In this document: positions 1 to 63,198 of the stretch, in pieces
How positions within the stretch are numbered: the stretch's first letter is position 1
How the letters are laid out: each line of letters opens with the position of its first letter
Assembly (NCBI GenBank): GCA_021783135.1
Contig: JAJXUE010000012.1
Coordinates: forward strand, 1-63,198
From: Bacillota bacterium
GTDB lineage: Bacteria; Bacillota; Desulfitobacteriia; Desulfitobacteriales; JAJXUE01
Length of the DNA: 63,198 nt
Direction of reading: 5' to 3'
Program-made: the position numbers and the translations under genes
Notes under the pieces: model-generated
Databases searched by the model: none
What the model was told of the DNA's origin: nothing
What the model saw: the letters and a program-made list of their open reading frames with translations, nothing else

Positions 1-1
1 T

Positions 2-130
2 TGGATAGATGAGAACGACCCCATTCACAGCTACAGCCTATGGAAAAGGACAAACAAAAACGAGTCGGTTTTGGTAAGGGATATCCCTGCCGAGTTTCGA
101 AAGGAATTTGACAGGTTAAAGAAAGGTTAA
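2..130 (+). CDS. C-terminal end of an unidentified protein (truncated by window edge)
   Basis: An open frame of 42 codons runs in from the left edge and stops at TAA 128-130. The visible residues are hydrophilic and lysine-rich and end in EFRKEFDRLKKG. No family is recognised. It lies upstream of a serine recombinase and is followed by a rho-independent terminator, so it is probably the last gene of a transcript belonging to the same mobile element (element A). The start and function are outside what can be seen. Confidence 0.5.
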   Translation, partial: WIDENDPIHSYSLWKRTNKNESVLVRDIPAEFRKEFDRLKKG

Positions 131-271
131 TAGAAGGTTTTTGTTGTTTTGTACCCTGAATGGGCTAAAGGGATTTGGGAGGAAATTAGTAATAATTATT
201 TTGATATAATTTGACATTAATAATGATAAGGTGATACAATATTATTGTTCCATTAAGCACACTCCTTCCGG

Positions 272-305
272 AAATCCTCACGGCAGCTGCAGTGAGGATT
301 TTTAA
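272..305 (+). terminator. Rho-independent terminator
   Basis: AAATCCTCAC and GTGAGGATTT form a 10-bp stem around a GC-rich loop and are followed by a short T-run. It sits downstream of the partial gene ending at 130. The rest of 131-424 is A+T-rich with no supported gene. Confidence 0.7.
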
Positions 306-424
306 TTCTAAATGATAGACTTTTTGATTTATTTATGATAATATTTGATTAATGATTAATTAATTATCCATAGCGATTAGACAATCCCTATGCTGAATAT
401 CATCTACAAAGGGGGCGGGGGGAA

Positions 425-562
425 GTGCCAAAACCAAATAAAATCAACTTTGTGGATAAATACAAAGACATGGAACCCCAAGAGCCAAGCAAAGAGGCTA
501 TCGAAGCAAGGCGAAGAGCAATTCGGCTATTGGAAAAATGGTTGATTACCGATAAAAAGTAA
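425..562 (+). CDS. Small hypothetical protein (45 aa)
   Basis: GTG start at 425 preceded by a G-rich Shine-Dalgarno region (AAGGGGGCGGGG, about 409-420), then 45 codons ending at TAA 560-562, whose last bases form part of a terminator stem. The predicted product is charged and likely helical (basic ARRAIRLLEKW near the C-terminus) with no membrane segment. No family is recognised. The good ribosome site plus terminator support a real gene; it belongs to element A, just upstream of its recombinase. Confidence 0.45.
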   Translation: MPKPNKINFVDKYKDMEPQEPSKEAIEARRRAIRLLEKWLITDKK

Positions 563-588
563 CTAGCGGCAAAGCTGGTTACTTTTTT
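557..588 (+). terminator. Rho-independent terminator
   Basis: AAGTAACTAGC pairs with GCTGGTTACTT around a GGCAAA loop, followed by TTTTTT. It ends the small gene at 425-562 and insulates it from the recombinase promoter immediately downstream. Confidence 0.8.
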
Positions 589-589
589 A

Positions 590-618
590 TTGACGGTTTG
601 GAGTTTTATGTTTACCAT
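590..618 (+). promoter_or_regulatory. Putative sigma-A-type promoter of recombinase A
   Basis: TTGACG (590-595) and TACCAT (613-618) are separated by 17 bp and lie about 40 bp upstream of the GTG start of the recombinase at 660. Inferred from consensus only. Confidence 0.4.
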
Positions 619-659
619 TTAGGTATATGGTATTGTGAACGGAAGCGAGGACAAAAAAT

Positions 660-2306
660 GTGATTGCGGTATACGCCAGAGTATCCACCGGCATTCAGGT
701 CGCTGAGGGAACCAGTTTGGACAGCCAAGTGAATCTGTGTAAGGAAAAAGCATTGCAGATGGGTTATCACGAATCGGAAATAGTCATTTACAAAGAGGAA
801 GGTGCATCCGGCGAGGATATTGACCGTCCTGCAATGAATCAGCTAAGGGACGATATTATTAAAGGCATTTATTCCTATATAGTCTGTACCCACCCAGACC
901 GATTGAGCAGGGATCTCACGGATAAACTGGTTGTTTGCAAAGAACTTGAACGTAATGGAATTGAGCTGGTTTTTGTGGACACCGAATACCAGAACACTCC
1001 GGAAGGTCAGTTGTTTTTTAATATGCAATCTGCAATCGCTCAATATGAATTAGCACAAATTAGGAAAAGAACGGTAAGGGGAAAATTAAATACCGTTAAA
1101 AGAGATAAAAAAGTGATGCCAATGCGGGCATCTCCCTTCGGATACGATTTTGCAGATGGTCGTCTTACTGTTAATAAGTATGAAGCTGAATTTGTTAAAC
1201 TAATCTACGAATGGTACGTTCGCGACAATTTAACCATGCGCGAGATAGGCGAAAAGTTATACACGTTGGGCGCTATGCCAAAACGAGGTGAAAGTCCCAA
1301 TTGGGGTTCTAGTTCAATCCGGAGAATTCTAACATCGGAAGTTTACATTGGAACATTTTACTTCAATAGGAGGAAAAGCAGCAAGGTCAAAGGGGAAAAA
1401 ACCCTAAGTGGTAAACCAAAAAAGACTTATGAATTTCGTGATCCCTCGGAATGGGTAAAATTAGAAGTGCCGGCAATCATAGATAAGGGGTTATTTGATT
1501 TGGTACAAAAACAAAAGGTTAGAAACCTAAAAAGTAGTAAGGGTAATGTAAAACACGATTACCTTGTAAAATCATTGCTGAAGTGCGGTAATTGCGGTTT
1601 AGCATGGCAGGCCACGACTTATACTGGACGAACCGATAAAAAAACGGGATTGAAAAAACAGTACCCGGTGTACCGTTGTCACGGGATTAACCCGAGACGT
1701 TATGGCGCAGGTATCGAAAAATGCACTACGCGGTCCATTAAAGGTGAACTGTTGGATGAATATGTTTGGAAATCAATCGCAGATGTTGTGTTAGACCCGG
1801 ATGCACTGATCGCCGATTTTTCTGTAGAAAATTCAGCTATTGATAAAACATTAAAATCAAAGATGGACATACTGACTAATCAGATTAAATCCAAAGAAAA
1901 AGAGTTAGAGAGACTAAAGAACCTTTATGTGAAAGGAATAATAAATGATGTCCAGCTGGATGATGAATACAGTCAAATAAATCGAGACAAAACATCGCTC
2001 GAAAACGAGTTACAACAATTCCAGTCTAATGTTGAATATCAAAATCGACGCGAAAAGGGTACAGAAAAACTAAAAGAAATCGTAGAAGGCTTCAAGAAGT
2101 CTATTCAAGATGAACAAGAAGGTAAAACAGTCTTGTCACCCGAGCAAAAACGCCATATCGTTGAATTACTTGTTGATGAAATAATCATTGAATTTGACGG
2201 TAATGATGTCACCCTGACCTATATTGGTTTTCTGGATGAACTTAAAAGAGCTAAAGCAGGGAGGAAAAACAACATCGATTCTCGTTCACAACCTCAAGAA
2301 GTTTGA
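660..2306 (+). CDS. Large serine recombinase of element A (SpoIVCA-like)
   Basis: Site-specific recombinase of the large serine integrase family, 548 aa. The resolvase-type catalytic domain is at the N-terminus (YARVS, nucleophile Ser9; then a DRLSRD helix and the NTPEGQLFF block typical of SpoIVCA-like enzymes). A recombinase domain (about 150-290), a zinc-ribbon (CGNCG near 315 and a later Cys pair) and a long coiled coil (about 400-480) follow. The start is GTG 660 with GCGAGG upstream; an overlapping ATG is followed at once by a stop. Its last codons are built from sigK sequence, so the gene abuts its own attachment site. It shares motifs with the recombinase at 24188 but is clearly divergent. 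It probably inserts and excises element A. Confidence 0.93.
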
Positions 2307-2466
2307 TGGTACAGGGGAGGACACAGACGATTTAATTTCCATTGGCACGATCGGCTTAATTAAGGCGATAAATACTTATGACCCGGCTAAAGGTACCAAA
2401 CTTGCCACATATGCGGCCAGATGCATCGAAAACGAGGTGTTTATGACAAAAGGGGTGCTATGCTAA
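2224..2466 (+). CDS. sigK: sigK middle segment (sporulation sigma factor K, interrupted gene)
   Basis: The frame contains, from about 2279 to 2436, the region 2 core of sigma-[16 protein letters not shown], then [12 protein letters not shown], then [16 protein letters not shown]. It is cut on the left by element A (the first roughly 70 residues, up to RLVAH, are missing) and on the right by element B at codons CIENE; the ten residues after that are element DNA and end at a stop. It has no credible start of its own, since the ATG at 2224 lies inside recombinase coding sequence. It joins in frame to 25720-26088. The AARCIENE block and the downstream DPIG-DKEGNEI block identify SigK rather than SigE. 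Confidence 0.88.
2424..2436 (+). other. Left attachment core (attL) of element B
   Basis: CATCGAAAACGAG, identical to 25719-25731. It lies at the boundary where sigK coding similarity stops; downstream codons no longer encode sigma factor. The crossover is presumably within these 13 bp, most likely at a central dinucleotide as for other large serine recombinases. Confidence 0.88.
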
Positions 2467-2523
2467 GGTACTCTTTTGGAAATGGTTTTAATCTTAGCCA
2501 TTAGTTGAACATTTGTTTGTAGT

Positions 2524-2550
2524 ACAAAAACCACTTTATAGTGAGGGGAC
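2524..2550. promoter_or_regulatory. Two-block motif shared with the recombinase B upstream region (copy 1)
   Basis: ACAAAAACCAC, 7 bp, TGAGGGGAC. The same two blocks with the same spacing occur at 24002-24028. This copy lies about 140 bp upstream of the excisionase-like gene. Possible operator or promoter element; function inferred only from repetition and position. Confidence 0.45.
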
Positions 2551-2613
2551 GTTCTCCGGAGTGACTTCTATATAATTATGTTAAACTTAATATTTTATCA
2601 TATAATATTAATT

Positions 2614-2641
2614 AAGTCAAACATTTTGTTTGACTTTTTTT
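2614..2641 (+). terminator. Rho-independent terminator downstream of the interrupted sigK segment
   Basis: AAGTCAAAC, a short loop, GTTTGACTT, then a run of T. It would stop transcripts entering element B from the sigK side. Apart from this hairpin and the shared motif, 2467-2691 holds no supported gene. Confidence 0.8.
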
Positions 2642-2691
2642 GATAGGCCAGTTATTATAAGAAAAAATGATATGAAGGGATGTTATGTTAT

Positions 2692-2892
2692 ATGAAATCA
2701 ACAGCAATAACTAATTGGGATGAATTGCCAATAATGTTAACGCCAATTGAGGCAGCAAAAATTTTTCGATTCGACCCGTGTTATGTTCGCAAAATGTGTA
2801 AAGATGGTGAGTTACCGAACTTTCGGCAGGGGACCCGAATTCGCATTTCAAAAACTGCTGTTAGGAAGTATATCGAAAATTTGGGAAAGTAA
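2692..2892 (+). CDS. Excisionase-like helix-turn-helix protein
   Basis: A 66-aa protein with a MerR/excisionase-type winged helix: LTPIEAAKIF, then CYVRKMCKDGELPNFRQG, then RIRISKTAVRKYI. These small proteins bind DNA as recombination directionality factors or regulators. ATG 2692 is preferred over the in-frame ATG 2680 because the AAGGGA ribosome site (2675-2680) overlaps the latter. Lying about 250 bp inside the left attachment site makes it a candidate directionality factor for recombinase B, though large serine recombinases use varied partners and it could instead regulate the element. No catalytic residues are expected. Confidence 0.75.
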   Translation: MKSTAITNWDELPIMLTPIEAAKIFRFDPCYVRKMCKDGELPNFRQGTRIRISKTAVRKYIENLGK

Positions 2893-2905
2893 ATGAGCAA
2901 AAAAA

Positions 2906-2934
2906 AATCCCGATTTTTCTTTCATATCGGGATT
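2906..2934 (-). terminator. Hairpin with minus-strand T-run
   Basis: AATCCCGAT and ATCGGGATT are separated by 11 bases. Read on the minus strand the stem is followed by seven T residues. No minus-strand gene is visible to its right, so it may simply block antisense transcription. Confidence 0.4.
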
Positions 2935-3002
2935 AGCCGCTAAGCGGCAGCTACTGTTAGAATTTTTCTCCCTGTTGACGCAGGGCAAAGGAGGTTTTCG
3001 AG

Positions 3003-5615
3003 TTGAGCAACGGCACCCCTTCTAAGCCAAATAATATCATCAACAACACAACAAGGCAAGACGCAGTGACGATTGAGAAAGTTGTAAGTGCCGTGCACGG
3101 TAATGTCTCTGATGGCTTTATTTCCCTTATTGCGTTACCGACGCATGAAATTAGAATATATAGTCCGCTCGATACGAAAAAATTAATTGAGGATGCTATA
3201 ACCATCAATAAAAGGACCAATGTTTATTTTAGCGTCAATCCAATAGGTAAAAAACCACCAGCAGGAAAACGGGGTGCCTCTGGTGATGTTAGCAGCGTCG
3301 CATGCGTGTGGGTTGATATTGATTGCGCTGGTGGCACGCACTCAGCCAGCAACCTCCCGACAAAGCAACAAGCAATTGAATATTTGGATAATTTCGGCTT
3401 TGAACCGTCCATTATTGTATGGACAGGAGGCGGTTATCATGCCTATTGGTTGTTTGACCAAGTTTTTAAAATAAATACGGAACTACAGCGCGAGGAAATA
3501 AAAAGCATCTGTACCGGATGGGTATCTGGTATTGCAAATGATTTTGCAGGGTTAAAATGGAAACTTGACCCGGTTGGAGATCTCCCTCGTATTCTCAGAA
3601 TACCTGCAAGTCTAAATTTTAAAAAAGTAATTAAGGGAGAAGCTACGGAGCCTGATATTGGTAAAATTGAAAGGTTTAACCCTGATTTAAAGTACAGCCT
3701 AAGCCTTTTAAAACAAATTATCGAAGGAAAAAAACAAGAAAAGCAAGAAAATACAGGCGAATTTGACCAACGCTTGTATGACGTTTGTGGTTTTTTAAAA
3801 TTTTGCCGTGATAATGCTGAAAATTTACCAAACCCAGAGTGGCATCGTGCTTTGTGCGTGCTTGCATTTGCAGAAGGTGGCGTCGAAGAAGCACATAAAA
3901 TTTCAAGTCCACACCCAAAATACAGACCATTAGAAACGCAAAAGAAAATCAAAAACGCACTAAAATGTGCTGGACCCGCCACATGCCAGAGGATCAGAAC
4001 GGATTTCCCGCTGCACTGCGATGACTGTAAGTTTCGGGCAAAAAATCCTCTTTTAGCTCTGACGCTTTCACTTAAAAAACAACCCGCCGCTGATGATTCC
4101 AAAAAAGAGAAAAAGGAAAACATCGCCGGGGTTATAATTAATCTTTGTTCGGAATACGGAATAGAACTTTTTTGTGACGAATACAAAGTACCCTTTGCCC
4201 GTATCCCCGTTCGCAACCATCTAGAAGTCTATCCAATTAAAGATAATGATATGAAAATGTGGTTAACCCAAATATACTTCTCCTCAACCGGCACCCCGCC
4301 GTCAGCAGATAATTTGAGTCAGGTTATTGGCGTGTTGAGCGCGCGGGCAACCTTTGAAGGTGGCCAAAAAAAATTGGGTTTACGAGTCAGTGGGGACGAA
4401 TCGGCAATCTGGTATGACCTTGCTAATCAGGATTGGCAAGCTGTAAAAATCGATAAAACGGGGTGGAGTATTGAGGATAAACCAGATGCACTCTTTTTCA
4501 GGCGCGCCAACACGTCACCTCAAGTTTTACCAAAAAAAGTAGATAAAGCAGAGATTTGGCAAATAATGGACTATATTAATATTAATGATGAAGAACTAAA
4601 ACTTCTTTTTTTGGTTGATATAATAACTTGCTTCATCCCTGACATCCCTCATGCCGTCACCATCCTTCATGGGGATCATGGATCCGCCAAATCAACAGCA
4701 ATGCGGGTTCGTCGAAAAATCATCGACCCCGCTCGCATGGAACTACACATCCTACCGCGAGATGAAGATGAGTTGGGGTTAGTTCTAAGCAATAATTGGG
4801 CGCCAGCTTTTGATAACTTAGATGGAATGTCATCAGGTGTTAGTGATGTACTATGTATGGCGGCAACGGGTGGGGGATTTAGTAAAAGGGAACTTTATAC
4901 TAATTCTGATGAAGTTATTTTTAACTTTAAACGATGCGTGTGTCTCAATGGCATCGTCGACCCTGCTTCCCGCGCGGACTTAATTGATCGTTCAATTTTT
5001 TTTAAACTAGCTCGTATTCCTGAGTCAAAGAGAAGAACAGAAGAGTTTTTTTGGCGCGAATTCGCTAAGGTACGCCCAAGGATTTTAGGTGCAATTTTTT
5101 CCATTATTGCCGATGCTTTGCTCATCAAACCTACAATTAATCTACCGGTACTTCCAAGAATGGCCGACTTAGCTTTATGGGGTTTTGCAATCGCTGAATC
5201 AATTGTAGAAGGTGGCGGTGAAATATATATAAATGCGCTGAATATTAACCGCGACAGCGGTAACGTCGAAGCGATCCACAGTAGTCCCGTAGCTCAAGTC
5301 ATAACCACTTTTATGGCAGGCAAAGTAGAGTGGGGACCAGGATCGGCCGCCGATTTATTAAAAAATTTGGAACCGATCGCGGTTGTGGAGCGGGTAGATA
5401 TGCGGTCTAAAAGTTGGCCGCAAAGTGCCTCCTCCTTAGCACGGAAACTAAAGTACATTCGAACGACATTAGCCGCGTTCGGCATACATGTGATTGAAAA
5501 CAGCGACCCACACAATCATCGACTGATTTATCACATCCAAAACTGCCAGGGTGAAAAACATCCCCTCGGCGACGAGGTACCTTTGAATCAGGTGAATTTG
5601 CCATGGGCACTATAA
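3003..5615 (+). CDS. Primase-helicase replication protein
   Basis: An 870-aa two-part protein. The N-terminal half looks like an archaeo-eukaryotic primase/RepB-like primase: VWVDIDCAG supplies the metal-binding Asp pair (about residues 105 and 107) and GGGYHAYW follows. A Cys-bearing linker (about 320-350) resembles primase C-terminal domains. The C-terminal half has an NTPase core: GDHGSAKS Walker A at about 557-564 and FDNLDGM as a Walker B-like segment. Such proteins prime and unwind plasmid, phage and integrative-element replicons. Start TTG 3003 has a strong AAAGGAGG site. A terminator and iteron-like repeats follow immediately, suggesting an origin next to its replication protein. Confidence 0.82.
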   Translation: MSNGTPSKPNNIINNTTRQDAVTIEKVVSAVHGNVSDGFISLIALPTHEIRIYSPLDTKKLIEDAITINKRTNVYFSVNPIGKKPPAGKRGASGDVSSVACVWVDIDCAGGTHSASNLPTKQQAIEYLDNFGFEPSIIVWTGGGYHAYWLFDQVFKINTELQREEIKSICTGWVSGIANDFAGLKWKLDPVGDLPRILRIPASLNFKKVIKGEATEPDIGKIERFNPDLKYSLSLLKQIIEGKKQEKQENTGEFDQRLYDVCGFLKFCRDNAENLPNPEWHRALCVLAFAEGGVEEAHKISSPHPKYRPLETQKKIKNALKCAGPATCQRIRTDFPLHCDDCKFRAKNPLLALTLSLKKQPAADDSKKEKKENIAGVIINLCSEYGIELFCDEYKVPFARIPVRNHLEVYPIKDNDMKMWLTQIYFSSTGTPPSADNLSQVIGVLSARATFEGGQKKLGLRVSGDESAIWYDLANQDWQAVKIDKTGWSIEDKPDALFFRRANTSPQVLPKKVDKAEIWQIMDYININDEELKLLFLVDIITCFIPDIPHAVTILHGDHGSAKSTAMRVRRKIIDPARMELHILPRDEDELGLVLSNNWAPAFDNLDGMSSGVSDVLCMAATGGGFSKRELYTNSDEVIFNFKRCVCLNGIVDPASRADLIDRSIFFKLARIPESKRRTEEFFWREFAKVRPRILGAIFSIIADALLIKPTINLPVLPRMADLALWGFAIAESIVEGGGEIYINALNINRDSGNVEAIHSSPVAQVITTFMAGKVEWGPGSAADLLKNLEPIAVVERVDMRSKSWPQSASSLARKLKYIRTTLAAFGIHVIENSDPHNHRLIYHIQNCQGEKHPLGDEVPLNQVNLPWAL

Positions 5616-5640
5616 CCAACGAGTAGTTGGTTATTTTTTT
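5612..5640 (+). terminator. Rho-independent terminator of the primase gene
   Basis: ATAACCAAC, loop GAGTA, GTTGGTTAT, then seven T residues, overlapping the last bases of the primase gene. Confidence 0.85.
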
Positions 5641-5642
5641 CA

Positions 5643-5835
5643 TGTTTGCGAGGTGTTTGCGAGGTGTTTGCGAGGTGTTTGCGAGGTGTTGCGAGGTGTT
5701 TTTGCGATCACCTCGCGCTAAAAAACGCATGGTTGAGCATTTTTAGCACCTCGCGAGGTGTTTTTAAAAATAGGTCAAAACACCTCGCAAAACACCTCGC
5801 AACACCTCGCAAAACACGCAAACACCTCGCAAAAG
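5643..5835. repeat. Iteron-like direct and inverted repeats (possible replication origin)
   Basis: The unit GCGAGGTGTTT recurs in direct orientation with an 11-bp period from 5648 (at least four perfect copies plus a shortened one). After a spacer holding GATCACCTCGC and a CACCTCGCGAGGTG palindrome, the complementary unit AACACCTCGC recurs four or more times to about 5830. One-helical-turn spacing next to a replication protein is characteristic of iteron origins. The inverted halves could also fold into a very large cruciform. Confidence 0.6.
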
Positions 5836-5912
5836 TCTCTTCCTTATATTGAATTTTGCCACAATATTAATTACTTTTAGCCTTTTTTTATCAGAGCATC
5901 CCTCGTCTAAAG

Positions 5913-6027
5913 GGTCTAAACGAAATCACGGTTAAATGGCAAATCCTTCCGATATCAAGAAGCCTAACTACAGGCCGATCCTGGGTTGGAAGGATTTTAC
6001 TTTTTTTAAATTAATTTTGTTTAGACC
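5913..6027. repeat. Inverted-repeat unit 1 (GGTCTAAAC...GTTTAGACC)
   Basis: Outer 9-bp inverted repeats at 5913-5921 and 6019-6027 enclose an inner stem AAATCCTTCC (5941-5950) / GGAAGGATTT (5988-5997) followed by a T-rich stretch. The same architecture recurs at 6623-6745 on the other side of the minus-strand gene. It could be a terminator, a structured RNA or the end of a small mobile unit. Confidence 0.5.
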
Positions 6028-6055
6028 TTTTTTGAGCAACTGAATCAAGGCGTGT

Positions 6056-6445
6056 TTAAACTCGACTCAAAACGTTATCGCCGGTAAAAATGTTTCGCAT
6101 TTTGAATGGAACGGGCGTTGATGTCAATAGCCACGCTCGGAGTTTCCACCCCGGAAACATAAACCATGGGTCTTTCAAATGATAAATTGGGTTAAGAACC
6201 CAATCGGGTTTGGGTATTTGATTTCGCCAGCATAAAAGGTCAACCGCAGCGGTAAAGTAGACCAACCATTTGAAATTGTCAGGGTCTTTGGCTGAAGTCG
6301 GCAACGGTGAGGCAACCATTCTATTTCTGTCTGCTTCGCTTGCGCAATAAAAATCGTCCAAGAAATTACCAATTACATTGAACGGATATTCGCCCTTTTC
6401 TAAATGTTCAAAAGCCTCGGCCACGGTTGCACGGTAATAGACCAT
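6056..6445 (-). CDS. Hypothetical protein (129 aa)
   Basis: The start is ATG at 6445 with an AGAGGAG site about 10 bases upstream. The product is an aromatic-rich globular protein (repeated Trp, FLDDFY, KWLVYF, DLLCWRNQ) without signal peptide or obvious membrane segment. The compact FNVIGNFLDDFY opening resembles small hypothetical proteins of accessory elements but I do not recognise a family. It is the only minus-strand gene in the replication region and is flanked on both sides by similarly built inverted-repeat units, which hints that gene and flanks may have moved together. Confidence 0.6.
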   Translation of the reverse strand: MVYYRATVAEAFEHLEKGEYPFNVIGNFLDDFYCASEADRNRMVASPLPTSAKDPDNFKWLVYFTAAVDLLCWRNQIPKPDWVLNPIYHLKDPWFMFPGWKLRAWLLTSTPVPFKMRNIFTGDNVLSRV

Positions 6446-6622
6446 TCCTCAAACTCCTCTTTTTAGTAGTATTTTAACACGTTTTAGGAACACTCGGCCA
6501 ACCCCAAACGCTCTGCAAACGCTCCTACCGTCCCTCAAACGTCTCACAGACTACCCAAGCTGAGTCCCTCCGTCAGGCATTGGCCATTTTTTAATGACCT
6601 ATCGAAAATCATTCCCCAAAAC

Positions 6623-6745
6623 GGTCTAAACAAATTACGACTCATAAAAATCCAAAAATTCCCAACCTCAAACCCGCTCATACCAAGGGCTTCAAGGCTG
6701 GGAATTTTTGTAATTTGCCCTGTAATCGATTAGAAACGTTTAGAC
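6623..6745. repeat. Inverted-repeat unit 2 (GGTCTAAAC...GTTTAGAC)
   Basis: Outer repeats at 6623-6631 and 6738-6745 enclose the stem AAAAATTCCCAACC (6654-6667) / GGCTGGGAATTTTT (6696-6709). Same outer sequence and layout as 5913-6027 but with different inner stem bases, i.e. the fold is kept while the sequence changes. Confidence 0.5.
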
Positions 6746-6791
6746 GAACAATCATACCCTGTACGGGTTAAACGTGATTTGAGGGCAAATT
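6712..6791. repeat. 80-bp nested inverted repeat
   Basis: AATTTGCCCT (6712-6721) pairs with AGGGCAAATT (6782-6791). Inside, AACGTTTA and TTAAACGT pair, and ACCC-TGTAC-GGGT (6756-6768) forms the tip. This gives three coaxial stems, suited to a single-strand origin, recombination site or folded RNA. It partly overlaps unit 2, so the two folds compete. Confidence 0.5.
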
Positions 6792-6841
6792 AATACAATT
6801 GGTCAGACCAAAGTAACGTTAATATATAAGTTATGATAATA

Positions 6842-6898
6842 TTTGATAAATTATCAAATAAAATTATAATTAAGGATAGCATATTGATAATTTATCAA
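6842..6898. promoter_or_regulatory. Pair of AT-rich palindromic operator-like sites
   Basis: TTTGATAA-A-TTATCAAA (6842-6858) and TTGATAA-T-TTATCAA (6884-6898) are near-perfect palindromes. A GATAA-A-TTATC core recurs at 7944-7954, just before the secreted-protein operon, and a half site lies near 13668. They probably bind a small HTH protein of the element. Confidence 0.5.
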
Positions 6899-7055
6899 AT
6901 AAAATATCACGTTAAACGGCATGATTTTTGAATAAGTTCAAAAAAATATTGAATAACGTGTTGACAGACTTTAAATAACTAATTATTATAAAATCAGATG
7001 AAAATAATGGTAATGAAAATTTTGGGGATTTTATTAACGCAAAGGAGAGAGAAAA

Positions 7056-7262
7056 ATGCAGAAAATGACCGACTATCAAGAATTGTATCCGCTGCCTGCT
7101 GCGGCAAAAATTTTAGGGATTGGGATGAGCCTAATGTTGCGATTAGTCGCACAAGGGGAAATACCGACGACAAAAATTGGAAAACGTCGAAAAGTAACGC
7201 GACTTACGTTACAAAAAATTATCGAAAAAGGGCAGGAGTCGGATAATAAAGATGGTGAGTAA
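7056..7262 (+). CDS. Excisionase-like helix-turn-helix protein
   Basis: 68 aa with an excisionase-type DNA-binding fold: PLPAAAKILGIGMSLMLRLVAQGEIPTTKIGKR supplies the helix-turn-helix and wing, followed by a basic KVTRLTLQKII helix. The AAAGGAGAG site at about 7040 places the start at ATG 7056. An overlapping frame (6998-7246) has no such support. Two AT-rich palindromes lie about 160-210 bp upstream, suggesting autoregulation. It is a second candidate directionality factor or regulator of the element. Sequence near the C-terminus is charged and probably disordered. Confidence 0.7.
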   Translation: MQKMTDYQELYPLPAAAKILGIGMSLMLRLVAQGEIPTTKIGKRRKVTRLTLQKIIEKGQESDNKDGE

Positions 7263-7324
7263 CTTTAAGTACTGAGCAAATCGCGTCAACTTTTTCAAAA
7301 TTGATAAACACATTGCTGATCGTA

Positions 7325-7355
7325 TAAAAAAAGACCACCAAACAATTTGGCGGTC
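7325..7355 (-). terminator. Rho-independent terminator for the minus-strand gene
   Basis: GACCACCAAA pairs with TTTGGCGGTC (one G-U pair). On the minus strand the stem runs into a T-tract (the A-run 7325-7332). It lies just beyond the stop at 7373. Confidence 0.75.
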
Positions 7356-7372
7356 TCACGAAAAAAGGTTGT

Positions 7373-7567
7373 TTAAAAAATTTGATCTGCATTCATAATT
7401 TGAATCGCGCGGTTTACCCCGACCCTTATTCCCTTTTCAAATGACTCATCAAAAAGTTTAAACCACAAAAAATCGTAACGTAGAAATTGAATTTTTCGCT
7501 CTTTATTCAATAACTCAGGTATTACATGGCTCAATTCAATCAACTCTGCTCTTTCTTCATTTGTCAT
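7373..7567 (-). CDS. Small hypothetical protein (64 aa)
   Basis: ATG at 7567 is chosen because GGAGG with good spacing overlaps the first codons of the longer alternative (ATG 7582). The product opens MTNEERAELIELSHVIPELL and continues with aromatic residues (FLRYDFLWFKLFDESF) and a C-terminal helix; it is likely all-alpha and soluble. No family is recognised. It is monocistronic with its own terminator and divergent from the small HTH gene at 7726. Confidence 0.5.
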   Translation of the reverse strand: MTNEERAELIELSHVIPELLNKERKIQFLRYDFLWFKLFDESFEKGIRVGVNRAIQIMNADQIF

Positions 7568-7725
7568 TTCCTTCGCCTCCATTTATGATGCCTATAATTC
7601 AATAATAAACTATGCAGTTTAATTAGTCAACTAAAAAGTTTATATATGTACTGTGTTGATTATTAATATATCTGATAGTATAATGATAATCAGTAATAAA
7701 TATATTTGAAGGGTGAAGACAAAAG

Positions 7726-7935
7726 ATGAAGATGAAGGATTTTTTCAAAATTAAAGCTATCGAAGGAGGGTTGACGATGGCCGAGGTGGTCCGACAGATA
7801 AATAAAAAATTCAACCGTAACGACTCTTTACAAAATTTGAATGGTAAGTTGGTCCGCGAGACGCTAAAATATTCGGAAGCGTTGGAGATTGCGGAGATTT
7901 TAAACTTTGAAATCGTGTGGCAAAAAAAGGATTAA
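7726..7935 (+). CDS. Small phage-type HTH protein (XRE-like)
   Basis: 69 aa. TMAEVVRQINKKF followed by KLVRETLKYSEALEIAEIL matches the layout of small Cro/XRE-type helix-turn-helix proteins whose last helices pack as a dimer, ending with FEIVWQKK. GGGTGA lies about 10 bp before ATG 7726. It lies immediately upstream of the secreted-protein operon, with a GATAA-TTATC palindrome between them, and could control that operon. The assignment rests on the helix pattern only. Confidence 0.55.
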   Translation: MKMKDFFKIKAIEGGLTMAEVVRQINKKFNRNDSLQNLNGKLVRETLKYSEALEIAEILNFEIVWQKKD

Positions 7936-7975
7936 CATTTTTCGATAAATTATCAAAAAAAGAGGAGTGAAAAAA

Positions 7976-8863
7976 GTGAGAAAACTATTTTTAACGTTTC
8001 TAATTGCTACGGTCTTGCTTGTCACATCAATCGCCCCCGCGCTGGCGGCACCGAGGTACGATACGTGGATGGGGAGCACTTGGCCGCCCGTGGTGAGTGG
8101 GTGGCAGGTTGTTTCTAGCGATGGAAGTTCCACGCTTGATGTTAAATTCACTGATCCCCATGTAAATGGAGACGCAATCGGCCCCATCGCCGACCAGTCC
8201 TCCCAATACCCCGACTGGAACCAACCCAATAACATGGACATAATTTTGTACGCGCAAAATCACGGCTATCAACTGCCGATGGATTCGATATTTGGCCGTG
8301 CCAGTACCACTCCGGGGGTTTTTTATCCCGCAAACGATACCGCTGTTGCGACCTACACTCCCCAAATTTTGAGTATCATCGAAAAATCTGGATACACCCC
8401 GCAGGATTTCTTGAACGCAGGTGCAAATCCGTTGCCAAGTAAATCCGCGACGACCCCTAAACCAACACCGGCATCAGTAAAAACGGTTGTGGTTGCAACC
8501 CCTAAATCTGAGCCAACTAAAACTGTTGTGGCGACCACACCTGCCCCCGTAAAAAAAGTGAATGTAACTCCTGCAAAGGTCGTGGTAGTAACAAATGCTA
8601 CGGTGAGTTTAGCCGAAGCTAAGTCACACTCCGATGTACTAAAAGACCCGAAGTCACCTGCCAGCCAAGCCCTTGGTCGACTGCAAGATCAACAAAGCAA
8701 TATCTCCGACCAACAAGCGCAAGCCTATAACAATTGGCGGGATGAAAAAATAGCCATCTCTGCCGCAATCTGCATATTTTTATTTGTTTTATTTGTACTG
8801 ACTTACCTGATTCTGTATCGTCTTGATTGGCTCAAAAAAATCTTTAGAATCGGGAGGGGTTAG
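7976..8863 (+). CDS. Exported, membrane-anchored Pro/Thr-rich protein
   Basis: GTG 7976 is preferred over GTG 7967, which overlaps the GAGGAG site. The signal peptide RKLFLTFLIATVLLVTSIAPALA is cleaved after ALA. An extracellular domain follows (about 25-150, rich in W, D and P), then a low-complexity Thr/Lys/Pro/Val stalk (about 150-200, repeats of TVV and PKPTPA), a helical segment and a C-terminal transmembrane helix (AAICIFLFVLFVLTYLILY) with a basic tail. This is a surface protein displayed on a stalk. It is the first gene of a five- or six-gene operon; the next gene begins 2 bp after its stop. Function unknown. Confidence 0.7.
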   Translation: MRKLFLTFLIATVLLVTSIAPALAAPRYDTWMGSTWPPVVSGWQVVSSDGSSTLDVKFTDPHVNGDAIGPIADQSSQYPDWNQPNNMDIILYAQNHGYQLPMDSIFGRASTTPGVFYPANDTAVATYTPQILSIIEKSGYTPQDFLNAGANPLPSKSATTPKPTPASVKTVVVATPKSEPTKTVVATTPAPVKKVNVTPAKVVVVTNATVSLAEAKSHSDVLKDPKSPASQALGRLQDQQSNISDQQAQAYNNWRDEKIAISAAICIFLFVLFVLTYLILYRLDWLKKIFRIGRG

Positions 8864-8865
8864 CT

Positions 8866-11418
8866 TTGGCAAAACGATTAATAGCTTTTTTGGTCGCCAT
8901 AGCCACGTTGATTTACCCATCCATGGCTATGGCTGCCACTCAAAACACCAGTATCGTAACTTGGGGTAACGACTACCAACGCGGAGCTTCAGTGCAAGCT
9001 CAATCGTCGCTTGACCCGTGGACGATCCCAGTCGGTTCATCTTCCCCTGTTAGTTATGCCTCTGACCCTATCACAATTAATATTCCGAGCCTCGACGAGA
9101 CATATGCCCCTGACCCCGTAACGGGAGCGGTACTAAAACCCGGTGTTTTTACTTTTGGACAGTGGAGCTCGACTACGCCAATTTTTGCTGATGGCAAGAT
9201 GTGGCAATACACCTGGGATGACGGGGGGTGGGGTCACTTATGGGCTTATACGGTAAAAGCGAGTGATCTAACGCCGAACCATACATTTTCGCTGACTGGA
9301 GCGGATTTGGTACAAAGTTTTATGTGTGGCACAAACTCTAATACCAACTTCGCGGACGCACCAAGCGGAGTTTCTATCTCAAGTGACTCTGCCCATCCAT
9401 GGATGTCTGTCTCAGCTGGATCAAATTTGTACTGGTGGCCGACGGGGAACCCGTCAGCAATGCTATCGCAACCAATTCTTGGTCCGACCGACAATGATGT
9501 TTGCTCATCATCACCGTTAATCACGCCAAATAATTTTGATATGGTTGGCGATTTCAATGGTGGTTTTACGTCCATCAATCTTACAACAAGTATCCCGTTC
9601 CGCTCCGACGTTACCCATGCAGATTTCAACGTCAACGGTCAACCCAACCCTAACGATGCCGGTTCGTCTATCACCTCTTCTCCGGCGTGGAACCCTGTAT
9701 CGGGGACAGCTTGGTTTGGTGTCGCTTCGTATGCTGACCCACGGTTGATTTCATTTAATCCGGCGACAGATCAAACTTTTGTCACCGATAAAATTGCCGG
9801 TGGTCAAAAAATATATGATCCAGTGTGGTCGCCTACGCCGGTAGACCCGGTGAACGGTAATGTTTTTGCGACCGACATGGGCGGAAACGCCTACGAGTGG
9901 AATTCGAGCGGGACTCCTGTAGCGAAATGGATTACTTCTCAAGGCGATTTTAACCCGATCGATAATATGGCATTGGTGAGAGATTCAAGCGGGAGAGATC
10001 ACATTTCGTGGATCGATATGAATAATTATTTAGAGAACGCAATTGCCCCATCGGGGACACCGTGGACAGAATCATACAGTAAGTCATTGGGTGGATCGTT
10101 CACAGCTCAAGACCCTCAATTTGTCCTTGCTAAGAGCGGGGATTACATAGGCGAGGGGTTCGTTGATCCATTTGGGGGATTCATTGAGTATTCACTAAAT
10201 GCTGTACCGGCGAGTTCGACAACTCCACCGGAATGGGGACGAATTGACTTTGCCAATTTTGGCATTTTGGGATCAAGTGACAATTATTTAAATACAATAT
10301 TCGACATTAATTTAGGTAACACTTCAACTACGTCTAACGCCTGTTACACTTGGTCCAATAGTGCGGGAGATCAAAAACCAGGTATAGTTATTTTTTTAAT
10401 GTCCTCTCCATCGCTCGAATTAAAAGTGGAAGGCCCATATGGAAGCACCCCGGTTGTACCGTCGTCATCCCCACCTCAGCAGACGTATGGGATGACCGGC
10501 GAACAAAAATCACTTACGTTTTATGCGCCGGGTTTACAACCACTAAATCCCGGTACGTATACAGGGGCGTTTATAATCACCGGCTTTCCGGACGGCAGCT
10601 CAAAGACTATACCGATTGATCTCGATAACTCTGTGCCAGACCCGCTGGACAGCACCCAATCGGCGGCTACCAACAGCCAGGCGGCCATACTGACCTTACC
10701 CAATTCAACCTCAACTTACACTCTGAACATAACAGAGAAACTTTATAATAACGGAGTGGACACAGGTTTGGCATCACCAATTATTCAAATTTTTGTTGTC
10801 CCGACAATACCGAAATTTTCATCAACCGGTAATCTCACCTTAACATCCTTCCGCGACGGTAATATTAACAATTTAGGTCTCGATAAAGCCGGGAATGAAA
10901 ATATGATGACCGGAGAACCTTTACAAGCGAGATTCGGAGATACCATGCTGGCTGATTTGGTGGTTAGCGTACCGCCACCGCCAAGCGGTTATCAGTACAA
11001 TACTGCGGCCATGACAGCAAAAGTAATTTACCCTCAAGACGTGCCTAAGCCAACCGGCACGGGTACGGCGGGAAACAACCTGAACCATTACATGCGTACC
11101 GTTACACTTCAACCCAATACCCGTGCTGGCAGTAACAATAACAACGTTTCCATACTTGACCAGGTGGCACATTTCCCCGTTGAATGGCCTACGTGGAGAC
11201 CGCCCGTCGAAAAGGCTAACTGGACATGGGACGGTGAGCTGGAGTCTGATTGGACGGTCACGGGGAACTACAAGCAGTTTGTGGGAGGTAAGCACCCGCA
11301 TTGGAACTACTTACCGTTCACCTATGGCGGTACAACGTATTCGCAGGAGTGTCAAATTGTCTACACTGAAATATTTTATATGATACCAGGAAGCGCAAGG
11401 GAACCGTGGATGCGGTAA
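8866..11418 (+). CDS. Large secreted protein, possible beta-propeller
   Basis: 850 aa with a signal peptide (AKRLIAFLVAIATLIYPSMAMA). TTG start at 8866, with GGGAGGGG across the previous stop. The body is rich in W, G, N, S and T, with recurring blocks such as SSPAWNPVSGTAWFGVASYADPR and PVWSPTPVDPVNGNVFATD that resemble beta-propeller blades over about residues 60-480, then immunoglobulin-like beta-sandwich segments (about 540-770). No anchor or sortase motif is seen, so it is probably released or held by the neighbouring membrane proteins. No known family was recognised. A cargo gene of element B. Confidence 0.65.
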   Translation: MAKRLIAFLVAIATLIYPSMAMAATQNTSIVTWGNDYQRGASVQAQSSLDPWTIPVGSSSPVSYASDPITINIPSLDETYAPDPVTGAVLKPGVFTFGQWSSTTPIFADGKMWQYTWDDGGWGHLWAYTVKASDLTPNHTFSLTGADLVQSFMCGTNSNTNFADAPSGVSISSDSAHPWMSVSAGSNLYWWPTGNPSAMLSQPILGPTDNDVCSSSPLITPNNFDMVGDFNGGFTSINLTTSIPFRSDVTHADFNVNGQPNPNDAGSSITSSPAWNPVSGTAWFGVASYADPRLISFNPATDQTFVTDKIAGGQKIYDPVWSPTPVDPVNGNVFATDMGGNAYEWNSSGTPVAKWITSQGDFNPIDNMALVRDSSGRDHISWIDMNNYLENAIAPSGTPWTESYSKSLGGSFTAQDPQFVLAKSGDYIGEGFVDPFGGFIEYSLNAVPASSTTPPEWGRIDFANFGILGSSDNYLNTIFDINLGNTSTTSNACYTWSNSAGDQKPGIVIFLMSSPSLELKVEGPYGSTPVVPSSSPPQQTYGMTGEQKSLTFYAPGLQPLNPGTYTGAFIITGFPDGSSKTIPIDLDNSVPDPLDSTQSAATNSQAAILTLPNSTSTYTLNITEKLYNNGVDTGLASPIIQIFVVPTIPKFSSTGNLTLTSFRDGNINNLGLDKAGNENMMTGEPLQARFGDTMLADLVVSVPPPPSGYQYNTAAMTAKVIYPQDVPKPTGTGTAGNNLNHYMRTVTLQPNTRAGSNNNNVSILDQVAHFPVEWPTWRPPVEKANWTWDGELESDWTVTGNYKQFVGGKHPHWNYLPFTYGGTTYSQECQIVYTEIFYMIPGSAREPWMR

Positions 11419-11439
11419 AAAAAAAGGAATGTGGATGCG

Positions 11440-11892
11440 ATGAGAAAATTAATCAAAAACGAAAATGGCTTCGTCGGAATATACATCATGGGTATGATCC
11501 TGATTCTGGTAATTGCGACAATGGCGGTCTATTACGCGGTTGCCGGCGAAGCTTATGACATTCGCGAGTATGCGTTATCTCAAATTGAGCAAGCTGGTGA
11601 GTACACATTGTACGCAGACGCGGAATATGACTTAACTAACAACAAATTTGTCGTTTCAGCAAACACAGCAACTTTAGAGCAGACATTTGAAAGTCGGATA
11701 AATCTAAATCACTACACGATCACAAAGTTTCAAATTTTAGACAAGGGTGCCCCTGATCCGATGGGGTACCCTATGGCCCAACCGGGAATTTATGTACAAA
11801 TGAATTTACCAATGGCCGGGTATAACATTCCCGTGGGTGAGGAGATTGATTTACCGCCTTATAATTCCGAAACGAAAGTGTGGGTAAAGTGA
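11440..11892 (+). CDS. TadE/pilin-like membrane-anchored protein
   Basis: ATG 11440 fits the AAGGA site at 11424-11428 better than GTG 11431. A short cytoplasmic start ending NENGFVGIY leads into one transmembrane helix (IMGMILILVIATMAVYYAVAG) and an extracellular domain of about 115 residues. This resembles TadE/TadG-type pseudopilins, in which a hydrophobic N-terminal helix anchors an exported globular part, but there is no clear prepilin peptidase site. It sits between two secreted-protein genes and may help build or export the surface complex. Confidence 0.5.
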   Translation: MRKLIKNENGFVGIYIMGMILILVIATMAVYYAVAGEAYDIREYALSQIEQAGEYTLYADAEYDLTNNKFVVSANTATLEQTFESRINLNHYTITKFQILDKGAPDPMGYPMAQPGIYVQMNLPMAGYNIPVGEEIDLPPYNSETKVWVK

Positions 11893-11911
11893 AATGGAAG
11901 GAAGAAAAAGT

Positions 11912-12220
11912 ATGAAGAAGATAATTATTATATCGGTTGTATTTATTGTATTAATCGCAGTTGTGATTAGCGTCGGTCGGTCAGTTATCCATAAAAATAT
12001 TCAAAATGACTTGACACGGGCCGAGGCCACGACCAAAATGAACGATCCTAGCGGGTATGTACCATTTTATTCTAATCTCACCGAAAATGAATTTCTGCAC
12101 GATTACAATCCGCGAAAAGGTAAAATAACAAATTGGAAATTTACAAATGGCCAGATTTCTGCGACGATCGACTACCCGTTTTTTGGTAGCGTGACCGCAA
12201 CAATTGCCGGAAAAACGTGA
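11912..12220 (+). CDS. Small membrane-anchored hypothetical protein
   Basis: 102 aa from ATG 11912; GGAAGGAAG at about 11896-11904 makes this start better than ATG 11894. The N-terminal transmembrane helix (KKIIIISVVFIVLIAVVISVG) is followed by an external hydrophilic domain. Family unknown. It is tightly spaced after the pilin-like gene and 19 bp before the next start, so it is co-transcribed with the surface-protein operon. Confidence 0.55.
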   Translation: MKKIIIISVVFIVLIAVVISVGRSVIHKNIQNDLTRAEATTKMNDPSGYVPFYSNLTENEFLHDYNPRKGKITNWKFTNGQISATIDYPFFGSVTATIAGKT

Positions 12221-12239
12221 TTTTAAGGGAGGTTTCTCA

Positions 12240-12857
12240 ATGTATAAATTTATTGCCGAAGGTCAGCCATACGAGCAAAACATTTTGCTAATTGATTTGC
12301 AAACCGGTGATCACATCACAGCTGACAACCCGAGAGAAGCTGTAGCCGGATATCTGCGAAATCCAGATTACACAGATATCCAAGACGGTGGCGTAGCCGC
12401 TTACATTCGCCAAAAAATGGGACAAGACCTGCGCGACACAGCACCCCTCTCGTTCGGTCGAGTGTTCAAAGTTGAGATCGGCTTTTCGACCGACCGAGAG
12501 TTTCTCAAAGGGTTGGCTCTGAACGGTGTGATAGCCCTGTATGAACGCGATGGGTCGTACCGTGTACGGCCGGAGCCGCCGGGCTTGCCGCCTATTCACC
12601 AACATTGCTTGGAATGCGTTTTTAATGCAGGGAACGAGAAATGTAGCCAGTTCGAAGTTTGGAGTGATTCTGACGGTATCAGTTGTATGGGCTTTGCTCG
12701 GCCTGATTTGCCGGCGACTGATGTGACCGAATCCGGTAATCCGGCATTTTTACTGATTGATTTTGGGCATCCAGAAATTACGGACCCCGACTACTGGCAG
12801 CCAGCAAGTCAGGAAGAATTGGATCAAGCGATGGCAGATAGGCCGGAGGACGATTAA
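12240..12857 (+). CDS. Hypothetical protein with Cys cluster
   Basis: 205 aa from ATG 12240, placed by AAGGGAGG at 12225-12232. A soluble protein without signal peptide. The central HQHCLEC and KCSQF residues and a later Cys before MGF suggest a small metal-binding site (about residues 120-150). The C-terminus is acidic (EELDQAMADRPEDD). No family is recognised. It follows the membrane protein closely and may be the cytoplasmic member of the operon. Confidence 0.55.
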   Translation: MYKFIAEGQPYEQNILLIDLQTGDHITADNPREAVAGYLRNPDYTDIQDGGVAAYIRQKMGQDLRDTAPLSFGRVFKVEIGFSTDREFLKGLALNGVIALYERDGSYRVRPEPPGLPPIHQHCLECVFNAGNEKCSQFEVWSDSDGISCMGFARPDLPATDVTESGNPAFLLIDFGHPEITDPDYWQPASQEELDQAMADRPEDD

Positions 12858-12889
12858 CTTCAACTCAAGTGCTGGAGGTATAAACAAAA

Positions 12890-13552
12890 ATGACAGATTT
12901 CGTTATTGACCCGCACGACCCACGACTTGACTGCTACAAAACCGAAACGAGCGCACAGATTGAACTGCTCGACAAAATCAAAGCTAAACTAGCCTCAACC
13001 TGCAACCAAATAAAAATTATTGTTGGTGACGTTGAGGCCATCATACTCGATCTCAATTTCGACACTGAACTATTCAGTCTTTATGTTATTTGCACAACCA
13101 AAATTGGGACTGTAAAATTGTTCGATTTTCACAGGTTCTCAATTTCATCCGAAACACAAAATGATAAAATCATATACAAAATACTTAACTTTAACACAGT
13201 TGAAGTATTGGCCGAAATAATACTGCCCTTCGCAACAAACTCGTTTGAATTGGATCAGCGGATTGCTAAACGAATTGCCGTGCTTAAACAAAAAATTAAA
13301 GAACATGGTCAGGTTACGAAAGTTGTTATTCTTGACAACGAACAGGTTTATACTGTTGCCACCGTGAACTTTGACCCCAAATTAAAAATACTGGCGATTT
13401 CCACCACCACCGGAGAATCGTTTCAATTTATCGCCTTTGGTCTTGACACAAACAAAAACGAGAATAATGACGTCCAAGAGTATATCCGTGATTTGGGCAC
13501 GGTTAAATTGTTGGCCACTCTCGTTTTTGAAGGCCAAAAACACTTCTTTTAA
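12890..13552 (+). CDS. Hypothetical protein with internal duplication
   Basis: 220 aa starting at ATG 12890 with a GGAGG site. Two related halves are visible: KIIVGDVEAIILDLNFDTELFSLYVI with TVKLFDF, and TKVVILDNEQVYTVATVNFDPKLKILAI with SFQFIAF. The shared V-x-D-x-E...FD-x-x-L pattern implies a duplicated beta-rich domain. No signal peptide; family unknown. Last gene of the cargo operon, followed by a repeat-rich intergenic region. Confidence 0.55.
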   Translation: MTDFVIDPHDPRLDCYKTETSAQIELLDKIKAKLASTCNQIKIIVGDVEAIILDLNFDTELFSLYVICTTKIGTVKLFDFHRFSISSETQNDKIIYKILNFNTVEVLAEIILPFATNSFELDQRIAKRIAVLKQKIKEHGQVTKVVILDNEQVYTVATVNFDPKLKILAISTTTGESFQFIAFGLDTNKNENNDVQEYIRDLGTVKLLATLVFEGQKHFF

Positions 13553-13622
13553 CTGCTGAATTGTCACGACAATCAACAATTTTAAATGGCACTTTCTGAC
13601 CGATGAACTTTTTACTCGGGGA

Positions 13623-13658
13623 GACTCCAAAACCCTAGGGGCAGTAGGTTTTGGAGTC
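13623..13658 (+). terminator. Strong hairpin downstream of the cargo operon
   Basis: GACTCCAAAACC (13623-13634) and GGTTTTGGAGTC (13647-13658) pair perfectly. There is no T-run, so this may be an RNA-stabilising or protein-binding hairpin rather than a classical terminator. Confidence 0.45.
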
Positions 13659-13718
13659 TATCACTAATTGATAATTTATGAGATGTAATAATGTTTCAAA
13701 TGTCGTGTTGATTACCAT

Positions 13719-13845
13719 CACAATTCAGCAGTTTAAAAGCCGAGATGTAACAGCAGTTAAACTGCTGAATTGTAAAGTCCGTTTAACTGACGAGTTGTAA
13801 CAACAGTTTAACTGCTGAATTATCTCAACAGTTAAACTGTTGAGA
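13719..13845. repeat. Cluster of CAGTTAAACTG palindromes
   Basis: CAGCAGTT-A-AACTGCTG (13751-13767), CAACAGTTTAACTGCTG (13801-13817) and TCTCAACAGTT-A-AACTGTTGAGA (13823-13845), plus half sites near 13726 and 13551. Their location directly upstream of a ribbon-helix-helix gene suggests operators for that protein, or iterons. Confidence 0.55.
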
Positions 13846-13857
13846 TATAACGACAAT

Positions 13858-13888
13858 CGCAGATGCCACAAGGGTTTGCGGTTTTTTT
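13858..13888 (+). terminator. Terminator-like hairpin just before the ribbon-helix-helix gene
   Basis: CGCAGATGCC and GGGTTTGCG form an imperfect stem followed by seven T residues, 15 bp before the next start. It either ends upstream transcripts or attenuates the downstream gene. Confidence 0.5.
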
Positions 13889-13903
13889 AAGGGAGGAATA
13901 GAA

Positions 13904-14101
13904 ATGAATAAAAAAGTTAACCTACAAATTTGGGTAGCTCCTGACCTGGTGGATCGAATTAATCGCGCCGCCGACCTATCCGGTCTGGACAGAAACGAAT
14001 TCGTCAGGGCAGCATTGAGCGAACATATACGCGATAAGTACGAACAAACATACCGTTTGGCCGAGAGAATAGCTGAAAAATTGGTTCAAAATGGAATGTA
14101 A
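13904..14101 (+). CDS. Ribbon-helix-helix DNA-binding protein (CopG-like)
   Basis: 65 aa. A beta strand (KVNLQIWVAP) is followed by DLVDRINRAADLSGLDRNEFVRAALSEHI, the two-helix pattern of ribbon-helix-helix repressors, and a basic C-terminal helix. AGGGAGG precedes ATG 13904. Such proteins regulate plasmid copy number or act as antitoxins; no toxin gene follows. The palindrome cluster upstream is a natural operator candidate. Monocistronic, with a strong terminator right after the stop. Confidence 0.75.
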   Translation: MNKKVNLQIWVAPDLVDRINRAADLSGLDRNEFVRAALSEHIRDKYEQTYRLAERIAEKLVQNGM

Positions 14102-14106
14102 TTTTG

Positions 14107-14142
14107 ATAACATTCTCATGCGAATGAGAATGTTATTTTTTT
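14107..14142 (+). terminator. Rho-independent terminator
   Basis: ATAACATTCTCAT, loop GCGA, ATGAGAATGTTAT, then seven T residues: a 13-bp perfect stem ending the ribbon-helix-helix transcript. 14143-14367 contains no other supported gene. Confidence 0.9.
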
Positions 14143-14367
14143 AAAAAGTTGACCTACCCTCACCGGGGGGTTTTTAGGCGCGTGTCAAATAAAAATGCCA
14201 TTCTAATTAGCATGTATAATTCAAGTGATTCGCTACTTAAAAACGACAGCATCCGTATCAAGTAATGAGTGCTGCTGTTTGATATGGGAGTAAAGGAAAA
14301 TCCGTCTTTTTGTTGAAATAGTTTGTATAATATTGCAAAAATATTAAAAAGGATTGGTGGGTTAGAA

Positions 14368-14604
14368 ATGTCTAAATTCGTTTGCGAAAAATTGACCATA
14401 AGCGAAGTTGAAGGTATCTTAGCCGAGGTAAAATCAACGATGGAGATGGAAGAATTTGTTCTAACTGAAACAGAAATTGAAGTGTTGCGTAAATTTCTGT
14501 CAGGTAAAATTTCAGAAGAACAGGTTTTTGAGTTGTTTGAAATACCGTCCGCAAACCCACGCGAAGCGGAACTTTTAAAAAAATATTTTGCCGATCGGTC
14601 TTGA
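14368..14604 (+). CDS. Small protein with VbhA-antitoxin-like helices
   Basis: 78 aa from ATG 14368; the GGTGGG site at about 14355 favours this over ATG 14323. The sequence is acidic and helical. EVEGILAEVKSTMEMEEFVLTETEIEVLRKFLSGKISEEQVFELF resembles the VbhA-type antitoxin domain (helix, then L-x-G-x-I-S-x-E-x). No Fic toxin is nearby. It is the gene immediately upstream of the tracrRNA and cas9, so it may be an orphan antitoxin, a Cas9-associated regulator or unrelated. Family call is tentative. Confidence 0.5.
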   Translation: MSKFVCEKLTISEVEGILAEVKSTMEMEEFVLTETEIEVLRKFLSGKISEEQVFELFEIPSANPREAELLKKYFADRS

Positions 14605-14803
14605 GACACTAACTCTTGTAATTATAAAGCTAATTCCGGTTCAATAAATATCCATGTGTCAAGTTATTCGTACTTTGATTTTCGTACTAATTATTGGACT
14701 GTTTTGTGCACGCTTATTAGATTTTTGACAGCACTTCGCAAAAGTCCGCTAAACAGGTGTTTATTGGACTTTTAAAGGATTTTCATAAAGTTTAAAAAAT
14801 ATC

Positions 14804-14831
14804 TTGACAACATTGCTATTTAGTTTAGAAT
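14804..14831 (+). promoter_or_regulatory. tracrRNA promoter
   Basis: TTGACA (14804-14809) and TAGAAT (14826-14831) with 16-bp spacing. The predicted start site at about 14838 coincides with the first base of the anti-repeat. Confidence 0.75.
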
Positions 14832-14837
14832 TATATT

Positions 14838-14928
14838 TGCATACTATATCAAGGTTTGAGCAGGTTGCTGTAATAAGGCAACATGCCGTGGAGCTCTAAG
14901 CCGGTCATTTTGACCGGCTTATCTCTTT
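14838..14928 (+). ncRNA. tracrRNA of the type II-C CRISPR system
   Basis: The anti-repeat GCATACTATATCAAGGTTTG (14839-14858) matches the plus-strand array repeat at 18 of 20 positions, and CTGTAAT (14868-14874) matches the repeat end after a small bulge. A nexus-like stem (GGCAACATGCC) and a terminal hairpin AAGCCGGTCA / TGACCGGCTT (14898-14920) with a U-rich tail follow. It would pair with crRNAs transcribed from the opposite strand of the array and bind Cas9. It lies just upstream of cas9 on the same strand, behind a consensus promoter. Confidence 0.88.
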
Positions 14929-15014
14929 ATCTAAAGAATTCTCTATAATATATTGAATTAAGTTGGCAATAAATATACAATAATGTAAAATAGTGCATTT
15001 TGGGGGAGTGGCGT

Positions 15015-18000
15015 ATGGGGTATCGAATAGGACTTGATGTTGGGATAGCGTCGGTCGGTTGGTCAACAGTCGAAACTCTTGATGGTCAGGCTAGTCGAAT
15101 CAGAAATTTAGGTGTAAGAATTTTTGATAAACCCGAAAACCCTAAAGATGGTGCCTCATTAGCACTTCCACGGAGAGAAAAAAGGTCGATGCGCAGGCGA
15201 CTTAGACGGCATAGATTTCGTATAGAACGAATTAAACATTTAATTGAAAGAGCCGGCTTACTTACATTAGAAGAAATCGGAAAAATGTATTTACAAACTG
15301 AAATGCAGCCTGATGTATATGCTTTACGAACAGAAGCCTTGTCTCGCCGTCTTACTAACGAAGAATTTGTTAGGGTATTAATTCATATTGCTCAAAGACG
15401 GGGCTATAAGTCAAACCGTAAATCTGAAGAAACAAACACAAAATCCGATGAGGGAAAAATTTTAGTAGCGGTCAACCAGAATGAGATCCTGATGAAAGAG
15501 AAAGGCTACCGAACCGTAGGTGAAATGCTTTATTTAGATGATCGCTTTAAAAAAACCAAACGAAACAAAGCCGAAGATTACAGCCACACACTACCACGTA
15601 ATCTTGTTGAGCAGGAAATTACTCTCATATTTGAAGCGCAAAAGAAGCATGGGAATCAATATGTGAATGAAGATATTGAAACAAAATATCTCAATATCGT
15701 TACATCTCAACGCAGTTTTGATAGTGGTCCAGGGGGAAATAGTCCATACGCAGGTAATCAGATTGAGAAAATGCTTGGTACATGCACCTTTGAACCAAAT
15801 GAAAAGCGAGCGGTTAAAGCCTCTTATAGTTTTGAACGCTTTATGCTTTTAACCAAAGTTAACAATCTGCGAATAAGAAAAACGGGTGGAGTATCACGAC
15901 GCTTAACTTTACAGGAGCGCACCCTAATCATTGACGAGGCTTATAGAAAAGACGATTTTAAATACAGCTCACTGCGAAAACTTATGAACCTATCATCTAC
16001 TGAAACTTTTGGTGGGCTTACCTACGGGAGAAAAACAGTTGAAGATGTTGAAAAAACTGTATTCGTTAAGTTAAAAGCCTTTCATCAGATACGCAAAGCT
16101 CTGAATAAAATCGAAGAAGGATATATTGCAAAGCTAAGCACAAATCAACTTGATGAGATCGGGTACGCACTAACCGTGTTTAAAAATGACAGGAAAATAA
16201 TGGAATACCTAAAGAACAACGGATTGGACGAAGAATCTATCGAACGTTTACTTCTTATTTCATTTTCTGGCACCGGGCACCTGTCAATTAAAGCTATCCG
16301 TAAATTAATTAACTTTCTTGAGAGTGGGATGGATTATGATAAGGCATGTGCGGCAGCCGGATATGACTTTAAAGGGCAAATTAGTAAAAAAACTTTTAAA
16401 CTCCCCCCGATGAATTTTGAAAATATTACGAATCCTGTGGTTAAAAGAGCACTTTCACAAGCGATAAAGGTAGTAAATGCTATTATCGAAGTCAACGGAA
16501 GTCCGGAAGGAATCAATGTAGAATTGGCCCGAGAAATGTCAAAAACGTTTAAGGAACGAAAAGAACTTGAAAAGGGAAACATGGAAAATAATGAACATAA
16601 CGAACGCATCAAAACACGCCTTACTAGGGAGTTCGGTTTAATTTCTCCCAAAGGCAATGACATTGTTAAGCTTAAACTCTATGAGGAACAGGATGGTTAT
16701 TGTCTTTATTCCGGACAAAAAATGAATATTCGCCGCTTGTTTGAGGATGGTTACGCTGACGTAGACCACGTAATTCCGTATAGTATGTCATTCAATGACA
16801 GTTACAATAACAAGGTGCTTGTTTTATCCAAAGAAAACCGACAAAAGGGTAATAGGTTGCCTTGGGAATACTTAACAGATACACCTTCAAGGCTCGATGT
16901 TTTTGTTAGTCTTGTTCAATCTTTAAAATTGAATTACAACAAGAGCCAAAACTTATTAAAGAAGTCTTTTAGCAGAGAAGAAGTGGATGAGTTTAAAGAA
17001 AGAAATCTAAATGACACCCGGTACATTACTCGCCACCTTGCGGAACATATCCGAAATAGCTTGATTTTTGATGATAGTTGCAATTTAGGGATAAAAAAAG
17101 TTACATGCCTTAACGGTCCGGTAACCTCATATATGCGTAAACGTTGGGGTTTATCAAAAGTTAGAGAAAACGGCGACCTACACCATGCTCTTGACGCAGT
17201 TGTTATAGCCTGCGTGGATGATAATATGATTCAAAAGATTAGCCAGTACCATAAACATAAAGAACAACAGTTTATGGGTAAGGCTTTTATTGTTGATCGT
17301 GAAACTGGGGAAATGATCGACCGTAAAGAATATGACCGTAGGTTTTTATTAAGTAATACTGACCGTTTCCCCGAGCCATGGTCTAAATTCAGAAAGGAAT
17401 TGGAAGCCCGACTTTCAAATGCCCCAATGGAGGCTATAGCAAGTTTAAGGTTGCTCACATACCCTGATTATGAGCAGGTTCTACCTGTTTTTGTGTCCAG
17501 AGCACCGCGGAGAAAAAGCAAAGGTCAGGGACATTTAGAAACGGTTTATAGTCCTAAATTAGCTGATCAAGGATTGATAATAAAGAAAATACCCCTTACA
17601 GATATCAAGTTTAAAGATGGTGAAATTGAGAACTATTTTATGAGGGAAAGTGACCTACTGTTATATAAAGCTTTGTGTGCCCGCCTTGTACAATATCATG
17701 GAGATGCGAAAAAAGCTTTTACTGAGCCGTTCTTTAAGCCCAAATCAGATGGTAGTAATGGACATTTGGTAAAAAAAATAAAAGTATTGGAAAAAAGCAA
17801 CCTAGGGGTTTTTATCCATAATAAAGATGGATATGCAGCTAATGGCAATATGGTTCGCATTGATGTCTTTACGAGAAATGGTAAGTTTTGTTTTGTGCCT
17901 ATCTATTCTTCCGATACGGTAAAGTCTTATTTGCCAAATAAGGCCGTAGTTGCAAATAAACCTTACGATCAATGGATTCAGATTGACAATACCTGTATTT

Positions 18001-18296
18001 TTAAATTTAGCTTATATCCAAATGATTTAATAAAATTTGAGCATAAAACTGGTATCCCTGTAGCTTTGAGTAATGGCTCTAAAAAAATTATAACAAATGA
18101 ATTTGTTTATTTTCGTAAAGCAAGTATTTCGTCAGGTTCCATTACGGTGATAAGTCATGATAATTCTTTTGAAATACCTAGTTTAGGTATTGCCACACTC
18201 CTAAGTTTAGAAAAATGGCTGGTAGACTATTTAGGTAATCTAACAAGTGTCAAAAAAGAAAAACGAATGGATTACACTGATAGAAAAAGTGGGTGA
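15015..18296 (+). CDS. cas9: CRISPR-associated endonuclease Cas9 (type II-C)
   Basis: RNA-guided DNA endonuclease, 1093 aa from ATG 15015 (GGGGGAG 7 bp upstream; TTG 15000 is less likely). RuvC-I is GLDVGIASVGW (Asp8); the Arg-rich bridge helix KRSMRRRLRRHR lies at about 61-72; RuvC-II ELAREMS has Glu503; the HNH domain DVDHVIPYS has His585; RuvC-III HHALDAVV has His723 and Asp727. All catalytic residues are present, so it should cut both strands. The length and the absence of csn2 or cas4 indicate II-C. Its stop overlaps the start region of cas1. It lies between tracrRNA and cas1-cas2 inside the sigK element. Confidence 0.97.
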   Translation: MGYRIGLDVGIASVGWSTVETLDGQASRIRNLGVRIFDKPENPKDGASLALPRREKRSMRRRLRRHRFRIERIKHLIERAGLLTLEEIGKMYLQTEMQPDVYALRTEALSRRLTNEEFVRVLIHIAQRRGYKSNRKSEETNTKSDEGKILVAVNQNEILMKEKGYRTVGEMLYLDDRFKKTKRNKAEDYSHTLPRNLVEQEITLIFEAQKKHGNQYVNEDIETKYLNIVTSQRSFDSGPGGNSPYAGNQIEKMLGTCTFEPNEKRAVKASYSFERFMLLTKVNNLRIRKTGGVSRRLTLQERTLIIDEAYRKDDFKYSSLRKLMNLSSTETFGGLTYGRKTVEDVEKTVFVKLKAFHQIRKALNKIEEGYIAKLSTNQLDEIGYALTVFKNDRKIMEYLKNNGLDEESIERLLLISFSGTGHLSIKAIRKLINFLESGMDYDKACAAAGYDFKGQISKKTFKLPPMNFENITNPVVKRALSQAIKVVNAIIEVNGSPEGINVELAREMSKTFKERKELEKGNMENNEHNERIKTRLTREFGLISPKGNDIVKLKLYEEQDGYCLYSGQKMNIRRLFEDGYADVDHVIPYSMSFNDSYNNKVLVLSKENRQKGNRLPWEYLTDTPSRLDVFVSLVQSLKLNYNKSQNLLKKSFSREEVDEFKERNLNDTRYITRHLAEHIRNSLIFDDSCNLGIKKVTCLNGPVTSYMRKRWGLSKVRENGDLHHALDAVVIACVDDNMIQKISQYHKHKEQQFMGKAFIVDRETGEMIDRKEYDRRFLLSNTDRFPEPWSKFRKELEARLSNAPMEAIASLRLLTYPDYEQVLPVFVSRAPRRKSKGQGHLETVYSPKLADQGLIIKKIPLTDIKFKDGEIENYFMRESDLLLYKALCARLVQYHGDAKKAFTEPFFKPKSDGSNGHLVKKIKVLEKSNLGVFIHNKDGYAANGNMVRIDVFTRNGKFCFVPIYSSDTVKSYLPNKAVVANKPYDQWIQIDNTCIFKFSLYPNDLIKFEHKTGIPVALSNGSKKIITNEFVYFRKASISSGSITVISHDNSFEIPSLGIATLLSLEKWLVDYLGNLTSVKKEKRMDYTDRKSG

Positions 18297-18301
18297 CTGC
18301 T

Positions 18302-19186
18302 ATGGCATATCGGCATGTATGTATAGCAAATAGGGCGTTTATTTCATTACGCAATAAACAACTTGTTATTAAACAAGACGAGGAATATACTATCCCGCTT
18401 TCTGATATTTCTACAGTAATGCTAGAAAACAATGCCTCAACAATCACTTCCGCGGCGATCGCAGCTATGGCCGAAAATAATATAGCGTTGTTTACATGCA
18501 GTGAACAACATACTCCAAATGGTGTTTTGATTCCTTTTAACAACCATTCCCGGCAGCTTAAAGCACTTAAAATACAGCTCGAAGCCAGTAAACCACTGGT
18601 TAAACGAATATGGCAAAAGATTGTTAAACAAAAAATATTAAATCAAGCTAAGTGTATCCAAAATTGCGATATTCAAGGCTGGGAAAGACTGTTTCAATTG
18701 AGCAACAAAGTGGAATCGGGAGACAAAAATAATATTGAAAGTCAAGTTGCAAGGGTGTATTTTCGATTACTTTTTGGACCAAATTTTATCAGGCGAACTG
18801 AAACAACATTAAACGCCAGTCTTAATTATGGGTACTCTTTAATAAGAGCTGCAATAGCACGTAGTTTAACGACTTATGGGTTTTATCCAAGTATTGGGTT
18901 ATTTCACCATAATGAATTAAATAACTTTAACCTTGCGGATGATCTAATTGAACCCTACAGACCGTTAGTAGACAAATGGGTGTACGACAATGTGGGAAAA
19001 GATGAGACCATTTTAACTACAGAACATAAAAGAGGGTTATATAATTTGTTTAACACTCAGTTAACTATCAACAACGGAGTATCAACTCTAACAACAGCAA
19101 TTGAAATCACTTCAGCGAGTCTTGTCACCGCATTATCAATAAATGATCGCGAGGCACTAAAGCTTCCTCAATTGTTTTCCTGTTAG
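18302..19186 (+). CDS. cas1: CRISPR adaptation protein Cas1
   Basis: 294 aa from ATG 18302, with GTGGGTGA just upstream; the GTG at 18293 overlaps the cas9 stop. It is the metal-dependent integrase that inserts new spacers together with Cas2. Typical features: the N-terminal beta domain (HVCIANRAFISLRNKQLVI), E-x-x-x-ARVYFRLLFG, LNYGYSLIRAAIARSLTTYG and the His-containing GLFHHNELNNFNLADDLIEP block. It is full length for type II Cas1. Translationally coupled with cas9 and cas2. Confidence 0.96.
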   Translation: MAYRHVCIANRAFISLRNKQLVIKQDEEYTIPLSDISTVMLENNASTITSAAIAAMAENNIALFTCSEQHTPNGVLIPFNNHSRQLKALKIQLEASKPLVKRIWQKIVKQKILNQAKCIQNCDIQGWERLFQLSNKVESGDKNNIESQVARVYFRLLFGPNFIRRTETTLNASLNYGYSLIRAAIARSLTTYGFYPSIGLFHHNELNNFNLADDLIEPYRPLVDKWVYDNVGKDETILTTEHKRGLYNLFNTQLTINNGVSTLTTAIEITSASLVTALSINDREALKLPQLFSC

Positions 19187-19200
19187 GAGTGTGGAAAGCG

Positions 19201-19521
19201 GTGATTAGGTTTATGAGATTGCTCATATTCTTTGATTTGCCGGTCAAAACAAAAACTGACCGGAAAACCGCCACTAACTTTCGTAAATTTCTTATTAAGG
19301 ACGGTTTTTATATGGTTCAATATTCGGTTTATTGCAGAATATGTAATGGTCATGACTCTGTAGTAAACCATGAGAAGATTGTATCTGCAAATCTCCCTAA
19401 AAGCGGTTCCGTGAGGACCCTTATTGTAACCGAAAATCAATATGAAAACATGAGGTTGCTAGTAGGTAAAGAAAAACCCAATGACAGGAAGTTTGTTGAG
19501 GGTCAACTATCGCTTTTTTAA
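19201..19521 (+). CDS. cas2: CRISPR adaptation protein Cas2
   Basis: 106 aa from GTG 19201 (TTAGGAG at 19183-19189 is 11 bp away; GTG 19189 overlaps that site). The MRLLIFFDLPVKTKTD opening and FRKFLIKDGFYMVQYSVYCR are the ferredoxin-like core of type II Cas2, which forms the Cas1-Cas2 integrase complex. Final residues EGQLSLF resemble the C-terminus that docks on Cas1. It is followed by a terminator-like hairpin and then the array. Confidence 0.93.
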   Translation: MIRFMRLLIFFDLPVKTKTDRKTATNFRKFLIKDGFYMVQYSVYCRICNGHDSVVNHEKIVSANLPKSGSVRTLIVTENQYENMRLLVGKEKPNDRKFVEGQLSLF

Positions 19522-19576
19522 AAAACGAATAACTATCGGTAGAAAACTGAATATTTTTCATTATTTTTGGATTGTA

Positions 19577-19610
19577 AAAAGCCTTATAGAACAGTATCTA
19601 TAAGGCTTTT
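19577..19610 (+). terminator. Terminator hairpin between cas2 and the CRISPR array
   Basis: AAAAGCCTTATAG and CTATAAGGCTTTT form a 13-bp perfect stem with an 8-base loop. The flanking A- and T-runs allow termination from either side: of the cas operon (plus) and of the array (minus). Confidence 0.8.
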
Positions 19611-19620
19611 CAGCTAGCGT

Positions 19621-22081
19621 AGCATACCATATCAAGATTTGTCAGGGAACTGTAACTATATCTAAAGATGTAGAATCTGATTTTGAAGCATACCATATCA
19701 AGATTTGTCAGGGAACTGTAACTAAGCGCAGAGCCACCATTATTAATTCTAGAGCATACCATATCAAGATTTGTCAGGGAACTGTAACGGTAGTAATCGT
19801 CACTATCATCCGTCAGGTAGCATACCATATCAAGATTTGTCAGGGAACTGTAACGTAGGATTTGAGCAATTCAACCCGATAAAGAGCATACCATATCAAG
19901 ATTTGTCAGGGAACTGTAACTGTCCGTTCACCGTCAAATACACCCCCCTTAGCATACCATATCAAGATTTGTCAGGGAACTGTAACTCGACGTTAGACAT
20001 TGTTCGAAGCCACCGCAGCATACCATATCAAGATTTGTCAGGGAACTGTAACTATCAAGGACAGCAGAATTTGCTTGAAAAAAGCATACCATATCAAGAT
20101 TTGTCAGGGAACTGTAACCCTCTATCCGAATGTAATAAAGCAGACAAAAGCATACCATATCAAGATTTGTCAGGGAACTGTAACACTCTTTGAGCGGTGC
20201 CAAGTACCAGCGAAAGCATACCATATCAAGATTTGTCAGGGAACTGTAACTATGAGAATTGAACGCCCTGAGTTTTTAACAGCATACCATATCAAGATTT
20301 GTCAGGGAACTGTAACCCTCGTTGCAAAGCGCATCTATCCTCTTGTAGCATACCATATCAAGATTTGTCAGGGAACTGTAACTATACGGCTGAAGTTAAT
20401 GCAATACATCCCAGCATACCATATCAAGATTTGTCAGGGAACTGTAACTCAACAATATTATTGGAGATAGTTGCGCCTAGCATACCATATCAAGATTTGT
20501 CAGGGAACTGTAACTACCGTGTACTCGTAGGTGTCTGAGCCGTCAGCATACCATATCAAGATTTGTCAGGGAACTGTAACAGCGACTAATCGTCCCTCAA
20601 CCCCGCTTATAGCATACCATATCAAGATTTGTCAGGGAACTGTAACCCTTGGTTTGCGGTGGCTTAACAACCGTAGCATACCATATCAAGATTTGTCAGG
20701 GAACTGTAACAAAAAGAGCGGTATCGGTATGTGATGGCGTAGCATACCATATCAAGATTTGTCAGGGAACTGTAACTCATTACTATATAAGTATAAAACA
20801 ATGTTCAAGCATACCATATCAAGATTTGTCAGGGAACTGTAACCTACTAAGTGAGCTACTTTTTCCAACCTTAAGCATACCATATCAAGATTTGTCAGGG
20901 AACTGTAACATAAAGTCTGCATACGCGACCTTTTCTACGAGCATACCATATCAAGATTTGTCAGGGAACTGTAACGCAAACGGCGGTACGTGCATACTGT
21001 GGTTAAGCATACCATATCAAGATTTGTCAGGGAACTGTAACCATATCCTTCATCTTGTCGGCAATAACCTTAGCATACCATATCAAGATTTGTCAGGGAA
21101 CTGTAACGTTGTTGTGTCTGCCCTTGACTGGCTAAAGAGCATACCATATCAAGATTTGTCAGGGAACTGTAACCATTATCCTCGGGCAGATTTTGCTGGC
21201 AAGAGCATACCATATCAAGATTTGTCAGGGAACTGTAACAGTCCTGCTGCTCTCCTGCTGTTAGACTCAAGCATACCATATCAAGATTTGTCAGGGAACT
21301 GTAACCAGCGGCAAGAGCTGCCTTTCGTTGCCCTTAGCATACCATATCAAGATTTGTCAGGGAACTGTAACTTGCGAGGCGGGGACGTTTCCGTTGCTAT
21401 CAGCATACCATATCAAGATTTGTCAGGGAACTGTAACATATTCGACCAGTGCGTCATAGCGCTCGGGAGCATACCATATCAAGATTTGTCAGGGAACTGT
21501 AACCGCAGCTTGTATTACCTCGACTAACTTTTTAGCATACCATATCAAGATTTGTCAGGGAACTGTAACCACCGGTGGAAGCTACTTGCAGCTTACGTGA
21601 GCATACCATATCAAGATTTGTCAGGGAACTGTAACTCTAAGTTTCGCTCTCATTTTTCGCCTCCAAGCATACCATATCAAGATTTGTCAGGGAACTGTAA
21701 CAAAGAGAGCGAGCTTAAACGGCTTGAGTGCAGCATACCATATCAAGATTTGTCAGGGAACTGTAACCAGGATATTTTAAACCATCTTCACCAGTAGAGC
21801 ATACCATATCAAGATTTGTCAGGGAACTGTAACCGAATTTCGCTCACGCATTTGTTCCTCCGAAGCATACCATATCAAGATTTGTCAGGGAACTGTAACG
21901 GAGTTATGTGTGTCATAGTTGCTGTGAGAAGCATACCATATCAAGATTTGTCAGGGAACTGTAACTAGGTTTTAGACATGTGGTATTCACTTCCTAGCAT
22001 ACCATATCAAAATTTGTCAGGGAACTGTAACTTCGAGCAGGCTATCTATATCGAGCGTGATAGCACACCATATCAAAATTG
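19621..22081 (-). CRISPR. Type II-C CRISPR array, 37 repeats plus one degenerate repeat
   Basis: The 36-bp repeat reads AGCATACCATATCAAG on the plus strand and ends GGGAACTGTAAC. Repeats start at 19621 and then every 66 bp, with two exceptions: the spacer before 20675 is 28 bp and the one before 20808 is 31 bp. All other spacers are 30 bp and all look unique. The copy at 21996 has one G-to-A change, and the last (22062) is degenerate after about 19 bases. crRNAs are expected from the minus strand, because the tracrRNA anti-repeat equals the plus-strand repeat. The minus-strand repeat ends TGGTATGCT, an extended -10-like box, as in other II-C arrays with a promoter in each repeat. Confidence 0.97.
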
Positions 22082-22137
22082 CACCAATGACCGTCCAAAA
22101 TACCATGAAAAAATTTTGGGCTGTATTGCAACATAAC

Positions 22138-22178
22138 TAGCAAGGACTCACCTTCGTAGTTGGGGTGAGTCCTTGCTA
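22138..22178 (-). terminator. Long hairpin between the CRISPR array and hicBA
   Basis: TAGCAAGGACTCACC and GGTGAGTCCTTGCTA form a perfect 15-bp stem. It lies downstream of the minus-strand hicA stop and upstream of the expected minus-strand array transcript, so it may separate the two. No strong T-run. Confidence 0.55.
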
Positions 22179-22197
22179 CAGCTTGTGTCCAATGATT

Positions 22198-22524
22198 TTA
22201 TAAAATAAGAATCAGTGAAAGAAAACGAAACTTTAAAACATGAACAAGGGCGTACATTAAACTTAATTTAGCACAAAATTCAACTGGAGATATTTTCAAT
22301 TGCCTCAATATGTTCTGTAAAGTGCCCCGTGGTATACTTTTACACGCCAACTTAATAACGGCAGTGTGGGTTTTATTACCGATTTTTCTAGTCCATACTT
22401 GATGGCTACGTACAGCGTCTCTAATAGATGGTTCTGCGCCTAGCCTTTTTAAATCTCGGATAAGTTTCTTGGTTTGAATGTCGGAAGGCAAGGCATGAGG
22501 GGTGCCTTTTTTGCTAGAAGGCAT
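22198..22524 (-). CDS. hicA: HicA-like toxin (mRNA interferase)
   Basis: 108 aa. KKLIRDLKRLGAE opens the small dsRNA-binding-like fold, and IPRGTLQNILRQLKISPVEF matches the end of the HicA family; the active-site His region may be SHQVWTRKIGNKTH. HicA toxins cleave mRNA and are neutralised by HicB. The C-terminus is longer and more hydrophobic than usual (about 25 extra residues, SLMYALVHVLKFRFLSLILIL), perhaps a changed or frameshifted end. It overlaps the HicB gene by 11 bp. Likely a stability module for element B. Confidence 0.7.
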   Translation of the reverse strand: MPSSKKGTPHALPSDIQTKKLIRDLKRLGAEPSIRDAVRSHQVWTRKIGNKTHTAVIKLACKSIPRGTLQNILRQLKISPVEFCAKLSLMYALVHVLKFRFLSLILIL

Positions 22525-22852
22525 ACTGTGGTTTTAAGACCACTCGATCCCCGCAGATAGAATCACCCATAATACGATCCGGCCTAAGACGCTCATGATG
22601 ATCTGATGATGACTTACTGATCTTTTTCATGTAATGCTTCATTATATCTCGGGGGACGAGGCGAGGAACTAATTCATCATACCTACCGGAAGCCGATGCG
22701 TAATCTAGGTAAGCACTAATAGCGTCTTTCATGCTTTCAATCGTTTCCTCAAGGGTTCCTCCACATGTGGCAACATCTAAATCTAAACATAAAGCGGAAA
22801 ACATAGAGCCGTCTTTTTCAATTACACAACGTAACTCAAGATCGCGTTCCAT
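22514..22852 (-). CDS. hicB: HicB-like antitoxin
   Basis: 112 aa from ATG 22852 (AAGGCGG overlaps the GTG at 22861). The partial RNase H-like HicB fold is clear: LRCVIEKDGSMFSALCLDLDVATCGGTLEETIESMKDAISAYL. The C-terminal 35 residues probably wrap the toxin; no evident DNA-binding domain is present. HicB upstream of HicA with overlapping frames is a common order in this family. No second copy is visible in the window. Confidence 0.8.
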   Translation of the reverse strand: MERDLELRCVIEKDGSMFSALCLDLDVATCGGTLEETIESMKDAISAYLDYASASGRYDELVPRLVPRDIMKHYMKKISKSSSDHHERLRPDRIMGDSICGDRVVLKPQYAF

Positions 22853-23067
22853 CAGAATCACCGCCTTTTGCTGATATTTTACTCATAGTTTTGACAAATA
22901 TGCCTTGCAATAAAATAATAGCATGACTGCCAAAATTATCCTAACTTTAATCCGTGCAATTTTCTTACATTATGGCACGTTTTTCTTCATTTTTGTTAAA
23001 AATATATCAACTTTAACAGTTTTCCTAAAAAAACACATAAAACAAATAAAAGGTGCTAGTTGGTGCC

Positions 23068-23271
23068 CTAAAACACGTCACCGCAACTGAGTGGTCTCTC
23101 CTTATACACCTTTTCCATTGCCGCCCTCGTTATCAACCACGTACCGCCGCTTTTCCGGTAGTCTACGCCGTTCGTCAGCCGGTTTGAGTGGACCAGTTTG
23201 CGAAGTGTGCTGGTGTCGAGACCCCACCGTTGCGCGGCCTCTGTGAACGTTAAAACGTCATTGATTGTCAT
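23068..23271 (-). CDS. Helix-turn-helix protein (excisionase/MerR-like)
   Basis: 67 aa. LTFTEAAQRWGLDTSTLRKLVHSNRLTNGVDYRKSGGTWLITRAAMEKVY is a compact winged helix of the kind found in phage and plasmid helper proteins, commonly downstream of an unknown partner gene. Its ATG overlaps the stop of the upstream gene by 4 bp, so the pair is translationally coupled. It probably represses its own operon or binds element DNA. 22853-23067 has no supported gene. Confidence 0.65.
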   Translation of the reverse strand: MTINDVLTFTEAAQRWGLDTSTLRKLVHSNRLTNGVDYRKSGGTWLITRAAMEKVYKERPLSCGDVF

Positions 23272-23579
23272 AAACCTACCGCAGTCTTGTGAACCTCTGC
23301 AAGCCGAAAAACACCATCATGTTTAAATATATCCCTTTGAGATCGCACGATCAGTTTTTTGTCAATCACACGACCGGAATAGACGCCGATTGCGTCAAAG
23401 ACTTCGAGCATATAACTATTCCGGGGCTTTTCTTGGATCACGCGAGCAAGTATTTTGCGTTTTCCTAAACATTTTGGACGGCTGCAAGTCCCACCGACCA
23501 CGCCCTCAACGAAAAAAATAATGTCACCGGCAACAAAATGGTTGGTACTGATAAAGTTATCCATATCACTGATTTTCAT
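23268..23579 (-). CDS. Hypothetical protein, coupled to the HTH gene
   Basis: 103 aa starting at ATG 23579, with GGAGGCC a few bases upstream. A central Cys pair (TCSRPKC) and several beta-strand-like stretches (FVAGDIIFFVEGVVGG, KILARVIQ) suggest a small beta-barrel. No family is recognised. It forms a two-gene operon with the HTH protein at 23068 through an ATGA overlap, a layout like many toxin-antitoxin or regulator pairs, but neither partner resembles a known toxin. Confidence 0.55.
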   Translation of the reverse strand: MKISDMDNFISTNHFVAGDIIFFVEGVVGGTCSRPKCLGKRKILARVIQEKPRNSYMLEVFDAIGVYSGRVIDKKLIVRSQRDIFKHDGVFRLAEVHKTAVGL

Positions 23580-23715
23580 TATGTGCGGCCTCCTTTTTGC
23601 TAATCTCTTGTTACCATTATATCACGAATTCGTGAACGGTGTCGGAGATTGATGTAATTAGACATACTCTGCTGAAGACCTCAGAGCCGCCATAAGCTAC
23701 CGCCTTTTTGTGTTT

Positions 23716-23997
23716 TTACCGGTAATCACCCAAAAATGTCTCGATAGGGATATCCTCATCTAAAACTTCCCAATGGATGTTCCTGGGTGATAGTCGGAAA
23801 TTTTTCTGCTGTTCCTCTGTGGCCGATTGCAATATAGGGAACCAAGTTAACGGTGTATGCATTTGCCGGCCGTCTGATAAGTGGATAATTATTTGGTGGT
23901 CATCAATTTCAATCTTATCGATTCTTGTCGGGGTCGTTGGTCGTTGAAAACGTTTTTGTTTACCACTCCCAGAATCACAAATAAGAACATCCGTTCG
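23716..23997 (-). pseudogene. DUF2442-type protein without a normal start codon
   Basis: The minus-strand frame has no stop between 23997 and TAA at 23716 and encodes RIDKIEIDDHQIIIHLSDGRQ, then PLTWFPILQSATEEQQKNFRLS, then IHWEVLDEDIPIETFLG: the diagnostic DUF2442 sequence (lsDGr, P-L-x-W-F-P, W-x-x-L-D-E-D-I). No ATG, GTG or TTG occurs upstream of this region in frame, and the usual N-terminus is replaced by basic residues. It is either 5'-truncated or begins at a rare codon. DUF2442 proteins are often paired with DUF4160; no such partner was found. Confidence 0.7.
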
Positions 23998-24001
23998 TCA
24001 C

Positions 24002-24028
24002 ACAAAAACCACCTATATATGAGGGGAC
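24002..24028. promoter_or_regulatory. Two-block motif shared with 2524-2550 (copy 2)
   Basis: ACAAAAACCAC, 7 bp, TGAGGGGAC: identical blocks and spacing to copy 1. This copy lies 160 bp upstream of recombinase B. Occurrence upstream of both the excisionase-like gene and the recombinase suggests shared control or a recombination accessory site. Confidence 0.45.
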
Positions 24029-24109
24029 ATATCCCAATGGCAAGCCGTCCTTTCATAGATTGTATGGGGGTGGTCAGTATGAACGTAAAATTTATCAAAG
24101 GTGAATGTT

Positions 24110-24138
24110 ATGACAAAAGCATAGCTCTTTGTTATAAT
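24110..24138 (+). promoter_or_regulatory. Putative promoter of recombinase B
   Basis: ATGACA (24110-24115) and TATAAT (24133-24138) with a 17-bp spacer, 50 bp upstream of the recombinase start. This is a vegetative sigma-A pattern. A mother-cell promoter would be expected from the skin model; none was convincingly recognised. Confidence 0.45.
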
Positions 24139-24187
24139 TACATTAGGGAACAAGCCCTGAAAGAAGAACAAAAAAAGGTGAAAAAGG

Positions 24188-25705
24188 ATGCCAATAATAG
24201 GAATATATACAAGAGTGAGCACCGAGGAGCAAGCTAAACACGGTTTCAGCCTAGAACACCAATTAAGAGAATGTAAAAGGGTGGCTAGCAAGGATTTTAG
24301 TGGGCAAGATATCGAGTTTCTTGAATACACTGATGATGGTTATAGTGGTGAGTACCTAGAACGCCCGAATTTGACAAAGTTAAGACAGGACTTTAAAAAT
24401 GGAATGGTGGATCATGTTTTTTGTTACGATTTAGATCGTCTTGCAAGAAATCTGGTCCATCAACTTATATTAGACGCGGAGTTTTCTAAAAAAGGTCTCT
24501 CATTTGTCGTTGGGGATTACCAAAACACGCCGGAAGGAAAGATGTTTTTTCAAATGAGAGGCGCAATCGCCGAGTTTGAAAAGGCCAAAATTAACGAACG
24601 AATGTCGAACGGACGGAAAACTAAAGCATTGAAAGGTCAAGTGGTCAAAAATTATCACGTCTTTGGTTATGAATTTGATAAGGTCTTGAATCAGATGGTT
24701 ATAAACGAATCAGAGGCTGAGATTGTTCGATTTATATTTGACGCTTTCACGGGCAAGCAGAACGGGTTTAAAGGAATAAACGGTATCGCAAAACATCTTA
24801 CTGAGCAAGGTATCCCAACAAAAAAGGGAAATGTGACTTGGCATAGGCAGGTAGTCAGGCAAATACTGATGAGCAAAACCTACATCGGGGAATTCTATCA
24901 AAATCGGTGGGATTCCCGTGGGTCGTTAGGCCGCCGATTCGGCCAGGAATTTCATGTATCTATAAGACCACCGGAGGAATGGATTCGCGTGGAGTGCCCG
25001 GTAATAATCGAAAAGAGCCAATTCGAGTATGCTCAAAAGTTACTTGGGGTCTCCAGGCAGCGGTGGGCCGGAACATCGAAAAATCAATACCTGTTGTCTG
25101 GTTTAGTTAGGTGTATGCGCTGCGGTAACACAATGGCGGGTCGTAACGCCAAAAACTGGGGTACATATATTTTTGAATACACAGACGTGAAAAATACGGC
25201 CGGGGCTAAAAACCACGGGTGCGGGGCGCGGGTTAAATGCTCTGTTCTCGATGAGATCGTGTGGAACCGGGTTCTCGACGAGATCAGAAATGCAAATAAT
25301 CCAATCGACGATAATTATAATTCCACGGATATAGAAAAACGGATTTTTCAGGAAAGGGAACGGATAGAAAAAGCTATTGAAAAAAAAGAAATAGCTAGAA
25401 AACAATTCATTAAGTCTGTAGTCTCGGGGCATATGGTAGGAATAAGTCAAGACGAGATTAATGGGGCACTTATGGAGAGCAATAGAGAAATAGAGACACT
25501 GAAAGGACAATTAGCCGAGACACTCAATAACCAAGCCCAACGTGAATTACAAGGAACACGACGAGACAGGATACGAGAGGCTATGGCTAGGTATATTGGA
25601 AGACCAACAGATGACTTCGGGTTTGAAGATAAAAAACACTTGATTCGGTTATTGATCCGTGAAATTAGGTATGACAGTGATAATATAGAAATATCCACTT
25701 TTTAA
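24188..25705 (+). CDS. spoIVCA: Large serine recombinase of element B (SpoIVCA-like)
   Basis: 505 aa. The catalytic domain starts IGIYTRVST (nucleophile Ser11), followed by LDRLARNL and YQNTPEGKMFFQMRGAIAEFEKAKI, a signature of SpoIVCA-type recombinases. Then come the recombinase domain (about 160-280), a zinc ribbon (CMRCG near 313 with a later CGARVKC) and a coiled coil (about 375-450). ATG 24188 has a purine-rich leader. The stop is 14 bp from the right attachment core, the usual place for an element's own integrase. It should catalyse excision of element B and rebuild sigK. The symbol reflects the family role, not proven orthology. Confidence 0.93.
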   Translation: MPIIGIYTRVSTEEQAKHGFSLEHQLRECKRVASKDFSGQDIEFLEYTDDGYSGEYLERPNLTKLRQDFKNGMVDHVFCYDLDRLARNLVHQLILDAEFSKKGLSFVVGDYQNTPEGKMFFQMRGAIAEFEKAKINERMSNGRKTKALKGQVVKNYHVFGYEFDKVLNQMVINESEAEIVRFIFDAFTGKQNGFKGINGIAKHLTEQGIPTKKGNVTWHRQVVRQILMSKTYIGEFYQNRWDSRGSLGRRFGQEFHVSIRPPEEWIRVECPVIIEKSQFEYAQKLLGVSRQRWAGTSKNQYLLSGLVRCMRCGNTMAGRNAKNWGTYIFEYTDVKNTAGAKNHGCGARVKCSVLDEIVWNRVLDEIRNANNPIDDNYNSTDIEKRIFQERERIEKAIEKKEIARKQFIKSVVSGHMVGISQDEINGALMESNREIETLKGQLAETLNNQAQRELQGTRRDRIREAMARYIGRPTDDFGFEDKKHLIRLLIREIRYDSDNIEISTF

Positions 25706-25718
25706 CGCACACCTTTGA

Positions 25719-25731
25719 CATCGAAAACGAG
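25719..25731 (+). other. Right attachment core (attR) of element B
   Basis: CATCGAAAACGAG, identical to 2424-2436 and in the same sigK reading frame (IENE). sigK sequence resumes directly after it with ILMHLR. Confidence 0.88.
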
Positions 25732-26088
25732 ATCCTGATGCATTTGCGGACCTTAAAGAAAAGCCGGGGAGAGGTTTACATTTATGACCCAATAGGGGTG
25801 GACAAGGAAGGTAACGAAATAACCTTAATTGACGTCCTTGGCACCGAGGCTGACGCGGTATCTGACACCGTAGAAAGCTTCTTTGAGCAAAAACACCTGA
25901 GGGAAAAAGTAAACCGCCTGCCCAAACGGGAACGGTTGGTTTTAGAACTGCGCTACGGGATATCACGGGAAAACCGTAGCACCCAGCGGGAGATTGCCAG
26001 GAAGCTGGGGATTTCGCGTTCTTATGTATCTAGGATTGAGAAACGGGCGATTCAGAAGCTGTTTGAGGATATGAAAGATGAACAGTAG
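25720..26088 (+). CDS. sigK: sigK 3' segment (sigma-K regions 2.4-4)
   Basis: The frame reads IENEILMHLRTLKKSRGEV, then DPIGVDKEGNEITLIDVL, then region 4 with RLPKRERLVLELRYG and the DNA-binding helix-turn-helix TQREIARKLGISRSYVSRIEKRA. It lacks region 1.2-2.3 and a true start; the ATG at 25738 would give only an inert fragment. Fused to 2279-2436 it forms a normal sigma-K from region 2 onward. Mother-cell RNA polymerase needs SigK for late coat and cortex genes, so this locus must rearrange, or another sigK copy must exist, for sporulation to finish. Confidence 0.92.
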   Translation: MENEILMHLRTLKKSRGEVYIYDPIGVDKEGNEITLIDVLGTEADAVSDTVESFFEQKHLREKVNRLPKRERLVLELRYGISRENRSTQREIARKLGISRSYVSRIEKRAIQKLFEDMKDEQ

Positions 26089-26122
26089 GGAGGGCAACCT
26101 TTTTTTTTGACAAGGTAAGCCG

Positions 26123-26160
26123 CTAAAGGACCGGGGGGTAACCTCGGTCTTTTAGTTCTT
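26123..26160 (+). terminator. Terminator of sigK
   Basis: CTAAAGGACCG and CGGTCTTTTAG pair (one mismatch) around a G-rich loop; a T-rich stretch follows. Confidence 0.65.
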
Positions 26161-26253
26161 TTCTATTGATTTTTGAAGTGCCCCGAAGTCCTATGATAAA
26201 TTGCATAACTGGTAGATTCATTTTTAAGACCTGGTCACCCTTGCGTATAAGAG

Positions 26254-26490
26254 TTGTGCCTTATTACGTTCCCGACCAATAAAGGCGATGGTTGGGACAG
26301 ACCGGTCTTAAACGATACCAAAGTTTTTCAGTTTGGCGATGCGATTGTTATCGTAGCTGCCGATACACCTTATCATGCCAGGGAGGCTGCAGAAAAGGTA
26401 AATGTCGAATTGTGCTCCGGCGGATTGTTGTATTTATTTGAAACAAGAGGCCAGGAATTGGTAAGTATAAGTTTTATGACATGCGAGTAG
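26254..26490 (+). pseudogene. Remnant of a molybdopterin aldehyde/xanthine oxidoreductase gene
   Basis: TTG-initiated frame. WDRPVLNDTKVFQFGDAIVIVAADTPYHAREAAEKVNVEL matches the start of the molybdopterin-binding subunit of aldehyde oxidoreductase/xanthine dehydrogenase (the P-V-L...F-G-D/E-x-x-A-x-V-x-A block). Similarity stops after about 55 residues, and the remainder (CSGGLLYLFETRGQ...) is unrelated. The full-length enzyme is over 700 aa, so this is a decayed fragment. It lies just outside element B, downstream of sigK. Confidence 0.5.
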
Positions 26491-26512
26491 GGAGGGGTTA
26501 CCCCTCCCTACT
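26486..26512. terminator. Perfect 12-bp hairpin
   Basis: AGTAGGGAGGGG, loop TTA, CCCCTCCCTACT, followed by a weakly T-rich stretch. 26513-26875 otherwise contains only short unsupported frames and an imperfect inverted repeat TTCTACTTT / AAAGTAGAA near 26660-26700. Confidence 0.6.
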
Positions 26513-26875
26513 CTGTTTAGCATTAATAAATGTAATATGCGGGCTGATGGATATGGAAGAGATAAAGTTCAAATACGTCTTGGACGCAAGGCCTCCTTTT
26601 TTAGTTTGCCCACTTTCCAGATTCATGTTTCTGCGAGTACCCGACCAAGTATACCCGCTATTCTACTTTAGTTGAGTACATATTCCACCAAAGTAGAATG
26701 ATTAAGTGGTCTATTGAACCAGAAAAAGGTACCCGATTGACTGAAGAAAAGATGACCGAAAAAACGGATAATATGAAATATCGGTGGACTTCGGATAACA
26801 ATCATTATTGTTCTACATTTCCTGCTATTGAAAATGCAAGTTCGCTTATTTTAAGGAAGTGAGGCTTAGTTAACC

Positions 26876-27481
26876 ATGAAAAATGTACTTAAGTGGAGTG
26901 GTAACTTGGTTACGGTGGGTCTAGCAGTACTCCTGATTCTGACTGTTTACATTGCAGTCACTTCTAGAATGTACGGTATACCGAAAGCATTCGGACTACA
27001 GATGTATGAAGTGCTTTCCGGCTCGATGGAGCCAGGCATCCGTACTGGGTCAGTGATCTTTGACAAACCGGGCGTTAAAGTCAATAGCCTCAAAGTAGGC
27101 GATGTAATCACATTTAAAGCAGCAGATGACCCGAAGATGCTGATTACCCACAGGATAGTAAAGGTTAAGACTCAAGACGGGGCTCCTGCTTTTCAGACAA
27201 AAGGCGACGCCAACGATTCTGCCGACCCAAGTGTAGTTCCTGCCGGTAATGTAGTGGCTCAATACGACAATATCACGATTCCCTATCTTGGTTATTACCT
27301 GAATTTTATGAAATCAAAGGTGGGAATTATTCTGCTTATTATTGTGCCCGGAGCGTTGTTGATTCTCAGCACTATGTTTAGTCTGTTCCGCGAGATTATG
27401 AAGCTAGACACAGCAGATGCAAAGACCGATTTAGCTAATTCGACATCAGAAGCCACCATGAAGAGTGTCACAAAGGTCTAG
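26876..27481 (+). CDS. sipW: Signal peptidase I, SipW type
   Basis: 201-aa membrane protease with two transmembrane helices (about 10-30 and 148-168). The catalytic Ser50 lies in YEVLSGSMEP. The second block has ITHRIVK with His92, in place of the Lys of ordinary bacterial signal peptidases, and an ADDS-type region supplies an Asp, as in the ER-type/SipW family. SipW cleaves TasA-like matrix proteins, and two such substrates are encoded directly downstream, so this is a dedicated processing unit. Confidence 0.9.
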   Translation: MKNVLKWSGNLVTVGLAVLLILTVYIAVTSRMYGIPKAFGLQMYEVLSGSMEPGIRTGSVIFDKPGVKVNSLKVGDVITFKAADDPKMLITHRIVKVKTQDGAPAFQTKGDANDSADPSVVPAGNVVAQYDNITIPYLGYYLNFMKSKVGIILLIIVPGALLILSTMFSLFREIMKLDTADAKTDLANSTSEATMKSVTKV

Positions 27482-27615
27482 AAGGTATTTTGTTGTTCAA
27501 TGGTTTGAACGCTTCTCAGCAGACGAAGAGGAGGAGTAAATCCATTCGTTAAGCGCATGAGAGGTTCAAATAAAAATTACCCCAAAAAGGGGAAGAAAAA
27601 GGGAGAGGTATTAAA

Positions 27616-28137
27616 ATGAGTATCAAGAAAAAACTCGCAATGGCCCTCGTAACTACCACAGCAGGCGCTGCAATCATGGCAGCAGGATCCTTCGCATTGT
27701 TCACTGGCACGGCAACAAACACGGGAAACACCTTTACCGCAGGAACTGTAATAGTTAGTGACATCACAAACGGAACTCTTTCATCTCAAGAAGTTAATGC
27801 CGGCAAAATCGCTCCTGGCGATGGCAAAACACTGACCATGACTGTAAAAAACGATGGTAACTTAAGTGAGTGGGTTAAAATTGACCAGGATGAAACTAAT
27901 GGCACTAAAACAGGTGGCTTATTCGGTGGAAGCACTCCTATGACCTTAACTTTAGACAATAAGGTGGTTGAGCTGGCGCCAGGCGCCGAAACAACGTTCA
28001 ATGTCGACTATAGCCTTCCCCTTGCTGCAGACAATTCTTATCAATCCGCAACTGGAAGCTTTAATGTTAAAGTAGACGCAGTTCAATCTCGTAATAACAG
28101 AAATTCTGCTGGTGACGGCCCTAATGCTTGGCAATAA
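27616..28137 (+). CDS. TasA/camelysin-like secreted protein 1
   Basis: 173 aa with a SipW-type signal peptide (KKLAMALVTTTAGAAIMAAGSFA). The family hallmark follows: LFTGTATNTGNTFTAGTVIVSD, then a Greek-key beta-sandwich with DGKTLTMTVKNDGNLSEWVKI and APGAETTFNVDYSLPL. TasA/CalY proteins assemble into extracellular matrix fibres. GGGAGAGG precedes ATG 27616. Metalloprotease activity once proposed for camelysin is not evident. Probable substrate of the adjacent SipW. Confidence 0.88.
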   Translation: MSIKKKLAMALVTTTAGAAIMAAGSFALFTGTATNTGNTFTAGTVIVSDITNGTLSSQEVNAGKIAPGDGKTLTMTVKNDGNLSEWVKIDQDETNGTKTGGLFGGSTPMTLTLDNKVVELAPGAETTFNVDYSLPLAADNSYQSATGSFNVKVDAVQSRNNRNSAGDGPNAWQ

Positions 28138-28153
28138 TTGATAAACTTTAAGT

Positions 28154-28176
28154 GAGGGTGGAGTAATTCTACCCTC
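28154..28176 (+). terminator. Weak terminator-like hairpin
   Basis: GAGGGT and ACCCTC pair around 11 bases, followed by a T/C stretch. It may reduce read-through from the first TasA-like gene to the second. Confidence 0.4.
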
Positions 28177-28233
28177 TTCTAAAAAGAACTTTTAATTATC
28201 AACATGACATATTTTTTTGGAGGGAAAAATTTG

Positions 28234-28998
28234 ATGAAGAAAAAATTACTTGCGATCATTCCTGCTGGGGTGATGGCAGCTAGCTTACTGATTGGCGGAG
28301 CCACATACGCCTTGTTTACAGATTCAGCGACCAATACGGGTAATACATTTACCGCTGGAACACTCACCATGTCTACGAGTCGGGACGATATCCCTATGGC
28401 AGGACCCATGTTCTATACGAATGATAATACGAATGGTTGGTCCGGAACAGGATTATGGGCGCCAGGTGATAGTCATACCAGAGGTTTATTTGTAAGAAAC
28501 ACCGGTAGTTTAGACGGAAAACTGGCTACAGTTTCTGCAATCGCAGAAGGGTCGGGGACGCAATATAGCTCTTTTGAATCACAAGCCGACGTGACAATTG
28601 CAGTATTTGCGCCTCACGGCAATTTTGACCAAACCGCTTACAGGCAGCTTATGCAGGTAGTTGACAACTGGTATGCAAATGCTCGTAAAAACGCATGGAC
28701 CAATGGAATTGCGAATGTAGATGACTACATTAATCAATCTTACTTACACCAAGTTTTCGATGTTAAAAATGTTTTAGGCGAAGACGTGTCTGCCAGCGTA
28801 ATCGAAGTATATAATGACAAACTCTCTAATCTTATGAGCCCCACAGATGTCAAAACTTTAGGAATAACTGTCCCTAGTCAAGAAACTTTACTGATGGGCT
28901 ATACAGTATCATTGCCATTAACAGCTGGTAATGATCTGCAAAACAAAACTGTTAACTTTACTTTCCAAAATGAATTCCAGCAAGCAAAAAATAATTAA
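28234..28998 (+). CDS. TasA/camelysin-like secreted protein 2
   Basis: 254 aa from ATG 28234 (GGAGGG upstream; ATG 28204 lies before that site). Signal peptide KKKLLAIIPAGVMAASLLIGGATYA, then LFTDSATNTGNTFTAGTLTMS, nearly identical to the first family member at this position. The mature part is larger, with an insert at about 110-190 (helical, WYANARKNAWTNG) before the final beta strands. It could be the major fibre protein or a minor partner, as with TasA and TapA. Confidence 0.85.
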   Translation: MKKKLLAIIPAGVMAASLLIGGATYALFTDSATNTGNTFTAGTLTMSTSRDDIPMAGPMFYTNDNTNGWSGTGLWAPGDSHTRGLFVRNTGSLDGKLATVSAIAEGSGTQYSSFESQADVTIAVFAPHGNFDQTAYRQLMQVVDNWYANARKNAWTNGIANVDDYINQSYLHQVFDVKNVLGEDVSASVIEVYNDKLSNLMSPTDVKTLGITVPSQETLLMGYTVSLPLTAGNDLQNKTVNFTFQNEFQQAKNN

Positions 28999-29016
28999 AG
29001 ATTAAATTTATACAGA

Positions 29017-29057
29017 TAGCCCTACTGGTTAAGCCAAAGGATAAGCCAGTAGGGCTA
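29017..29057 (+). terminator. Terminator of the TasA-like operon
   Basis: TAGCCCTACTGG and CCAGTAGGGCTA, a 12-bp perfect stem with a 17-base loop. Confidence 0.7.
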
Positions 29058-29437
29058 GTTCTATTATTTACTCAAGGACAACTACACAACACTGTGTCAA
29101 CCGGCAGATTATATGGCAATTGACACTGTGGTTGTTCTTTTCTTATCCAAGGGAAAAAGCATAAGCTCATTTTAAACAAATTTCTTCCTTTTCCAACAGC
29201 GTGTTAGCAGATAATCTAAACCAACAAATTAATAACCTAGGGCGGAACAAGTTTTGATTAATTGGGTTTACAGGCATGGGCAAATTAACAGACAAATTGA
29301 CGTAATTTCTGGTTTGAAAGTTATGCAATAATTTACTATACTTGGAATTAGTTGTTATTTAAGTTGCAAAGCGTGTGGCGCAATGAATTTTTAGGCGTAC
29401 AGTGGTCATTTGCCTAAAGGGAGCGAGTAGTGAATCC

Positions 29438-29471
29438 GACACACATATGTAATAATAGGTGTGCTTTTTTA
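29438..29471 (+). promoter_or_regulatory. Terminator hairpin in the leader of the response regulator gene (possible attenuator)
   Basis: CACAC and GTGTG flank a 14-base loop and are followed by TTTTTT, ending about 6 bp before the GGAGGG ribosome site of the next gene. The preceding leader contains further inverted repeats (near 29080-29138, and an AAAGGGAGCGAGTAG segment at about 29417). A terminator inside a leader implies conditional read-through. No known riboswitch class was recognised. Confidence 0.45.
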
Positions 29472-29489
29472 TAAATGGAGGGATGTCAA

Positions 29490-30110
29490 TTGCAAGTAAA
29501 TATAGTTATTGTCGATGATCACCCCCTAATTAGATATGGGTTGAAATCTATTTTATTGCGCGAGGCAAACTTCAAAGTAGTTGGTGAAGCGAGTAATGTC
29601 ACCGAAGCTGAAAAAGTCATTATGGCCTCAAACGCTAATATTGCTCTGATTGACCTTGAACTACAAAATGAAAACGGGATACATGTAGTGAGAAAATGCA
29701 GAGAAAACAGGAATGAGTGCAAATTTATTATGCTTTCCGAATCTGCTGATCGTGACACCTTCCGTAGTGCCATTATAGAGGGTGTACATGGGTATTTGCT
29801 GAAGGATGCCCTGCCGGAGGAAATTCTGATGGCACTGAATTTAATTATCCTTGGACGAAAATATTTTGATCCAAAGCTCCTGGAACAAAGTGTCAATGAC
29901 CGAGAGCCACATGGATTCAATCAATTGACTTCAAGAGAGCGTGAGGTATTAATCGCCTTGGGCCAAGGGTTAAATAATAAGCAGATTGCCAAGAAACTTT
30001 TTGTGGCGGAAAGCACAGTCAAAAAACATGTTAGCCAAATTTTAGCTAAACTCGAGCTGGATGGGAGGACACAGGTGGCGTTGTACGCCAATATGAAGGG
30101 ACTGGCTTAG
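29490..30110 (+). CDS. NarL/FixJ-family response regulator
   Basis: 206 aa from TTG 29490, placed by GGAGGG at 29477-29482. The receiver domain (about 1-120) has the acidic pair VDDHPL, the phosphoacceptor Asp in ALIDLEL (near residue 54), Ser in MLSES and Lys in LLKDALP. The C-terminal LuxR-type helix-turn-helix reads LTSREREVLIALGQGLNNKQIAKKLFVAESTVKKHVSQILAKL. No histidine kinase gene is adjacent. Its place between the TasA cluster and other surface genes makes it a likely regulator of matrix or surface functions. Confidence 0.92.
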   Translation: MQVNIVIVDDHPLIRYGLKSILLREANFKVVGEASNVTEAEKVIMASNANIALIDLELQNENGIHVVRKCRENRNECKFIMLSESADRDTFRSAIIEGVHGYLLKDALPEEILMALNLIILGRKYFDPKLLEQSVNDREPHGFNQLTSREREVLIALGQGLNNKQIAKKLFVAESTVKKHVSQILAKLELDGRTQVALYANMKGLA

Positions 30111-30215
30111 AGCAGCAAACCAAGGGACAGCATAAGACTTTAAATATGTTCAATATAGATTTTCACGAGTATTCCACTTAGGTAAAGGGAGACTAAACAA
30201 GGGGAGGTTAATCAA

Positions 30216-30887
30216 ATGAGTTATAGTGGAGACCAACTTGCGTCCAGTCCAGATAGCAAGATCGGAACATGGCAAGCAATTTCAAAAGCTGCACCTCATT
30301 GCCGCTCATACCGAAATCTTAAGTTGATTCTCGGCATTGGCTTAGCCGTTAGTGTTTGGGGGTTTATTCCAAACACGCATGCCCTGTATCAGGATCAAAT
30401 TACCGCAAGCTCAATTACTTTCCATGCGAGTGATCATTTCAATACTCCAGCCAACACTTCAGTCAACACTTCTGAGGGTACTCCCGCCAGTGCTCCTGTC
30501 AGTAAGCCCGCGGCACAAGAAATTCAGCCTGTAGCGCAAAGCCAAGTCATAGCAACGCCAGAAGCAGAGCAAGGCTCAGGAACGGTATCAGGTCAACCTA
30601 GTGATGCAGCTAATCCTACCCAGGGGGACAGTACCCCGCCTCAATCACTGACTAACCCTGCCAGTCCAGCATCTTCCGACCTAAATAGCTCAGAAAGCAA
30701 GGCTTGTGATCCTATTCTAAACAATGACCAAGCCACAACCATAACAGAAACTGCAGCATCATCTAATGATCCCGGCACGCCAGGAGAAACGCAAACAGCA
30801 ACGCAAGGAAGTGCCGTTAAAAACGATAATGCTACAAATGTAATACCAGCGAGTGAGCCCCAAGCATTATCGGACGGAACTAACTGA
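30216..30887 (+). CDS. Exported Pro/Ser/Thr-rich low-complexity protein
   Basis: 223 aa. A long cytoplasmic N-terminus precedes a hydrophobic segment (LKLILGIGLAVSVWGFIPNTHA) and LYQDQITASSITFHASDHFN, which recalls the first strand of SipW-dependent proteins (A-L-F-x-D...). The rest is disordered and rich in S, T, P, A, Q and N without repeats of fixed length. Good AGGGGAGG site before ATG 30216. It is probably a secreted or wall-associated spacer protein. Function unknown. Confidence 0.6.
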   Translation: MSYSGDQLASSPDSKIGTWQAISKAAPHCRSYRNLKLILGIGLAVSVWGFIPNTHALYQDQITASSITFHASDHFNTPANTSVNTSEGTPASAPVSKPAAQEIQPVAQSQVIATPEAEQGSGTVSGQPSDAANPTQGDSTPPQSLTNPASPASSDLNSSESKACDPILNNDQATTITETAASSNDPGTPGETQTATQGSAVKNDNATNVIPASEPQALSDGTN

Positions 30888-30979
30888 TAATAACCTTGTC
30901 TGTACAAATACTAAGCGATATGATAACTTAATGGTAAATTGGTTATTGTAAATTCGCTATCTGGAAGGAGATGCTTAAC

Positions 30980-31279
30980 ATGATTAACATTACAGAAAGC
31001 GCTGCCGCGCGGGTTCAGGAAATTTTTGTCCAGCAGCAAACAACGGGCTATTTACGCTTGTATGTTACAGGTTTTGGCTGAGGTGGGCCCAGTTTTGGGT
31101 TGACTCTGGACGAGTCAAAAAATGATAATGATTTGTTGAGTGAACAAAATGGCGTTAAAATGGTGGTTGACAATCAATATGCGAGGTATATAGAAGGATC
31201 CGTCATTGATTTTTCCGCCGGGGGATTTGAGATTCGTACTGCGGGCAGTGACAGTTGTGGCAGTTGCAGCTCCTGTTAA
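30980..31279 (+). CDS. HesB/IscA-like selenoprotein (in-frame UGA)
   Basis: 100 codons from ATG 30980 with GGAAGGAG 9 bp upstream. The frame reads MINITESAAARVQEIF, then LRLYVTGFG, TGA (31079-31081, codon 34), then GGPSFGLTLDES, and ends SDSCGSCSSC. In HesB/IscA proteins the residue at this TGA is the first conserved Cys of the GGGCSG motif, so the TGA is best read as selenocysteine. A stem-loop (CCCA-GTTT-TGGG, 31088-31099) just after the UGA fits a bacterial SECIS. HesB-like selenoproteins are a known group. Standard gene finders would truncate this gene at codon 33. Confidence 0.85.
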
Positions 31280-31299
31280 ATAAATAGACTCTTCGGGAC

Positions 31300-31332
31300 A
31301 AGGGAAGCTATCGAAAGATGGCTTCCTTTTTA
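31300..31332. terminator. Terminator between convergent genes
   Basis: AGGGAAGC and GCTTCCTTTTT form the stem, with T residues for the plus-strand selenoprotein gene. The minus-strand gene ending at 31348 may share it. Confidence 0.65.
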
Positions 31333-31347
31333 TTGTGCCGTAAAACT

Positions 31348-32460
31348 TTATGGTGCCGCAAAACCGGCATACCGCACTAGGGCGGCGATGCCCCCAACTT
31401 CTTCTAGTTCAGGTATGGAATCAGCAAAGTGGAATTCTGCACCGGATTTAAGCAGCATATCCAGTATCTCGTTAATTACACTAACCTTAAAAAGCAATGT
31501 CGAGCCACAAGCGGTGCAGGCCCCAACTTCCCCCTTGTTCAAGGTGTGGCAGCTTTGACAACGTTTGATCTGGGGATGGAAGGCACGACTGACAACCATT
31601 TTTTCTACACGCTCCTCCTGCGCAGCCTGAAGCACGTCATCAAGCCCTACAACAGCCAGTCCGCCCCTAAGGTATTCTGCTCGTATGTGCTCCCAGTAAT
31701 CCTGTTGGAAATGGAGCTCTTCATCGCTTAATAAGGTCATAATGTCATGGTTGACCGAGCCTTCCCCTTTACTTAAATCCAAATTTTTTTCAATAAGCTT
31801 ATTTTGCAAATCTTTAGGCATATTTTGATGTACGATATTGAGTATTTCCTTGCTGCCGACAAGCAGTATATGCCTGTATTTATCATCCCTGTCAAGCTTT
31901 AATAGCGCGTCGGTAATTTCACGCGCATAGTGTAACAATTGTTTGTCGCGGCGGCGCTCGTAGCGTTTCTGTGACCAACCGCCAACCTTGACGTGATTTT
32001 TTATGTTGCCTTTGATAACCTCTGCAGTACCAGTCACATTTGCAGAAACAAGGAAAATTCGTACTTTTTCATTATCAGCTACAACCACTGCTACATTTTC
32101 ATAGTCGTCATAAAGTTCTGCAAGGGGACGGATATAGGGGGAGGAATCTATCCTAATGACATCGTTAATTGGTTCAGGTAATGCAATAGCCTGAAAGAAG
32201 TTAATTGCCTGGCACGCCAAAATACAGAGCGAGCCAGTTTGCAATGGGTTTTTTTTGAGATATTCTGCAACTGTTTTGACGTTTGCATCGAAGTGTTCTA
32301 ACTCACCTTTATTAGCTTCAGTGCTTTTTAATACATGACGCAGCTTATCAAACTTTTTTTCTAGCTCAACTGCGGAATGTGGTCCGGACAAAAATATACT
32401 TAAAAAAGTTTGCTCTGGAGCTGTCAATTCTGCCAGCCTTTTTAAATCAAAATTTGACAT
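31348..32460 (-). CDS. Bacterial eRF1-like protein (archaeo-eukaryotic release factor family)
   Basis: 370 aa from ATG 32460 (GGAGG upstream; ATG 32475 overlaps that site). The arrangement resembles bacterial archaeo-eukaryotic release factor homologues: an N-terminal domain, a central Rossmann/RNase H-like domain (ENVAVVVADNEKVRIFLV, then KHVKVGGWSQKRYERRRDKQLLHYAREI, then HILLVGSKEI) and a C-terminal L7Ae-like part containing a zinc ribbon CQSCHTLNKGEVGACTACG. Relatives lie in ribosome rescue or hibernation contexts. The GGQ motif of true release factors is replaced by GGWSQ. Function in this organism is inferred from family. Confidence 0.7.
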   Translation of the reverse strand: MSNFDLKRLAELTAPEQTFLSIFLSGPHSAVELEKKFDKLRHVLKSTEANKGELEHFDANVKTVAEYLKKNPLQTGSLCILACQAINFFQAIALPEPINDVIRIDSSPYIRPLAELYDDYENVAVVVADNEKVRIFLVSANVTGTAEVIKGNIKNHVKVGGWSQKRYERRRDKQLLHYAREITDALLKLDRDDKYRHILLVGSKEILNIVHQNMPKDLQNKLIEKNLDLSKGEGSVNHDIMTLLSDEELHFQQDYWEHIRAEYLRGGLAVVGLDDVLQAAQEERVEKMVVSRAFHPQIKRCQSCHTLNKGEVGACTACGSTLLFKVSVINEILDMLLKSGAEFHFADSIPELEEVGGIAALVRYAGFAAP

Positions 32461-32660
32461 TAGTGTAACCTCCATGTAAAAAAGTTTTTAATCTACAATT
32501 CAATCCTAATACATTTTAATCCTAACACATTTCATTAGTAAAGCGTGGATAAAACAAACAGGCATATCGCAGTCTGTCCTTCAATAGATTATAACAAGGG
32601 TCATTCAGCTTATTTTTGCAAAGTAAATTGTCATATCTGTACCATCTTAGTTGCCCTGGG

Positions 32661-32753
32661 GTTGTCTAAAGGGAAACTGCCTAACAGGTGAAGCGCGGTT
32701 TTCGCGCTTGTCCTCTTAGTGCAGTTCCTTTAGATATTGCGCAATATCTAAAG
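32661..32753 (+). promoter_or_regulatory. Structured leader RNA with mutually exclusive hairpins (candidate riboswitch)
   Basis: CTAAAGGGAAACTGC (32666-32680) can pair with GCAGTTCCTTTAG (32721-32733), enclosing the hairpin AAGCGCG / CGCGCTT (32691-32708). The 3' half of that stem also forms part of a perfect 26-bp palindrome (CTTTAGATATTGC / GCAATATCTAAAG, 32728-32753). The two folds exclude each other. It lies about 80 bp upstream of a large surface-protein gene. Not a recognised class. Confidence 0.5.
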
Positions 32754-32832
32754 CGGTAAAGGGGGGTGAGGTGGAGCGAATGAAGTTGGTGAAGGGCAAA
32801 ATAGAATTAGAAAGTGAGGAGAAGAGAAACTG

Positions 32833-35800
32833 ATGAACCGAAAACGCAAGAGCAGAATTGCTGTGTTAGCAATCGTGTGTATTTTCTTGACAATGCTTCC
32901 GGCACAGCTATTTGCCCAAAGTACCCAAGACACCACGGCAGGGTCTCGGCTTGGTGGTATTGACCGCTATGAAACTGCCGCCTTAGTAGCCCAAAATGGT
33001 TGGACCAAATCTGATTATGCGATTCTTTCTGCGGGTATGAACCCAAATCTGGTAGACGCTTTAACTGCAGCTCCGCTAGCTAAAAAGCTCGCTGCGCCGA
33101 TTTTATTAACCCAAGGCGATACTTTAAACAGTTTCGCGGAGGCAGAGTTAACAAGATTAGGCGTGAAAACTGTATATGTAACAAGCGGTATTGGAACTAT
33201 CACTGCGAATGTATTAAGCAGATTGGCTGCATTGGGGATTCAGTATGAAGTATTAGGCGGCGCCAACAGATTTGAGACTTCGGTCAATATTGCTACGAAG
33301 ATGGATACAGCCGATAAAATCGTTGTTGCTACTGCCTATACAAATGCTGATGCGCTTTCCGTATCTGCTATCGCTGCCGCTAAAGGTATGCCGATTTTAC
33401 TTTCGCCCGTTGATGGTTTACCACAAAGTGTGACTGATTACCTGAACAGCATTAAAGCTAAAATTAAAGAATCCTATGTAGTCGGCGGAGTTGGCGTGTT
33501 AAGCAATGCTGTGCAAGCAGCGCTTCCGAATGCCACTCGTGCTTGGGGACCGGACCGGTACGCCACAAACGTGCAAGTTTTGAAAGCTTTTGATTCTGAC
33601 TTGAAATATGATCGTGTCTACGTGGCCAACGGCACAGATAATCATTTAGTTGATGCTCTGGTGGTTTCCTCCTTAGCGGCTAAAACCAATTCCCCAATCG
33701 TCCTGGTGGCGGACACCTTGCCGACAGATACCTCAGCCTACTTGGCAACTAAAGTTAACCAAGAAACTACTGCTGCAGCTCTGGGCGGACCAACAGTTGT
33801 AACTGATGGCATAATGAACCAAGTCAACGCGCTGGTCGCAGCTCTTCCGACCTGGGGAGTCAGCCTTGCCGCTGAAAAAGCGTCCTTAAAGGCAGACGGG
33901 AAAGATAGCACAATTGTTAAGTTCCTGGTTAAAGACTATAAAGGAAACCTCCTCAATAACGTTAAAGGTGAGGTTGAGTTTAGCACAACCTTTGGCAATG
34001 TGGCTAAACAACGCGTAGCCCTCCAAAATGGTGTTGCGTCAGTCATGCTAACTTCCGAGTATCTGCCTACACCTGCGGTTGCCAATGTTACAGGTAAGAT
34101 TGTCGACTCTGATATCCAAGCCAATATAGGTCTGACTGCTACCACAAGCGTAGCTATGGGTATGGATTTTACGCCTGTAACCAAACCTGTCTTGTCTGCG
34201 GCAGAAAGCAATCAGGCTGATCGACTGACAGCCTATTTCAATCAACCGGTAGATATCAAGTACTTCCTGGATGCTAATGGCGGCTTTAATTCCGGGATTA
34301 AATTTGAGGTATTTACCCAAGCCTTAGGCAAGTGTTATCCGGTTGATGTGGTTGGTGCTATGCCTGTAACCGGAGAAAGTCGTGCGCTAACCCTAATATT
34401 GCGCACTCCCTTAATCGATAACGATAATGTGTCGGTTAAACTCACTGATAGCACCGGTGATGGAGTGCTAGCCAGTAAAGCACCGCTATTTACCTTGACG
34501 GATGCTCGTCCGCCGGCCATGATTGATGCCCAAGCCGGTACTGACATGCGAACGGTCAACATCTATTTTTCTGAAGCCGTTGACCCCCTAAGCGCAAGAA
34601 CCTTCAAAAATTGGAGCATTGATGGTGTAAAACTTGACCCCAGTAAGTACAGCATTTCAGTTGGCGGTTTTACTCCCAGTGCCACCGGTGGAGTTGACCA
34701 GCGTAATGTAGTTACGCTACAGAAGAAGATCACCGGTGAAGTCTATGAAGATCCTTTCTGGAAGGGTGCCTGGTTCAACGCCGGCAAGCACTCGGTTCAG
34801 GGCAGTCAAGTAGGTGATTGGGCTTATCAGACCGATCCTCACAATATTGCTGCTACACAAATTTTTGACTTCACGGTCAAAGCTGATCCCACCATACCTG
34901 TAGCAACGATTAGTGAACAATCGCCGGAACAGTGGCTGGTTCAATTTAATGTTCCGGTATTGCAAGATGCGGCTATGGCAGCCAATGCATTTAAACTGCA
35001 AGTGCTGGATGCTGCAACTAATCACTGGCAGGATGTAAACGCTGAATTTACGGCTGATAAGACCAATCTCGCTGGGTTTAAAGTGCTGGTCACAGAAATG
35101 GATAACAACAAGTTCCTGCTGGAATTAACTCAGGACTGGACCACTTATTATGATGCCTTAGGCCAAAACACCAAGGATTATTACAGCAATAAGTACCGCG
35201 TGATAGTGAATGACCATGCCTTCCGCAATCCGGCCAACGGCCTGGTGAGCGATGCGCAAGCCCTCGGCTTGGAAGATGCTGTCATGCAGTCCATTGACGT
35301 AACATCTCCCACCATTGCCTCAATTGAAGAAGTTACCCCTGGGTATCTGTACACGGTAGTAATGTCTGAGCCTGTTAAGCTACGTACAGCTGACAACGAG
35401 CAAGGCTTCAATGATGAAGGGCTTACCCCTGGTAGGCAGCAAGATGATGGCTTGCCCGTGAGTATGGCGCAGTTTGTTAACGGTACAACGACAATCGCTG
35501 CTACAATGTCTATGGCTAATTCCGGGACCTATGATAACGCGATTATCGTTAAGCCGGCAGAGCCTCTCGGCGATGGTACCTGGAAGCTTGTGGTCAAGGC
35601 AGTTTCGGACGATGTAGGCAACACCTCTGCGACTGTTACTAAGGATTTCACAGTAAGCATACCTAAAGAGTTCAAGGTTGCCTTCGCCTTTGCCAGCATC
35701 GACAGAGGCCTCAAAGTGCAAAGTCTTGATTTGTGGGATGGGGATCTTCAAAATGACTATATCTACGTCAAATTTACCAGACCGATTGCGATCACAGGCG

Positions 35801-36117
35801 GCGAGGCTAACGTGCTGAATACTGCTAACTACACCTTAAACGGTGTTGCTCTGCCAGACGGCTCGGAAATATTCGCCGATATTCAACGCTATGACAACAA
35901 CGACGATGTAGTGGATTCCATTACTATTCGTATCCCACAAGGAGCTAACGCTTTGTTGAAAACCATCACTGGCGCAGAGTTTAACTCACCTAACGTATTA
36001 AAACTGGCACCTTCCTTGACTGCAAGTGATGGCCAGCAAATTAGCGGCAGCTTAGAACTTAGATTACCTTACAACATTAAAAACGGTACCAGATTGGGAG
36101 TAAACACAAACTCTTAA
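32833..36117 (+). CDS. Surface protein with three cell-wall-binding (CWB2) repeats
   Basis: 1094 aa with a signal peptide (KSRIAVLAIVCIFLTMLPAQLFA). Three tandem CWB2 repeats occupy about residues 35-330, each opening with an R-x-x-x-A motif (GGIDRYETAALVA, GGANRFETSVNIA, GPDRYATNVQVL) and containing a V-V-G-G or similar turn. These bind anionic wall polymers and anchor S-layer-like proteins non-covalently. The remaining 750 residues look like several beta-sandwich (bacterial Ig/invasin-like) domains (DYKGNLLNNVKGEVEFSTT; PPAMIDAQAGTDMRTVNIYFSEAV). Preceded by a structured leader, so expression may be switched. Confidence 0.88.
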   Translation: MNRKRKSRIAVLAIVCIFLTMLPAQLFAQSTQDTTAGSRLGGIDRYETAALVAQNGWTKSDYAILSAGMNPNLVDALTAAPLAKKLAAPILLTQGDTLNSFAEAELTRLGVKTVYVTSGIGTITANVLSRLAALGIQYEVLGGANRFETSVNIATKMDTADKIVVATAYTNADALSVSAIAAAKGMPILLSPVDGLPQSVTDYLNSIKAKIKESYVVGGVGVLSNAVQAALPNATRAWGPDRYATNVQVLKAFDSDLKYDRVYVANGTDNHLVDALVVSSLAAKTNSPIVLVADTLPTDTSAYLATKVNQETTAAALGGPTVVTDGIMNQVNALVAALPTWGVSLAAEKASLKADGKDSTIVKFLVKDYKGNLLNNVKGEVEFSTTFGNVAKQRVALQNGVASVMLTSEYLPTPAVANVTGKIVDSDIQANIGLTATTSVAMGMDFTPVTKPVLSAAESNQADRLTAYFNQPVDIKYFLDANGGFNSGIKFEVFTQALGKCYPVDVVGAMPVTGESRALTLILRTPLIDNDNVSVKLTDSTGDGVLASKAPLFTLTDARPPAMIDAQAGTDMRTVNIYFSEAVDPLSARTFKNWSIDGVKLDPSKYSISVGGFTPSATGGVDQRNVVTLQKKITGEVYEDPFWKGAWFNAGKHSVQGSQVGDWAYQTDPHNIAATQIFDFTVKADPTIPVATISEQSPEQWLVQFNVPVLQDAAMAANAFKLQVLDAATNHWQDVNAEFTADKTNLAGFKVLVTEMDNNKFLLELTQDWTTYYDALGQNTKDYYSNKYRVIVNDHAFRNPANGLVSDAQALGLEDAVMQSIDVTSPTIASIEEVTPGYLYTVVMSEPVKLRTADNEQGFNDEGLTPGRQQDDGLPVSMAQFVNGTTTIAATMSMANSGTYDNAIIVKPAEPLGDGTWKLVVKAVSDDVGNTSATVTKDFTVSIPKEFKVAFAFASIDRGLKVQSLDLWDGDLQNDYIYVKFTRPIAITGGEANVLNTANYTLNGVALPDGSEIFADIQRYDNNDDVVDSITIRIPQGANALLKTITGAEFNSPNVLKLAPSLTASDGQQISGSLELRLPYNIKNGTRLGVNTNS

Positions 36118-36140
36118 TTGGTAACCCGTATAGGCAGAAA

Positions 36141-36168
36141 AAATGGCCCGAGAAATCGGGCCATTTTC
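36141..36168 (+). terminator. Rho-independent terminator
   Basis: AAATGGCCCG, loop AGAAAT, CGGGCCATTTT: ends the surface-protein transcript. Confidence 0.88.
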
Positions 36169-36267
36169 ATCTGTACAGACGGTTGCGAGGAAATTTTAAA
36201 TTAGTTATCACAATGAGAAAATGATATAATAAATTTTGGATAATGTGAAGTAAGAGGTGAATTGGGC

Positions 36268-37230
36268 ATGAATTATGACAACAATTCGCAGGGCGAATTA
36301 GCAACCTTTGCTGGAGGATGTTTTTGGTGTATGGTTGCCCCATTCGAGAGCCTGGACGGGGTTCTGCAAGTAGTATCAGGGTATACCGGCGGGAAAAAAG
36401 AAAATCCTTGTTATAAGGAAGTATGTTCTGATACCACTGGACACTTTGAAGCGGTGCAAATTACCTTTGATCCTACGCGTATAGCGTATGCCACATTATT
36501 GGATATTTTTTGGCGGCAGATCGACCCGACGGATCCCGACGGTCAGTTCCATGATCGCGGCAGCTCTTACAAAACAGCCATTTTTTATCATGATGCGAAA
36601 CAACGCCAAGCGGCAGAAGCATCAAAGGCAGCCTTGGCTGCAACTGGTAAGTTTAGCAAACCCCTTACAACACAAATATTGCCGGCTAAGACTTTTTATC
36701 CGGCTGAAGAATATCATCAAGATTATCATAAAAAAAACAATTTTCGCTATTCGCTCTATCGTCAGGGTTCTGGTCGGGATATATTTATTAAACAGCATTG
36801 GCCTAACGTTAGTGCGAGTATGACGGAAAAACTCACAGGAATGCAGTATCATGTGACACAAGAAAAGGGCACCGAACCGGCATTTGAGAATGAGTACTGG
36901 AATAACAAACGTGACGGTATTTATGTGGATATTGTGTCAGGGGAACCGTTGTTTAGCTCACGCGACAAGTTTGACAGTGGCTGCGGTTGGCCTAGTTTCA
37001 CCCAACCGATTGTTGCCGATAATGTCAAAGAAGCGACCGATCTCAGCCACAATATGAACCGGATAGAGGTGCGTAGCAAAAGCGCTGACTCACATTTAGG
37101 CCATGTATTCCCGGATGGTCCGGGGCCTAAAAAATTGCGTTATTGCATCAACTCTGCTTCTTTGCGCTTCATCCCTAAAGAGGACCTGGTGCGTGAAGGA
37201 TACGGCAATTTCCTGTCGTTATTTGTGTAA
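36268..37230 (+). CDS. msrAB: Peptide methionine sulfoxide reductase MsrA-MsrB fusion
   Basis: 320 aa from ATG 36268 (AGAGGTG upstream). The MsrA domain comes first, with catalytic Cys18 in AGGCFWC and the GDHAEA-like [12 protein letters not shown] and [14 protein letters not shown] segments. The MsrB domain (about 185-315) has SGCGWPSF and [12 protein letters not shown], and ends with [13 protein letters not shown], containing the resolving and catalytic Cys region. It repairs both S- and R-methionine sulfoxide. No signal peptide, so cytoplasmic. Single-gene unit. Confidence 0.95.
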
Positions 37231-37365
37231 GTAACTTAAAATCCTGTGCCTGGAACTTGGGACTATTTTTATCAGGGTAGGTGAAGTTTGCATAGTTTTC
37301 TGGTGCATCAGCCCTTGTTTAGTGTATAATTAAATTTAATCTAGTATCATACAGCGGAGGGTACG

Positions 37366-37878
37366 ATGTTTACGTTTTTACGGCCAAGTGTATGCGTCTC
37401 TTCTTTGGACAGCATCTTACCGCAAGACTTATTGAGAGAAAACATTAAGGGATTGATTATTGACCTGGATAATACTATGGCCCCGTGGAATGTACTTGAG
37501 GTTGGTGCTAATGTAGCTGATTGGTTCGAGCTTTTGACACAGCATGGTATCAGTGCATGTGTGGTTTCAAATAATGGTGAGCAAAGAGTGGCCGCTGTGG
37601 CTAATGCGCTAAACATACCTTTTATTTATAAGGCATCCAAGCCTCACCGGCGGGCCTTTCGGCAAGCAATGGCGATAATGGGTACGGAGTTACATAATAC
37701 CGCGGTAATTGGCGATCAATTGTTTACTGATGTGTTGGGTGGCAACCGGTTGGGTTTGCGGACTTTTTTGGTCCTCCCCATCAGCGAACGAGAATGGATC
37801 GGTACCAAATTGATGCGCTTGGCTGAGCGTGCTGTTATTTGGTCGCTTAACCGCTTGGAAGGAACCAAGGTGCGCTAA
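37366..37878 (+). CDS. yqeG: YqeG family HAD-type phosphatase
   Basis: 170 aa. HAD motif I is IIDLDNTMAPW (nucleophile Asp followed by Asp), motif II is VVSNN, motif III is KASKPHRRAF and motif IV is VIGDQLFTDVLGGNRLG: the complete type IIIA phosphatase set. GGAGGG precedes ATG 37366. In many Firmicutes yqeG lies directly upstream of aroE, as here, though a terminator separates the two in this genome. Physiological substrate uncertain (phosphatidylglycerophosphate has been proposed for relatives). Confidence 0.9.
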   Translation: MFTFLRPSVCVSSLDSILPQDLLRENIKGLIIDLDNTMAPWNVLEVGANVADWFELLTQHGISACVVSNNGEQRVAAVANALNIPFIYKASKPHRRAFRQAMAIMGTELHNTAVIGDQLFTDVLGGNRLGLRTFLVLPISEREWIGTKLMRLAERAVIWSLNRLEGTKVR

Positions 37879-37898
37879 TAAAGACTTTGGAACATAAT

Positions 37899-37926
37899 GA
37901 CAGTCTGTGATGACTGTCTTTTGTTT
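37899..37926 (+). terminator. Terminator between yqeG and aroE
   Basis: GACAGTC, loop, GACTGTC, then TTTT-GTTT. Confidence 0.75.
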
Positions 37927-37958
37927 AATTTTAACCATATACGGGGGGTGAAATAACG

Positions 37959-38825
37959 GTGCGAATTAGCGCCAAAAGTAAACTGCTGGGGGTTACAGGT
38001 TATCCTATTGAGCATTCTTTGTCACCGCTTATGCATAATGCTGCGCTGGAATTTCTCGGCTTGGATTATTGTTATCTGCCTTTGCCTTTAAGGCCGGAAG
38101 ATTTGGCCAAAGGTATTGCCGGTTTAAAGGTGCTTGGGTTTAAGGGCTTCAATATAACTATTCCTCATAAGGAAGCCATCATCGCCCTACTGGATGAGCT
38201 TGATGTCAGCGCGGCTAGGGTTGGTGCGGTCAATACTGTCGTCAGGCAAGCAGGCAAATTTATCGGGTTTAATACTGATGGGGGAGGCTTTTTACGATCA
38301 ATTCGGGAATTATGGCAGTATGAACCTAACGGGCAACAGGTAGTGCTGTTGGGGGCAGGCGGCGCGGCTAAAGCGGTAGCCACAGCTTTAGCCGCTGAGG
38401 GTGTTGTAGGTATGACCATAGCGAACCGTGATGTAGCGCGGGCCGCAAGGCTATGTGAACAGTTGCAGAAAAACTTTACCTGCCGTGCCCGGGCGGTGCA
38501 CTTGCTTGATCCGGAACTAGATCAAGCGTTAGCGCAAAGTTCGCTGGTGGTGCAGACTACTCCGGCCGGCATGTTCCCCGAACTTACAGCAAAACCCTGT
38601 ATTGATACACACCGCCTTTTGTCTCATAACCTGGTGTATGATCTTATCTTTAATCCGTCCGAAACTCAATTTTTGGCTGGGGCTCGCCAACAGGGTTGTC
38701 GTACCGCTAATGGCTTGGGAATGTTGTTGCACCAAGGTGCGATGGCTCTGGAACTTTGGACAGGCTTACCCGCCCCACTCGATGTTATGCGAGGAGCGCT
38801 GCAAGATCGCTTAATAACGTTATGA
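37959..38825 (+). CDS. aroE: Shikimate 5-dehydrogenase
   Basis: 288 aa, GTG start at 37959 with GGGGGTG upstream. NADPH-dependent reduction of 3-dehydroshikimate. The substrate motif GYPIEHSLSPLMHNAALE, catalytic Lys in FNITIPHKE, AVNTVVRQ, the Rossmann motif GAGGAAKAVATAL and NGLGMLLHQGA are all present. Its stop overlaps the start of a prepilin-like gene (ATGA), showing translational coupling between aromatic biosynthesis and a pilin gene. Confidence 0.95.
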   Translation: MRISAKSKLLGVTGYPIEHSLSPLMHNAALEFLGLDYCYLPLPLRPEDLAKGIAGLKVLGFKGFNITIPHKEAIIALLDELDVSAARVGAVNTVVRQAGKFIGFNTDGGGFLRSIRELWQYEPNGQQVVLLGAGGAAKAVATALAAEGVVGMTIANRDVARAARLCEQLQKNFTCRARAVHLLDPELDQALAQSSLVVQTTPAGMFPELTAKPCIDTHRLLSHNLVYDLIFNPSETQFLAGARQQGCRTANGLGMLLHQGAMALELWTGLPAPLDVMRGALQDRLITL

Positions 38826-39268
38826 AAAGGATGGCGCTAAGGAGCAAAGGAGAAAGCGGCACTAGTCTGCTTGAAGTTTTGCTGGTACTTGTGTTGGTTT
38901 CTGTGCTGGGTGGCATTGCCTTTTCTCTCGGGACAGCAACATTGGATGACTATCGTTTAGACCGCAATGCCCGGCTTTTGCTCTCGGATTTACGTGAAAG
39001 CCGCGAAAAAGCAATCGCGGAAAACGTCTGGCAGGAAATTAAGGTATACCCCAGCGTCAATATGTATAGGTTGTTGTCGGCAGGACAAAGAGTCCGAGAT
39101 CTGACCTTAGCAACGGGCATTCGCTTTGTCAGTGGACCAATGGACTTTTATTTTGATCCCAGAGGTATCCCCAGTCAGGGTGAAACTATTATTTTGGCCA
39201 ACCAGCGGGGACGAAGCCTTAGGATTATTTTGGCTCCGGTAACGGGCCGGTTACGTATATCACCATAG
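38822..39268 (+). CDS. Prepilin/pseudopilin-like protein (GspH/FimT type)
   Basis: 148 aa from ATG 38822, overlapping the aroE stop by 4 bp. GESGTSLLEVLLVLVLVSVLGGIAFSL is a class III prepilin N-terminus: Glu five residues into the hydrophobic stretch, cleaved after Gly. The C-terminal globular part resembles GspH/FimT minor pilins (RLLLSDLRESREKAIAENV). It would be processed by the prepilin peptidase encoded at 48842. Inserted between aroE and aroC. Confidence 0.8.
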   Translation: MKRMALRSKGESGTSLLEVLLVLVLVSVLGGIAFSLGTATLDDYRLDRNARLLLSDLRESREKAIAENVWQEIKVYPSVNMYRLLSAGQRVRDLTLATGIRFVSGPMDFYFDPRGIPSQGETIILANQRGRSLRIILAPVTGRLRISP

Positions 39269-39285
39269 AAAAGGACGGAATATAC

Positions 39286-40443
39286 ATGCGTTTTTTAACT
39301 TCAGGTGAATCTCACGGCTCGGCGCTCGCGGCAATTATTGAAGGAGTGCCTGCAGGTTTAGAACTTACAGCAACGGCGATTAACGAGCAACTGCAGAGGC
39401 GGCAGCAAGGGTATGGTCGAGGCGGCCGCATGCAAATTGAACAGGATCAGGTAAAAATTATCTCTGGTGTACGAGGTGGGCTTACTTTGGGCAGCCCTGT
39501 TACGTTTCTGGTTGAAAACAGGGATTGGCCGAACTGGGAACGCTATATGGCGCCGGGCACGGAGGCTGATCTAACGCAACGTACGGTTACTGTTCCTCGA
39601 CCAGGACATGCGGATTTGCCCGGGGCCTTGAAATATCACCAGACAGATATGCGCAATATTTTAGAGCGAGCCAGTGCGCGCGAAACAACTATGCGTGTGG
39701 CAGTGGGGGCTTTAGCGCGTGCCCTGCTGACCCTGCTGGGTGTTGAGGTATGGGGACATGTGCTGGAGATCGGGAGTGCTGTCAGTGATTCCGGATTGCC
39801 TATGGATGTCGCCTTTCGGGAGCGGGTCGCGGCTTCGCCTGTCGCCTGTGGCGACCCCGACGCGGCTTTAAGGATGATGGCAGCCATTGATGCAGCTAAG
39901 AGCAAAGGGGAATCGCTGGGTGGAATTTTTACAATAGTCGTGGACGGATTGCCGCAGGGACTGGGTAGTCATGTACAGTGGGACCGCAAGCTGGACGGGA
40001 GACTGGCGCAGGCCTTGGTAAGTATCCAAGCCATAAAGGGTGTTGAATTCGGTTTGGGGTTTCGAGCGGGCGCTTTGCCGGGATCGCAAGTTCATGATGA
40101 AATCGCGTATACACAATCCAAAGGGTATTACCATCTGAGTAACCGTGCGGGTGGTATCGAGGGCGGCATGAGTAATGGCGAGCCGATTGTGCTTCGGGCG
40201 GCAATGAAACCTATTCCGACTCTTTATGCACCACTTGTCAGTGTTGACATGCAGGATAAAACAGAGGTTAAAGCCTCGGTGGAACGCTCTGATACGTGTG
40301 CAGTGCCGGCGGCAATGGTGGTAGCTGAGGCGGCGGTGGCATGGGAAGTAGCGTGCGCTTATCTTGACAAATTTCCCGCCGACCATGTGGACGAGCTTGT
40401 GGCTGCGGTGAATAATTATAAGGAGTATGTGAAGGGACGATGA
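39286..40443 (+). CDS. aroC: Chorismate synthase
   Basis: 385 aa. FMN-dependent conversion of EPSP to chorismate. Signatures: MRFLTSGESHGSALAAIIEGVPAGL, RRQQGYGRGGRMQIE, RPGHADLPGALKYHQTDMRNILERASARETT, and GGIEGGMSNGEPIVLRAAMKPIPTL. Full length. The ATG overlaps none of the upstream pilin gene (17-bp gap), and the stop overlaps aroK by 4 bp. Shikimate operon member. Confidence 0.97.
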   Translation: MRFLTSGESHGSALAAIIEGVPAGLELTATAINEQLQRRQQGYGRGGRMQIEQDQVKIISGVRGGLTLGSPVTFLVENRDWPNWERYMAPGTEADLTQRTVTVPRPGHADLPGALKYHQTDMRNILERASARETTMRVAVGALARALLTLLGVEVWGHVLEIGSAVSDSGLPMDVAFRERVAASPVACGDPDAALRMMAAIDAAKSKGESLGGIFTIVVDGLPQGLGSHVQWDRKLDGRLAQALVSIQAIKGVEFGLGFRAGALPGSQVHDEIAYTQSKGYYHLSNRAGGIEGGMSNGEPIVLRAAMKPIPTLYAPLVSVDMQDKTEVKASVERSDTCAVPAAMVVAEAAVAWEVACAYLDKFPADHVDELVAAVNNYKEYVKGR

Positions 40444-40979
40444 GAGAGCTTAGCGGGCTAAGCAATATTGTGCTTATCGGTTTCATGGGTACGGGTAAAA
40501 CCAGTATAGGACGCCGAGTGGCCCAAATTTTGGCCTTAAACTTTGTCGATTCCGATGCGGAAATCGAAGCGGTCATGGATATGAGTGTGAGTGATATTTT
40601 TGCTAAGTATGGTGAAGTTAGGTTTCGCTCGGAAGAAAATCTAATCATTCAGAAGTTGTCACGCCTCAAGCGAACTGTAATTGCTACCGGGGGTGGGGCG
40701 GTACTTAATCCCGCCAACCTAGGTGCTCTACAGGCATGCGGTATTGTGATTACGTTGTCGGCGTCCGCTGAAGTCATTGACCAGCGTACTGCACGCAAAG
40801 GGAGCAGGCCATTGCTGAAAAACTCATTGGCTTCTATCAATGAGATGATGGCAATGAGGGAGTATGCCTATCGTCAAGGGGATTACAGTATTGATACCAC
40901 TGCATTAACAGTAGAGGAAGTAGTCGATGAACTAGTGCAGCTGTTGGAGGAGATAGGCTATGACAAAGGTCAGGGTTAA
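40440..40979 (+). CDS. aroK: Shikimate kinase
   Basis: 179 aa. P-loop GFMGTGKTSIGRRVA at about 14-28, DSDAEIE for shikimate and magnesium binding, the ATGGGAVL motif near 78-86, and a lid region RPLL. It phosphorylates shikimate at the 3-hydroxyl. The start ATG overlaps the aroC stop (ATGA) and its 3' end overlaps aroB by 20 bp, so the three genes are tightly coupled. Confidence 0.95.
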   Translation: MRELSGLSNIVLIGFMGTGKTSIGRRVAQILALNFVDSDAEIEAVMDMSVSDIFAKYGEVRFRSEENLIIQKLSRLKRTVIATGGGAVLNPANLGALQACGIVITLSASAEVIDQRTARKGSRPLLKNSLASINEMMAMREYAYRQGDYSIDTTALTVEEVVDELVQLLEEIGYDKGQG

Positions 40980-42039
40980 ACTGGGTAAAGGATATGATAT
41001 CCATGTCGGGACAGGTACTTTAGAGGGTCTGGGCAAAGCATTAATCGAATTGAACCTTACGGATAAGGCCTTAGTCATTGTTAATACTACAGTAGATAAA
41101 TTTTACGGTGAGAAAGTTTGCCGTAGTTTGGCCCGAGCAGGTTTTAATGTAGCATGCGAAGTGATCCCTGACGGAGAAGAATACAAAACCTTACCCAGTG
41201 CGGCGCGCTTATTTGATGCCGCTGCGGAGGCAAGATTGGACCGTCGTTCACCGGTGGTAGCGCTGGGTGGTGGTGTAACCGGAGATTTGGCCGGGTTTGT
41301 GGCGGCTACTTATATGCGCGGACTGCCTTTCATCCAAGTACCTACAACGCTGTTAGCCCAGGTGGATAGTAGCATAGGAGGTAAGGTTGCTGTAAATCAC
41401 GCTAAGGGGAAAAATCTCATCGGCGCTTTTTATCAACCCACATTGGTGTGGAGCGATTTACTTACTTTAAAAACACTGCCCTACCGGGAACTGTTAACGG
41501 GCATGGCGGAAAATATTAAACATGCTGTAATTGCCGATAGGGATCTATTTGGTTTTATCGCAGCGAAATTACCCAGCATTTTGGCGGCGGAAGAGGCGCC
41601 GCTGCAAGAGCTTGTTACCCGCTCTTGTCAGGTTAAGACGAATGTGGTCGAGCAAGATGAAACTGAACAAGGTATGCGGGCCATTTTAAATTTCGGGCAT
41701 ACCTTTGGGCATGCCGTGGAAAACCTCACCGGCTATAAACGCTATCGTCACGGTGAAGCTGTGGCCTTGGGAATGGCTGCGGCCAGCCGCATGGCTTGCC
41801 AGCTAGGTATTTTGTCGGCAGGTGACGAGGCTGAAATTATCGCGTTGGTGGCAAGAGCAGGCTTACCTGTGGGCGGTACCGGGCTTAATCCGACCGAACT
41901 CTACAGTGCCTTAGCCTATGACAAGAAGGTTATTGCTGGTGAGATTAATTTTGTTCTACCTTTGAGCATCGGTAAGGCTGAGGTATTCAGTGGCATTAAA
42001 CAAGAAGATGTCCTGCAGGCAATCCGCACTATTTGTTAA
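40960..42039 (+). CDS. aroB: 3-dehydroquinate synthase
   Basis: 359 aa. NAD- and metal-dependent cyclisation of DAHP to 3-dehydroquinate. Conserved blocks: VIPDGEEYKT, ALGGGVTGDLAGFVAATYMRG, PTTLLAQVDSSIGGKVAVNH, KNLIGAFYQP, and the metal-binding NFGHTFGHAVE and RHGEAVALGM. Full length; the ATG lies inside the end of aroK. Last gene of the aroE-C-K-B operon, followed by a terminator. Confidence 0.96.
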   Translation: MTKVRVKLGKGYDIHVGTGTLEGLGKALIELNLTDKALVIVNTTVDKFYGEKVCRSLARAGFNVACEVIPDGEEYKTLPSAARLFDAAAEARLDRRSPVVALGGGVTGDLAGFVAATYMRGLPFIQVPTTLLAQVDSSIGGKVAVNHAKGKNLIGAFYQPTLVWSDLLTLKTLPYRELLTGMAENIKHAVIADRDLFGFIAAKLPSILAAEEAPLQELVTRSCQVKTNVVEQDETEQGMRAILNFGHTFGHAVENLTGYKRYRHGEAVALGMAAASRMACQLGILSAGDEAEIIALVARAGLPVGGTGLNPTELYSALAYDKKVIAGEINFVLPLSIGKAEVFSGIKQEDVLQAIRTIC

Positions 42040-42165
42040 ATCAAGCACTACCTGCATAGGCGGTAACAGCAGCAATGCTTTAATAGCTACCGAATATGTA
42101 GCTTTCCAATGTACAAGTATTTTTATTACAACTGTCTTACTACAACTGTCTTATATTAGTTAACT

Positions 42166-42204
42166 GAGGGTAATTCACCTTAAACGGGAGAATTACCCTC
42201 TTTT
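42166..42204 (+). terminator. Terminator of the aro operon
   Basis: GAGGGTAATTC and GAATTACCCTC with a 13-base loop and TTTT. The rest of 42040-42373 shows no gene; a ribosome site (GGAGGTG) appears at 42361. Confidence 0.88.
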
Positions 42205-42373
42205 GTCGTGTTGAGAGGACAAATATCAAACCGTGGAGGCTAAAGTGCAATAATTAGTAGCCTTAGCGTTATTATTCTGGGAAAAAGTAGAAAATGACTT
42301 ACCCATGCTGGGAGGAATTTAAGCCGTAATAGTTTAACTAATGCTTTGCTGATTTTTTGCGGAGGTGATAAAA

Positions 42374-42718
42374 GTGCTCAGCAAATTCCATGTTTCGCGT
42401 GGGTATAGTTTGCTTGAAGTACTTGCCGTTTTAGTCATCATTGCGATAGCAATGGCGATAGCGGTGCCAAATTACCGAGCTCAGATGACACACTTCAACA
42501 TGCAAGCAGATCAAGCCAATATTGAACTGATTGAAGGCGCGGTTCAACAATACCGTTTGGATACGGGGGGTGTGCCGTGTGATCTTACTTACCTGTTGCG
42601 CGAACCGATTGGCGGGATTCAGGGTTGGGATGGGCCTTATCTTGTGCGTCTGCCGGTAAGCCCGGACGGTACGAATTATGCGCTTGATCAAACTACAGGC
42701 AAGGTGATTTGCCAATGA
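42374..42718 (+). CDS. Type II/IV prepilin-like protein (GspG-like)
   Basis: 114 aa from GTG 42374 (GGAGGTG at 42361-42367). RGYSLLEVLAVLVIIAIAMAIAVPNYRAQM is a prepilin N-terminus with Gly at -1 and Glu5. The tail DTGGVPCDLTYLLREPIGGIQGWDGPYLVRLPVSPDGTNYALD carries the GspG-type motif (G-W-x-G-P-Y-x-x), seen in major pseudopilins. First gene of the minor pilin cluster. Confidence 0.85.
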   Translation: MLSKFHVSRGYSLLEVLAVLVIIAIAMAIAVPNYRAQMTHFNMQADQANIELIEGAVQQYRLDTGGVPCDLTYLLREPIGGIQGWDGPYLVRLPVSPDGTNYALDQTTGKVICQ

Positions 42719-43092
42719 AGTCGGAAGGAGGGTTCGTGTTGTTGGATGTGATTATTGGAGTGTTGATTTTGTGTTTGGGGGTGGCGGTGTTGGGTGAAAT
42801 GAGTCTTGCTGCTCAGCGGGCCACGCTGCTAAGCCGGTATAAGTCGCAAGCGGCCAATCTCGCTAAATCAGAACTTGAGGACCTCAAGGCCTTAGGTATG
42901 GCGACAGCTCTGCAGACCGGTCGGGTGGAGCCGGGACAGACTGTGTGCCGTGTGAGCCGGCAAGATCTGCAGTTGACCGTATCCGGCACTCAATTAAGCG
43001 GCAACTTATTGCAGGTTGAGGTTGATGCTGAATGGTGGGTTGCCTCCGAGCACGGTAATGTCAGTCTTTGCACCTTACTCTCGGCTAACTAG
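42715..43092 (+). CDS. Minor prepilin-like protein (PilV/GspI type)
   Basis: 125 aa, ATG 42715 overlapping the previous stop (ATGA). The N-terminus EGGFVLLDVIIGVLILCLGVAVLGEMSLAAQRA carries a processing site, with Asp in place of the usual Glu5 (GFVLLD), unusual but known in minor pilins. A helical stretch then a small beta domain with two Cys residues follow. Confidence 0.75.
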   Translation: MKSEGGFVLLDVIIGVLILCLGVAVLGEMSLAAQRATLLSRYKSQAANLAKSELEDLKALGMATALQTGRVEPGQTVCRVSRQDLQLTVSGTQLSGNLLQVEVDAEWWVASEHGNVSLCTLLSAN

Positions 43093-43093
43093 C

Positions 43094-43558
43094 ATGGTGC
43101 GGCGTGAAGGTGGGTTTAGCTTGGTCGAGGTGCTGGCTGCTATAGCCATTTTCGGCTTGGTGCTTAATTTGGCAGCACAAACCATGCTTTGGCACGAACG
43201 TACAGCAGTGCGAGAGTATCAGCAACTGGAAACGCAGCAAGCCCTGCGCGTAGCGGCAATGCTGCTGGAGCGCGAGGTGCGTCTGGCCAAAGCTGTGGCT
43301 ATCGATACTTCTGGGGTACTTACGGTTACCACGCCGAATAACAAGCAGGTAAAATACTATGTAGCGGATAAAGATTATAATGGCATTAAAGATTTGTACG
43401 CCGAGACTAATGGCATTCCCAGCCCAGTTGCCAGCTACATAGATACGGCACAATTTATCGCTTTGCGGCAAAATGTATGGCAAATTAACCTCAAAGCTAC
43501 TGATGGCGAGGTGAGCGATGCATGGAAGTTGATAGTCCAAACAAGGGTCGATCCCTAA
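43094..43558 (+). CDS. Minor prepilin-like protein (PilW/GspJ type)
   Basis: 154 aa from ATG 43094, 1 bp after the preceding stop. EGGFSLVEVLAAIAIFGLVLNLAAQTML is a canonical prepilin N-terminus. The LEREVRLAKAVAID and later beta-strand pattern resemble GspJ/PilW minor pilins. Member of the four-gene minor pilin operon. Confidence 0.8.
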   Translation: MVRREGGFSLVEVLAAIAIFGLVLNLAAQTMLWHERTAVREYQQLETQQALRVAAMLLEREVRLAKAVAIDTSGVLTVTTPNNKQVKYYVADKDYNGIKDLYAETNGIPSPVASYIDTAQFIALRQNVWQINLKATDGEVSDAWKLIVQTRVDP

Positions 43559-43944
43559 CTGCGGAACAGGGCGGAGCTACAATTATCAGCTTGCTTACGG
43601 TGTTGACCTGTTTTTTGTTAGCGTCAACCTATTTGAACTTAGCTCAGGCTGAGTTGCGGATGTGTACGCGCGATATCCAAGCACGTCAAGCGCTCTTTTT
43701 GGCTGAAGCAGGTATAGATTTGGCCCGCGCTGAGCTAAGTCATGACCCAACTTGGCAGCCGGAAAGCAATTATGTGCTCCCGACCGGAAGTTTCAGGGTG
43801 GGAGTAACGGCGGTCGGCACGGGCTACGATGTGGTTGCCGGTGGGGTATCTGCTGAGGCCACAAGGACCTTGGCAGTGAACATCGTCCCTAAGGCGGGCG
43901 GTGGGTGGCAAGTAATCAGTTACCAAGAAGTCTATAATCCTTAG
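43522..43944 (+). CDS. PilX-like membrane protein
   Basis: 140 aa; ATG 43522 lies 37 bp inside the previous gene. The N-terminal segment (EQGGATIISLLTVLTCFLLASTYLNLAQAELRM) is followed by QARQALFLAEAGIDLARAEL, the signature of PilX/GspK-type proteins. It probably works with the PilV/PilW-like products in a priming or tip complex of the pilus. Confidence 0.75.
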   Translation: MEVDSPNKGRSLTAEQGGATIISLLTVLTCFLLASTYLNLAQAELRMCTRDIQARQALFLAEAGIDLARAELSHDPTWQPESNYVLPTGSFRVGVTAVGTGYDVVAGGVSAEATRTLAVNIVPKAGGGWQVISYQEVYNP

Positions 43945-44111
43945 AAAAGTATTTTTCATCCAGTTTCTGGTGCGATTTATAAAGAATTTGTAAATATTGA
44001 AGAAAACATAACCATATGATGCAAAAGGAGTATGAATAAGAAGGAATTTCTTATATTCAGGCGAATTAGTCCTTTAAAATACCCTTTTGGCACTTTATCA
44101 GGGAGGATAGC

Positions 44112-45788
44112 ATGAGCGTAGGCGGCAGAAGACGGTTAGGGGAAATTTTGATTGAGCATGGTCTCTTAACCCCTGAGCAACTTCAGGTGGCGTTAGACAC
44201 TCAAGTTAATACTCCGGATAAGTTGGGTGCGGTGTTGGTTGACTTAGGCTACTTGTCAGAAACCAACTTGATGGCTGTACTTGAGTTCCAACTCGGTATT
44301 CCATATGTTAACCTTGCCAAGTCCCCCGTAGATGGAGAAATTGCTCAAATCATCAATGAAAATTTAGCCCTGCGTCATAAGGTAATACCGATTGGCAAAC
44401 GAGGCGAAAAACTAGTTCTGGCAATGGCCGATCCTCTTAACGTGTTTGCCATTGATGACACTAGGATTGCAACCGGGTTAGATATCATTCCCGTATTGTC
44501 CGGCGAGAGTGAAATAACCATGGCTATAAAGCAATACTTGGGTGTCAAGGAATCCATGAGCAAGATGATCGAGGACTTTGGCCTTGAAGTATCAACCCGG
44601 GAAGAACCGGACGAAATCGATGATATCGTCGAAGAGGGTCCGATTGTTAAGTTTGTTAACTCCGTAATTGCGCAAGCAGTGGCCAGCAGGGCCAGCGACA
44701 TCCATGTTGAACCGCAAGAAAAGGAAGTAGTGGTACGCTACCGGATTGACGGACAGTTGCATAAGGCCATGTCCTCGCCACGTAAAACACAAAATGCGAT
44801 TATTTCACGGTTAAAGATTATGGCTAACATGGATATTGCGGAGAAACGGGTGCCACAAGACGGGCGTATACCGATTAAAATCGAAGGGCGGGAGATTGAC
44901 CTGCGGGTAAACTCCTTACCGACAGTTTTTGGCGAAAAGATAGTAATGCGGATTTTGGATAAGTCAGGTAGTTTGCGACCCATTGATGGCTTAGGCATGC
45001 AGGAGAGCATGGTGGAAGCCTTTCGGGCTTTAATTCGACAGCCACACGGCATGCTCCTAATGACCGGGCCGACCGGCAGTGGGAAGACTACGGTCTTGTA
45101 TTCGGTACTTCAGTCGCTTAACTGCGAAAAAACTAATATCATTTCAATTGAAGACCCGGTTGAATACACTTTGCCGGGCGTCAATCAAGTTAATGTTAAT
45201 ACAAAAGCAGGCATGACCTTCGCTAATGGGCTTAGGGCTATTTTGCGCCAGGATCCTGATGTGGTAATGGTAGGTGAAATCAGGGACTCCGAAACTGTTG
45301 GGATTGCCATTGGTGCTGCCCTTACCGGGCACCTGGTACTCTCCACATTGCACACTAACAGCGCCGCAGCGACCATAACCCGACTGATGGAAATGGGCAT
45401 TGAACCGTTTTTAATTTCATCTTCAATTATTGGCGTGATGGCCCAGCGTCTGGTGCGCAAAATTTGTATCCATTGCAAAGAAGCCTACGAAATTTCACCG
45501 TTTGTGGCGCAACAACTGGGGCTGGGCGACGATAACCTAACCTTCTATCGTGGTAAGGGTTGCCGCAGTTGCAACCAGACCGGTTATTTAGGTCGGATTC
45601 CGATTCAAGAACTTTTAACTTTTAGCCAAGAAGTAAAAAGTATGATTTTAGCGCAGGCCAACACAGAAGCGATAGAACAAGCTGCCGTAATAAACGGTAT
45701 GCAGACGTTGAAAATGGATGGTCTCGCCAAAGCCAAGGCTGGCGAGACAACTTTGGAAGAAGCGATGACGGTAATTTCTTTATCGTAG
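44112..45788 (+). CDS. pilB: Type IV pilus assembly ATPase
   Basis: 558 aa. The N-terminal GspE/MshEN domain (GGRRRLGEILIEHGLLTPEQLQVAL) is followed by the secretion ATPase: Walker A TGPTGSGKTT (about 318-327), Asp box EDPVEYTLPGVNQ, Walker B DPDVVMVGEIRD and His box GHLVLSTLHTN. A zinc-binding tetracysteine motif, CIHCKEAY...CRSCNQTGY, lies near 450-497, as in PilB/GspE. AGGGAGG precedes ATG 44112. It powers pilus extension. 43945-44111 has no gene. Confidence 0.96.
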   Translation: MSVGGRRRLGEILIEHGLLTPEQLQVALDTQVNTPDKLGAVLVDLGYLSETNLMAVLEFQLGIPYVNLAKSPVDGEIAQIINENLALRHKVIPIGKRGEKLVLAMADPLNVFAIDDTRIATGLDIIPVLSGESEITMAIKQYLGVKESMSKMIEDFGLEVSTREEPDEIDDIVEEGPIVKFVNSVIAQAVASRASDIHVEPQEKEVVVRYRIDGQLHKAMSSPRKTQNAIISRLKIMANMDIAEKRVPQDGRIPIKIEGREIDLRVNSLPTVFGEKIVMRILDKSGSLRPIDGLGMQESMVEAFRALIRQPHGMLLMTGPTGSGKTTVLYSVLQSLNCEKTNIISIEDPVEYTLPGVNQVNVNTKAGMTFANGLRAILRQDPDVVMVGEIRDSETVGIAIGAALTGHLVLSTLHTNSAAATITRLMEMGIEPFLISSSIIGVMAQRLVRKICIHCKEAYEISPFVAQQLGLGDDNLTFYRGKGCRSCNQTGYLGRIPIQELLTFSQEVKSMILAQANTEAIEQAAVINGMQTLKMDGLAKAKAGETTLEEAMTVISLS

Positions 45789-45825
45789 GGCTAATCCTAG
45801 ACTATGATTGAAGTGGGTGAAGATT

Positions 45826-46887
45826 ATGTTTGAAATTGAAGAGATTTTGCGCCAAGCTGCAGCAAACAAATCTTCGGATATTCACTTATCAGTTGAGAGC
45901 CCGCCTGCCTTCCGAATTCATGGCGAACTCGCCCCTGTAGGAACAGCCAATTTGTCGCGGGAAGATACTCACCAGCTGGCTTACTCAATGATGACCCCTG
46001 AGCAGTGCCATCACCTGCAGGAGCATGGTGAAGTTGACTTTGCCTACAGTCTTTCCGGCACCGGACGCTTTCGGGTCAACGTCTTCCGCCAAAGGGGCAC
46101 ACTCGGACTGGTAATTCGCCTGATTCCGTTTGGGGTACCTTCATTTGAAAGTCTGCGCCTGCCGGAAATAGTGCGCGAGTTTACAACGCGACCTAAGGGT
46201 CTGGTTCTGGTTACTGGGCCAACCGGCAGCGGCAAGTCCACGACTTTAGCTTCGATGATTGACCATATTAACAATAACCGCAGCGTGCATATTATCACGA
46301 TGGAAGATCCGATTGAGTACCTGCACCGTCATCGCAAAAGTATTGTTAACCAACGGGAACTGGGGACTGACACTCAATCCTTTGCCAGCGCTTTAAGAGC
46401 AGTATTGCGGCAAGACCCGGATGTCATTCTCGTCGGCGAGTTGCGCGACCTAGAGACAATTAGTACCGCGCTGACGGCAGCCGAAACAGGGCACTTGGTC
46501 TTTTCCACCCTGCACACCAATGATGCCACCCAGACCATCGACCGGGTTGTCGACGTCTTTCCGCCCTCGCAACAACAGCAAATCCGCGTTTTGCTGGCAG
46601 CAGTACTGCAAGGAGTGGTGGCTCAGCAGCTGCTTCCTAAGGCGGATGGAACGGGGCGGGTAGCGGCGATAGAAGTTTTGGTTGCTAATGCCGCCATTCG
46701 TAACTTGATTCGGGAGGGCAAAACTCATCAAATTTACACTTCCTTACAGACCGGAGCGCGTTTTGGGATGCAGACTATGGATAAGGCTCTAATTGAACTG
46801 TACAATGAGGGACTTATCACCTATGATGAGGCTGAACAAAAAATACTTGATCCGGAGGCACTCAAAAAGTCCGGCTTTGGTTTTTAG
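45826..46887 (+). CDS. pilT: Type IV pilus retraction ATPase
   Basis: 353 aa from ATG 45826 (GGGTGA upstream). PilT-type: Walker A TGPTGSGKSTT, EDPIEYLHRHRKSIVNQRELG, Walker B QDPDVILVGELRDLET, HLVFSTLHTNDATQTIDR, and the C-terminal AIRNLIREGKTHQI box specific to PilT. No tetracysteine motif, unlike PilB. Its presence implies retractile, twitching-type pili. Confidence 0.95.
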   Translation: MFEIEEILRQAAANKSSDIHLSVESPPAFRIHGELAPVGTANLSREDTHQLAYSMMTPEQCHHLQEHGEVDFAYSLSGTGRFRVNVFRQRGTLGLVIRLIPFGVPSFESLRLPEIVREFTTRPKGLVLVTGPTGSGKSTTLASMIDHINNNRSVHIITMEDPIEYLHRHRKSIVNQRELGTDTQSFASALRAVLRQDPDVILVGELRDLETISTALTAAETGHLVFSTLHTNDATQTIDRVVDVFPPSQQQQIRVLLAAVLQGVVAQQLLPKADGTGRVAAIEVLVANAAIRNLIREGKTHQIYTSLQTGARFGMQTMDKALIELYNEGLITYDEAEQKILDPEALKKSGFGF

Positions 46888-46899
46888 GGGGGATTCCCG

Positions 46900-48111
46900 A
46901 TGCCAACTTACGCGTATAAGGTCAGAGATCAAGGCGGCAAAGCATTATCCGGCAGCCTTGAAGCCGATAATCAAAAGCAGGTGGTTGACCGCTTGCGGGA
47001 GTCCGGGTATTTCATAACTTCCCTCAAAGAAAAAGACTTGCTGACCATGGACATTAATATCACGTTTGGCACGGGCGTAACGCTCAAGGACGTGGCAATT
47101 TTTAGCCGTCAGTTTGCGATAATGATTCAATCGGGGATTGCCCTGCTACGTTGTCTGGATATCCTCTATGCCCAGCAGGAAAATAAAAATCTCAAAAGGA
47201 TTCTAGGTCAAATTAAGAAGGCGGTTGAAGAAGGTTCCTCCTTATCCCAAGCCTTTGCCCAACACCCTAAGGTTTTCCCGCCCTTGTTTATTAATATGAT
47301 TCACGCCGGGGAAGTCGGTGGGGTAATGGACGAAGCTCTGGACCGCTTAGCGGAGCACTTTGACAAAGAACACGAGCTGCGCGAGAAAATCAAAGGCGCC
47401 AGTACCTATCCGGTCACAGTATTTGTCTTTGCGATTATCATCGTCAATGTGCTGTTAATCTTCGTGGTGCCGCAATTTGCCGCCATGTTTTCTAGCTTTA
47501 CTTCCGCTCAACTCCCATTATTGACCCGCATGATGCTGGGGTTAAGCAATTTCCTCAAGCATGACGCTTTGTTTTTACTTATCGCCACCATTTTGCTGCT
47601 GTATGGGTTTAACCGTTACCGCAAGTCACCCACGGGCAAAAGCCGCATTGACTATCTAGTACTTAAACTGCCAGTTTTCGGGCCGATGGTTTTGAAACTG
47701 GGCGTAGCCCGCTTCACGCGTACCTTGGGTACGTTGGTCAAAAGCGGCGTGCCTATCTTGCTGGCCTTAGAGGTGACGGAGAATACCGCCGGTAATGCTG
47801 TGATAGCCAAAGGTATTGCCGCCGCTCGCCAAAGTATTAAAGACGGGGAGAGTATTTCCGGTCCGCTGACTGCTTCCGGCGTTTTCCCACCCATGGTAAC
47901 GCAGATGATTGCGGTAGGGGAAGAGAGCGGCGCGATTGAGACCATGTTAAGTCGCATTGCCGATTTTTATGACCGGGAAGTCAAGATCATGGTGGACAGT
48001 CTCACTTCCCTAATCGAGCCTTTTTTGATTATCTTTTTGGCCGTAGTTGTAGGCGGTATTGTGGCAAGTATCATGCTGCCGATGTTTTCCCTTTACGGTC
48101 AAATTCACTAA
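46900..48111 (+). CDS. pilC: Type IV pilus inner-membrane platform protein
   Basis: 403 aa. Two GspF domains, each with the pattern F-x-R-Q-(F/L)-A/x-x-x-x-S-G-(I/V) (IFSRQFAIMIQSGIALLRCL and RFTRTLGTLVKSGVPILLAL), and three transmembrane helices (about 170-190, 220-240 and 375-400). The start is PTYAYKVRDQGGKALSG, typical of PilC. It couples the PilB/PilT motors to pilin addition. Confidence 0.95.
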   Translation: MPTYAYKVRDQGGKALSGSLEADNQKQVVDRLRESGYFITSLKEKDLLTMDINITFGTGVTLKDVAIFSRQFAIMIQSGIALLRCLDILYAQQENKNLKRILGQIKKAVEEGSSLSQAFAQHPKVFPPLFINMIHAGEVGGVMDEALDRLAEHFDKEHELREKIKGASTYPVTVFVFAIIIVNVLLIFVVPQFAAMFSSFTSAQLPLLTRMMLGLSNFLKHDALFLLIATILLLYGFNRYRKSPTGKSRIDYLVLKLPVFGPMVLKLGVARFTRTLGTLVKSGVPILLALEVTENTAGNAVIAKGIAAARQSIKDGESISGPLTASGVFPPMVTQMIAVGEESGAIETMLSRIADFYDREVKIMVDSLTSLIEPFLIIFLAVVVGGIVASIMLPMFSLYGQIH

Positions 48112-48149
48112 GCTTTTTGGTGTCGCTTATGACCCAAAATAGGAATTTA

Positions 48150-48310
48150 AAGTTGAAAGGAGGCAAAGGAACAGTCCTGACAAACCCCGGTTAGGGGAGG
48201 ACCATGAAGTAGGGGCTTGGCCTGAAACTAACATCCTTAAAAAAGGTTGGGGAGTTAGCCGGTGCGCCCGGGACAGGATAGCTGGCAGGAACTGTGGTTA
48301 GTATTTCTCC
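48150..48310 (+). ncRNA. Structured leader upstream of pilA (candidate regulatory RNA)
   Basis: In the gap between pilC and pilA several stems can form: GTCCT...AGGAC enclosing CCCC-GGTTA-GGGG (about 48172-48201), and CTAAC / GTTAG enclosing CCTT / AAGG (about 48227-48258), then a GC-rich segment. No known riboswitch class was recognised and no terminator is evident, so it could control translation or mRNA stability of pilin. Confidence 0.35.
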
Positions 48311-48349
48311 GGGAAACAAATTGGAAAAAAGTTATGGAGGTTGGAAATT

Positions 48350-48769
48350 ATGATGAAAATGGCATTGGCCCTGCGCAAAATGCGCGACAAGGAATCCGGC
48401 TTTACTCTGATTGAGTTGATGGTTGTTGTAGTTATCATCGGTATCTTGGCTGCAATCGCCATCCCACAGTTTGCTAACATAATCAACAATTCACGCCTTA
48501 AGGCCGATATTGCGACAGGCAAGACCATTAAAGATGCAGTCGACCAGTACTACACGGACAAGGGCAGTTATCCGAGCACTACCTCGACTACTACTCTCGC
48601 TGCAGACCTTAAAACAGCTGGTTATCTAGCGTCAACCCCAACAGTGGCACAAAATTCTAATGGTGCTACACTTGACTCTGTCATAACTTACACACCCGGA
48701 ACTGGTGAAATACAAGTACATGATTTTTCTCAGTCGTCCAAACCTGTGGTTTGGGACAGCAACAGCTAA
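48350..48769 (+). CDS. pilA: Major type IV pilin
   Basis: 139 aa from ATG 48350 (GGAGG at 48333). The prepilin N-terminus is exemplary: ESGFTLIELMVVVVIIGILAAIAIPQF, cleaved between Gly and Phe, with Glu5. The short mature domain (DAVDQYYTDKGSYPSTTSTTTLAADLKTAGYL) is of the GspG-like small-pilin class without a disulfide loop. It lies directly after pilC with a long structured leader and before its own terminator and pilD, suggesting separately tuned expression. Confidence 0.93.
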   Translation: MMKMALALRKMRDKESGFTLIELMVVVVIIGILAAIAIPQFANIINNSRLKADIATGKTIKDAVDQYYTDKGSYPSTTSTTTLAADLKTAGYLASTPTVAQNSNGATLDSVITYTPGTGEIQVHDFSQSSKPVVWDSNS

Positions 48770-48788
48770 CTTTAGTCAAATCCGCTTT

Positions 48789-48820
48789 GAGGCAGAGGCC
48801 CTGTTGCCTCTGCCTCTTAT
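48789..48820 (+). terminator. Terminator after pilA
   Basis: GAGGCAGAGGC, loop, GCCTCTGCCTC, then TTATT. A perfect 11-bp GC-rich stem likely to limit pilA read-through into pilD. Confidence 0.85.
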
Positions 48821-48841
48821 TAATTCTTTACGGAGTATAAC

Positions 48842-49591
48842 ATGGCTATATTGTTCCTCCTTTTCGGTCTCATTATCGGCAGTTTTCTTAACGTCTGTAT
48901 TTACCGCCTGCCGCGCCGGGAATCGCTGGCCTGGCCTGGTTCGCACTGCCCGCAGTGCGGGTATGTTTTAAAATGGTATGATAACATCCCAGTACTTAGT
49001 TACCTGATATTACGTGGCAAATGTCGGCACTGCCGTTTGCATATAACCTGGCGGTATCCACTGGTGGAGGGCTTGACCGGCTTATTATGGCTAGCAGCGT
49101 ATCTTCACTTTGGGTTGACCTGGTATCTAGCTACTCGCTTAGTATTTATTGCCATGTTGCTGGTGATTGCGCTGATTGACATGGAGCATTTTATAATCCC
49201 CAATATTATCGTTTTGCCCGGGGCAGTTCTGGGTCTGGGGTTTAGCCTGGTTCCGGGCGCCGCCGGCTTATTGTCAGCTTTGGTGGCTGGTCTCGGAGCA
49301 GGCTTGTTCTTTCTCCTGATTTGGTTAATTTACCCTAAGGGAATGGGAGAGGGAGATATTAAGCTGGCTTTGATGCTGGGCATGTGGTTGGCTTGGCCAC
49401 AGGTCGGGGTCGCTATCTTCTTGGCCTCCTTGCTCGGCACCGTGGGCAGCCTTGTGGCTATCAAGTTAGGGTGGGGCGACCGCAAGACACCGATACCTTT
49501 TGGCCTGTATTTAGCGGTGGGCAGTATTTTTGCGTTGTTTTATGGCCCGCAGCTTTTGGCAACTTACCTGCGCTTAAGCGGATGGCAGTGA
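48842..49591 (+). CDS. pilD: Prepilin peptidase (leader peptidase/N-methyltransferase)
   Basis: 249 aa with about eight membrane segments. The N-terminal cytoplasmic loop has the two CxxC pairs of the bifunctional type (HCPQCGYVLKWYDNIPVLSYL, then KCRHCRLHI). The aspartyl protease residues are in ALIDMEHFIIP and GMGEGDIKL (the G-x-G-D motif). It cleaves and N-methylates the prepilins encoded nearby, including the second cluster at 55364-58207. Confidence 0.95.
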   Translation: MAILFLLFGLIIGSFLNVCIYRLPRRESLAWPGSHCPQCGYVLKWYDNIPVLSYLILRGKCRHCRLHITWRYPLVEGLTGLLWLAAYLHFGLTWYLATRLVFIAMLLVIALIDMEHFIIPNIIVLPGAVLGLGFSLVPGAAGLLSALVAGLGAGLFFLLIWLIYPKGMGEGDIKLALMLGMWLAWPQVGVAIFLASLLGTVGSLVAIKLGWGDRKTPIPFGLYLAVGSIFALFYGPQLLATYLRLSGWQ

Positions 49592-49633
49592 AGCAGCGGT
49601 AATACGGGGTAATTGCAAAAAGGAGTGTGTAGT

Positions 49634-50641
49634 ATGGCAGAACAAACCGTGGCCATTGATATCGGTAGCTATGCGATTAAAGGCGTGGTAGTTCGGGCTG
49701 GGAAGGAATTGCAAAAAATTGTCAGCCAACCTACACCACCCGGTGCGATTGAAGGGGGCAATATCCGTGACCCCGAGCAAATCAGTGCTGTGATTAAGTC
49801 GGTGTGGACCGAATTGGCGGTCAAAAATACGCAAGTTATTTCCGTGGTGCCCGGACAGCATGCCTTCGTGCGCTTGCTGCTCATGCCCGCCATGAAAAAA
49901 AGCGAGATGGAGCAGGCGGTGCGTTTTCAGGCGGAAGGTCAAATTCCCATTCCCGCGGCTGAATTGGTGTTGGACCACGCTTTGGTGTCAGAACACAAAG
50001 CCACTAAACAAATGGAAGTGTTGGTTGCGGCGACACGCAAGTCAATCATTCAGCAATATCTGCACTTATTTAACCAGGCCGGATTGCTGGCTAAGGTTTT
50101 CGATTTGGAAGCGTTAGCGCTGGAACGCGTATTGTTTCGGAAAAATCGCCCGGTTAAGCAGGGTGAGATTGATATAATTGCCTCTATTGGGGCTAACAAT
50201 ACACATATTTCCGGTTTCGCAGGGGACGTATTGCGCTTCACCCGGAGTATTCCCTTTGGCGGTCAGCGCTTCACCCGGGCCTTGGCCACGGAGCGTGCGA
50301 TTAGCCCGGAAGCTGCCGAGGAGAGTAAATTGGCGGGGGAGCTGCCGACAGAAACCCGGGCCCTCTTGGAAGATTTGGGCGGAGAACTGCGCCGTTCTAT
50401 CGACTTCTTCCAAAACCAAAACAAGGATCAGGTTATTAAACAAGTTCTGCTTGCCGGCGGTGGGTCTTTGCTGCCGGGACTCAAGGATTTCTTGGCGCAA
50501 AAATTGGACATGCCTGTAGATTTTGGCAATCCAAGTGAACAACTGAAAATTGGTAAGCGCGTTGCATTGCCGGATAATGCTGGAGCTTGGCAAGCTGGCC
50601 TGGCCCCGGCGTTGGGGCTGGCGATTAGGGGGTTAAAATAA
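49634..50641 (+). CDS. pilM: Type IV pilus assembly protein PilM
   Basis: 335 aa from ATG 49634 (AAAAGGAGTG upstream). Actin-like ATPase fold: phosphate-1 motif AIDIGSYAIKGVVV, middle VRFQAEGQIPIP, phosphate-2 ASIGANNTHISGF, adenosine motif LLAGGGSLLPGLKDFL. PilM forms a cytoplasmic ring with PilN and PilO. Its stop is one base before the pilN start. Confidence 0.93.
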   Translation: MAEQTVAIDIGSYAIKGVVVRAGKELQKIVSQPTPPGAIEGGNIRDPEQISAVIKSVWTELAVKNTQVISVVPGQHAFVRLLLMPAMKKSEMEQAVRFQAEGQIPIPAAELVLDHALVSEHKATKQMEVLVAATRKSIIQQYLHLFNQAGLLAKVFDLEALALERVLFRKNRPVKQGEIDIIASIGANNTHISGFAGDVLRFTRSIPFGGQRFTRALATERAISPEAAEESKLAGELPTETRALLEDLGGELRRSIDFFQNQNKDQVIKQVLLAGGGSLLPGLKDFLAQKLDMPVDFGNPSEQLKIGKRVALPDNAGAWQAGLAPALGLAIRGLK

Positions 50642-51184
50642 ATGGCTCAAATTCGCATTAACCTCTTGACTAAGGATTTTCGCAGTGGCTCCGCCCTAGC
50701 CGAAAGTGGGGTAAAAGTGCTCGTCGGCTTGGTATTATTATGTTTTTTGGGCATAGGGGCATGGCAGTACGTGACCCTGGCTAACCTCACTGCGAGTCAG
50801 GCCGGCTATCAGACCAATTTGGACGCATTGCAGCGCAAGGTTTTGCCGTTGCGGCGAGAAAAGGCGCGGGAGGCCGGGATAAGCCGCTTACAAGTAGTGC
50901 GCAAAAATCTTAAAACCTCTTCCCCCGCCATGTATCAACTTATACTTGCTGTGCAAGCGGCGACGCCTAGTGGTGTTACGCTTGATTCCCTGTCTGTCAA
51001 CACAGGCGTAATAGCTATAACCCTCCAGGCAACAGACATGGTGCAAGTCGAGACCATGCTGGACTCTTTAACGGCAACAAAGGGTTTTACCACGGTTCAA
51101 CTCGAAACACTGTCGCAAGCAGCCGGCAAACCGGTGCAAGCATCTCTAAGTGTAAAATTTAGCAAAGGGGGCTGGAGTAAATGA
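50642..51184 (+). CDS. pilN: Type IV pilus assembly protein PilN
   Basis: 180 aa. The cytoplasmic N-terminal motif AQIRINLLTKDF (the PilM-binding INLLP-type motif), a transmembrane helix (VLVGLVLLCFLGIGAWQYVTL), a coiled coil and a ferredoxin-like periplasmic fold. Stop overlaps pilO by 4 bp. Confidence 0.88.
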   Translation: MAQIRINLLTKDFRSGSALAESGVKVLVGLVLLCFLGIGAWQYVTLANLTASQAGYQTNLDALQRKVLPLRREKAREAGISRLQVVRKNLKTSSPAMYQLILAVQAATPSGVTLDSLSVNTGVIAITLQATDMVQVETMLDSLTATKGFTTVQLETLSQAAGKPVQASLSVKFSKGGWSK

Positions 51185-51795
51185 AAAAAATTAAGCTCCA
51201 AGCCCGTGAAAAAATAATCGTCGCTATAGCTGTTATGGCCATCATAGGCTATTTATTCTACGCTTTTTGGTTCACAGCTTACAATGCCAAGATAGATGCG
51301 GCGCAGACCCAACTTGTCAATCTGCAAAGTCAAATCAAGTCTGACCAAAACTTATTAAACCAGCCAGGTTCAAATAGCGCCCCAAGCCCGCAAGACCAGA
51401 CTGCACGCCAAATGGCCACCAGGCTGCCGATGGTTCAAGCGGCACCAAGTGTGATTGAGGCTTTGCAAAATGAACTTAAGGCTAACGCACTCACAGTGCA
51501 AAACGTTACGCTTGATGTCACCGCAAATTCTAATGGCAACGATCCCGCTTTAAATGCGCGCAGCGTTAATATTGCTTTCACCGGAACTTATGCCAATGTC
51601 TATAAAGCTCTTAGCAGTGTTGAAAAAGATCAAGGCAAAACCTACGTCGTTTCCCAGCTAGCTCTTAACACCACCAGCGGTAAATTGTCCGGCAGTATGA
51701 CAATTCAGATTTATTTTAGCAAAATTTCATTGCCGGGTTATCCGTATAAACCTCTGCTCGTCAACCAAGGGAAGCAAAATCCGTTTGCAAAGTAG
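51181..51795 (+). CDS. pilO: Type IV pilus assembly protein PilO
   Basis: 204 aa. Short basic N-terminus, one transmembrane helix (KIIVAIAVMAIIGYLFYAFWF), coiled coil (AQTQLVNLQSQIKSDQNLL) and a C-terminal ferredoxin-like domain (RSVNIAFTGTYANVYKALSSVEK). Overlaps pilN; together they span the membrane as a heterodimer. pilP and pilQ are not found, as expected for a single-membrane cell envelope. Confidence 0.88.
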   Translation: MKKIKLQAREKIIVAIAVMAIIGYLFYAFWFTAYNAKIDAAQTQLVNLQSQIKSDQNLLNQPGSNSAPSPQDQTARQMATRLPMVQAAPSVIEALQNELKANALTVQNVTLDVTANSNGNDPALNARSVNIAFTGTYANVYKALSSVEKDQGKTYVVSQLALNTTSGKLSGSMTIQIYFSKISLPGYPYKPLLVNQGKQNPFAK

Positions 51796-51840
51796 CTGTT
51801 TGGAAAAAATAGGCATACCATACTAGAGGAGGGATGCCGG

Positions 51841-52290
51841 ATGGCCAATACGGCTTTAACCAATTATACGGTTCGGGCAGGCGATAATTTCTACCTTTTA
51901 GCCCAAAAGCTGGGTGTCGGTTTAGACGAAGTAAGTAAGGCAAACCCGGGTGTGGACTCTACACGGCTGGTAATCGGGCAAATCATTAAGCTGCCCGCCC
52001 GAAGCACACAAGCTAAGTCGACGAGTTCCAGTCCGGGTCATAATTCATATGCAGAGTCCTCCGCAACGGGGGAGTCCTTTGACGGACGCAATATGGATCA
52101 TGTCGGGGTCAATATCGGGGGTGTGGCCTTTGAAGTTAAGCGGGTCATCGACAATTCTGTGCCGCACGAAATCCACATAATTTTACCTAAGACCGAGGTT
52201 CACACCGTCGTACGTAATCCTGATTGTACGCTTACGGAAACGCAGGTGGTAATCGATAATATGGATATTGTGCATTCCCCCCGGCTATGA
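51841..52290 (+). CDS. LysM-domain protein
   Basis: 149 aa without signal peptide. The LysM domain is YTVRAGDNFYLLAQKLGVGLDEVSKANPGVDSTRLVIGQIIKLPA (about 9-53), binding peptidoglycan or chitin-like sugars. A Ser-rich linker and a C-terminal beta-rich domain (VGVNIGGVAFEVKRVIDNSVPHEIHIILP) follow. GAGGAGGGATG precedes it. It might take part in spore coat or pilus-wall passage; the pil operon context favours an accessory wall-binding role. Function inferred. Confidence 0.7.
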   Translation: MANTALTNYTVRAGDNFYLLAQKLGVGLDEVSKANPGVDSTRLVIGQIIKLPARSTQAKSTSSSPGHNSYAESSATGESFDGRNMDHVGVNIGGVAFEVKRVIDNSVPHEIHIILPKTEVHTVVRNPDCTLTETQVVIDNMDIVHSPRL

Positions 52291-52295
52291 ATCCT

Positions 52296-52320
52296 TACCT
52301 CCCGCAGCGGGAGGTATTTT
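52296..52320 (+). terminator. Terminator of the pil operon
   Basis: TACCTCCCGC and GCGGGAGGTA with a tiny loop, followed by TTTT. Confidence 0.8.
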
Positions 52321-52382
52321 ACAGACTAAAACTACCCAAACAACATGAAATATGGTAAAATTTTTAAGTTAGGGGGAGTAGT

Positions 52383-52823
52383 GTGGCTAAGGTACTGGTA
52401 CTTAACGGTCCAAACTTAAATTTTCTCGGCATTCGTGAACCGGAGGTTTATGGTACTACCAGTCTGGCGCAAATTGAACAAGCCATCCTGGACAGAGGGC
52501 ACAAACTCGGTTTGGATGTGGAATGCTTTCAGTCCAACCATGAAGGTGCCTTGGTGGACAAGCTTCAGGACGCGTACGGTAAGGTACAGTTTATTCTCTT
52601 TAATCCGGGAGCACTGACGCATTACAGTATCGCCTTGCGCGATGCGATTAAAGCAGTCGGCATACCTACTTTAGAAATACACCTGTCAAATATCGCGGCC
52701 CGCGAAAAATTTCGTGCGACCTCGGTGTTAGCGCCTGTTTGCATCGGACAAATTTCCGGCTTAGGTGCCACAGGCTATATGTTGGGACTCGAAGCGGCAG
52801 CTGGTTTGCTGCCGGATAAATAA
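52383..52823 (+). CDS. aroQ: 3-dehydroquinate dehydratase, type II
   Basis: 146 aa, GTG start with AGGGGGAG upstream. Type II fold: VLNGPNLNFLGIREPEVYG (catalytic Asn, Arg and Tyr), FNPGALTHYSIALRDAI, EIHLSNIAAREKFR (catalytic His) and the final GLGATGYMLGLEAA. Dehydrates 3-dehydroquinate to 3-dehydroshikimate, supplying the step missing from the aroE-C-K-B operon 10 kb upstream. Confidence 0.95.
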   Translation: MAKVLVLNGPNLNFLGIREPEVYGTTSLAQIEQAILDRGHKLGLDVECFQSNHEGALVDKLQDAYGKVQFILFNPGALTHYSIALRDAIKAVGIPTLEIHLSNIAAREKFRATSVLAPVCIGQISGLGATGYMLGLEAAAGLLPDK

Positions 52824-52856
52824 GCAAGGCTCTGGTTGCCGATGAAAGGTGATTGT

Positions 52857-53915
52857 ATGGGTAGGTTGGCAAAACTTAGAGAACATATGTCAGAGCGAAA
52901 AATTGACGGCATGTTGGTATTGCAACCCGAAAACCGACGTTATCTGAGCGGTTTTAGCGGGTCATCTGCGGCCTTGCTGCTCACTTTGGCCGAAGCATAC
53001 TTGTTTACTGATTTTCGTTATGTGGAACAAGCGACATCCCAGGCCTCGGATTTTACGGTCATTAAACATGCTCCGCAGATGTGGGATACGGTTACGGAAT
53101 ATGTCGCAAAGATACCTCGGCTGGGTTTTGAACCTGATTTTGTGACGTACGAGCAGTACCAATTGTTATATAACAAGTTCAAGTCTACTTCACTTGTGCC
53201 TATGGGCAACGCCATAGAGGATTTGCGCCGCGTTAAAGACGAGGCGGAACTTACCAAGCTGCAGCAGGCGGCAGATTTGGCAGACGAAGCTTTTCACCAT
53301 ATTTTGACCTATATCATGCCTGGCATGACGGAACGACAAATAGCTTTGGAGTTGGAATTTTTTATGCGCCGCGAGGGTGCCTCAGGTGCTTCATTTGATT
53401 TTATCGTTGCATCCGGACCAAGGTCCTCCCTGCCCCATGGTGTTGCCAGCGAGCGTTTAGTAAGCAACGGCGAGTTCATCACTATGGACTTTGGCTGCAT
53501 TGTAGACGGGTACTGCTCAGATATTACCCGCACTGTGATACTGGGAGAACCTTCCGAACAACAAAGGGAAATTTACAACCTGGTACTTAAAGCCCAGCTG
53601 GCGGCTTTAGCCGGTATCAAGCCCGGGGTAACTGGCATGGCAGTCGACAGTATTGCGCGCGATATAATTACCGCAGGCGGTTATGCCGATAATTTTGGGC
53701 ACGGCCTGGGCCACGGGGTTGGTCTTGCCATTCACGAGGCGCCACGCTTGAACCCTTCTGGGGATACCTTATTGCAAGCAGGCATGGTAGTTACCGATGA
53801 ACCGGGCATCTATCTACCGAGTTGGGGCGGTGTACGCATTGAAGACACTGTGGTGGTGACCTCAACCGGTTGCCGTGCACTTACTAAATCGCCCAAAGAG
53901 CTCATTATTCTCTAG
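52857..53915 (+). CDS. pepP: Xaa-Pro aminopeptidase
   Basis: 352 aa from ATG 52857 (AAAGGTGA upstream). Creatinase N-terminal domain (about 1-125, ENRRYLSGFSGSSAALLL) and the M24 pita-bread domain. Metal ligands are visible: Asp in TMDFGCIVDGYCSDITRTV (two Asp), His in GHGLGHGVGLAIHEAP, Glu in TDEPGIYLP and Glu in GVRIEDTVVV. Removes residues before proline. It usually precedes efp in Firmicutes, as here. Confidence 0.94.
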   Translation: MGRLAKLREHMSERKIDGMLVLQPENRRYLSGFSGSSAALLLTLAEAYLFTDFRYVEQATSQASDFTVIKHAPQMWDTVTEYVAKIPRLGFEPDFVTYEQYQLLYNKFKSTSLVPMGNAIEDLRRVKDEAELTKLQQAADLADEAFHHILTYIMPGMTERQIALELEFFMRREGASGASFDFIVASGPRSSLPHGVASERLVSNGEFITMDFGCIVDGYCSDITRTVILGEPSEQQREIYNLVLKAQLAALAGIKPGVTGMAVDSIARDIITAGGYADNFGHGLGHGVGLAIHEAPRLNPSGDTLLQAGMVVTDEPGIYLPSWGGVRIEDTVVVTSTGCRALTKSPKELIIL

Positions 53916-53990
53916 CAGTTATTGCTCGGCATGGAATTTTTCCCAGCGGGCATTACTAAAGCAATACATACATTAGGAGGAAGCTACTGC

Positions 53991-54548
53991 ATGATATCAT
54001 CCAACGAGTTTCGCACCGGCACAACAATTGAACTTGACAATGCCGTATTTCAGGTCGTGGAATTCCAACACGTAAAACCCGGTAAAGGTGCCGCATTTGT
54101 ACGCACTAAGCTCAAAAATGTGCGTACCGGGGCGGTGGTAGAACGTAAATTTAATGCAGGTGAAAAAGTACCTAAAGCTAGGGTAGACCGGCGCGAAATG
54201 CAATTCCTGTATAAAGAAGGGGACAGCTTCGTGGTCATGGATACCCAAAATTATGAGCAGTTTAATCTTACTGCGGACCAAATAGGCGACGGGGTAAAAT
54301 GGCTCAAAGAAAATATGTCCATCAATGCGGCCTTCTTCCAAGACAATGTTATTGGTGTAGAAATCCCTAACAGTGTTGAATTGGCGGTAGTGGAGACTGA
54401 ACCGGGCGTCAAAGGGGATACTGCCACAGGTGGTTCCAAACCTGCCACCGTTGAGACAGGTGCGGTTGTTCAGGTGCCCTTCTTTGTCAATATCGGTGAT
54501 GTCTTGATTATTGATACGCGTACTGGTTCTTACGTCCAAAGAGCGTAG
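53991..54548 (+). CDS. efp: Translation elongation factor P
   Basis: 185 aa from ATG 53991, preceded by TAGGAGGAAG. Three OB-like domains: [39 protein letters not shown] with the tip lysine of HVKPGKGA, then [14 protein letters not shown] and the C-terminal [39 protein letters not shown]. Relieves ribosome stalling at polyproline. Adjacent to pepP. Confidence 0.96.
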
Positions 54549-54618
54549 TTTTGGTTTAAAAAGTTATGGCGGTGGCATACTAACAAGAGAACTTTTCAAT
54601 CTTGGAGGAGGTACCACC

Positions 54619-55053
54619 ATGCGTAACCTGACTGAACAGGCAGCTTACCTTAAGGGAATGGCGGAAGGACTTGATCTAACTAAAGATTCAAAAGAAGGTA
54701 GGGTCTTAAACGGCATGCTCGACTTGATGCATGAGTTGGCCCATTCTGTAACGAATCTCGATTCCGCCCAGAACGAACTCGAGGATTATGTTGAGTCTTT
54801 GGACGAAGACTTGAATGACTTGGAAGACGAAATCTACGAAGAATCATCCACTTTGACTGCAAAAGATAACGTGGGCTTTACTGACCAATATGTTGATGTT
54901 GAATGCCCGAGTTGCCATGAAACGGTTGCTTTCGATGCAGATATTTTGGAAGATGACGATGTCATCGAGATAACCTGCCCGAATTGTGATACGGTAGTGT
55001 TTGTGAATGATGATGTACTCGAAAATTCCATCAGTCCAACCACGGATATTTAA
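54619..55053 (+). CDS. CD1247-family protein with zinc-ribbon
   Basis: 144 aa from ATG 54619 (GGAGGAGG upstream). The N-terminal helical domain (NLTEQAAYLKGMAEGLDLTKDSKEGRVLNGMLDLMHELA) is the CD1247 N-terminal domain common in Clostridia next to efp. It is followed by an acidic coiled coil (EDYVESLDEDLNDLEDEIYEE) and a zinc ribbon CPSCHETVAFDADILEDDDVIEITCPNC. Function unknown; conserved near efp and spoIIIA in spore formers. Confidence 0.85.
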   Translation: MRNLTEQAAYLKGMAEGLDLTKDSKEGRVLNGMLDLMHELAHSVTNLDSAQNELEDYVESLDEDLNDLEDEIYEESSTLTAKDNVGFTDQYVDVECPSCHETVAFDADILEDDDVIEITCPNCDTVVFVNDDVLENSISPTTDI

Positions 55054-55060
55054 TTGCGCC

Positions 55061-55092
55061 TTAGACCCCCGCATTTACATGTGGGGGTCTAA
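55061..55092 (+). terminator. Terminator
   Basis: TTAGACCCCC and GGGGGTCTAA form a 10-bp stem with a 12-base loop. Ends the aroQ-pepP-efp transcript. Confidence 0.82.
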
Positions 55093-55145
55093 AATAATTA
55101 TCTGGTCCTTAAAAAAAAAACATCGCAAATTGGAAAATAACGTTG

Positions 55146-55345
55146 TATAATAAAAGAAAACCCGATAATGGCAAAACCAGAGAAATTTGGTGACGCAAAG
55201 TTGCGGGGCTAAGGTTTTTAGTTGCAGGCTGGTGTGCAAGTTGCTTAACTTGGCAGATAGGCTGTAACTAAGCTACTATGCCAGCCGGACTGCCGGGCCT
55301 GAGGTTACTTAAAGTGAACCTGTCCGGTATTGGACAGGCTTTTTT
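55146..55345 (+). promoter_or_regulatory. c-di-GMP-I (GEMM-I) riboswitch with intrinsic terminator
   Basis: After an extended -10 (TGTATAAT, 55144-55151) come the aptamer signatures: GGCAAAACC with a GAGAAA tetraloop hairpin, GGTGACGCAAAG (55189-55200), GGGGCTAAGG, and the second-arm CCAGCCGGACTGCC (about 55281-55294). The P3 arm is about 50 bases longer than usual. CCTGTCC / GGACAGG (55319-55338) plus a T-run is the expression platform, 20 bp before the first pilin start. The ligand call is by motif recognition. Confidence 0.9.
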
Positions 55346-55363
55346 GCGTAGGGGGGCATCTAC

Positions 55364-55885
55364 ATGAGTGGTAATAAAGGGGAACAGGGCTTCACCTTAG
55401 TTGAAGTTTTAGTTGCAATGACCCTCATGGTGCTAGTAATGATCCCTCTGGCCGGGTTAATAAATCAAGGTACAATCGACAGTGAGCAATTACAGGACAG
55501 AACAGTAGCCATGTCGCTTGCTACCGGTTACCTGGAACAAATTAAATCCTATTTGCCGGTTACCCCGGATGACTTTACCCCAACAACCCCGCAAAGTATC
55601 CCTCCGGTGGTTTTAGGTGATATCAGCCATATGCAAAACAATCCCGCTACAACCACCGAAACTGTGAACGGAACTATAACGAAACAGTTTTCGTATTATT
55701 TGACTACGGATGATCCGAATTATATGGCGACACCGGCCAATGACCCTACATATATTTCAGCTGCAACTGCGAATGGCGTCTATCGTTTTTATGAAATGCC
55801 GGTAACCGTAACGGTGACGTGGCATGATAACTGGAGTAACTCGCAAAAAAGTATCAGCCTCAGTACGTTGATGGTGGGGAGGTGA
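55364..55885 (+). CDS. Prepilin-like minor pilin (PilV type)
   Basis: 173 aa. EQGFTLVEVLVAMTLMVLVMIPLAGLINQG is a standard prepilin N-terminus (cleavage after Gly, Glu5). The mature domain is a Thr/Pro-rich beta domain (TPDDFTPTTPQSIPPVVL). First gene after the c-di-GMP riboswitch. Likely a minor pilin of the same pilus machine or of a dedicated adhesive pilus. Confidence 0.85.
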   Translation: MSGNKGEQGFTLVEVLVAMTLMVLVMIPLAGLINQGTIDSEQLQDRTVAMSLATGYLEQIKSYLPVTPDDFTPTTPQSIPPVVLGDISHMQNNPATTTETVNGTITKQFSYYLTTDDPNYMATPANDPTYISAATANGVYRFYEMPVTVTVTWHDNWSNSQKSISLSTLMVGR

Positions 55886-55890
55886 TCTGA

Positions 55891-57531
55891 ATGCAAGCCT
55901 GGAAACGACTTTTAGCGCGGGAAAACGGGTTTACCCTAGTTGAAATGCTGGCGAGCATGGCCATCTTGTCAGTAATCGGACTTAGCTTGTTTAGCGTTAC
56001 AGGTAAAGCGAATTTTCTGTTGGCTCAACAGTCAACGCAGATGGATGCCCGTAGTAGTGCGCGTTCTGTCTTGAATCAGATGGTGCGCGACATTCAACAA
56101 GCCAGTGCAATTCAGGTGCCGATAGACTCGACAGTATCTACACCAGGTACACCGCGGGGTACCGTAATTCAACTTTTGGACAGTTCCGGTAATATGGTTA
56201 AGGAATATGGCTATGCGAATGGTGAGATTTATCTCAAACAAGACAATGTCACCCAATATCTTATTCCGGCTATCAGCTATATTGCTTATACTCCTGCCGG
56301 AGTGGTCAATGGTACCTCCGATCACGTAAATATGGACATTAAGATTAGTACGGGGAATAGTGCAGACAACACGGTGATGGATTTTACAGCTACTGCCACT
56401 TGCCGCTCGGTCAATGCCAATACCAATCAGTTCGTGCCAGTTTTGCTCTATGTCAGCCCTAATCCGGCCGTCTTTCAGACCACTGCGCAGCAACAGCAAA
56501 GCTACCATGATGACGGTGACTCTGAAGACAACGGCAGCGGTGACGGCAGTGGAGACGATGGCAATGAAGGCAGTGATTCCAGCCAAGTTACTGCAACCAC
56601 CTTGCCCGCCACTATTTTCGGGCAATACACGCATTTTACTAACAATTCACAGATATTATTAGTTCCCCATGGCGTTACTTTTGATCCTAAAAAGTTTGAC
56701 CCTACAACGGGCATGTATGCTGGGCAAGCGCTTAACAGCACGATCGCGTACTACCATAACTCCGGTCAAAACAATTCAGTCGTAGCCGTGGATAATGGTA
56801 CCGGTAATACTGGGGAAAAGCTGCAGTTTACCCTGAACCAGGCCGATGTGACCAACAATACAGTTTATGATGCCTATGTATTTACTCCGGGAGGCTCGCC
56901 GACCGGTGACACAGAAATAGTATACAAATATGATGCTCTGCAACCTGCGTGGCAAAATGTTCCGCCCGGTCAAGTGAAAAACAGTAACGAAGATCAGCCT
57001 GATAACAGTGGGTGGCAGGATAATTCCTGGCAGATTGACCGCGGCAATATTAATGGATTTGGCAGCATTGACACTGCAACCAATCAAGTCGTTAAGAAAC
57101 AAAACTGTAATGACAAGGTTGCTTATTACAATCAAAAGGTAACAACCTTCGATTACAAGGCAACTGTAGATGTGACTTCAGGCGGCCAAAGCGGCAGCTA
57201 TGCGTTGCTTACCTTGTTCTATAATGGTGAAAACAATAAAAACGGTGGCTGGTATCAAGGCTTTGGTATTAGCAATAACGGCGTGTATTATGGGCCGAAA
57301 GATGCGCTCAGCCAAATCCCCAATGTTTACGTTTCCGGGCCAACTACGTTGGAAGCGATTGCGGACTATGACAGTGTGGCGCAACAATACCGTCTCCGGT
57401 TGTTTGTCAACGGTAGTCAAGTATATCAAACCTATCAAGTCCCGTCGGGCACAACAGGTATTACCCCAAGTTATCTGGGTTGCACTGTAACGGACGGCAA
57501 CACGGATGCTACCTTTACCATCACGCCATAA
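55891..57531 (+). CDS. Large pilin-like adhesin with C-terminal lectin-like domain
   Basis: 546 aa. The N-terminus is a prepilin peptide (ENGFTLVEMLASMAILSVIGLSLFSVTGKANF) followed by a PilW-type pilin domain (about 40-190). An acidic, low-complexity Ser/Asp/Gly linker (about 205-235, DDGDSEDNGSGDGSGDDGNEG) leads to a roughly 300-residue domain with LamG/concanavalin-like features (INGFGSIDTATNQVV; YALLTLFYNGENNKNGGWYQGFGISNNGVYYG; LRLFVNGSQVY). Such fusions are carried at pilus tips for attachment. Six bases separate it from the preceding pilin. Confidence 0.8.
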   Translation: MQAWKRLLARENGFTLVEMLASMAILSVIGLSLFSVTGKANFLLAQQSTQMDARSSARSVLNQMVRDIQQASAIQVPIDSTVSTPGTPRGTVIQLLDSSGNMVKEYGYANGEIYLKQDNVTQYLIPAISYIAYTPAGVVNGTSDHVNMDIKISTGNSADNTVMDFTATATCRSVNANTNQFVPVLLYVSPNPAVFQTTAQQQQSYHDDGDSEDNGSGDGSGDDGNEGSDSSQVTATTLPATIFGQYTHFTNNSQILLVPHGVTFDPKKFDPTTGMYAGQALNSTIAYYHNSGQNNSVVAVDNGTGNTGEKLQFTLNQADVTNNTVYDAYVFTPGGSPTGDTEIVYKYDALQPAWQNVPPGQVKNSNEDQPDNSGWQDNSWQIDRGNINGFGSIDTATNQVVKKQNCNDKVAYYNQKVTTFDYKATVDVTSGGQSGSYALLTLFYNGENNKNGGWYQGFGISNNGVYYGPKDALSQIPNVYVSGPTTLEAIADYDSVAQQYRLRLFVNGSQVYQTYQVPSGTTGITPSYLGCTVTDGNTDATFTITP

Positions 57532-57550
57532 GCTGCCGGGGGGGAGACAT

Positions 57551-58207
57551 ATGCTGACTAGGTTAATTAAATTAGTAAAAACAAGGGAGAGCGGCTACGC
57601 TCTCCCCCTCGTCTTAATCAGCATCGTGGTATTTGCTGTCATCGGTACCACTTACTTGGGTATTATCAGCAATGAGCAAAAGGTTAGTAACGACTTAGTT
57701 AACCAATGGCAGGCTAAGTATTTGGCGGAAGCAGGGGTCGAAGATGCTTTATTTCAGCTCAAGGTCAGTGCCCAAAATAACAATCAAGCTTATACCAATG
57801 ACTTAACTGCGCATTCGTTTGGCAGCGATGGCAACTACTTGTTGCCCAATATAGTGTCCGGCACTACGGGTTCGCTCGGTCAAGGTACCTTAAAAGGTCC
57901 GGGAAATACGATTTTGGGAACCTACAAGTGGGTTATTACGTATAATTCGACAACGCCGGCCACGCCGGTAGTGGTGTTGCCGGAACAGCTTACGAACAAC
58001 CTGACGGTTGAAAGTGTCGGGACGCTGGAGGAACGAGCCACTAACGGTAATTTGATGTATGACAGCAGCGGTAACCCAATTACCAGACAGTTTCGTGTGC
58101 GAGAAAGTGTAGGGGTTACGTTTGAACCTCCTTTGATTCCGGACACACCGGTGCAAATCACGATTTATTCTTACACTGAAGTACCCGGCAAGTTTAGCTG
58201 GGAATAA
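57551..58207 (+). CDS. PilX-like pilus assembly protein
   Basis: 218 aa from ATG 57551 (GGGGGGGAG upstream). The N-terminal segment ESGYALPLVLISIVVFAVIGTTYLGIISNEQKVSNDLVNQWQAKYLAEAGVEDALFQLK follows the PilX/GspK layout. A beta-rich extracellular part is added. Third gene of the riboswitch-controlled operon; it probably caps or initiates the fibre bearing the adhesin. Confidence 0.78.
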   Translation: MLTRLIKLVKTRESGYALPLVLISIVVFAVIGTTYLGIISNEQKVSNDLVNQWQAKYLAEAGVEDALFQLKVSAQNNNQAYTNDLTAHSFGSDGNYLLPNIVSGTTGSLGQGTLKGPGNTILGTYKWVITYNSTTPATPVVVLPEQLTNNLTVESVGTLEERATNGNLMYDSSGNPITRQFRVRESVGVTFEPPLIPDTPVQITIYSYTEVPGKFSWE

Positions 58208-58223
58208 TATTTAAGCCATTTCG

Positions 58224-58267
58224 AACACCTTAAAGCACTGCGTTTGCAGCTGTTTTAAGGTGTTTTT
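58224..58267 (+). terminator. Terminator of the second pilin operon
   Basis: AACACCTTAAA and TTTAAGGTGTT enclose a smaller ACTGC / GCAG stem, followed by TTTTT. Separates the pilin operon from spoIIIA. Confidence 0.85.
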
Positions 58268-58345
58268 GCGTTGGGGCAGGCAGGGGCAATTTCGTTCTAA
58301 AGCAGGCCAACCTGTCATATTTATCTAAAAAAAGGGGTGGGTCAA

Positions 58346-59389
58346 GTGTTTAGCTCCAACGCTTTGCCTGCGTTAAAGTGTGAGGGCGATGCGGCAAGAT
58401 TTGCGCAAGAAATTTTGCCTTTACTGGCACCGCCGCTGGCAAATCTGCTAAGAGGTATACCTGCCCCGCTCCAGTCGGGGTTGGAAGAGATAAGATTACG
58501 CTCGGGTCAACCGATTATCTTGCGTTCAGGCTTGCGGGAGTTAACTTTGGCTTCCACCGGGGAGACAATTACAGACCTTGCTCAAGGTTATCGGGTGACC
58601 CATGAGCAGGTACTTACCAGCTTGGAAATCATGACGCGCAGTTCGATTTATGCTTGGGAAGAAGAACTGCGCAACGGTTTTTTAACCCTTAAGGGTGGAC
58701 ATCGAGTTGGCTTAAGCGGCAAAGTGGTGCTGGACAAAGGAGCAGTCAAGGCTATTCGCTATGTTTCCAGTTTAAATATTCGCGTGTCGCGCGAGGTTAT
58801 CGGTATCGCACGCAAAGTTATTCCTTTCTTATTCGCTGATTACCACTTACAAAGTACCCTGATTATATCTCCGCCTCAAGCAGGCAAGACCACACTATTG
58901 CGCGACTTAATCCGCCTCATCAGTACAGGGTGCGCAGAAATTGGCCTGCCGGGTTTAAATGTGGGGGTAGTGGATGAACGCAGCGAATTGGCGGGCTGCT
59001 GGGAGGGAGTGCCGCAAAACGATCTGGGACCGAAGTGCGATGTATTAGACTGTTGTCCTAAGGCGCAAGGTATGATGATGTTGCTGCGCTCCATGGCCCC
59101 GCAAGTTATAGTTACCGATGAATTGGGCCGGGCCGAGGATATTTACGCGTTGGAGGAAGCGGTCAATGGCGGGGTAGCGGTACTAACGACAGTTCACGGC
59201 CTCGACGCTAGTGAGGTTAAGCGTAAGCCCTTGTTGCGTGAGCTACTGGCGACCGGCGTTTTTCAACGCACTATTATTTTGAGTCGGAGATTGGGTGTGG
59301 GTACGGTGGAAAAGATTATTGATCTCAAGCGGGGTGAAAATGTCCTGCACTATCCCTTGGCTCTATCCGGGAGGCGGCAATGTGATTAA
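58346..59389 (+). CDS. spoIIIAA: Stage III sporulation protein AA (ATPase)
   Basis: 347 aa from GTG 58346 (AGGGG 8 bp upstream; GTG 58337 overlaps it). A secretion-type ATPase: Walker A SPPQAGKTTLLRDL, an Asp box region, Walker B QVIVTDELGR, and the VHG motif TTVHGLDASEV. It powers the mother cell-to-forespore feeding-tube complex. First gene of the spoIIIA operon. Confidence 0.95.
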   Translation: MFSSNALPALKCEGDAARFAQEILPLLAPPLANLLRGIPAPLQSGLEEIRLRSGQPIILRSGLRELTLASTGETITDLAQGYRVTHEQVLTSLEIMTRSSIYAWEEELRNGFLTLKGGHRVGLSGKVVLDKGAVKAIRYVSSLNIRVSREVIGIARKVIPFLFADYHLQSTLIISPPQAGKTTLLRDLIRLISTGCAEIGLPGLNVGVVDERSELAGCWEGVPQNDLGPKCDVLDCCPKAQGMMMLLRSMAPQVIVTDELGRAEDIYALEEAVNGGVAVLTTVHGLDASEVKRKPLLRELLATGVFQRTIILSRRLGVGTVEKIIDLKRGENVLHYPLALSGRRQCD

Positions 59390-59894
59390 GCTGTTTGCAG
59401 ATTTGACCATTGTCGCGGGGAGTGGGGCTTACGGTTTGCTCATGTCCCGGCGCCACGTTAAACGACCGCAGCAATTGCACGCACTGCATCAGGGCTTATC
59501 AGCCTTGGAAACTGAAATTAATTACGGGGCAACCCCTTTGCCGCAGGCCCTAAAAGTGGCGGCACAAGGTATAGACCCTGCGCTGGGTTCTATATTCGAG
59601 CAAACGGCGGCCCAAATTATGGTTCAAATTCCTGCCGGTCCGGCTTGGGAAAACAGCTGCAGCAAGGCTAAACATGAGCTTTGCCTAACGGAGGAGGATT
59701 GGCGCAATATAATAAGCTTTGGCATAGGGCTGGGAACAGCCGATCGTAGTGAAGAGGTCAAAAAGTTAAAACTGGTCTGCACTCGACTACTGGCGCTGGA
59801 AGAACGCGCTGCAGAGCGAGGAGGCAAGCTGGCCCGCTTGTGGAGCTACATGGGCTTTTTAGTGGGCGCAGCTATTGCTTTGGTAATTTGGTAA
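59382..59894 (+). CDS. spoIIIAB: Stage III sporulation protein AB
   Basis: 170 aa, GTG start at 59382, overlapping spoIIIAA by 8 bp. N-terminal membrane helix (ADLTIVAGSGAYGLLMSRRHV), GspF-like cytoplasmic helical domain (LSALETEINYGATPLPQAL) and a C-terminal hydrophobic segment (GFLVGAAIALVIW). Resembles type II/IV platform proteins, matching the AA ATPase. Confidence 0.9.
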   Translation: MIKLFADLTIVAGSGAYGLLMSRRHVKRPQQLHALHQGLSALETEINYGATPLPQALKVAAQGIDPALGSIFEQTAAQIMVQIPAGPAWENSCSKAKHELCLTEEDWRNIISFGIGLGTADRSEEVKKLKLVCTRLLALEERAAERGGKLARLWSYMGFLVGAAIALVIW

Positions 59895-59907
59895 AGAGGT
59901 GGGCGGC

Positions 59908-60105
59908 ATGAATTTTGACCTAGTGTTTAAAATTGCCGGGATTGGCATTTTAATATCTGTGATCAATATTGTACTGAAACAAGCCGGCAAGGAAGAGCAA
60001 GCACAGCTGCTAACTCTAGGCGGAGTGGTGGTTGTCTTGATCTTGGTAGTGCAATTTATTGGCGAACTGTTCGGTCTGGTAAAAACAGTCTTCCAACTGT
60101 ATTGA
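59908..60105 (+). CDS. spoIIIAC: Stage III sporulation protein AC
   Basis: 65 aa from ATG 59908 (AGAGGTG upstream). Two transmembrane helices (VFKIAGIGILISVINIVLK and LTLGGVVVVLILVVQFI) around the charged loop QAGKEEQAQ, standard for this short family. Membrane part of the SpoIIIA channel. Confidence 0.92.
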   Translation: MNFDLVFKIAGIGILISVINIVLKQAGKEEQAQLLTLGGVVVVLILVVQFIGELFGLVKTVFQLY

Positions 60106-60115
60106 CGGTGTGCCT

Positions 60116-60502
60116 ATGGACGTATTGCAAATAGTCGGGTTTGCCTTAGTTGCCACCATCCTGATTGTAGTCGTTAAGAATCAGCGGCCGGAGATAGCAC
60201 TGCAAATCAGCGTTGTGGCAGGTATAGTTATTTTCTTAATGGTTGTCAGCAAAATCAAGGCTATTATCGATGTGCTGAATGACCTGGCCAATCATGCCGG
60301 GGTCAACTCTTACTATCTGACAATCATTTTAAAAATTGTGGGTGTGGCCTATATTGCCGAATTTGGGGCTCAAGTGTGTCGCGATGCCGGTGAAGGGGCA
60401 ATTGCCACTAAAGTAGAATTTGCCGGCAAAATAATGGTACTCGTCTTGGCTTTACCGATCATTGTGGCTATTTTGGAATCCGTGGTGCGCCTAATTGGCT
60501 GA
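60116..60502 (+). CDS. spoIIIAD: Stage III sporulation protein AD
   Basis: 128 aa from ATG 60116. Four hydrophobic segments; the typical IVVKNQRPEIALQISVVAGIVIFLMV opening and SYYLTIILKIVGVAYIAEFGAQVCRDAGE core identify AD. Eleven bases separate it from AC. Confidence 0.93.
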   Translation: MDVLQIVGFALVATILIVVVKNQRPEIALQISVVAGIVIFLMVVSKIKAIIDVLNDLANHAGVNSYYLTIILKIVGVAYIAEFGAQVCRDAGEGAIATKVEFAGKIMVLVLALPIIVAILESVVRLIG

Positions 60503-60518
60503 GGAGGGAGGGGAGACT

Positions 60519-61796
60519 ATGCCACATCTCAAGTTAAGGGTAATTCTGTTTTGCCTGGTGTGGACAAGTTGTCTGATAGCTTGTGTACCCTCAGCGCAGG
60601 CGGCAGTATCTGCCCCTGCTTCAGATAGCTTCTCACTGCCAAACATATCTGAGCCAAACATGCCTGCGCCAAACACATCCTTGCCGGACATTACCTTGCC
60701 CAGCACTTCGCCGTCAAGTACGCCCCAAGCGTTGGACAGTGTGGATTTGAGTAAATTACAGGATTTCATGCGTAGTATGGATCAGGAAACACTGAGCTAT
60801 TTTCCTCAACTTGATTTGACCAATCTTATGACCAAAATTAAGGAAGGGAAAGTGGATTTCCGACCGCAAAGTATCTTGGCCGGCATCGTGCAGCTCTTAT
60901 TTAAAGAAGTGGCTGCGAGCGCCGGTTTAATGGGTAAGCTGGTAATTCTGGCTGTCCTCGTCGGTGTGTTACAACATTTACAGACAGCCTTTGACGGCAG
61001 TGTGGGTAAAGTAGCCCAAACTATGAGTTATCTTGTCCTAATATCGATTGCGATTACCTCTTTGACGCTGGCCATGAACACGGGCAAAGGCGCAATTGAC
61101 AGTATGGTTGGTTTCATGCAGGCTTTATTACCGGTACTGATGACTTTGATGGTCGCGCTCGGTAACCTTAGCACCGCGGCTATGTTTCATCCGTTTATTC
61201 TGGCTTCGCTCAGCTTTATTTCCAGTATTATTAAAGACATTGTTTTTCCCCTTGTCTTTTTAGGAGCAGTTTTGGTGGTAGTCAATTTGGTTTCCGATCG
61301 CTTCAAAGTGTCCAAGCTGGCTACTTTGCTGAATAGCGCGGGTAAAGTCGTGCTAGGTCTAAGTTTAACAGTATTTATAGGCATCATGACCATTGAGGGT
61401 GCGGTAGGTTCTATCGGTGATGGAGTTGCCCTTCGCTCAGCCAAATTTGCCACTGATGCCTTTGTGCCAGTTGTTGGGCGTTGGTTTTCCGATGCTGTCG
61501 AGATGGTGGTCGGGTCAGCTTTACTGCTGAAAAATGCTATCGGTATCGTCGGGGTTGTCGTTATTTTGCTGCTTTGTCTCTTACCGGTAGTTAAAATTCT
61601 GGCCATTATGATCATCTACCGGGTAGCTGCTGCGGTAACTCAGCCTCTCGGCAACAGCGAACTGGCGGACGCGCTACAGGCGATGAGCTCCAGCCTTACC
61701 TTAGTCTTCGCCTGTGTTGCTTCGGTAGCTCTAATGTTTTTGTTAGCTGTGTTTATCATCTTGGCCACAGGCAATATGACCGTGATGCTGCGCTAG
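60519..61796 (+). CDS. spoIIIAE: Stage III sporulation protein AE
   Basis: 425 aa from ATG 60519 (GGAGGGGAG upstream). Signal-like N-terminus (LRVILFCLVWTSCLIACVPSAQA), a Pro/Ser/Asn-rich extracytoplasmic spacer with NMPAPNTSLPDITLPST repeats, then seven or so transmembrane helices with QTMSYLVLISIAITSLTLAM and LMVALGNLSTAAMFHPFIL. Polytopic membrane component of the channel. Confidence 0.94.
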   Translation: MPHLKLRVILFCLVWTSCLIACVPSAQAAVSAPASDSFSLPNISEPNMPAPNTSLPDITLPSTSPSSTPQALDSVDLSKLQDFMRSMDQETLSYFPQLDLTNLMTKIKEGKVDFRPQSILAGIVQLLFKEVAASAGLMGKLVILAVLVGVLQHLQTAFDGSVGKVAQTMSYLVLISIAITSLTLAMNTGKGAIDSMVGFMQALLPVLMTLMVALGNLSTAAMFHPFILASLSFISSIIKDIVFPLVFLGAVLVVVNLVSDRFKVSKLATLLNSAGKVVLGLSLTVFIGIMTIEGAVGSIGDGVALRSAKFATDAFVPVVGRWFSDAVEMVVGSALLLKNAIGIVGVVVILLLCLLPVVKILAIMIIYRVAAAVTQPLGNSELADALQAMSSSLTLVFACVASVALMFLLAVFIILATGNMTVMLR

Positions 61797-61816
61797 ATTT
61801 ATAGGAGGTGCGGCCT

Positions 61817-62419
61817 ATGCAGAGCATTAAAGAGCTTGTCCGCAATATAGCGGTAGTAATCCTTCTGGCCAGTTTCTTGGAATTGTTGCTGCCCAATAAT
61901 TCTATGCGTCGTTTTGTGCAACTTATTATGGGACTGTTTGTCTTAACAGCAATTGTAGGACCGGTAGCCGGTTTATTGCACCAGCCTTTGGCTTTTGAAG
62001 TACCGGCTTGGTCGCCTGCCATAGGTAACAGTGCAGAACAAGATATCGCTCAGGCTTTTCAGCAGGGTGACAGTATTCGACAGCAAAGCCAACAGGCAGC
62101 GCTAGATCAATACAAACAAGTAATGCAACGCCAAATCAAAGCCCTGGCCTTAACTGTTTCCGGCGTGAAACAGATTGACTCGGAGGTCAAGCTGAAAACG
62201 ACCGGTGCAATTGAAAGCTTGAATCTGGTTGTGGGCCAGGCTAAAGCGACCATACCGCCGGTGGAGCCGGTTGACGGAACTCGTAGCAAGACTGTGCAGC
62301 CATCCCCAACTGGTTTGAGTGCGACTGAAAAAACAATCGCCACTGAGTTGCGAGCGCGGTTAGGGGCATTGCTAGGCGTGCCGGAGGCCAAGATTACCGT
62401 GCAATTTGCGGGTAATTAA
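61817..62419 (+). CDS. spoIIIAF: Stage III sporulation protein AF
   Basis: 200 aa from ATG 61817, with TAGGAGGTG upstream. Two N-terminal helices (NIAVVILLASFLELLLP and RRFVQLIMGLFVLTAIVGPVAG) precede an extracytoplasmic ring-forming-type domain (KALALTVSGVKQIDSEVKL...LRARLGALLGVPEAKITVQF). Confidence 0.92.
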   Translation: MQSIKELVRNIAVVILLASFLELLLPNNSMRRFVQLIMGLFVLTAIVGPVAGLLHQPLAFEVPAWSPAIGNSAEQDIAQAFQQGDSIRQQSQQAALDQYKQVMQRQIKALALTVSGVKQIDSEVKLKTTGAIESLNLVVGQAKATIPPVEPVDGTRSKTVQPSPTGLSATEKTIATELRARLGALLGVPEAKITVQFAGN

Positions 62420-62457
62420 GGGTAGTAATAAAACGTGCTGGATAAGGAGGAAGCGGT

Positions 62458-63042
62458 ATGAAATGGAAGGACTGGCTTAATGGAGGTACAGAAAACAAAA
62501 AGCTGCAAATTTTACTGGTGATTATCGTGGCCGCTATTGCCCTGGTCTATTTAAGCGGCAGTTGGGTTAGCCCCCAACCAACCACTCAGGCTCAGTCGGT
62601 AGCGCCAAACCAAGCCGAACGTGAGTTGCAGACTTTGGAGACAAGCTTGCAAAGCAAAATTGCGGGTGCGCTACAGAAAATTGCGGGGGTGGGCCAAGTA
62701 AGCGTGGCGGTCACGCTCTCCTCCGGACCGCGCTCGGAATTTGGCGCCAATCAGACTCATTCTAAGACGATTCAGGAAGAAACTCCGAGCGAAGGCGGCA
62801 AGCGCGTGTCCACGCAAACGAATGACAACAGCCAAATGGTCTTGGCTGGAATTCAGTCCGGCAGTTCGACCCAACCTGTAAAAATAGTGGAGTTGAGTCC
62901 GCAGATTTCCGGCGTATTAGTTGTAGCGCAAGGGGCACGCGATCCGTATGTCCTAGAAAGAATTCAAAAATCAGTGCAAACCCTGTTGGGGGTTCCCGCC
63001 AGTAAGATTCGGGTAGAACCAATGGAGAGTGGGGGTAAATAA
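62458..63042 (+). CDS. spoIIIAG: Stage III sporulation protein AG
   Basis: 194 aa; AAGGAGGAAG lies before ATG 62458. One transmembrane helix (KLQILLVIIVAAIALVYLSG) and a ring-building motif-like domain: ERELQTLETSLQSKIAGALQKIAGVGQVSVAVTLSSG ... ISGVLVVAQGARDPYVLERIQKSVQTLLGVPASKIRV. In Bacillus AG forms the large ring in the intermembrane space. Confidence 0.94.
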   Translation: MKWKDWLNGGTENKKLQILLVIIVAAIALVYLSGSWVSPQPTTQAQSVAPNQAERELQTLETSLQSKIAGALQKIAGVGQVSVAVTLSSGPRSEFGANQTHSKTIQEETPSEGGKRVSTQTNDNSQMVLAGIQSGSSTQPVKIVELSPQISGVLVVAQGARDPYVLERIQKSVQTLLGVPASKIRVEPMESGGK

Positions 63043-63043
63043 G

Positions 63044-63198
63044 ATGGTGTTGAGAGTAAGGTTACGGCCGTTTGCAATTACTTTGCTGCTATTACTGGGT
63101 GTGTTTTGTTTGTATTTGGGCTTTAATAATATGTCGCACTGGGGGCAACAGGATAACGGGGAGCCTAAGCAAACGCAAAACGCGCTAACCGTCACCGG
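63044..63198 (+). CDS. spoIIIAH: Stage III sporulation protein AH (5' part, cut by window edge)
   Basis: 51 codons from ATG 63044, directly after spoIIIAG, running off the right edge. Basic N-terminus and a transmembrane helix (RPFAITLLLLLGVFCLYLGF) followed by a hydrophilic linker, as in SpoIIIAH, which pairs with SpoIIQ across the septum. Identified mainly by position and topology. Confidence 0.8.
   Translation, partial: MVLRVRLRPFAITLLLLLGVFCLYLGFNNMSHWGQQDNGEPKQTQNALTVT

Follow-up and report, generated by a model that had tools for sequence, protein, structure and literature searches.

Can a complete bacterial immune system be carried by an element that is cut out of a gene during sporulation? 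The question is raised by a stretch of DNA (the window) that makes up an entire contig, C40, of 63,198 bases in a genome of 2.71 Mb. An earlier note on this DNA had described a complete type II-C CRISPR-Cas9 locus between two attachment cores, carried as a passenger by an element that interrupts sigK and has an integrase of its own. Since the CRISPR locus and both cores lie on one contig, no assembly join is involved. The anatomy, the cores, the three-exon splice of sigK, the recombinase family, its recombination directionality factor (RDF) and the CRISPR parts were all read from the sequence. We consider it highly probable that this is a SpoIVCA/Skr-type skin element with a complete II-C cargo, which would be excised in the mother cell and whose CRISPR locus would be retained by the spore.

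Two elements in sigK

The features that border the breaks in sigK are as follows.

660..2306, + strand: rec1, large serine recombinase of element 1 (Resolvase, Recombinase and Zn-ribbon Pfam domains); its last codons lie within the sigK fragment
2299..2436, + strand: sigK exon 2 (KFDGTGED...RCIENE), open; TIGR02846 positions 60-116; in frame between exons 1 and 3
2424..2436, + strand: attL core of element 2, CATCGAAAACGAG; exact match to 25719-25731
24079..24237, + strand: gene for a Skr-like recombination directionality factor; overlaps the start of rec2 in another frame
24188..25705, + strand: rec2, SpoIVCA-family large serine recombinase of element 2, identified by Pfam domains; adjoins attR
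25719..25731, + strand: attR core of element 2, CATCGAAAACGAG
25732..26088, + strand: sigK exon 3 (ILMHLR...KDEQ, stop); TIGR02846 positions 109-226

The 13-mer core occurs in the window in these two exact copies and no more. Element 2 spans 2437-25731 (23.3 kb) and interrupts sigK at the ENE codons, near residue 136. Exon 1 lies outside the window, on contig C59 (39939-40205), and has its own breakpoint, different from that between exons 2 and 3. Spliced in frame, exons 1, 2 and 3 give a 253-aa SigK that scores 329 bits against the curated cut-off of 298.65, a value that no unspliced piece attains.

The break at residue ~89 belongs to element 1, with rec1 opposite exon 1 across it. This element is split across contigs (660-2306 of the window, and C59:39939-41494, locus L046) and is incomplete in the assembly. 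The earlier note's interruption of sigK by an element therefore holds for element 2, but its picture of a single element does not, given element 1 at residue ~89. Because element 1 breaks the gene there, sigK would be back in frame only if both elements were removed. The part of element 1 at the end of C59 carries a gyrA-like gene, which is a third copy; two full-length gyrA-family genes are present besides. A chromosomal rearrangement next to a housekeeping gyrA was considered as an account of element 1 and is not favoured, the gyrA-like gene there being that third copy.

The generality of this arrangement was assessed in 80 named loci with SpoIVCA-like recombinases, mostly from Bacillales, obtained by a profile-guided scan. 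Their recombinases are 41-54% identical to rec2, and in 65 of the 80 loci sigK is broken within 10 kb, at about residue 135-137. Homologues of rec1 (48-54% identity) were found at the same sigK break as in element 1 (~residue 86-89) in four loci, L134 (a complete genome), L137, L145 and L174, all of which also have a rec2-type recombinase at the ~136 site. As judged from these sequences, the rec1-type and rec2-type families are each tied to their own site in sigK, for the two sites tested. A further break, at about residue 167, was seen in 14 loci of the set. The gene is in three or four pieces (breaks near 89, 136 and 167) in several Bacilli, among them L130, L132, L134, L137, L144, L145, L174 and L180. 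Given the double breaks of rec1 and rec2 type and the breaks at residue 167, the multiply split sigK is thus a recurrent state; no publication describing it was found in the literature searched. With sigK broken by two element families, double excision in a set order within a single gene can be tested directly.

The excision unit and contents of element 2

The RDF gene of Bacillus subtilis, skr, lies across the start of spoIVCA and is read in a different frame (PMC6957869). Among the 80 loci, 79 have an ORF that overlaps the recombinase gene in the corresponding frame, as against 3 in a control frame. A profile (HMM) made from these relatives alone and then run on the ORFs of the window matched a single one, at 24079-24237 (E = 1.2e-13; the runner-up scored 0.057). 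The earlier note's anatomy had lacked this gene. With a recombinase of this family, a Skr-like RDF and both cores, the excision unit is complete in sequence. By recombinase family, RDF and insertion site, element 2 is classed with the Bacillus skin elements of SpoIVCA/Skr type, which bears out the earlier view of CRISPR-Cas as a passenger of an integrase-bearing element within sigK.

A 37-kb 'plasmid' of Alkalihalophilus pseudofirmus (NZ_CP144225.1, locus L116) encodes phage structural proteins together with a recombinase that shares 47% identity with rec2; this molecule is probably a phage, or a phage-plasmid, whose integrase is SpoIVCA-like. No attP cores were found beside the SpoIVCA-like integrases of the Alkalihalophilus circular phage or of an Alicyclobacillus phage.

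Could the element and sigK be relics, decayed together in a lineage past sporulation or excision, with the CRISPR locus stranded in a dead gene? The double interruption of sigK would fit such a history, as would an excision predicted from homology and a promoter scan in which the best sigma-E site upstream of skr had a score indistinguishable from those of shuffled sequences. The state of the genes speaks against it. Compared with its intact counterpart in the nearest relative (G001), sigK differs at 56, 31 and 142 first, second and third codon positions, respectively, a strong third-position bias that is alike in each exon. All three exons are open, and these two properties together indicate that sigK has been maintained rather than decayed. 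The recombinase, the Skr-like gene and the cores are intact, and SigE and SigF are present, intact and above their cut-offs. We therefore regard decay as very unlikely, and return to a functional skin element as the preferred reading.

The CRISPR-Cas9 locus comprises the following parts.

14837..14925, + strand: tracrRNA, with anti-repeat and terminator hairpin; forms a duplex with the crRNA repeat
15000..18296, + strand: cas9, type II-C, likely ATG at 15015; TIGR01865, 834 bits against a cut-off of 100
18293..19186, + strand: cas1, type II (NMENI); TIGR03639, 303.9 bits
19189..19521, + strand: cas2; TIGR01573, 79.8 bits
19621..22085, - strand (crRNA strand): CRISPR array, with 37 full repeats, a truncated 38th and 36 full-length spacers

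For the anti-repeat at 14837, the duplex with the crRNA repeat has an energy of -44.1 kcal/mol, compared with -15.1 +/- 3.1 in shuffles. A G+C-rich hairpin comes after the anti-repeat, and a TTGACA/TAGAAT promoter lies upstream. Both the RuvC and the HNH catalytic motifs of Cas9 are intact and can be aligned with those of three homologues. No fourth cas gene lies between cas2 and the array, so that the order is cas9-cas1-cas2 without csn2 or cas4. The 36-nt repeats number 37 full copies at 19621-22031, in agreement with the count given earlier; 36 are perfect and the last has one mismatch, and the truncated 38th follows at 22062. Repeat decay is thus leader-distal, at the right end of the array, far from cas2. 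The spacers are all unique and mostly of 30 nt. The crRNA strand is the minus strand, because the plus-strand tracrRNA contains the repeat sequence as printed. Read on the crRNA strand, TGGTATGCT closes each repeat, and we take it to be an extended -10 such as other II-C arrays are known to have. To judge from its parts (tracrRNA, cas9 with its catalytic motifs, cas1, cas2 and array), the locus between the two cores is a complete type II-C system, as the earlier note had it.

The remainder of element 2 includes the following genes.

2680..2892, + strand: small HTH_17 DNA-binding protein (PF12728, 3.4e-11); adjoins attL
3003..5615, + strand: primase/helicase-like replication protein (PHROG DNA polymerase/primase, 2.4e-18)
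7967..13552, + strand: operon for secreted or membrane proteins (298, 850, 153, 108, 217 and 220 aa), putative cargo or transfer functions
22198..22861, - strand: HicA toxin gene and upstream partner (PF07927, 2.6e-06, barely above the cut-off)

Small HTH proteins are thus among the products of element 2. Homologues of the primase-like protein occur in 24 further genomes from the phylum. The translations of the 7967-13552 operon show signal peptides and a C-terminal membrane helix, with no Pfam matches and only weak PHROG matches, and no relatives of the 850-aa secreted protein were found in plasmids or viral contigs. No phage structural genes were recognisable among the larger ORFs of element 2 that were tested. 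The partner of hicA, beside the CRISPR array, has the size and position of HicB and a translational overlap, with no Pfam match; the two are a possible element-stabilising toxin-antitoxin pair. Short tandem and inverted repeats occur at 5643-5830 (TGTTTGCGAGG units) and 13757-13860 (TTTAACTGCTGAATTGT units), and are possibly iterons or origin sequences. In the chromosomal flank, a c-di-GMP-I riboswitch was detected at 55160-55297 (+ strand, 65.9 bits).

Origin and targets of the CRISPR-Cas9 system

A search of the organism's own genome with Cas1 gave one match, that inside element 2, and the CRISPR-Cas system of this element is the sole one detected in the genome. Its Cas9 is absent from the other 73 genomes of the order and 82 of the class; the same locus fixed in the chromosomes of relatives, which would have spoken against the earlier proposal, was accordingly not encountered. 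In most relatives sigK is uninterrupted. The best match to rec2 within the order (52%) comes from a genome in which sigK is split at the same site, without cas9.

Relatives of Cas9 were obtained from a search of the phylum and from tblastn against plasmids and phages; single-protein Cas9 scans of genome contigs and viral contigs gave no match. The nearest Cas9 (61%) belongs to another family and lies in an ordinary chromosomal ribosomal-protein neighbourhood, so the CRISPR locus has no history as skin cargo elsewhere. The cas genes have a G+C content of 36-37%, compared with about 47-50% across most of the right flank. Within 10 kb of the 80 recombinase loci, no homologues of cas9, cas1 or cas2 were detected in a search whose queries were the window proteins and nine other Cas9s. 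Apparent arrays in L132, L180, L183 and L188 proved not to be CRISPR, being collagen-like or other tandem coding repeats. On these sequences, the simplest reading would be horizontal capture of the II-C locus by the skin element.

Such a capture may have been a chance pick-up of an ordinary host CRISPR locus, to which its place in a skin element would make no difference, the mother cell dying and the spore keeping everything. We give this reading even chances. It does not conflict with the anatomy, and it agrees with the chromosomal setting of the nearest relative's locus, with excision in a terminal cell and with the 80 loci, where the lack of cas9, cas1 and cas2 homologues within 10 kb leaves no sign of a recurrent association of CRISPR with skin elements. 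It takes no account of the element's integrase, a transfer route that a fixed chromosomal locus lacks.

The spacers were examined for targets. None of the 36 has a match in phages, plasmids or the 74 genomes of the order, host included, and there is accordingly no self-targeting spacer; four spacers had no exact match in IMG/VR. No PAM was inferred, because no protospacers were found, and for the same reason the function of the CRISPR system is predicted from its intact parts only.

These results also bear on the suggestion that the CRISPR-Cas9 system serves the element itself, excluding competing mobile elements and giving the host a reason to keep it, with excision incidental. This suggestion is compatible with the main proposal and differs from it on the purpose of CRISPR. 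In its favour, the element carries the system, no other was detected in the genome, and a precedent exists in the Cas9 of CampyICE1, with its anti-plasmid spacers (PMC8743540). The lack of any match among the 36 spacers tells against it, as does the continued presence of element 1 in the same gene, no spacer matching its assembled parts. We hold the suggestion only tentatively, with the balance somewhat against it.

Known systems and developmental meaning

The skin element of B. subtilis, with SpoIVCA and Skr (PMC6957869), resembles element 2 in its insertion in sigK, in the large serine recombinase at its right end and in the small RDF gene that overlaps the recombinase gene in another frame. 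Its excision restores sigK, and excision of element 2 would do so together with that of element 1. Unlike element 2, which carries a primase-like gene, secreted proteins and a complete CRISPR-Cas9 system, the B. subtilis element is a defective prophage without CRISPR; moreover, a second intervening element is present in sigK here.

In Clostridioides difficile, skinCd (PMC5025042, PMC6563280, PMC5154133) is likewise a sigK-intervening element with a serine recombinase and an RDF, and carries a CRISPR array (CRISPR 6). The passages on this array list it beside a toxin-antitoxin pair and report no cas genes, in contrast to the full set of adaptation and interference genes in element 2. The site-specific recombination (SSR) unit and attB of skinCd are unlike those of the Bacillus type (PMC6957869).

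CampyICE1 (PMC8743540) is, like element 2, an integrative mobile element that carries CRISPR arrays and a Cas9 of type II-C. It is conjugative and has cas9 without cas1 and cas2, together with its anti-plasmid spacers, whereas element 2 is of the developmental kind and has both cas1 and cas2. The gin element of Bacillus cereus (PMC5595907) is, like element 2, a non-phage intervening element in a mother-cell gene, with defence cargo; its target is gerE rather than sigK, and it has three recombinases and restriction-modification but no CRISPR.

Earlier reports describe CRISPR arrays in C. difficile skin (PMC6563280, PMC5154133), cas9 in CampyICE1 (PMC8743540) and, as cargo of gin, restriction-modification (PMC5595907). 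No complete CRISPR-Cas9 system with adaptation genes on a sporulation-excised or skin element was found in the literature searched. What is new here is a complete, adaptation-competent CRISPR-Cas9 system as skin cargo, arrays on skin elements and cas9 on integrative elements being known before.

From homology we infer that element 2 is excised in the sporulating mother cell, and the timing of excision is likewise a prediction; CRISPR activity is predicted from the intact parts. In vegetative cells and in the forespore, element 2 would stay put and supply cas9, cas1, cas2, the tracrRNA and the array. During sporulation, Skr and rec2 would recombine attL with attR in the mother cell, releasing element 2 as a circle and joining exons 2 and 3, and the second large serine recombinase would remove element 1 at residue ~89 to leave an intact sigK. 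The CRISPR locus would thereby leave the mother-cell chromosome, perhaps to remain on the circle until lysis, and would be inherited by the spore.

The tie between CRISPR and sporulation appears, on the arrangement of the genes, to be one of physical linkage only. That the mother cell would lose CRISPR is a good inference; it may count for little functionally, given that this cell is terminal and that the locus is kept in the spore. A stronger version would be immunity confined to the germline, in which a developmental element captured a whole adaptive system that is present in growing cells and the spore and deleted from the mother-cell chromosome, CRISPR and the excision unit travelling together and offering the host two reasons to retain the element. 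This version we consider possible but doubtful. If the main proposal is true, the sole adaptive immune system detected in this bacterium would sit in DNA whose departure from the somatic (mother-cell) chromosome is programmed, and CRISPR-Cas9 could spread with a site-specific integrase.

Follow-up and report, generated by a model that had tools for sequence, protein, structure and literature searches.

A HesB-like selenoprotein gene with UGA predicted to encode selenocysteine at the first conserved cysteine in a Bacillota bacterium

The window analysed here is a stretch of 63,198 nucleotides from a host that appears to be a Bacillota bacterium related to Desulfosporosinus. At positions 30980-31279 of its forward strand lies a hesB-like gene, assigned from profile, homologue and model evidence, whose frame runs from an ATG at 30980 to a TAA at 31277-31279 and is interrupted only by a TGA at 31079-31081. 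The gene comprises 33 codons, the TGA as codon 34 and a further 65 sense codons, and with the TGA read as U its product is a protein of 99 residues (MINITESAAARVQEIFVQQQTTGYLRLYVTGFGUGGPSFGLTLDESKNDNDLLSEQNGVKMVVDNQYARYIEGSVIDFSAGGFEIRTAGSDSCGSCSSC) that carries a UGGP motif and ends in a cysteine tail, CGSCSSC (Cys93, Cys96 and Cys99; 31256-31276). Both the 65 open codons beyond the UGA and this C-terminus had been described in an earlier note on this DNA and were confirmed in the sequence. A Shine-Dalgarno-like GGAAGGAG (30963-30970) is located 9 nt 5′ of the ATG, and a computed intrinsic terminator-like hairpin (-19.1 kcal/mol) follows on the same strand at 31300-31329, which together suggest that the gene is a single-gene unit.

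Among the neighbours of this copy we found no Fe-S genes and no genes of sulphur or thiol type. Facing the recoded gene tail to tail, and ending 69 nt downstream of it on the opposite strand, is a gene for a baeRF_family10 protein (31348-32475, minus strand), of the bacterial archaeo-eukaryotic release factor type; no other copy was found in the genome. Its consideration as a partner in UGA recoding led to the view that the proximity is likely incidental, since it does not stand beside the selenoprotein gene in any of the fetched relatives (flanks of about 1.5-4 kb). Other loci in the window include a SipW-like signal peptidase with two camelysin/TasA-like proteins after it (26876-28998), possibly a biofilm-fibre operon; a surface protein of 1094 aa with CWB2 cell-wall binding repeats (32833-36117); and, at 42365-43558, overlapping ORFs whose N-termini resemble those of prepilins (GYSLLEVLAVLV and GGFSLVEVLAAI, for example). 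We dismissed another TGA accompanied by a hairpin, at 42685, as it lies within these ordinary pilin-like ORFs, in another frame.

Membership of the HesB/IscA-like family, as the earlier note had proposed, was borne out by matches above the cut-off to the Pfam profile PF01521 (45.9 bits against 26.3) and to TIGR00049 of NCBIfam (62.2 against 58.8), and by a structural model. The AlphaFold model, built from 22 aligned sequences, had a pLDDT of 81, with residues 91-99 below 50 and the C-terminal cysteine tail disordered; searched with Foldseek, it matched E. coli IscA (1r94; E 8e-8, TM 0.80) and also SufA, and as modelled the protein takes the IscA fold. Scores fell short of the equivalog cut-offs for the A-type carriers ErpA (62.6 of 117), IscA (45.4 of 150.6) and SufA (50.6 of 136.2). 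Furthermore, the canonical C-terminal CxC ligand pair of these carriers is absent, and the protein should therefore not be called IscA or ErpA. In alignments with HI1723 and AQ_1857, U34 occupies the position of the first conserved cysteine of the family, and the UGGP at residues 34-37 fits UxGP, the motif tabulated for HesB-like selenoproteins (PMC13188914). The selenoprotein-specific models NF038090 (63.9 of 85) and TIGR01911 (35.1 of 66.35) appeared among the hits, both with scores below their curated cut-offs, as was also the case for a UGA-bearing Desulfosporosinus homologue. We consequently file the protein as a HesB-like selenoprotein on its UxGP motif, Sec position and SECIS, outside the NF038090 and TIGR01911 subfamilies.

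A hairpin had been noted after the UGA, and prediction places it on the forward strand at 31100-31118, 25 nt downstream of the UGA, with a 7-bp stem (UUGACUC/GAGUCAA) and the loop UGGAC. Its geometry and energy (5-nt loop beginning UG, 7 bp, 25-nt spacing, -8.1 kcal/mol) lie within the published constraints on bacterial SECIS elements, namely a loop of 3-9 nt, a stem of 4-16 bp, a G in the first two loop bases, a spacing of 16-37 nt and an MFE of at most -7.5 (PMC13188914). When the same peptide was recoded with synonymous codons, a 7-bp stem at the observed geometry arose in 0.46% of 20,000 trials, and 0.7% of 5,000 reached the observed energy or a lower one; under a looser criterion (any loop from 3 to 14 nt, at whatever allowed place) some 7-bp stem was found in 19% of recodings, so that the hairpin alone is not decisive. 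Its conservation was more telling: a stem of at least 4 bp was kept in 22 of 22 distinct TGA forms, all of them with a UGGAN loop, compared to 6 of 17 Cys forms (Fisher p = 7e-6, a value that ignores shared ancestry), and in the Pseudodesulfovibrio copy (L080) both sides of the stem have changed, turning an A-U pair into G-C. The six Cys forms that still hold the hairpin (L014, L017, L024, L025, L032 and L050) are compatible with recent Sec-to-Cys replacement. An Rfam search of the region gave no match to a SECIS family. The lowest-energy fold of a slightly longer RNA (31073-31130) prefers pairing with bases before the UGA; among the Sec forms it is the downstream hairpin that is conserved, and this alternative fold was accordingly discounted.

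We surveyed the window's own genome together with 60 genomes of its order, and 49 of the 61 contained a homologue, many of them with one in-frame TGA. At the column of codon 34, 46 of 68 homologues have TGA and the remaining 22 have Cys; aligned homologues of the UGGP type likewise carry TGA at codon 34 or its equivalent, with Cys there in the Cys forms. This alignment of TGA with Cys agrees with the earlier note, which had read the UGA at 31079-31081 as standing in place of the first HesB/IscA cysteine. The nearest relatives share approximately 53-59% identity over the whole length, including the part downstream of the TGA. In a tree of the 68 rows, Sec and Cys interchange at least six times as drawn, with the starred branches alone forcing three changes; the shortness of the protein keeps its support modest. 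In this tree the window gene clusters with three Sec forms, all from a single related genus (support 93/80). The same genome holds a second HesB-type UGA gene, on contig C42 (L048:3708-3998), which has its TGA at the same codon, carries a SECIS-like hairpin of its own and pairs (99/86) with a UGA form from the family's other genus. This copy adjoins a methyltransferase gene, with CcdA/DsbD-like and ResA-like genes downstream; a homologue among the closest relatives (L010) adjoins a cysteine desulfurase family protein (TIGR01977), and that of Clostridium drakei adjoins thioredoxin, SufC-like and SufB/D-like genes. The gene context of the relatives thus leans towards sulphur, Fe-S or thiol chemistry.

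A selenoprotein in this organism implied selA, selB, selC and selD, and a genome search recovered all of them. Matches above the cut-offs were found for selA (C35:10108-11466, 591 bits), selB (C9:97309-99183, 382 bits) and two copies of selD (C35:14381-15307 and C10:5189-6106; 398 and 359 bits), and directly after selB lies selC, the tRNA-Sec with anticodon TCA (L047:6779-6877). Each selD match has one in-frame TGA; the SelD on C35 reads AGUGCK at its own, and this UGCK serves as an internal control for UGA recoding in the host genome.

Three other explanations of the TGA were weighed against decoding as selenocysteine. The TGA could be a genuine stop codon or the result of a nonsense mutation, leaving a pseudogene or a 33-residue peptide, and TGA is indeed used as an ordinary stop in the window, where 11 of the 51 ORFs with 150 aa or more (some of them perhaps spurious) end in it. 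Against this stand the conservation of the protein beyond the TGA with no other break in the frame, the presence of TGA at this very codon in the paralogue as well as in dozens of relatives, and a hairpin kept in all TGA forms and lost in most Cys forms, and we consider a genuine stop very improbable. An error that turned TGT or TGC into TGA is the least probable of the three: the sequence does come from a single assembly, in 67 contigs, but the SECIS-like hairpin sits beside the TGA, and an error is not credible when the codon recurs in so many independently sequenced genomes and at a second locus of the host genome.

Readthrough of any kind would explain the open frame equally well, and a changed code or natural readthrough might place Trp, Gly or Cys at the UGA, without selenocysteine. 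Other genes end in TGA, however, which makes a changed genetic code unlikely; the position is Cys in homologues, and tRNA-Sec(TCA), SelA, SelB and SelD are all present. We consider this explanation as improbable as a real stop. We therefore hold with high confidence that the gene at 30980-31279 is functional and encodes a HesB-like selenoprotein of the IscA/HesB superfamily in which UGA codon 34 is decoded as Sec.

Comparison across homologues strongly supports a model in which the SECIS at 31100-31118 would direct SelB and tRNA-Sec to insert selenocysteine at this codon. Sec34 would replace the first metal- or cluster-binding cysteine of IscA, and its probable part in the handling of Fe-S, metal or sulphur/selenium is that of a ligand or of a redox nucleophile, perhaps with the cysteines of the flexible C-terminal tail acting together with it. 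The selenium-thiol centre that the earlier note had suggested for this C-terminus is a putative one. We favour a putative role as an Fe-S/metal or thiol-redox carrier with Sec34 as key ligand. In the genome, which is about 97% complete, two HesB-domain proteins were found and no others, both of them UGA forms, so that whatever A-type carrier function there may be would rely on selenocysteine; that such a function exists and that Sec34 and the tail cysteines could ligate an Fe-S cluster or a metal via selenium is a speculative proposal that we consider rather unlikely. Were Sec a cluster ligand, the protein would count as an unusual case of an Fe-S carrier ligated through selenium. The gene itself is an ordinary, well-supported further example of an already known kind of selenoprotein, recoded in a way that standard gene callers truncate or miss, and it adds to the HesB-like selenoproteins a clear instance in which paralogues occur and Cys and Sec alternate within a single order.

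HesB-like selenoproteins have been known for some twenty years. The window protein shares with those described by TIGR01911 (HesB_rel_seleno) and NF038090 (IscA_HesB_Se) the IscA/HesB fold, a length of about 100 aa, Sec at the first conserved cysteine, the UGGP motif and a SECIS directly after the UGA, whereas it scores under both cut-offs and has the Cys-rich tail CGSCSSC, which is unlike that type and common to Desulfosporosinus-type homologues. Compared to the A-type Fe-S carriers IscA, SufA and ErpA of E. coli (1r94, 2d2a), it has the same fold and first ligand position (Cys35 of IscA), but with Sec for Cys and CGSC..C for the C-terminal CGC. In Methanococcus maripaludis, the HesB-like selenoprotein MMJJ_08070 was identified by mutagenesis and 75Se labelling, work cited in PMC11097638, which calls its function not clear; both proteins are HesB-like, and the archaeal one has selenium demonstrated by labelling and a SECIS of archaeal type. 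Desulfitobacterium hafniense has a Cys-form HesB-like protein with a SECIS-like remnant, reported as a recent Sec-to-Cys replacement (PMC1794560); it belongs to the same family, in which the window copy keeps the UGA.
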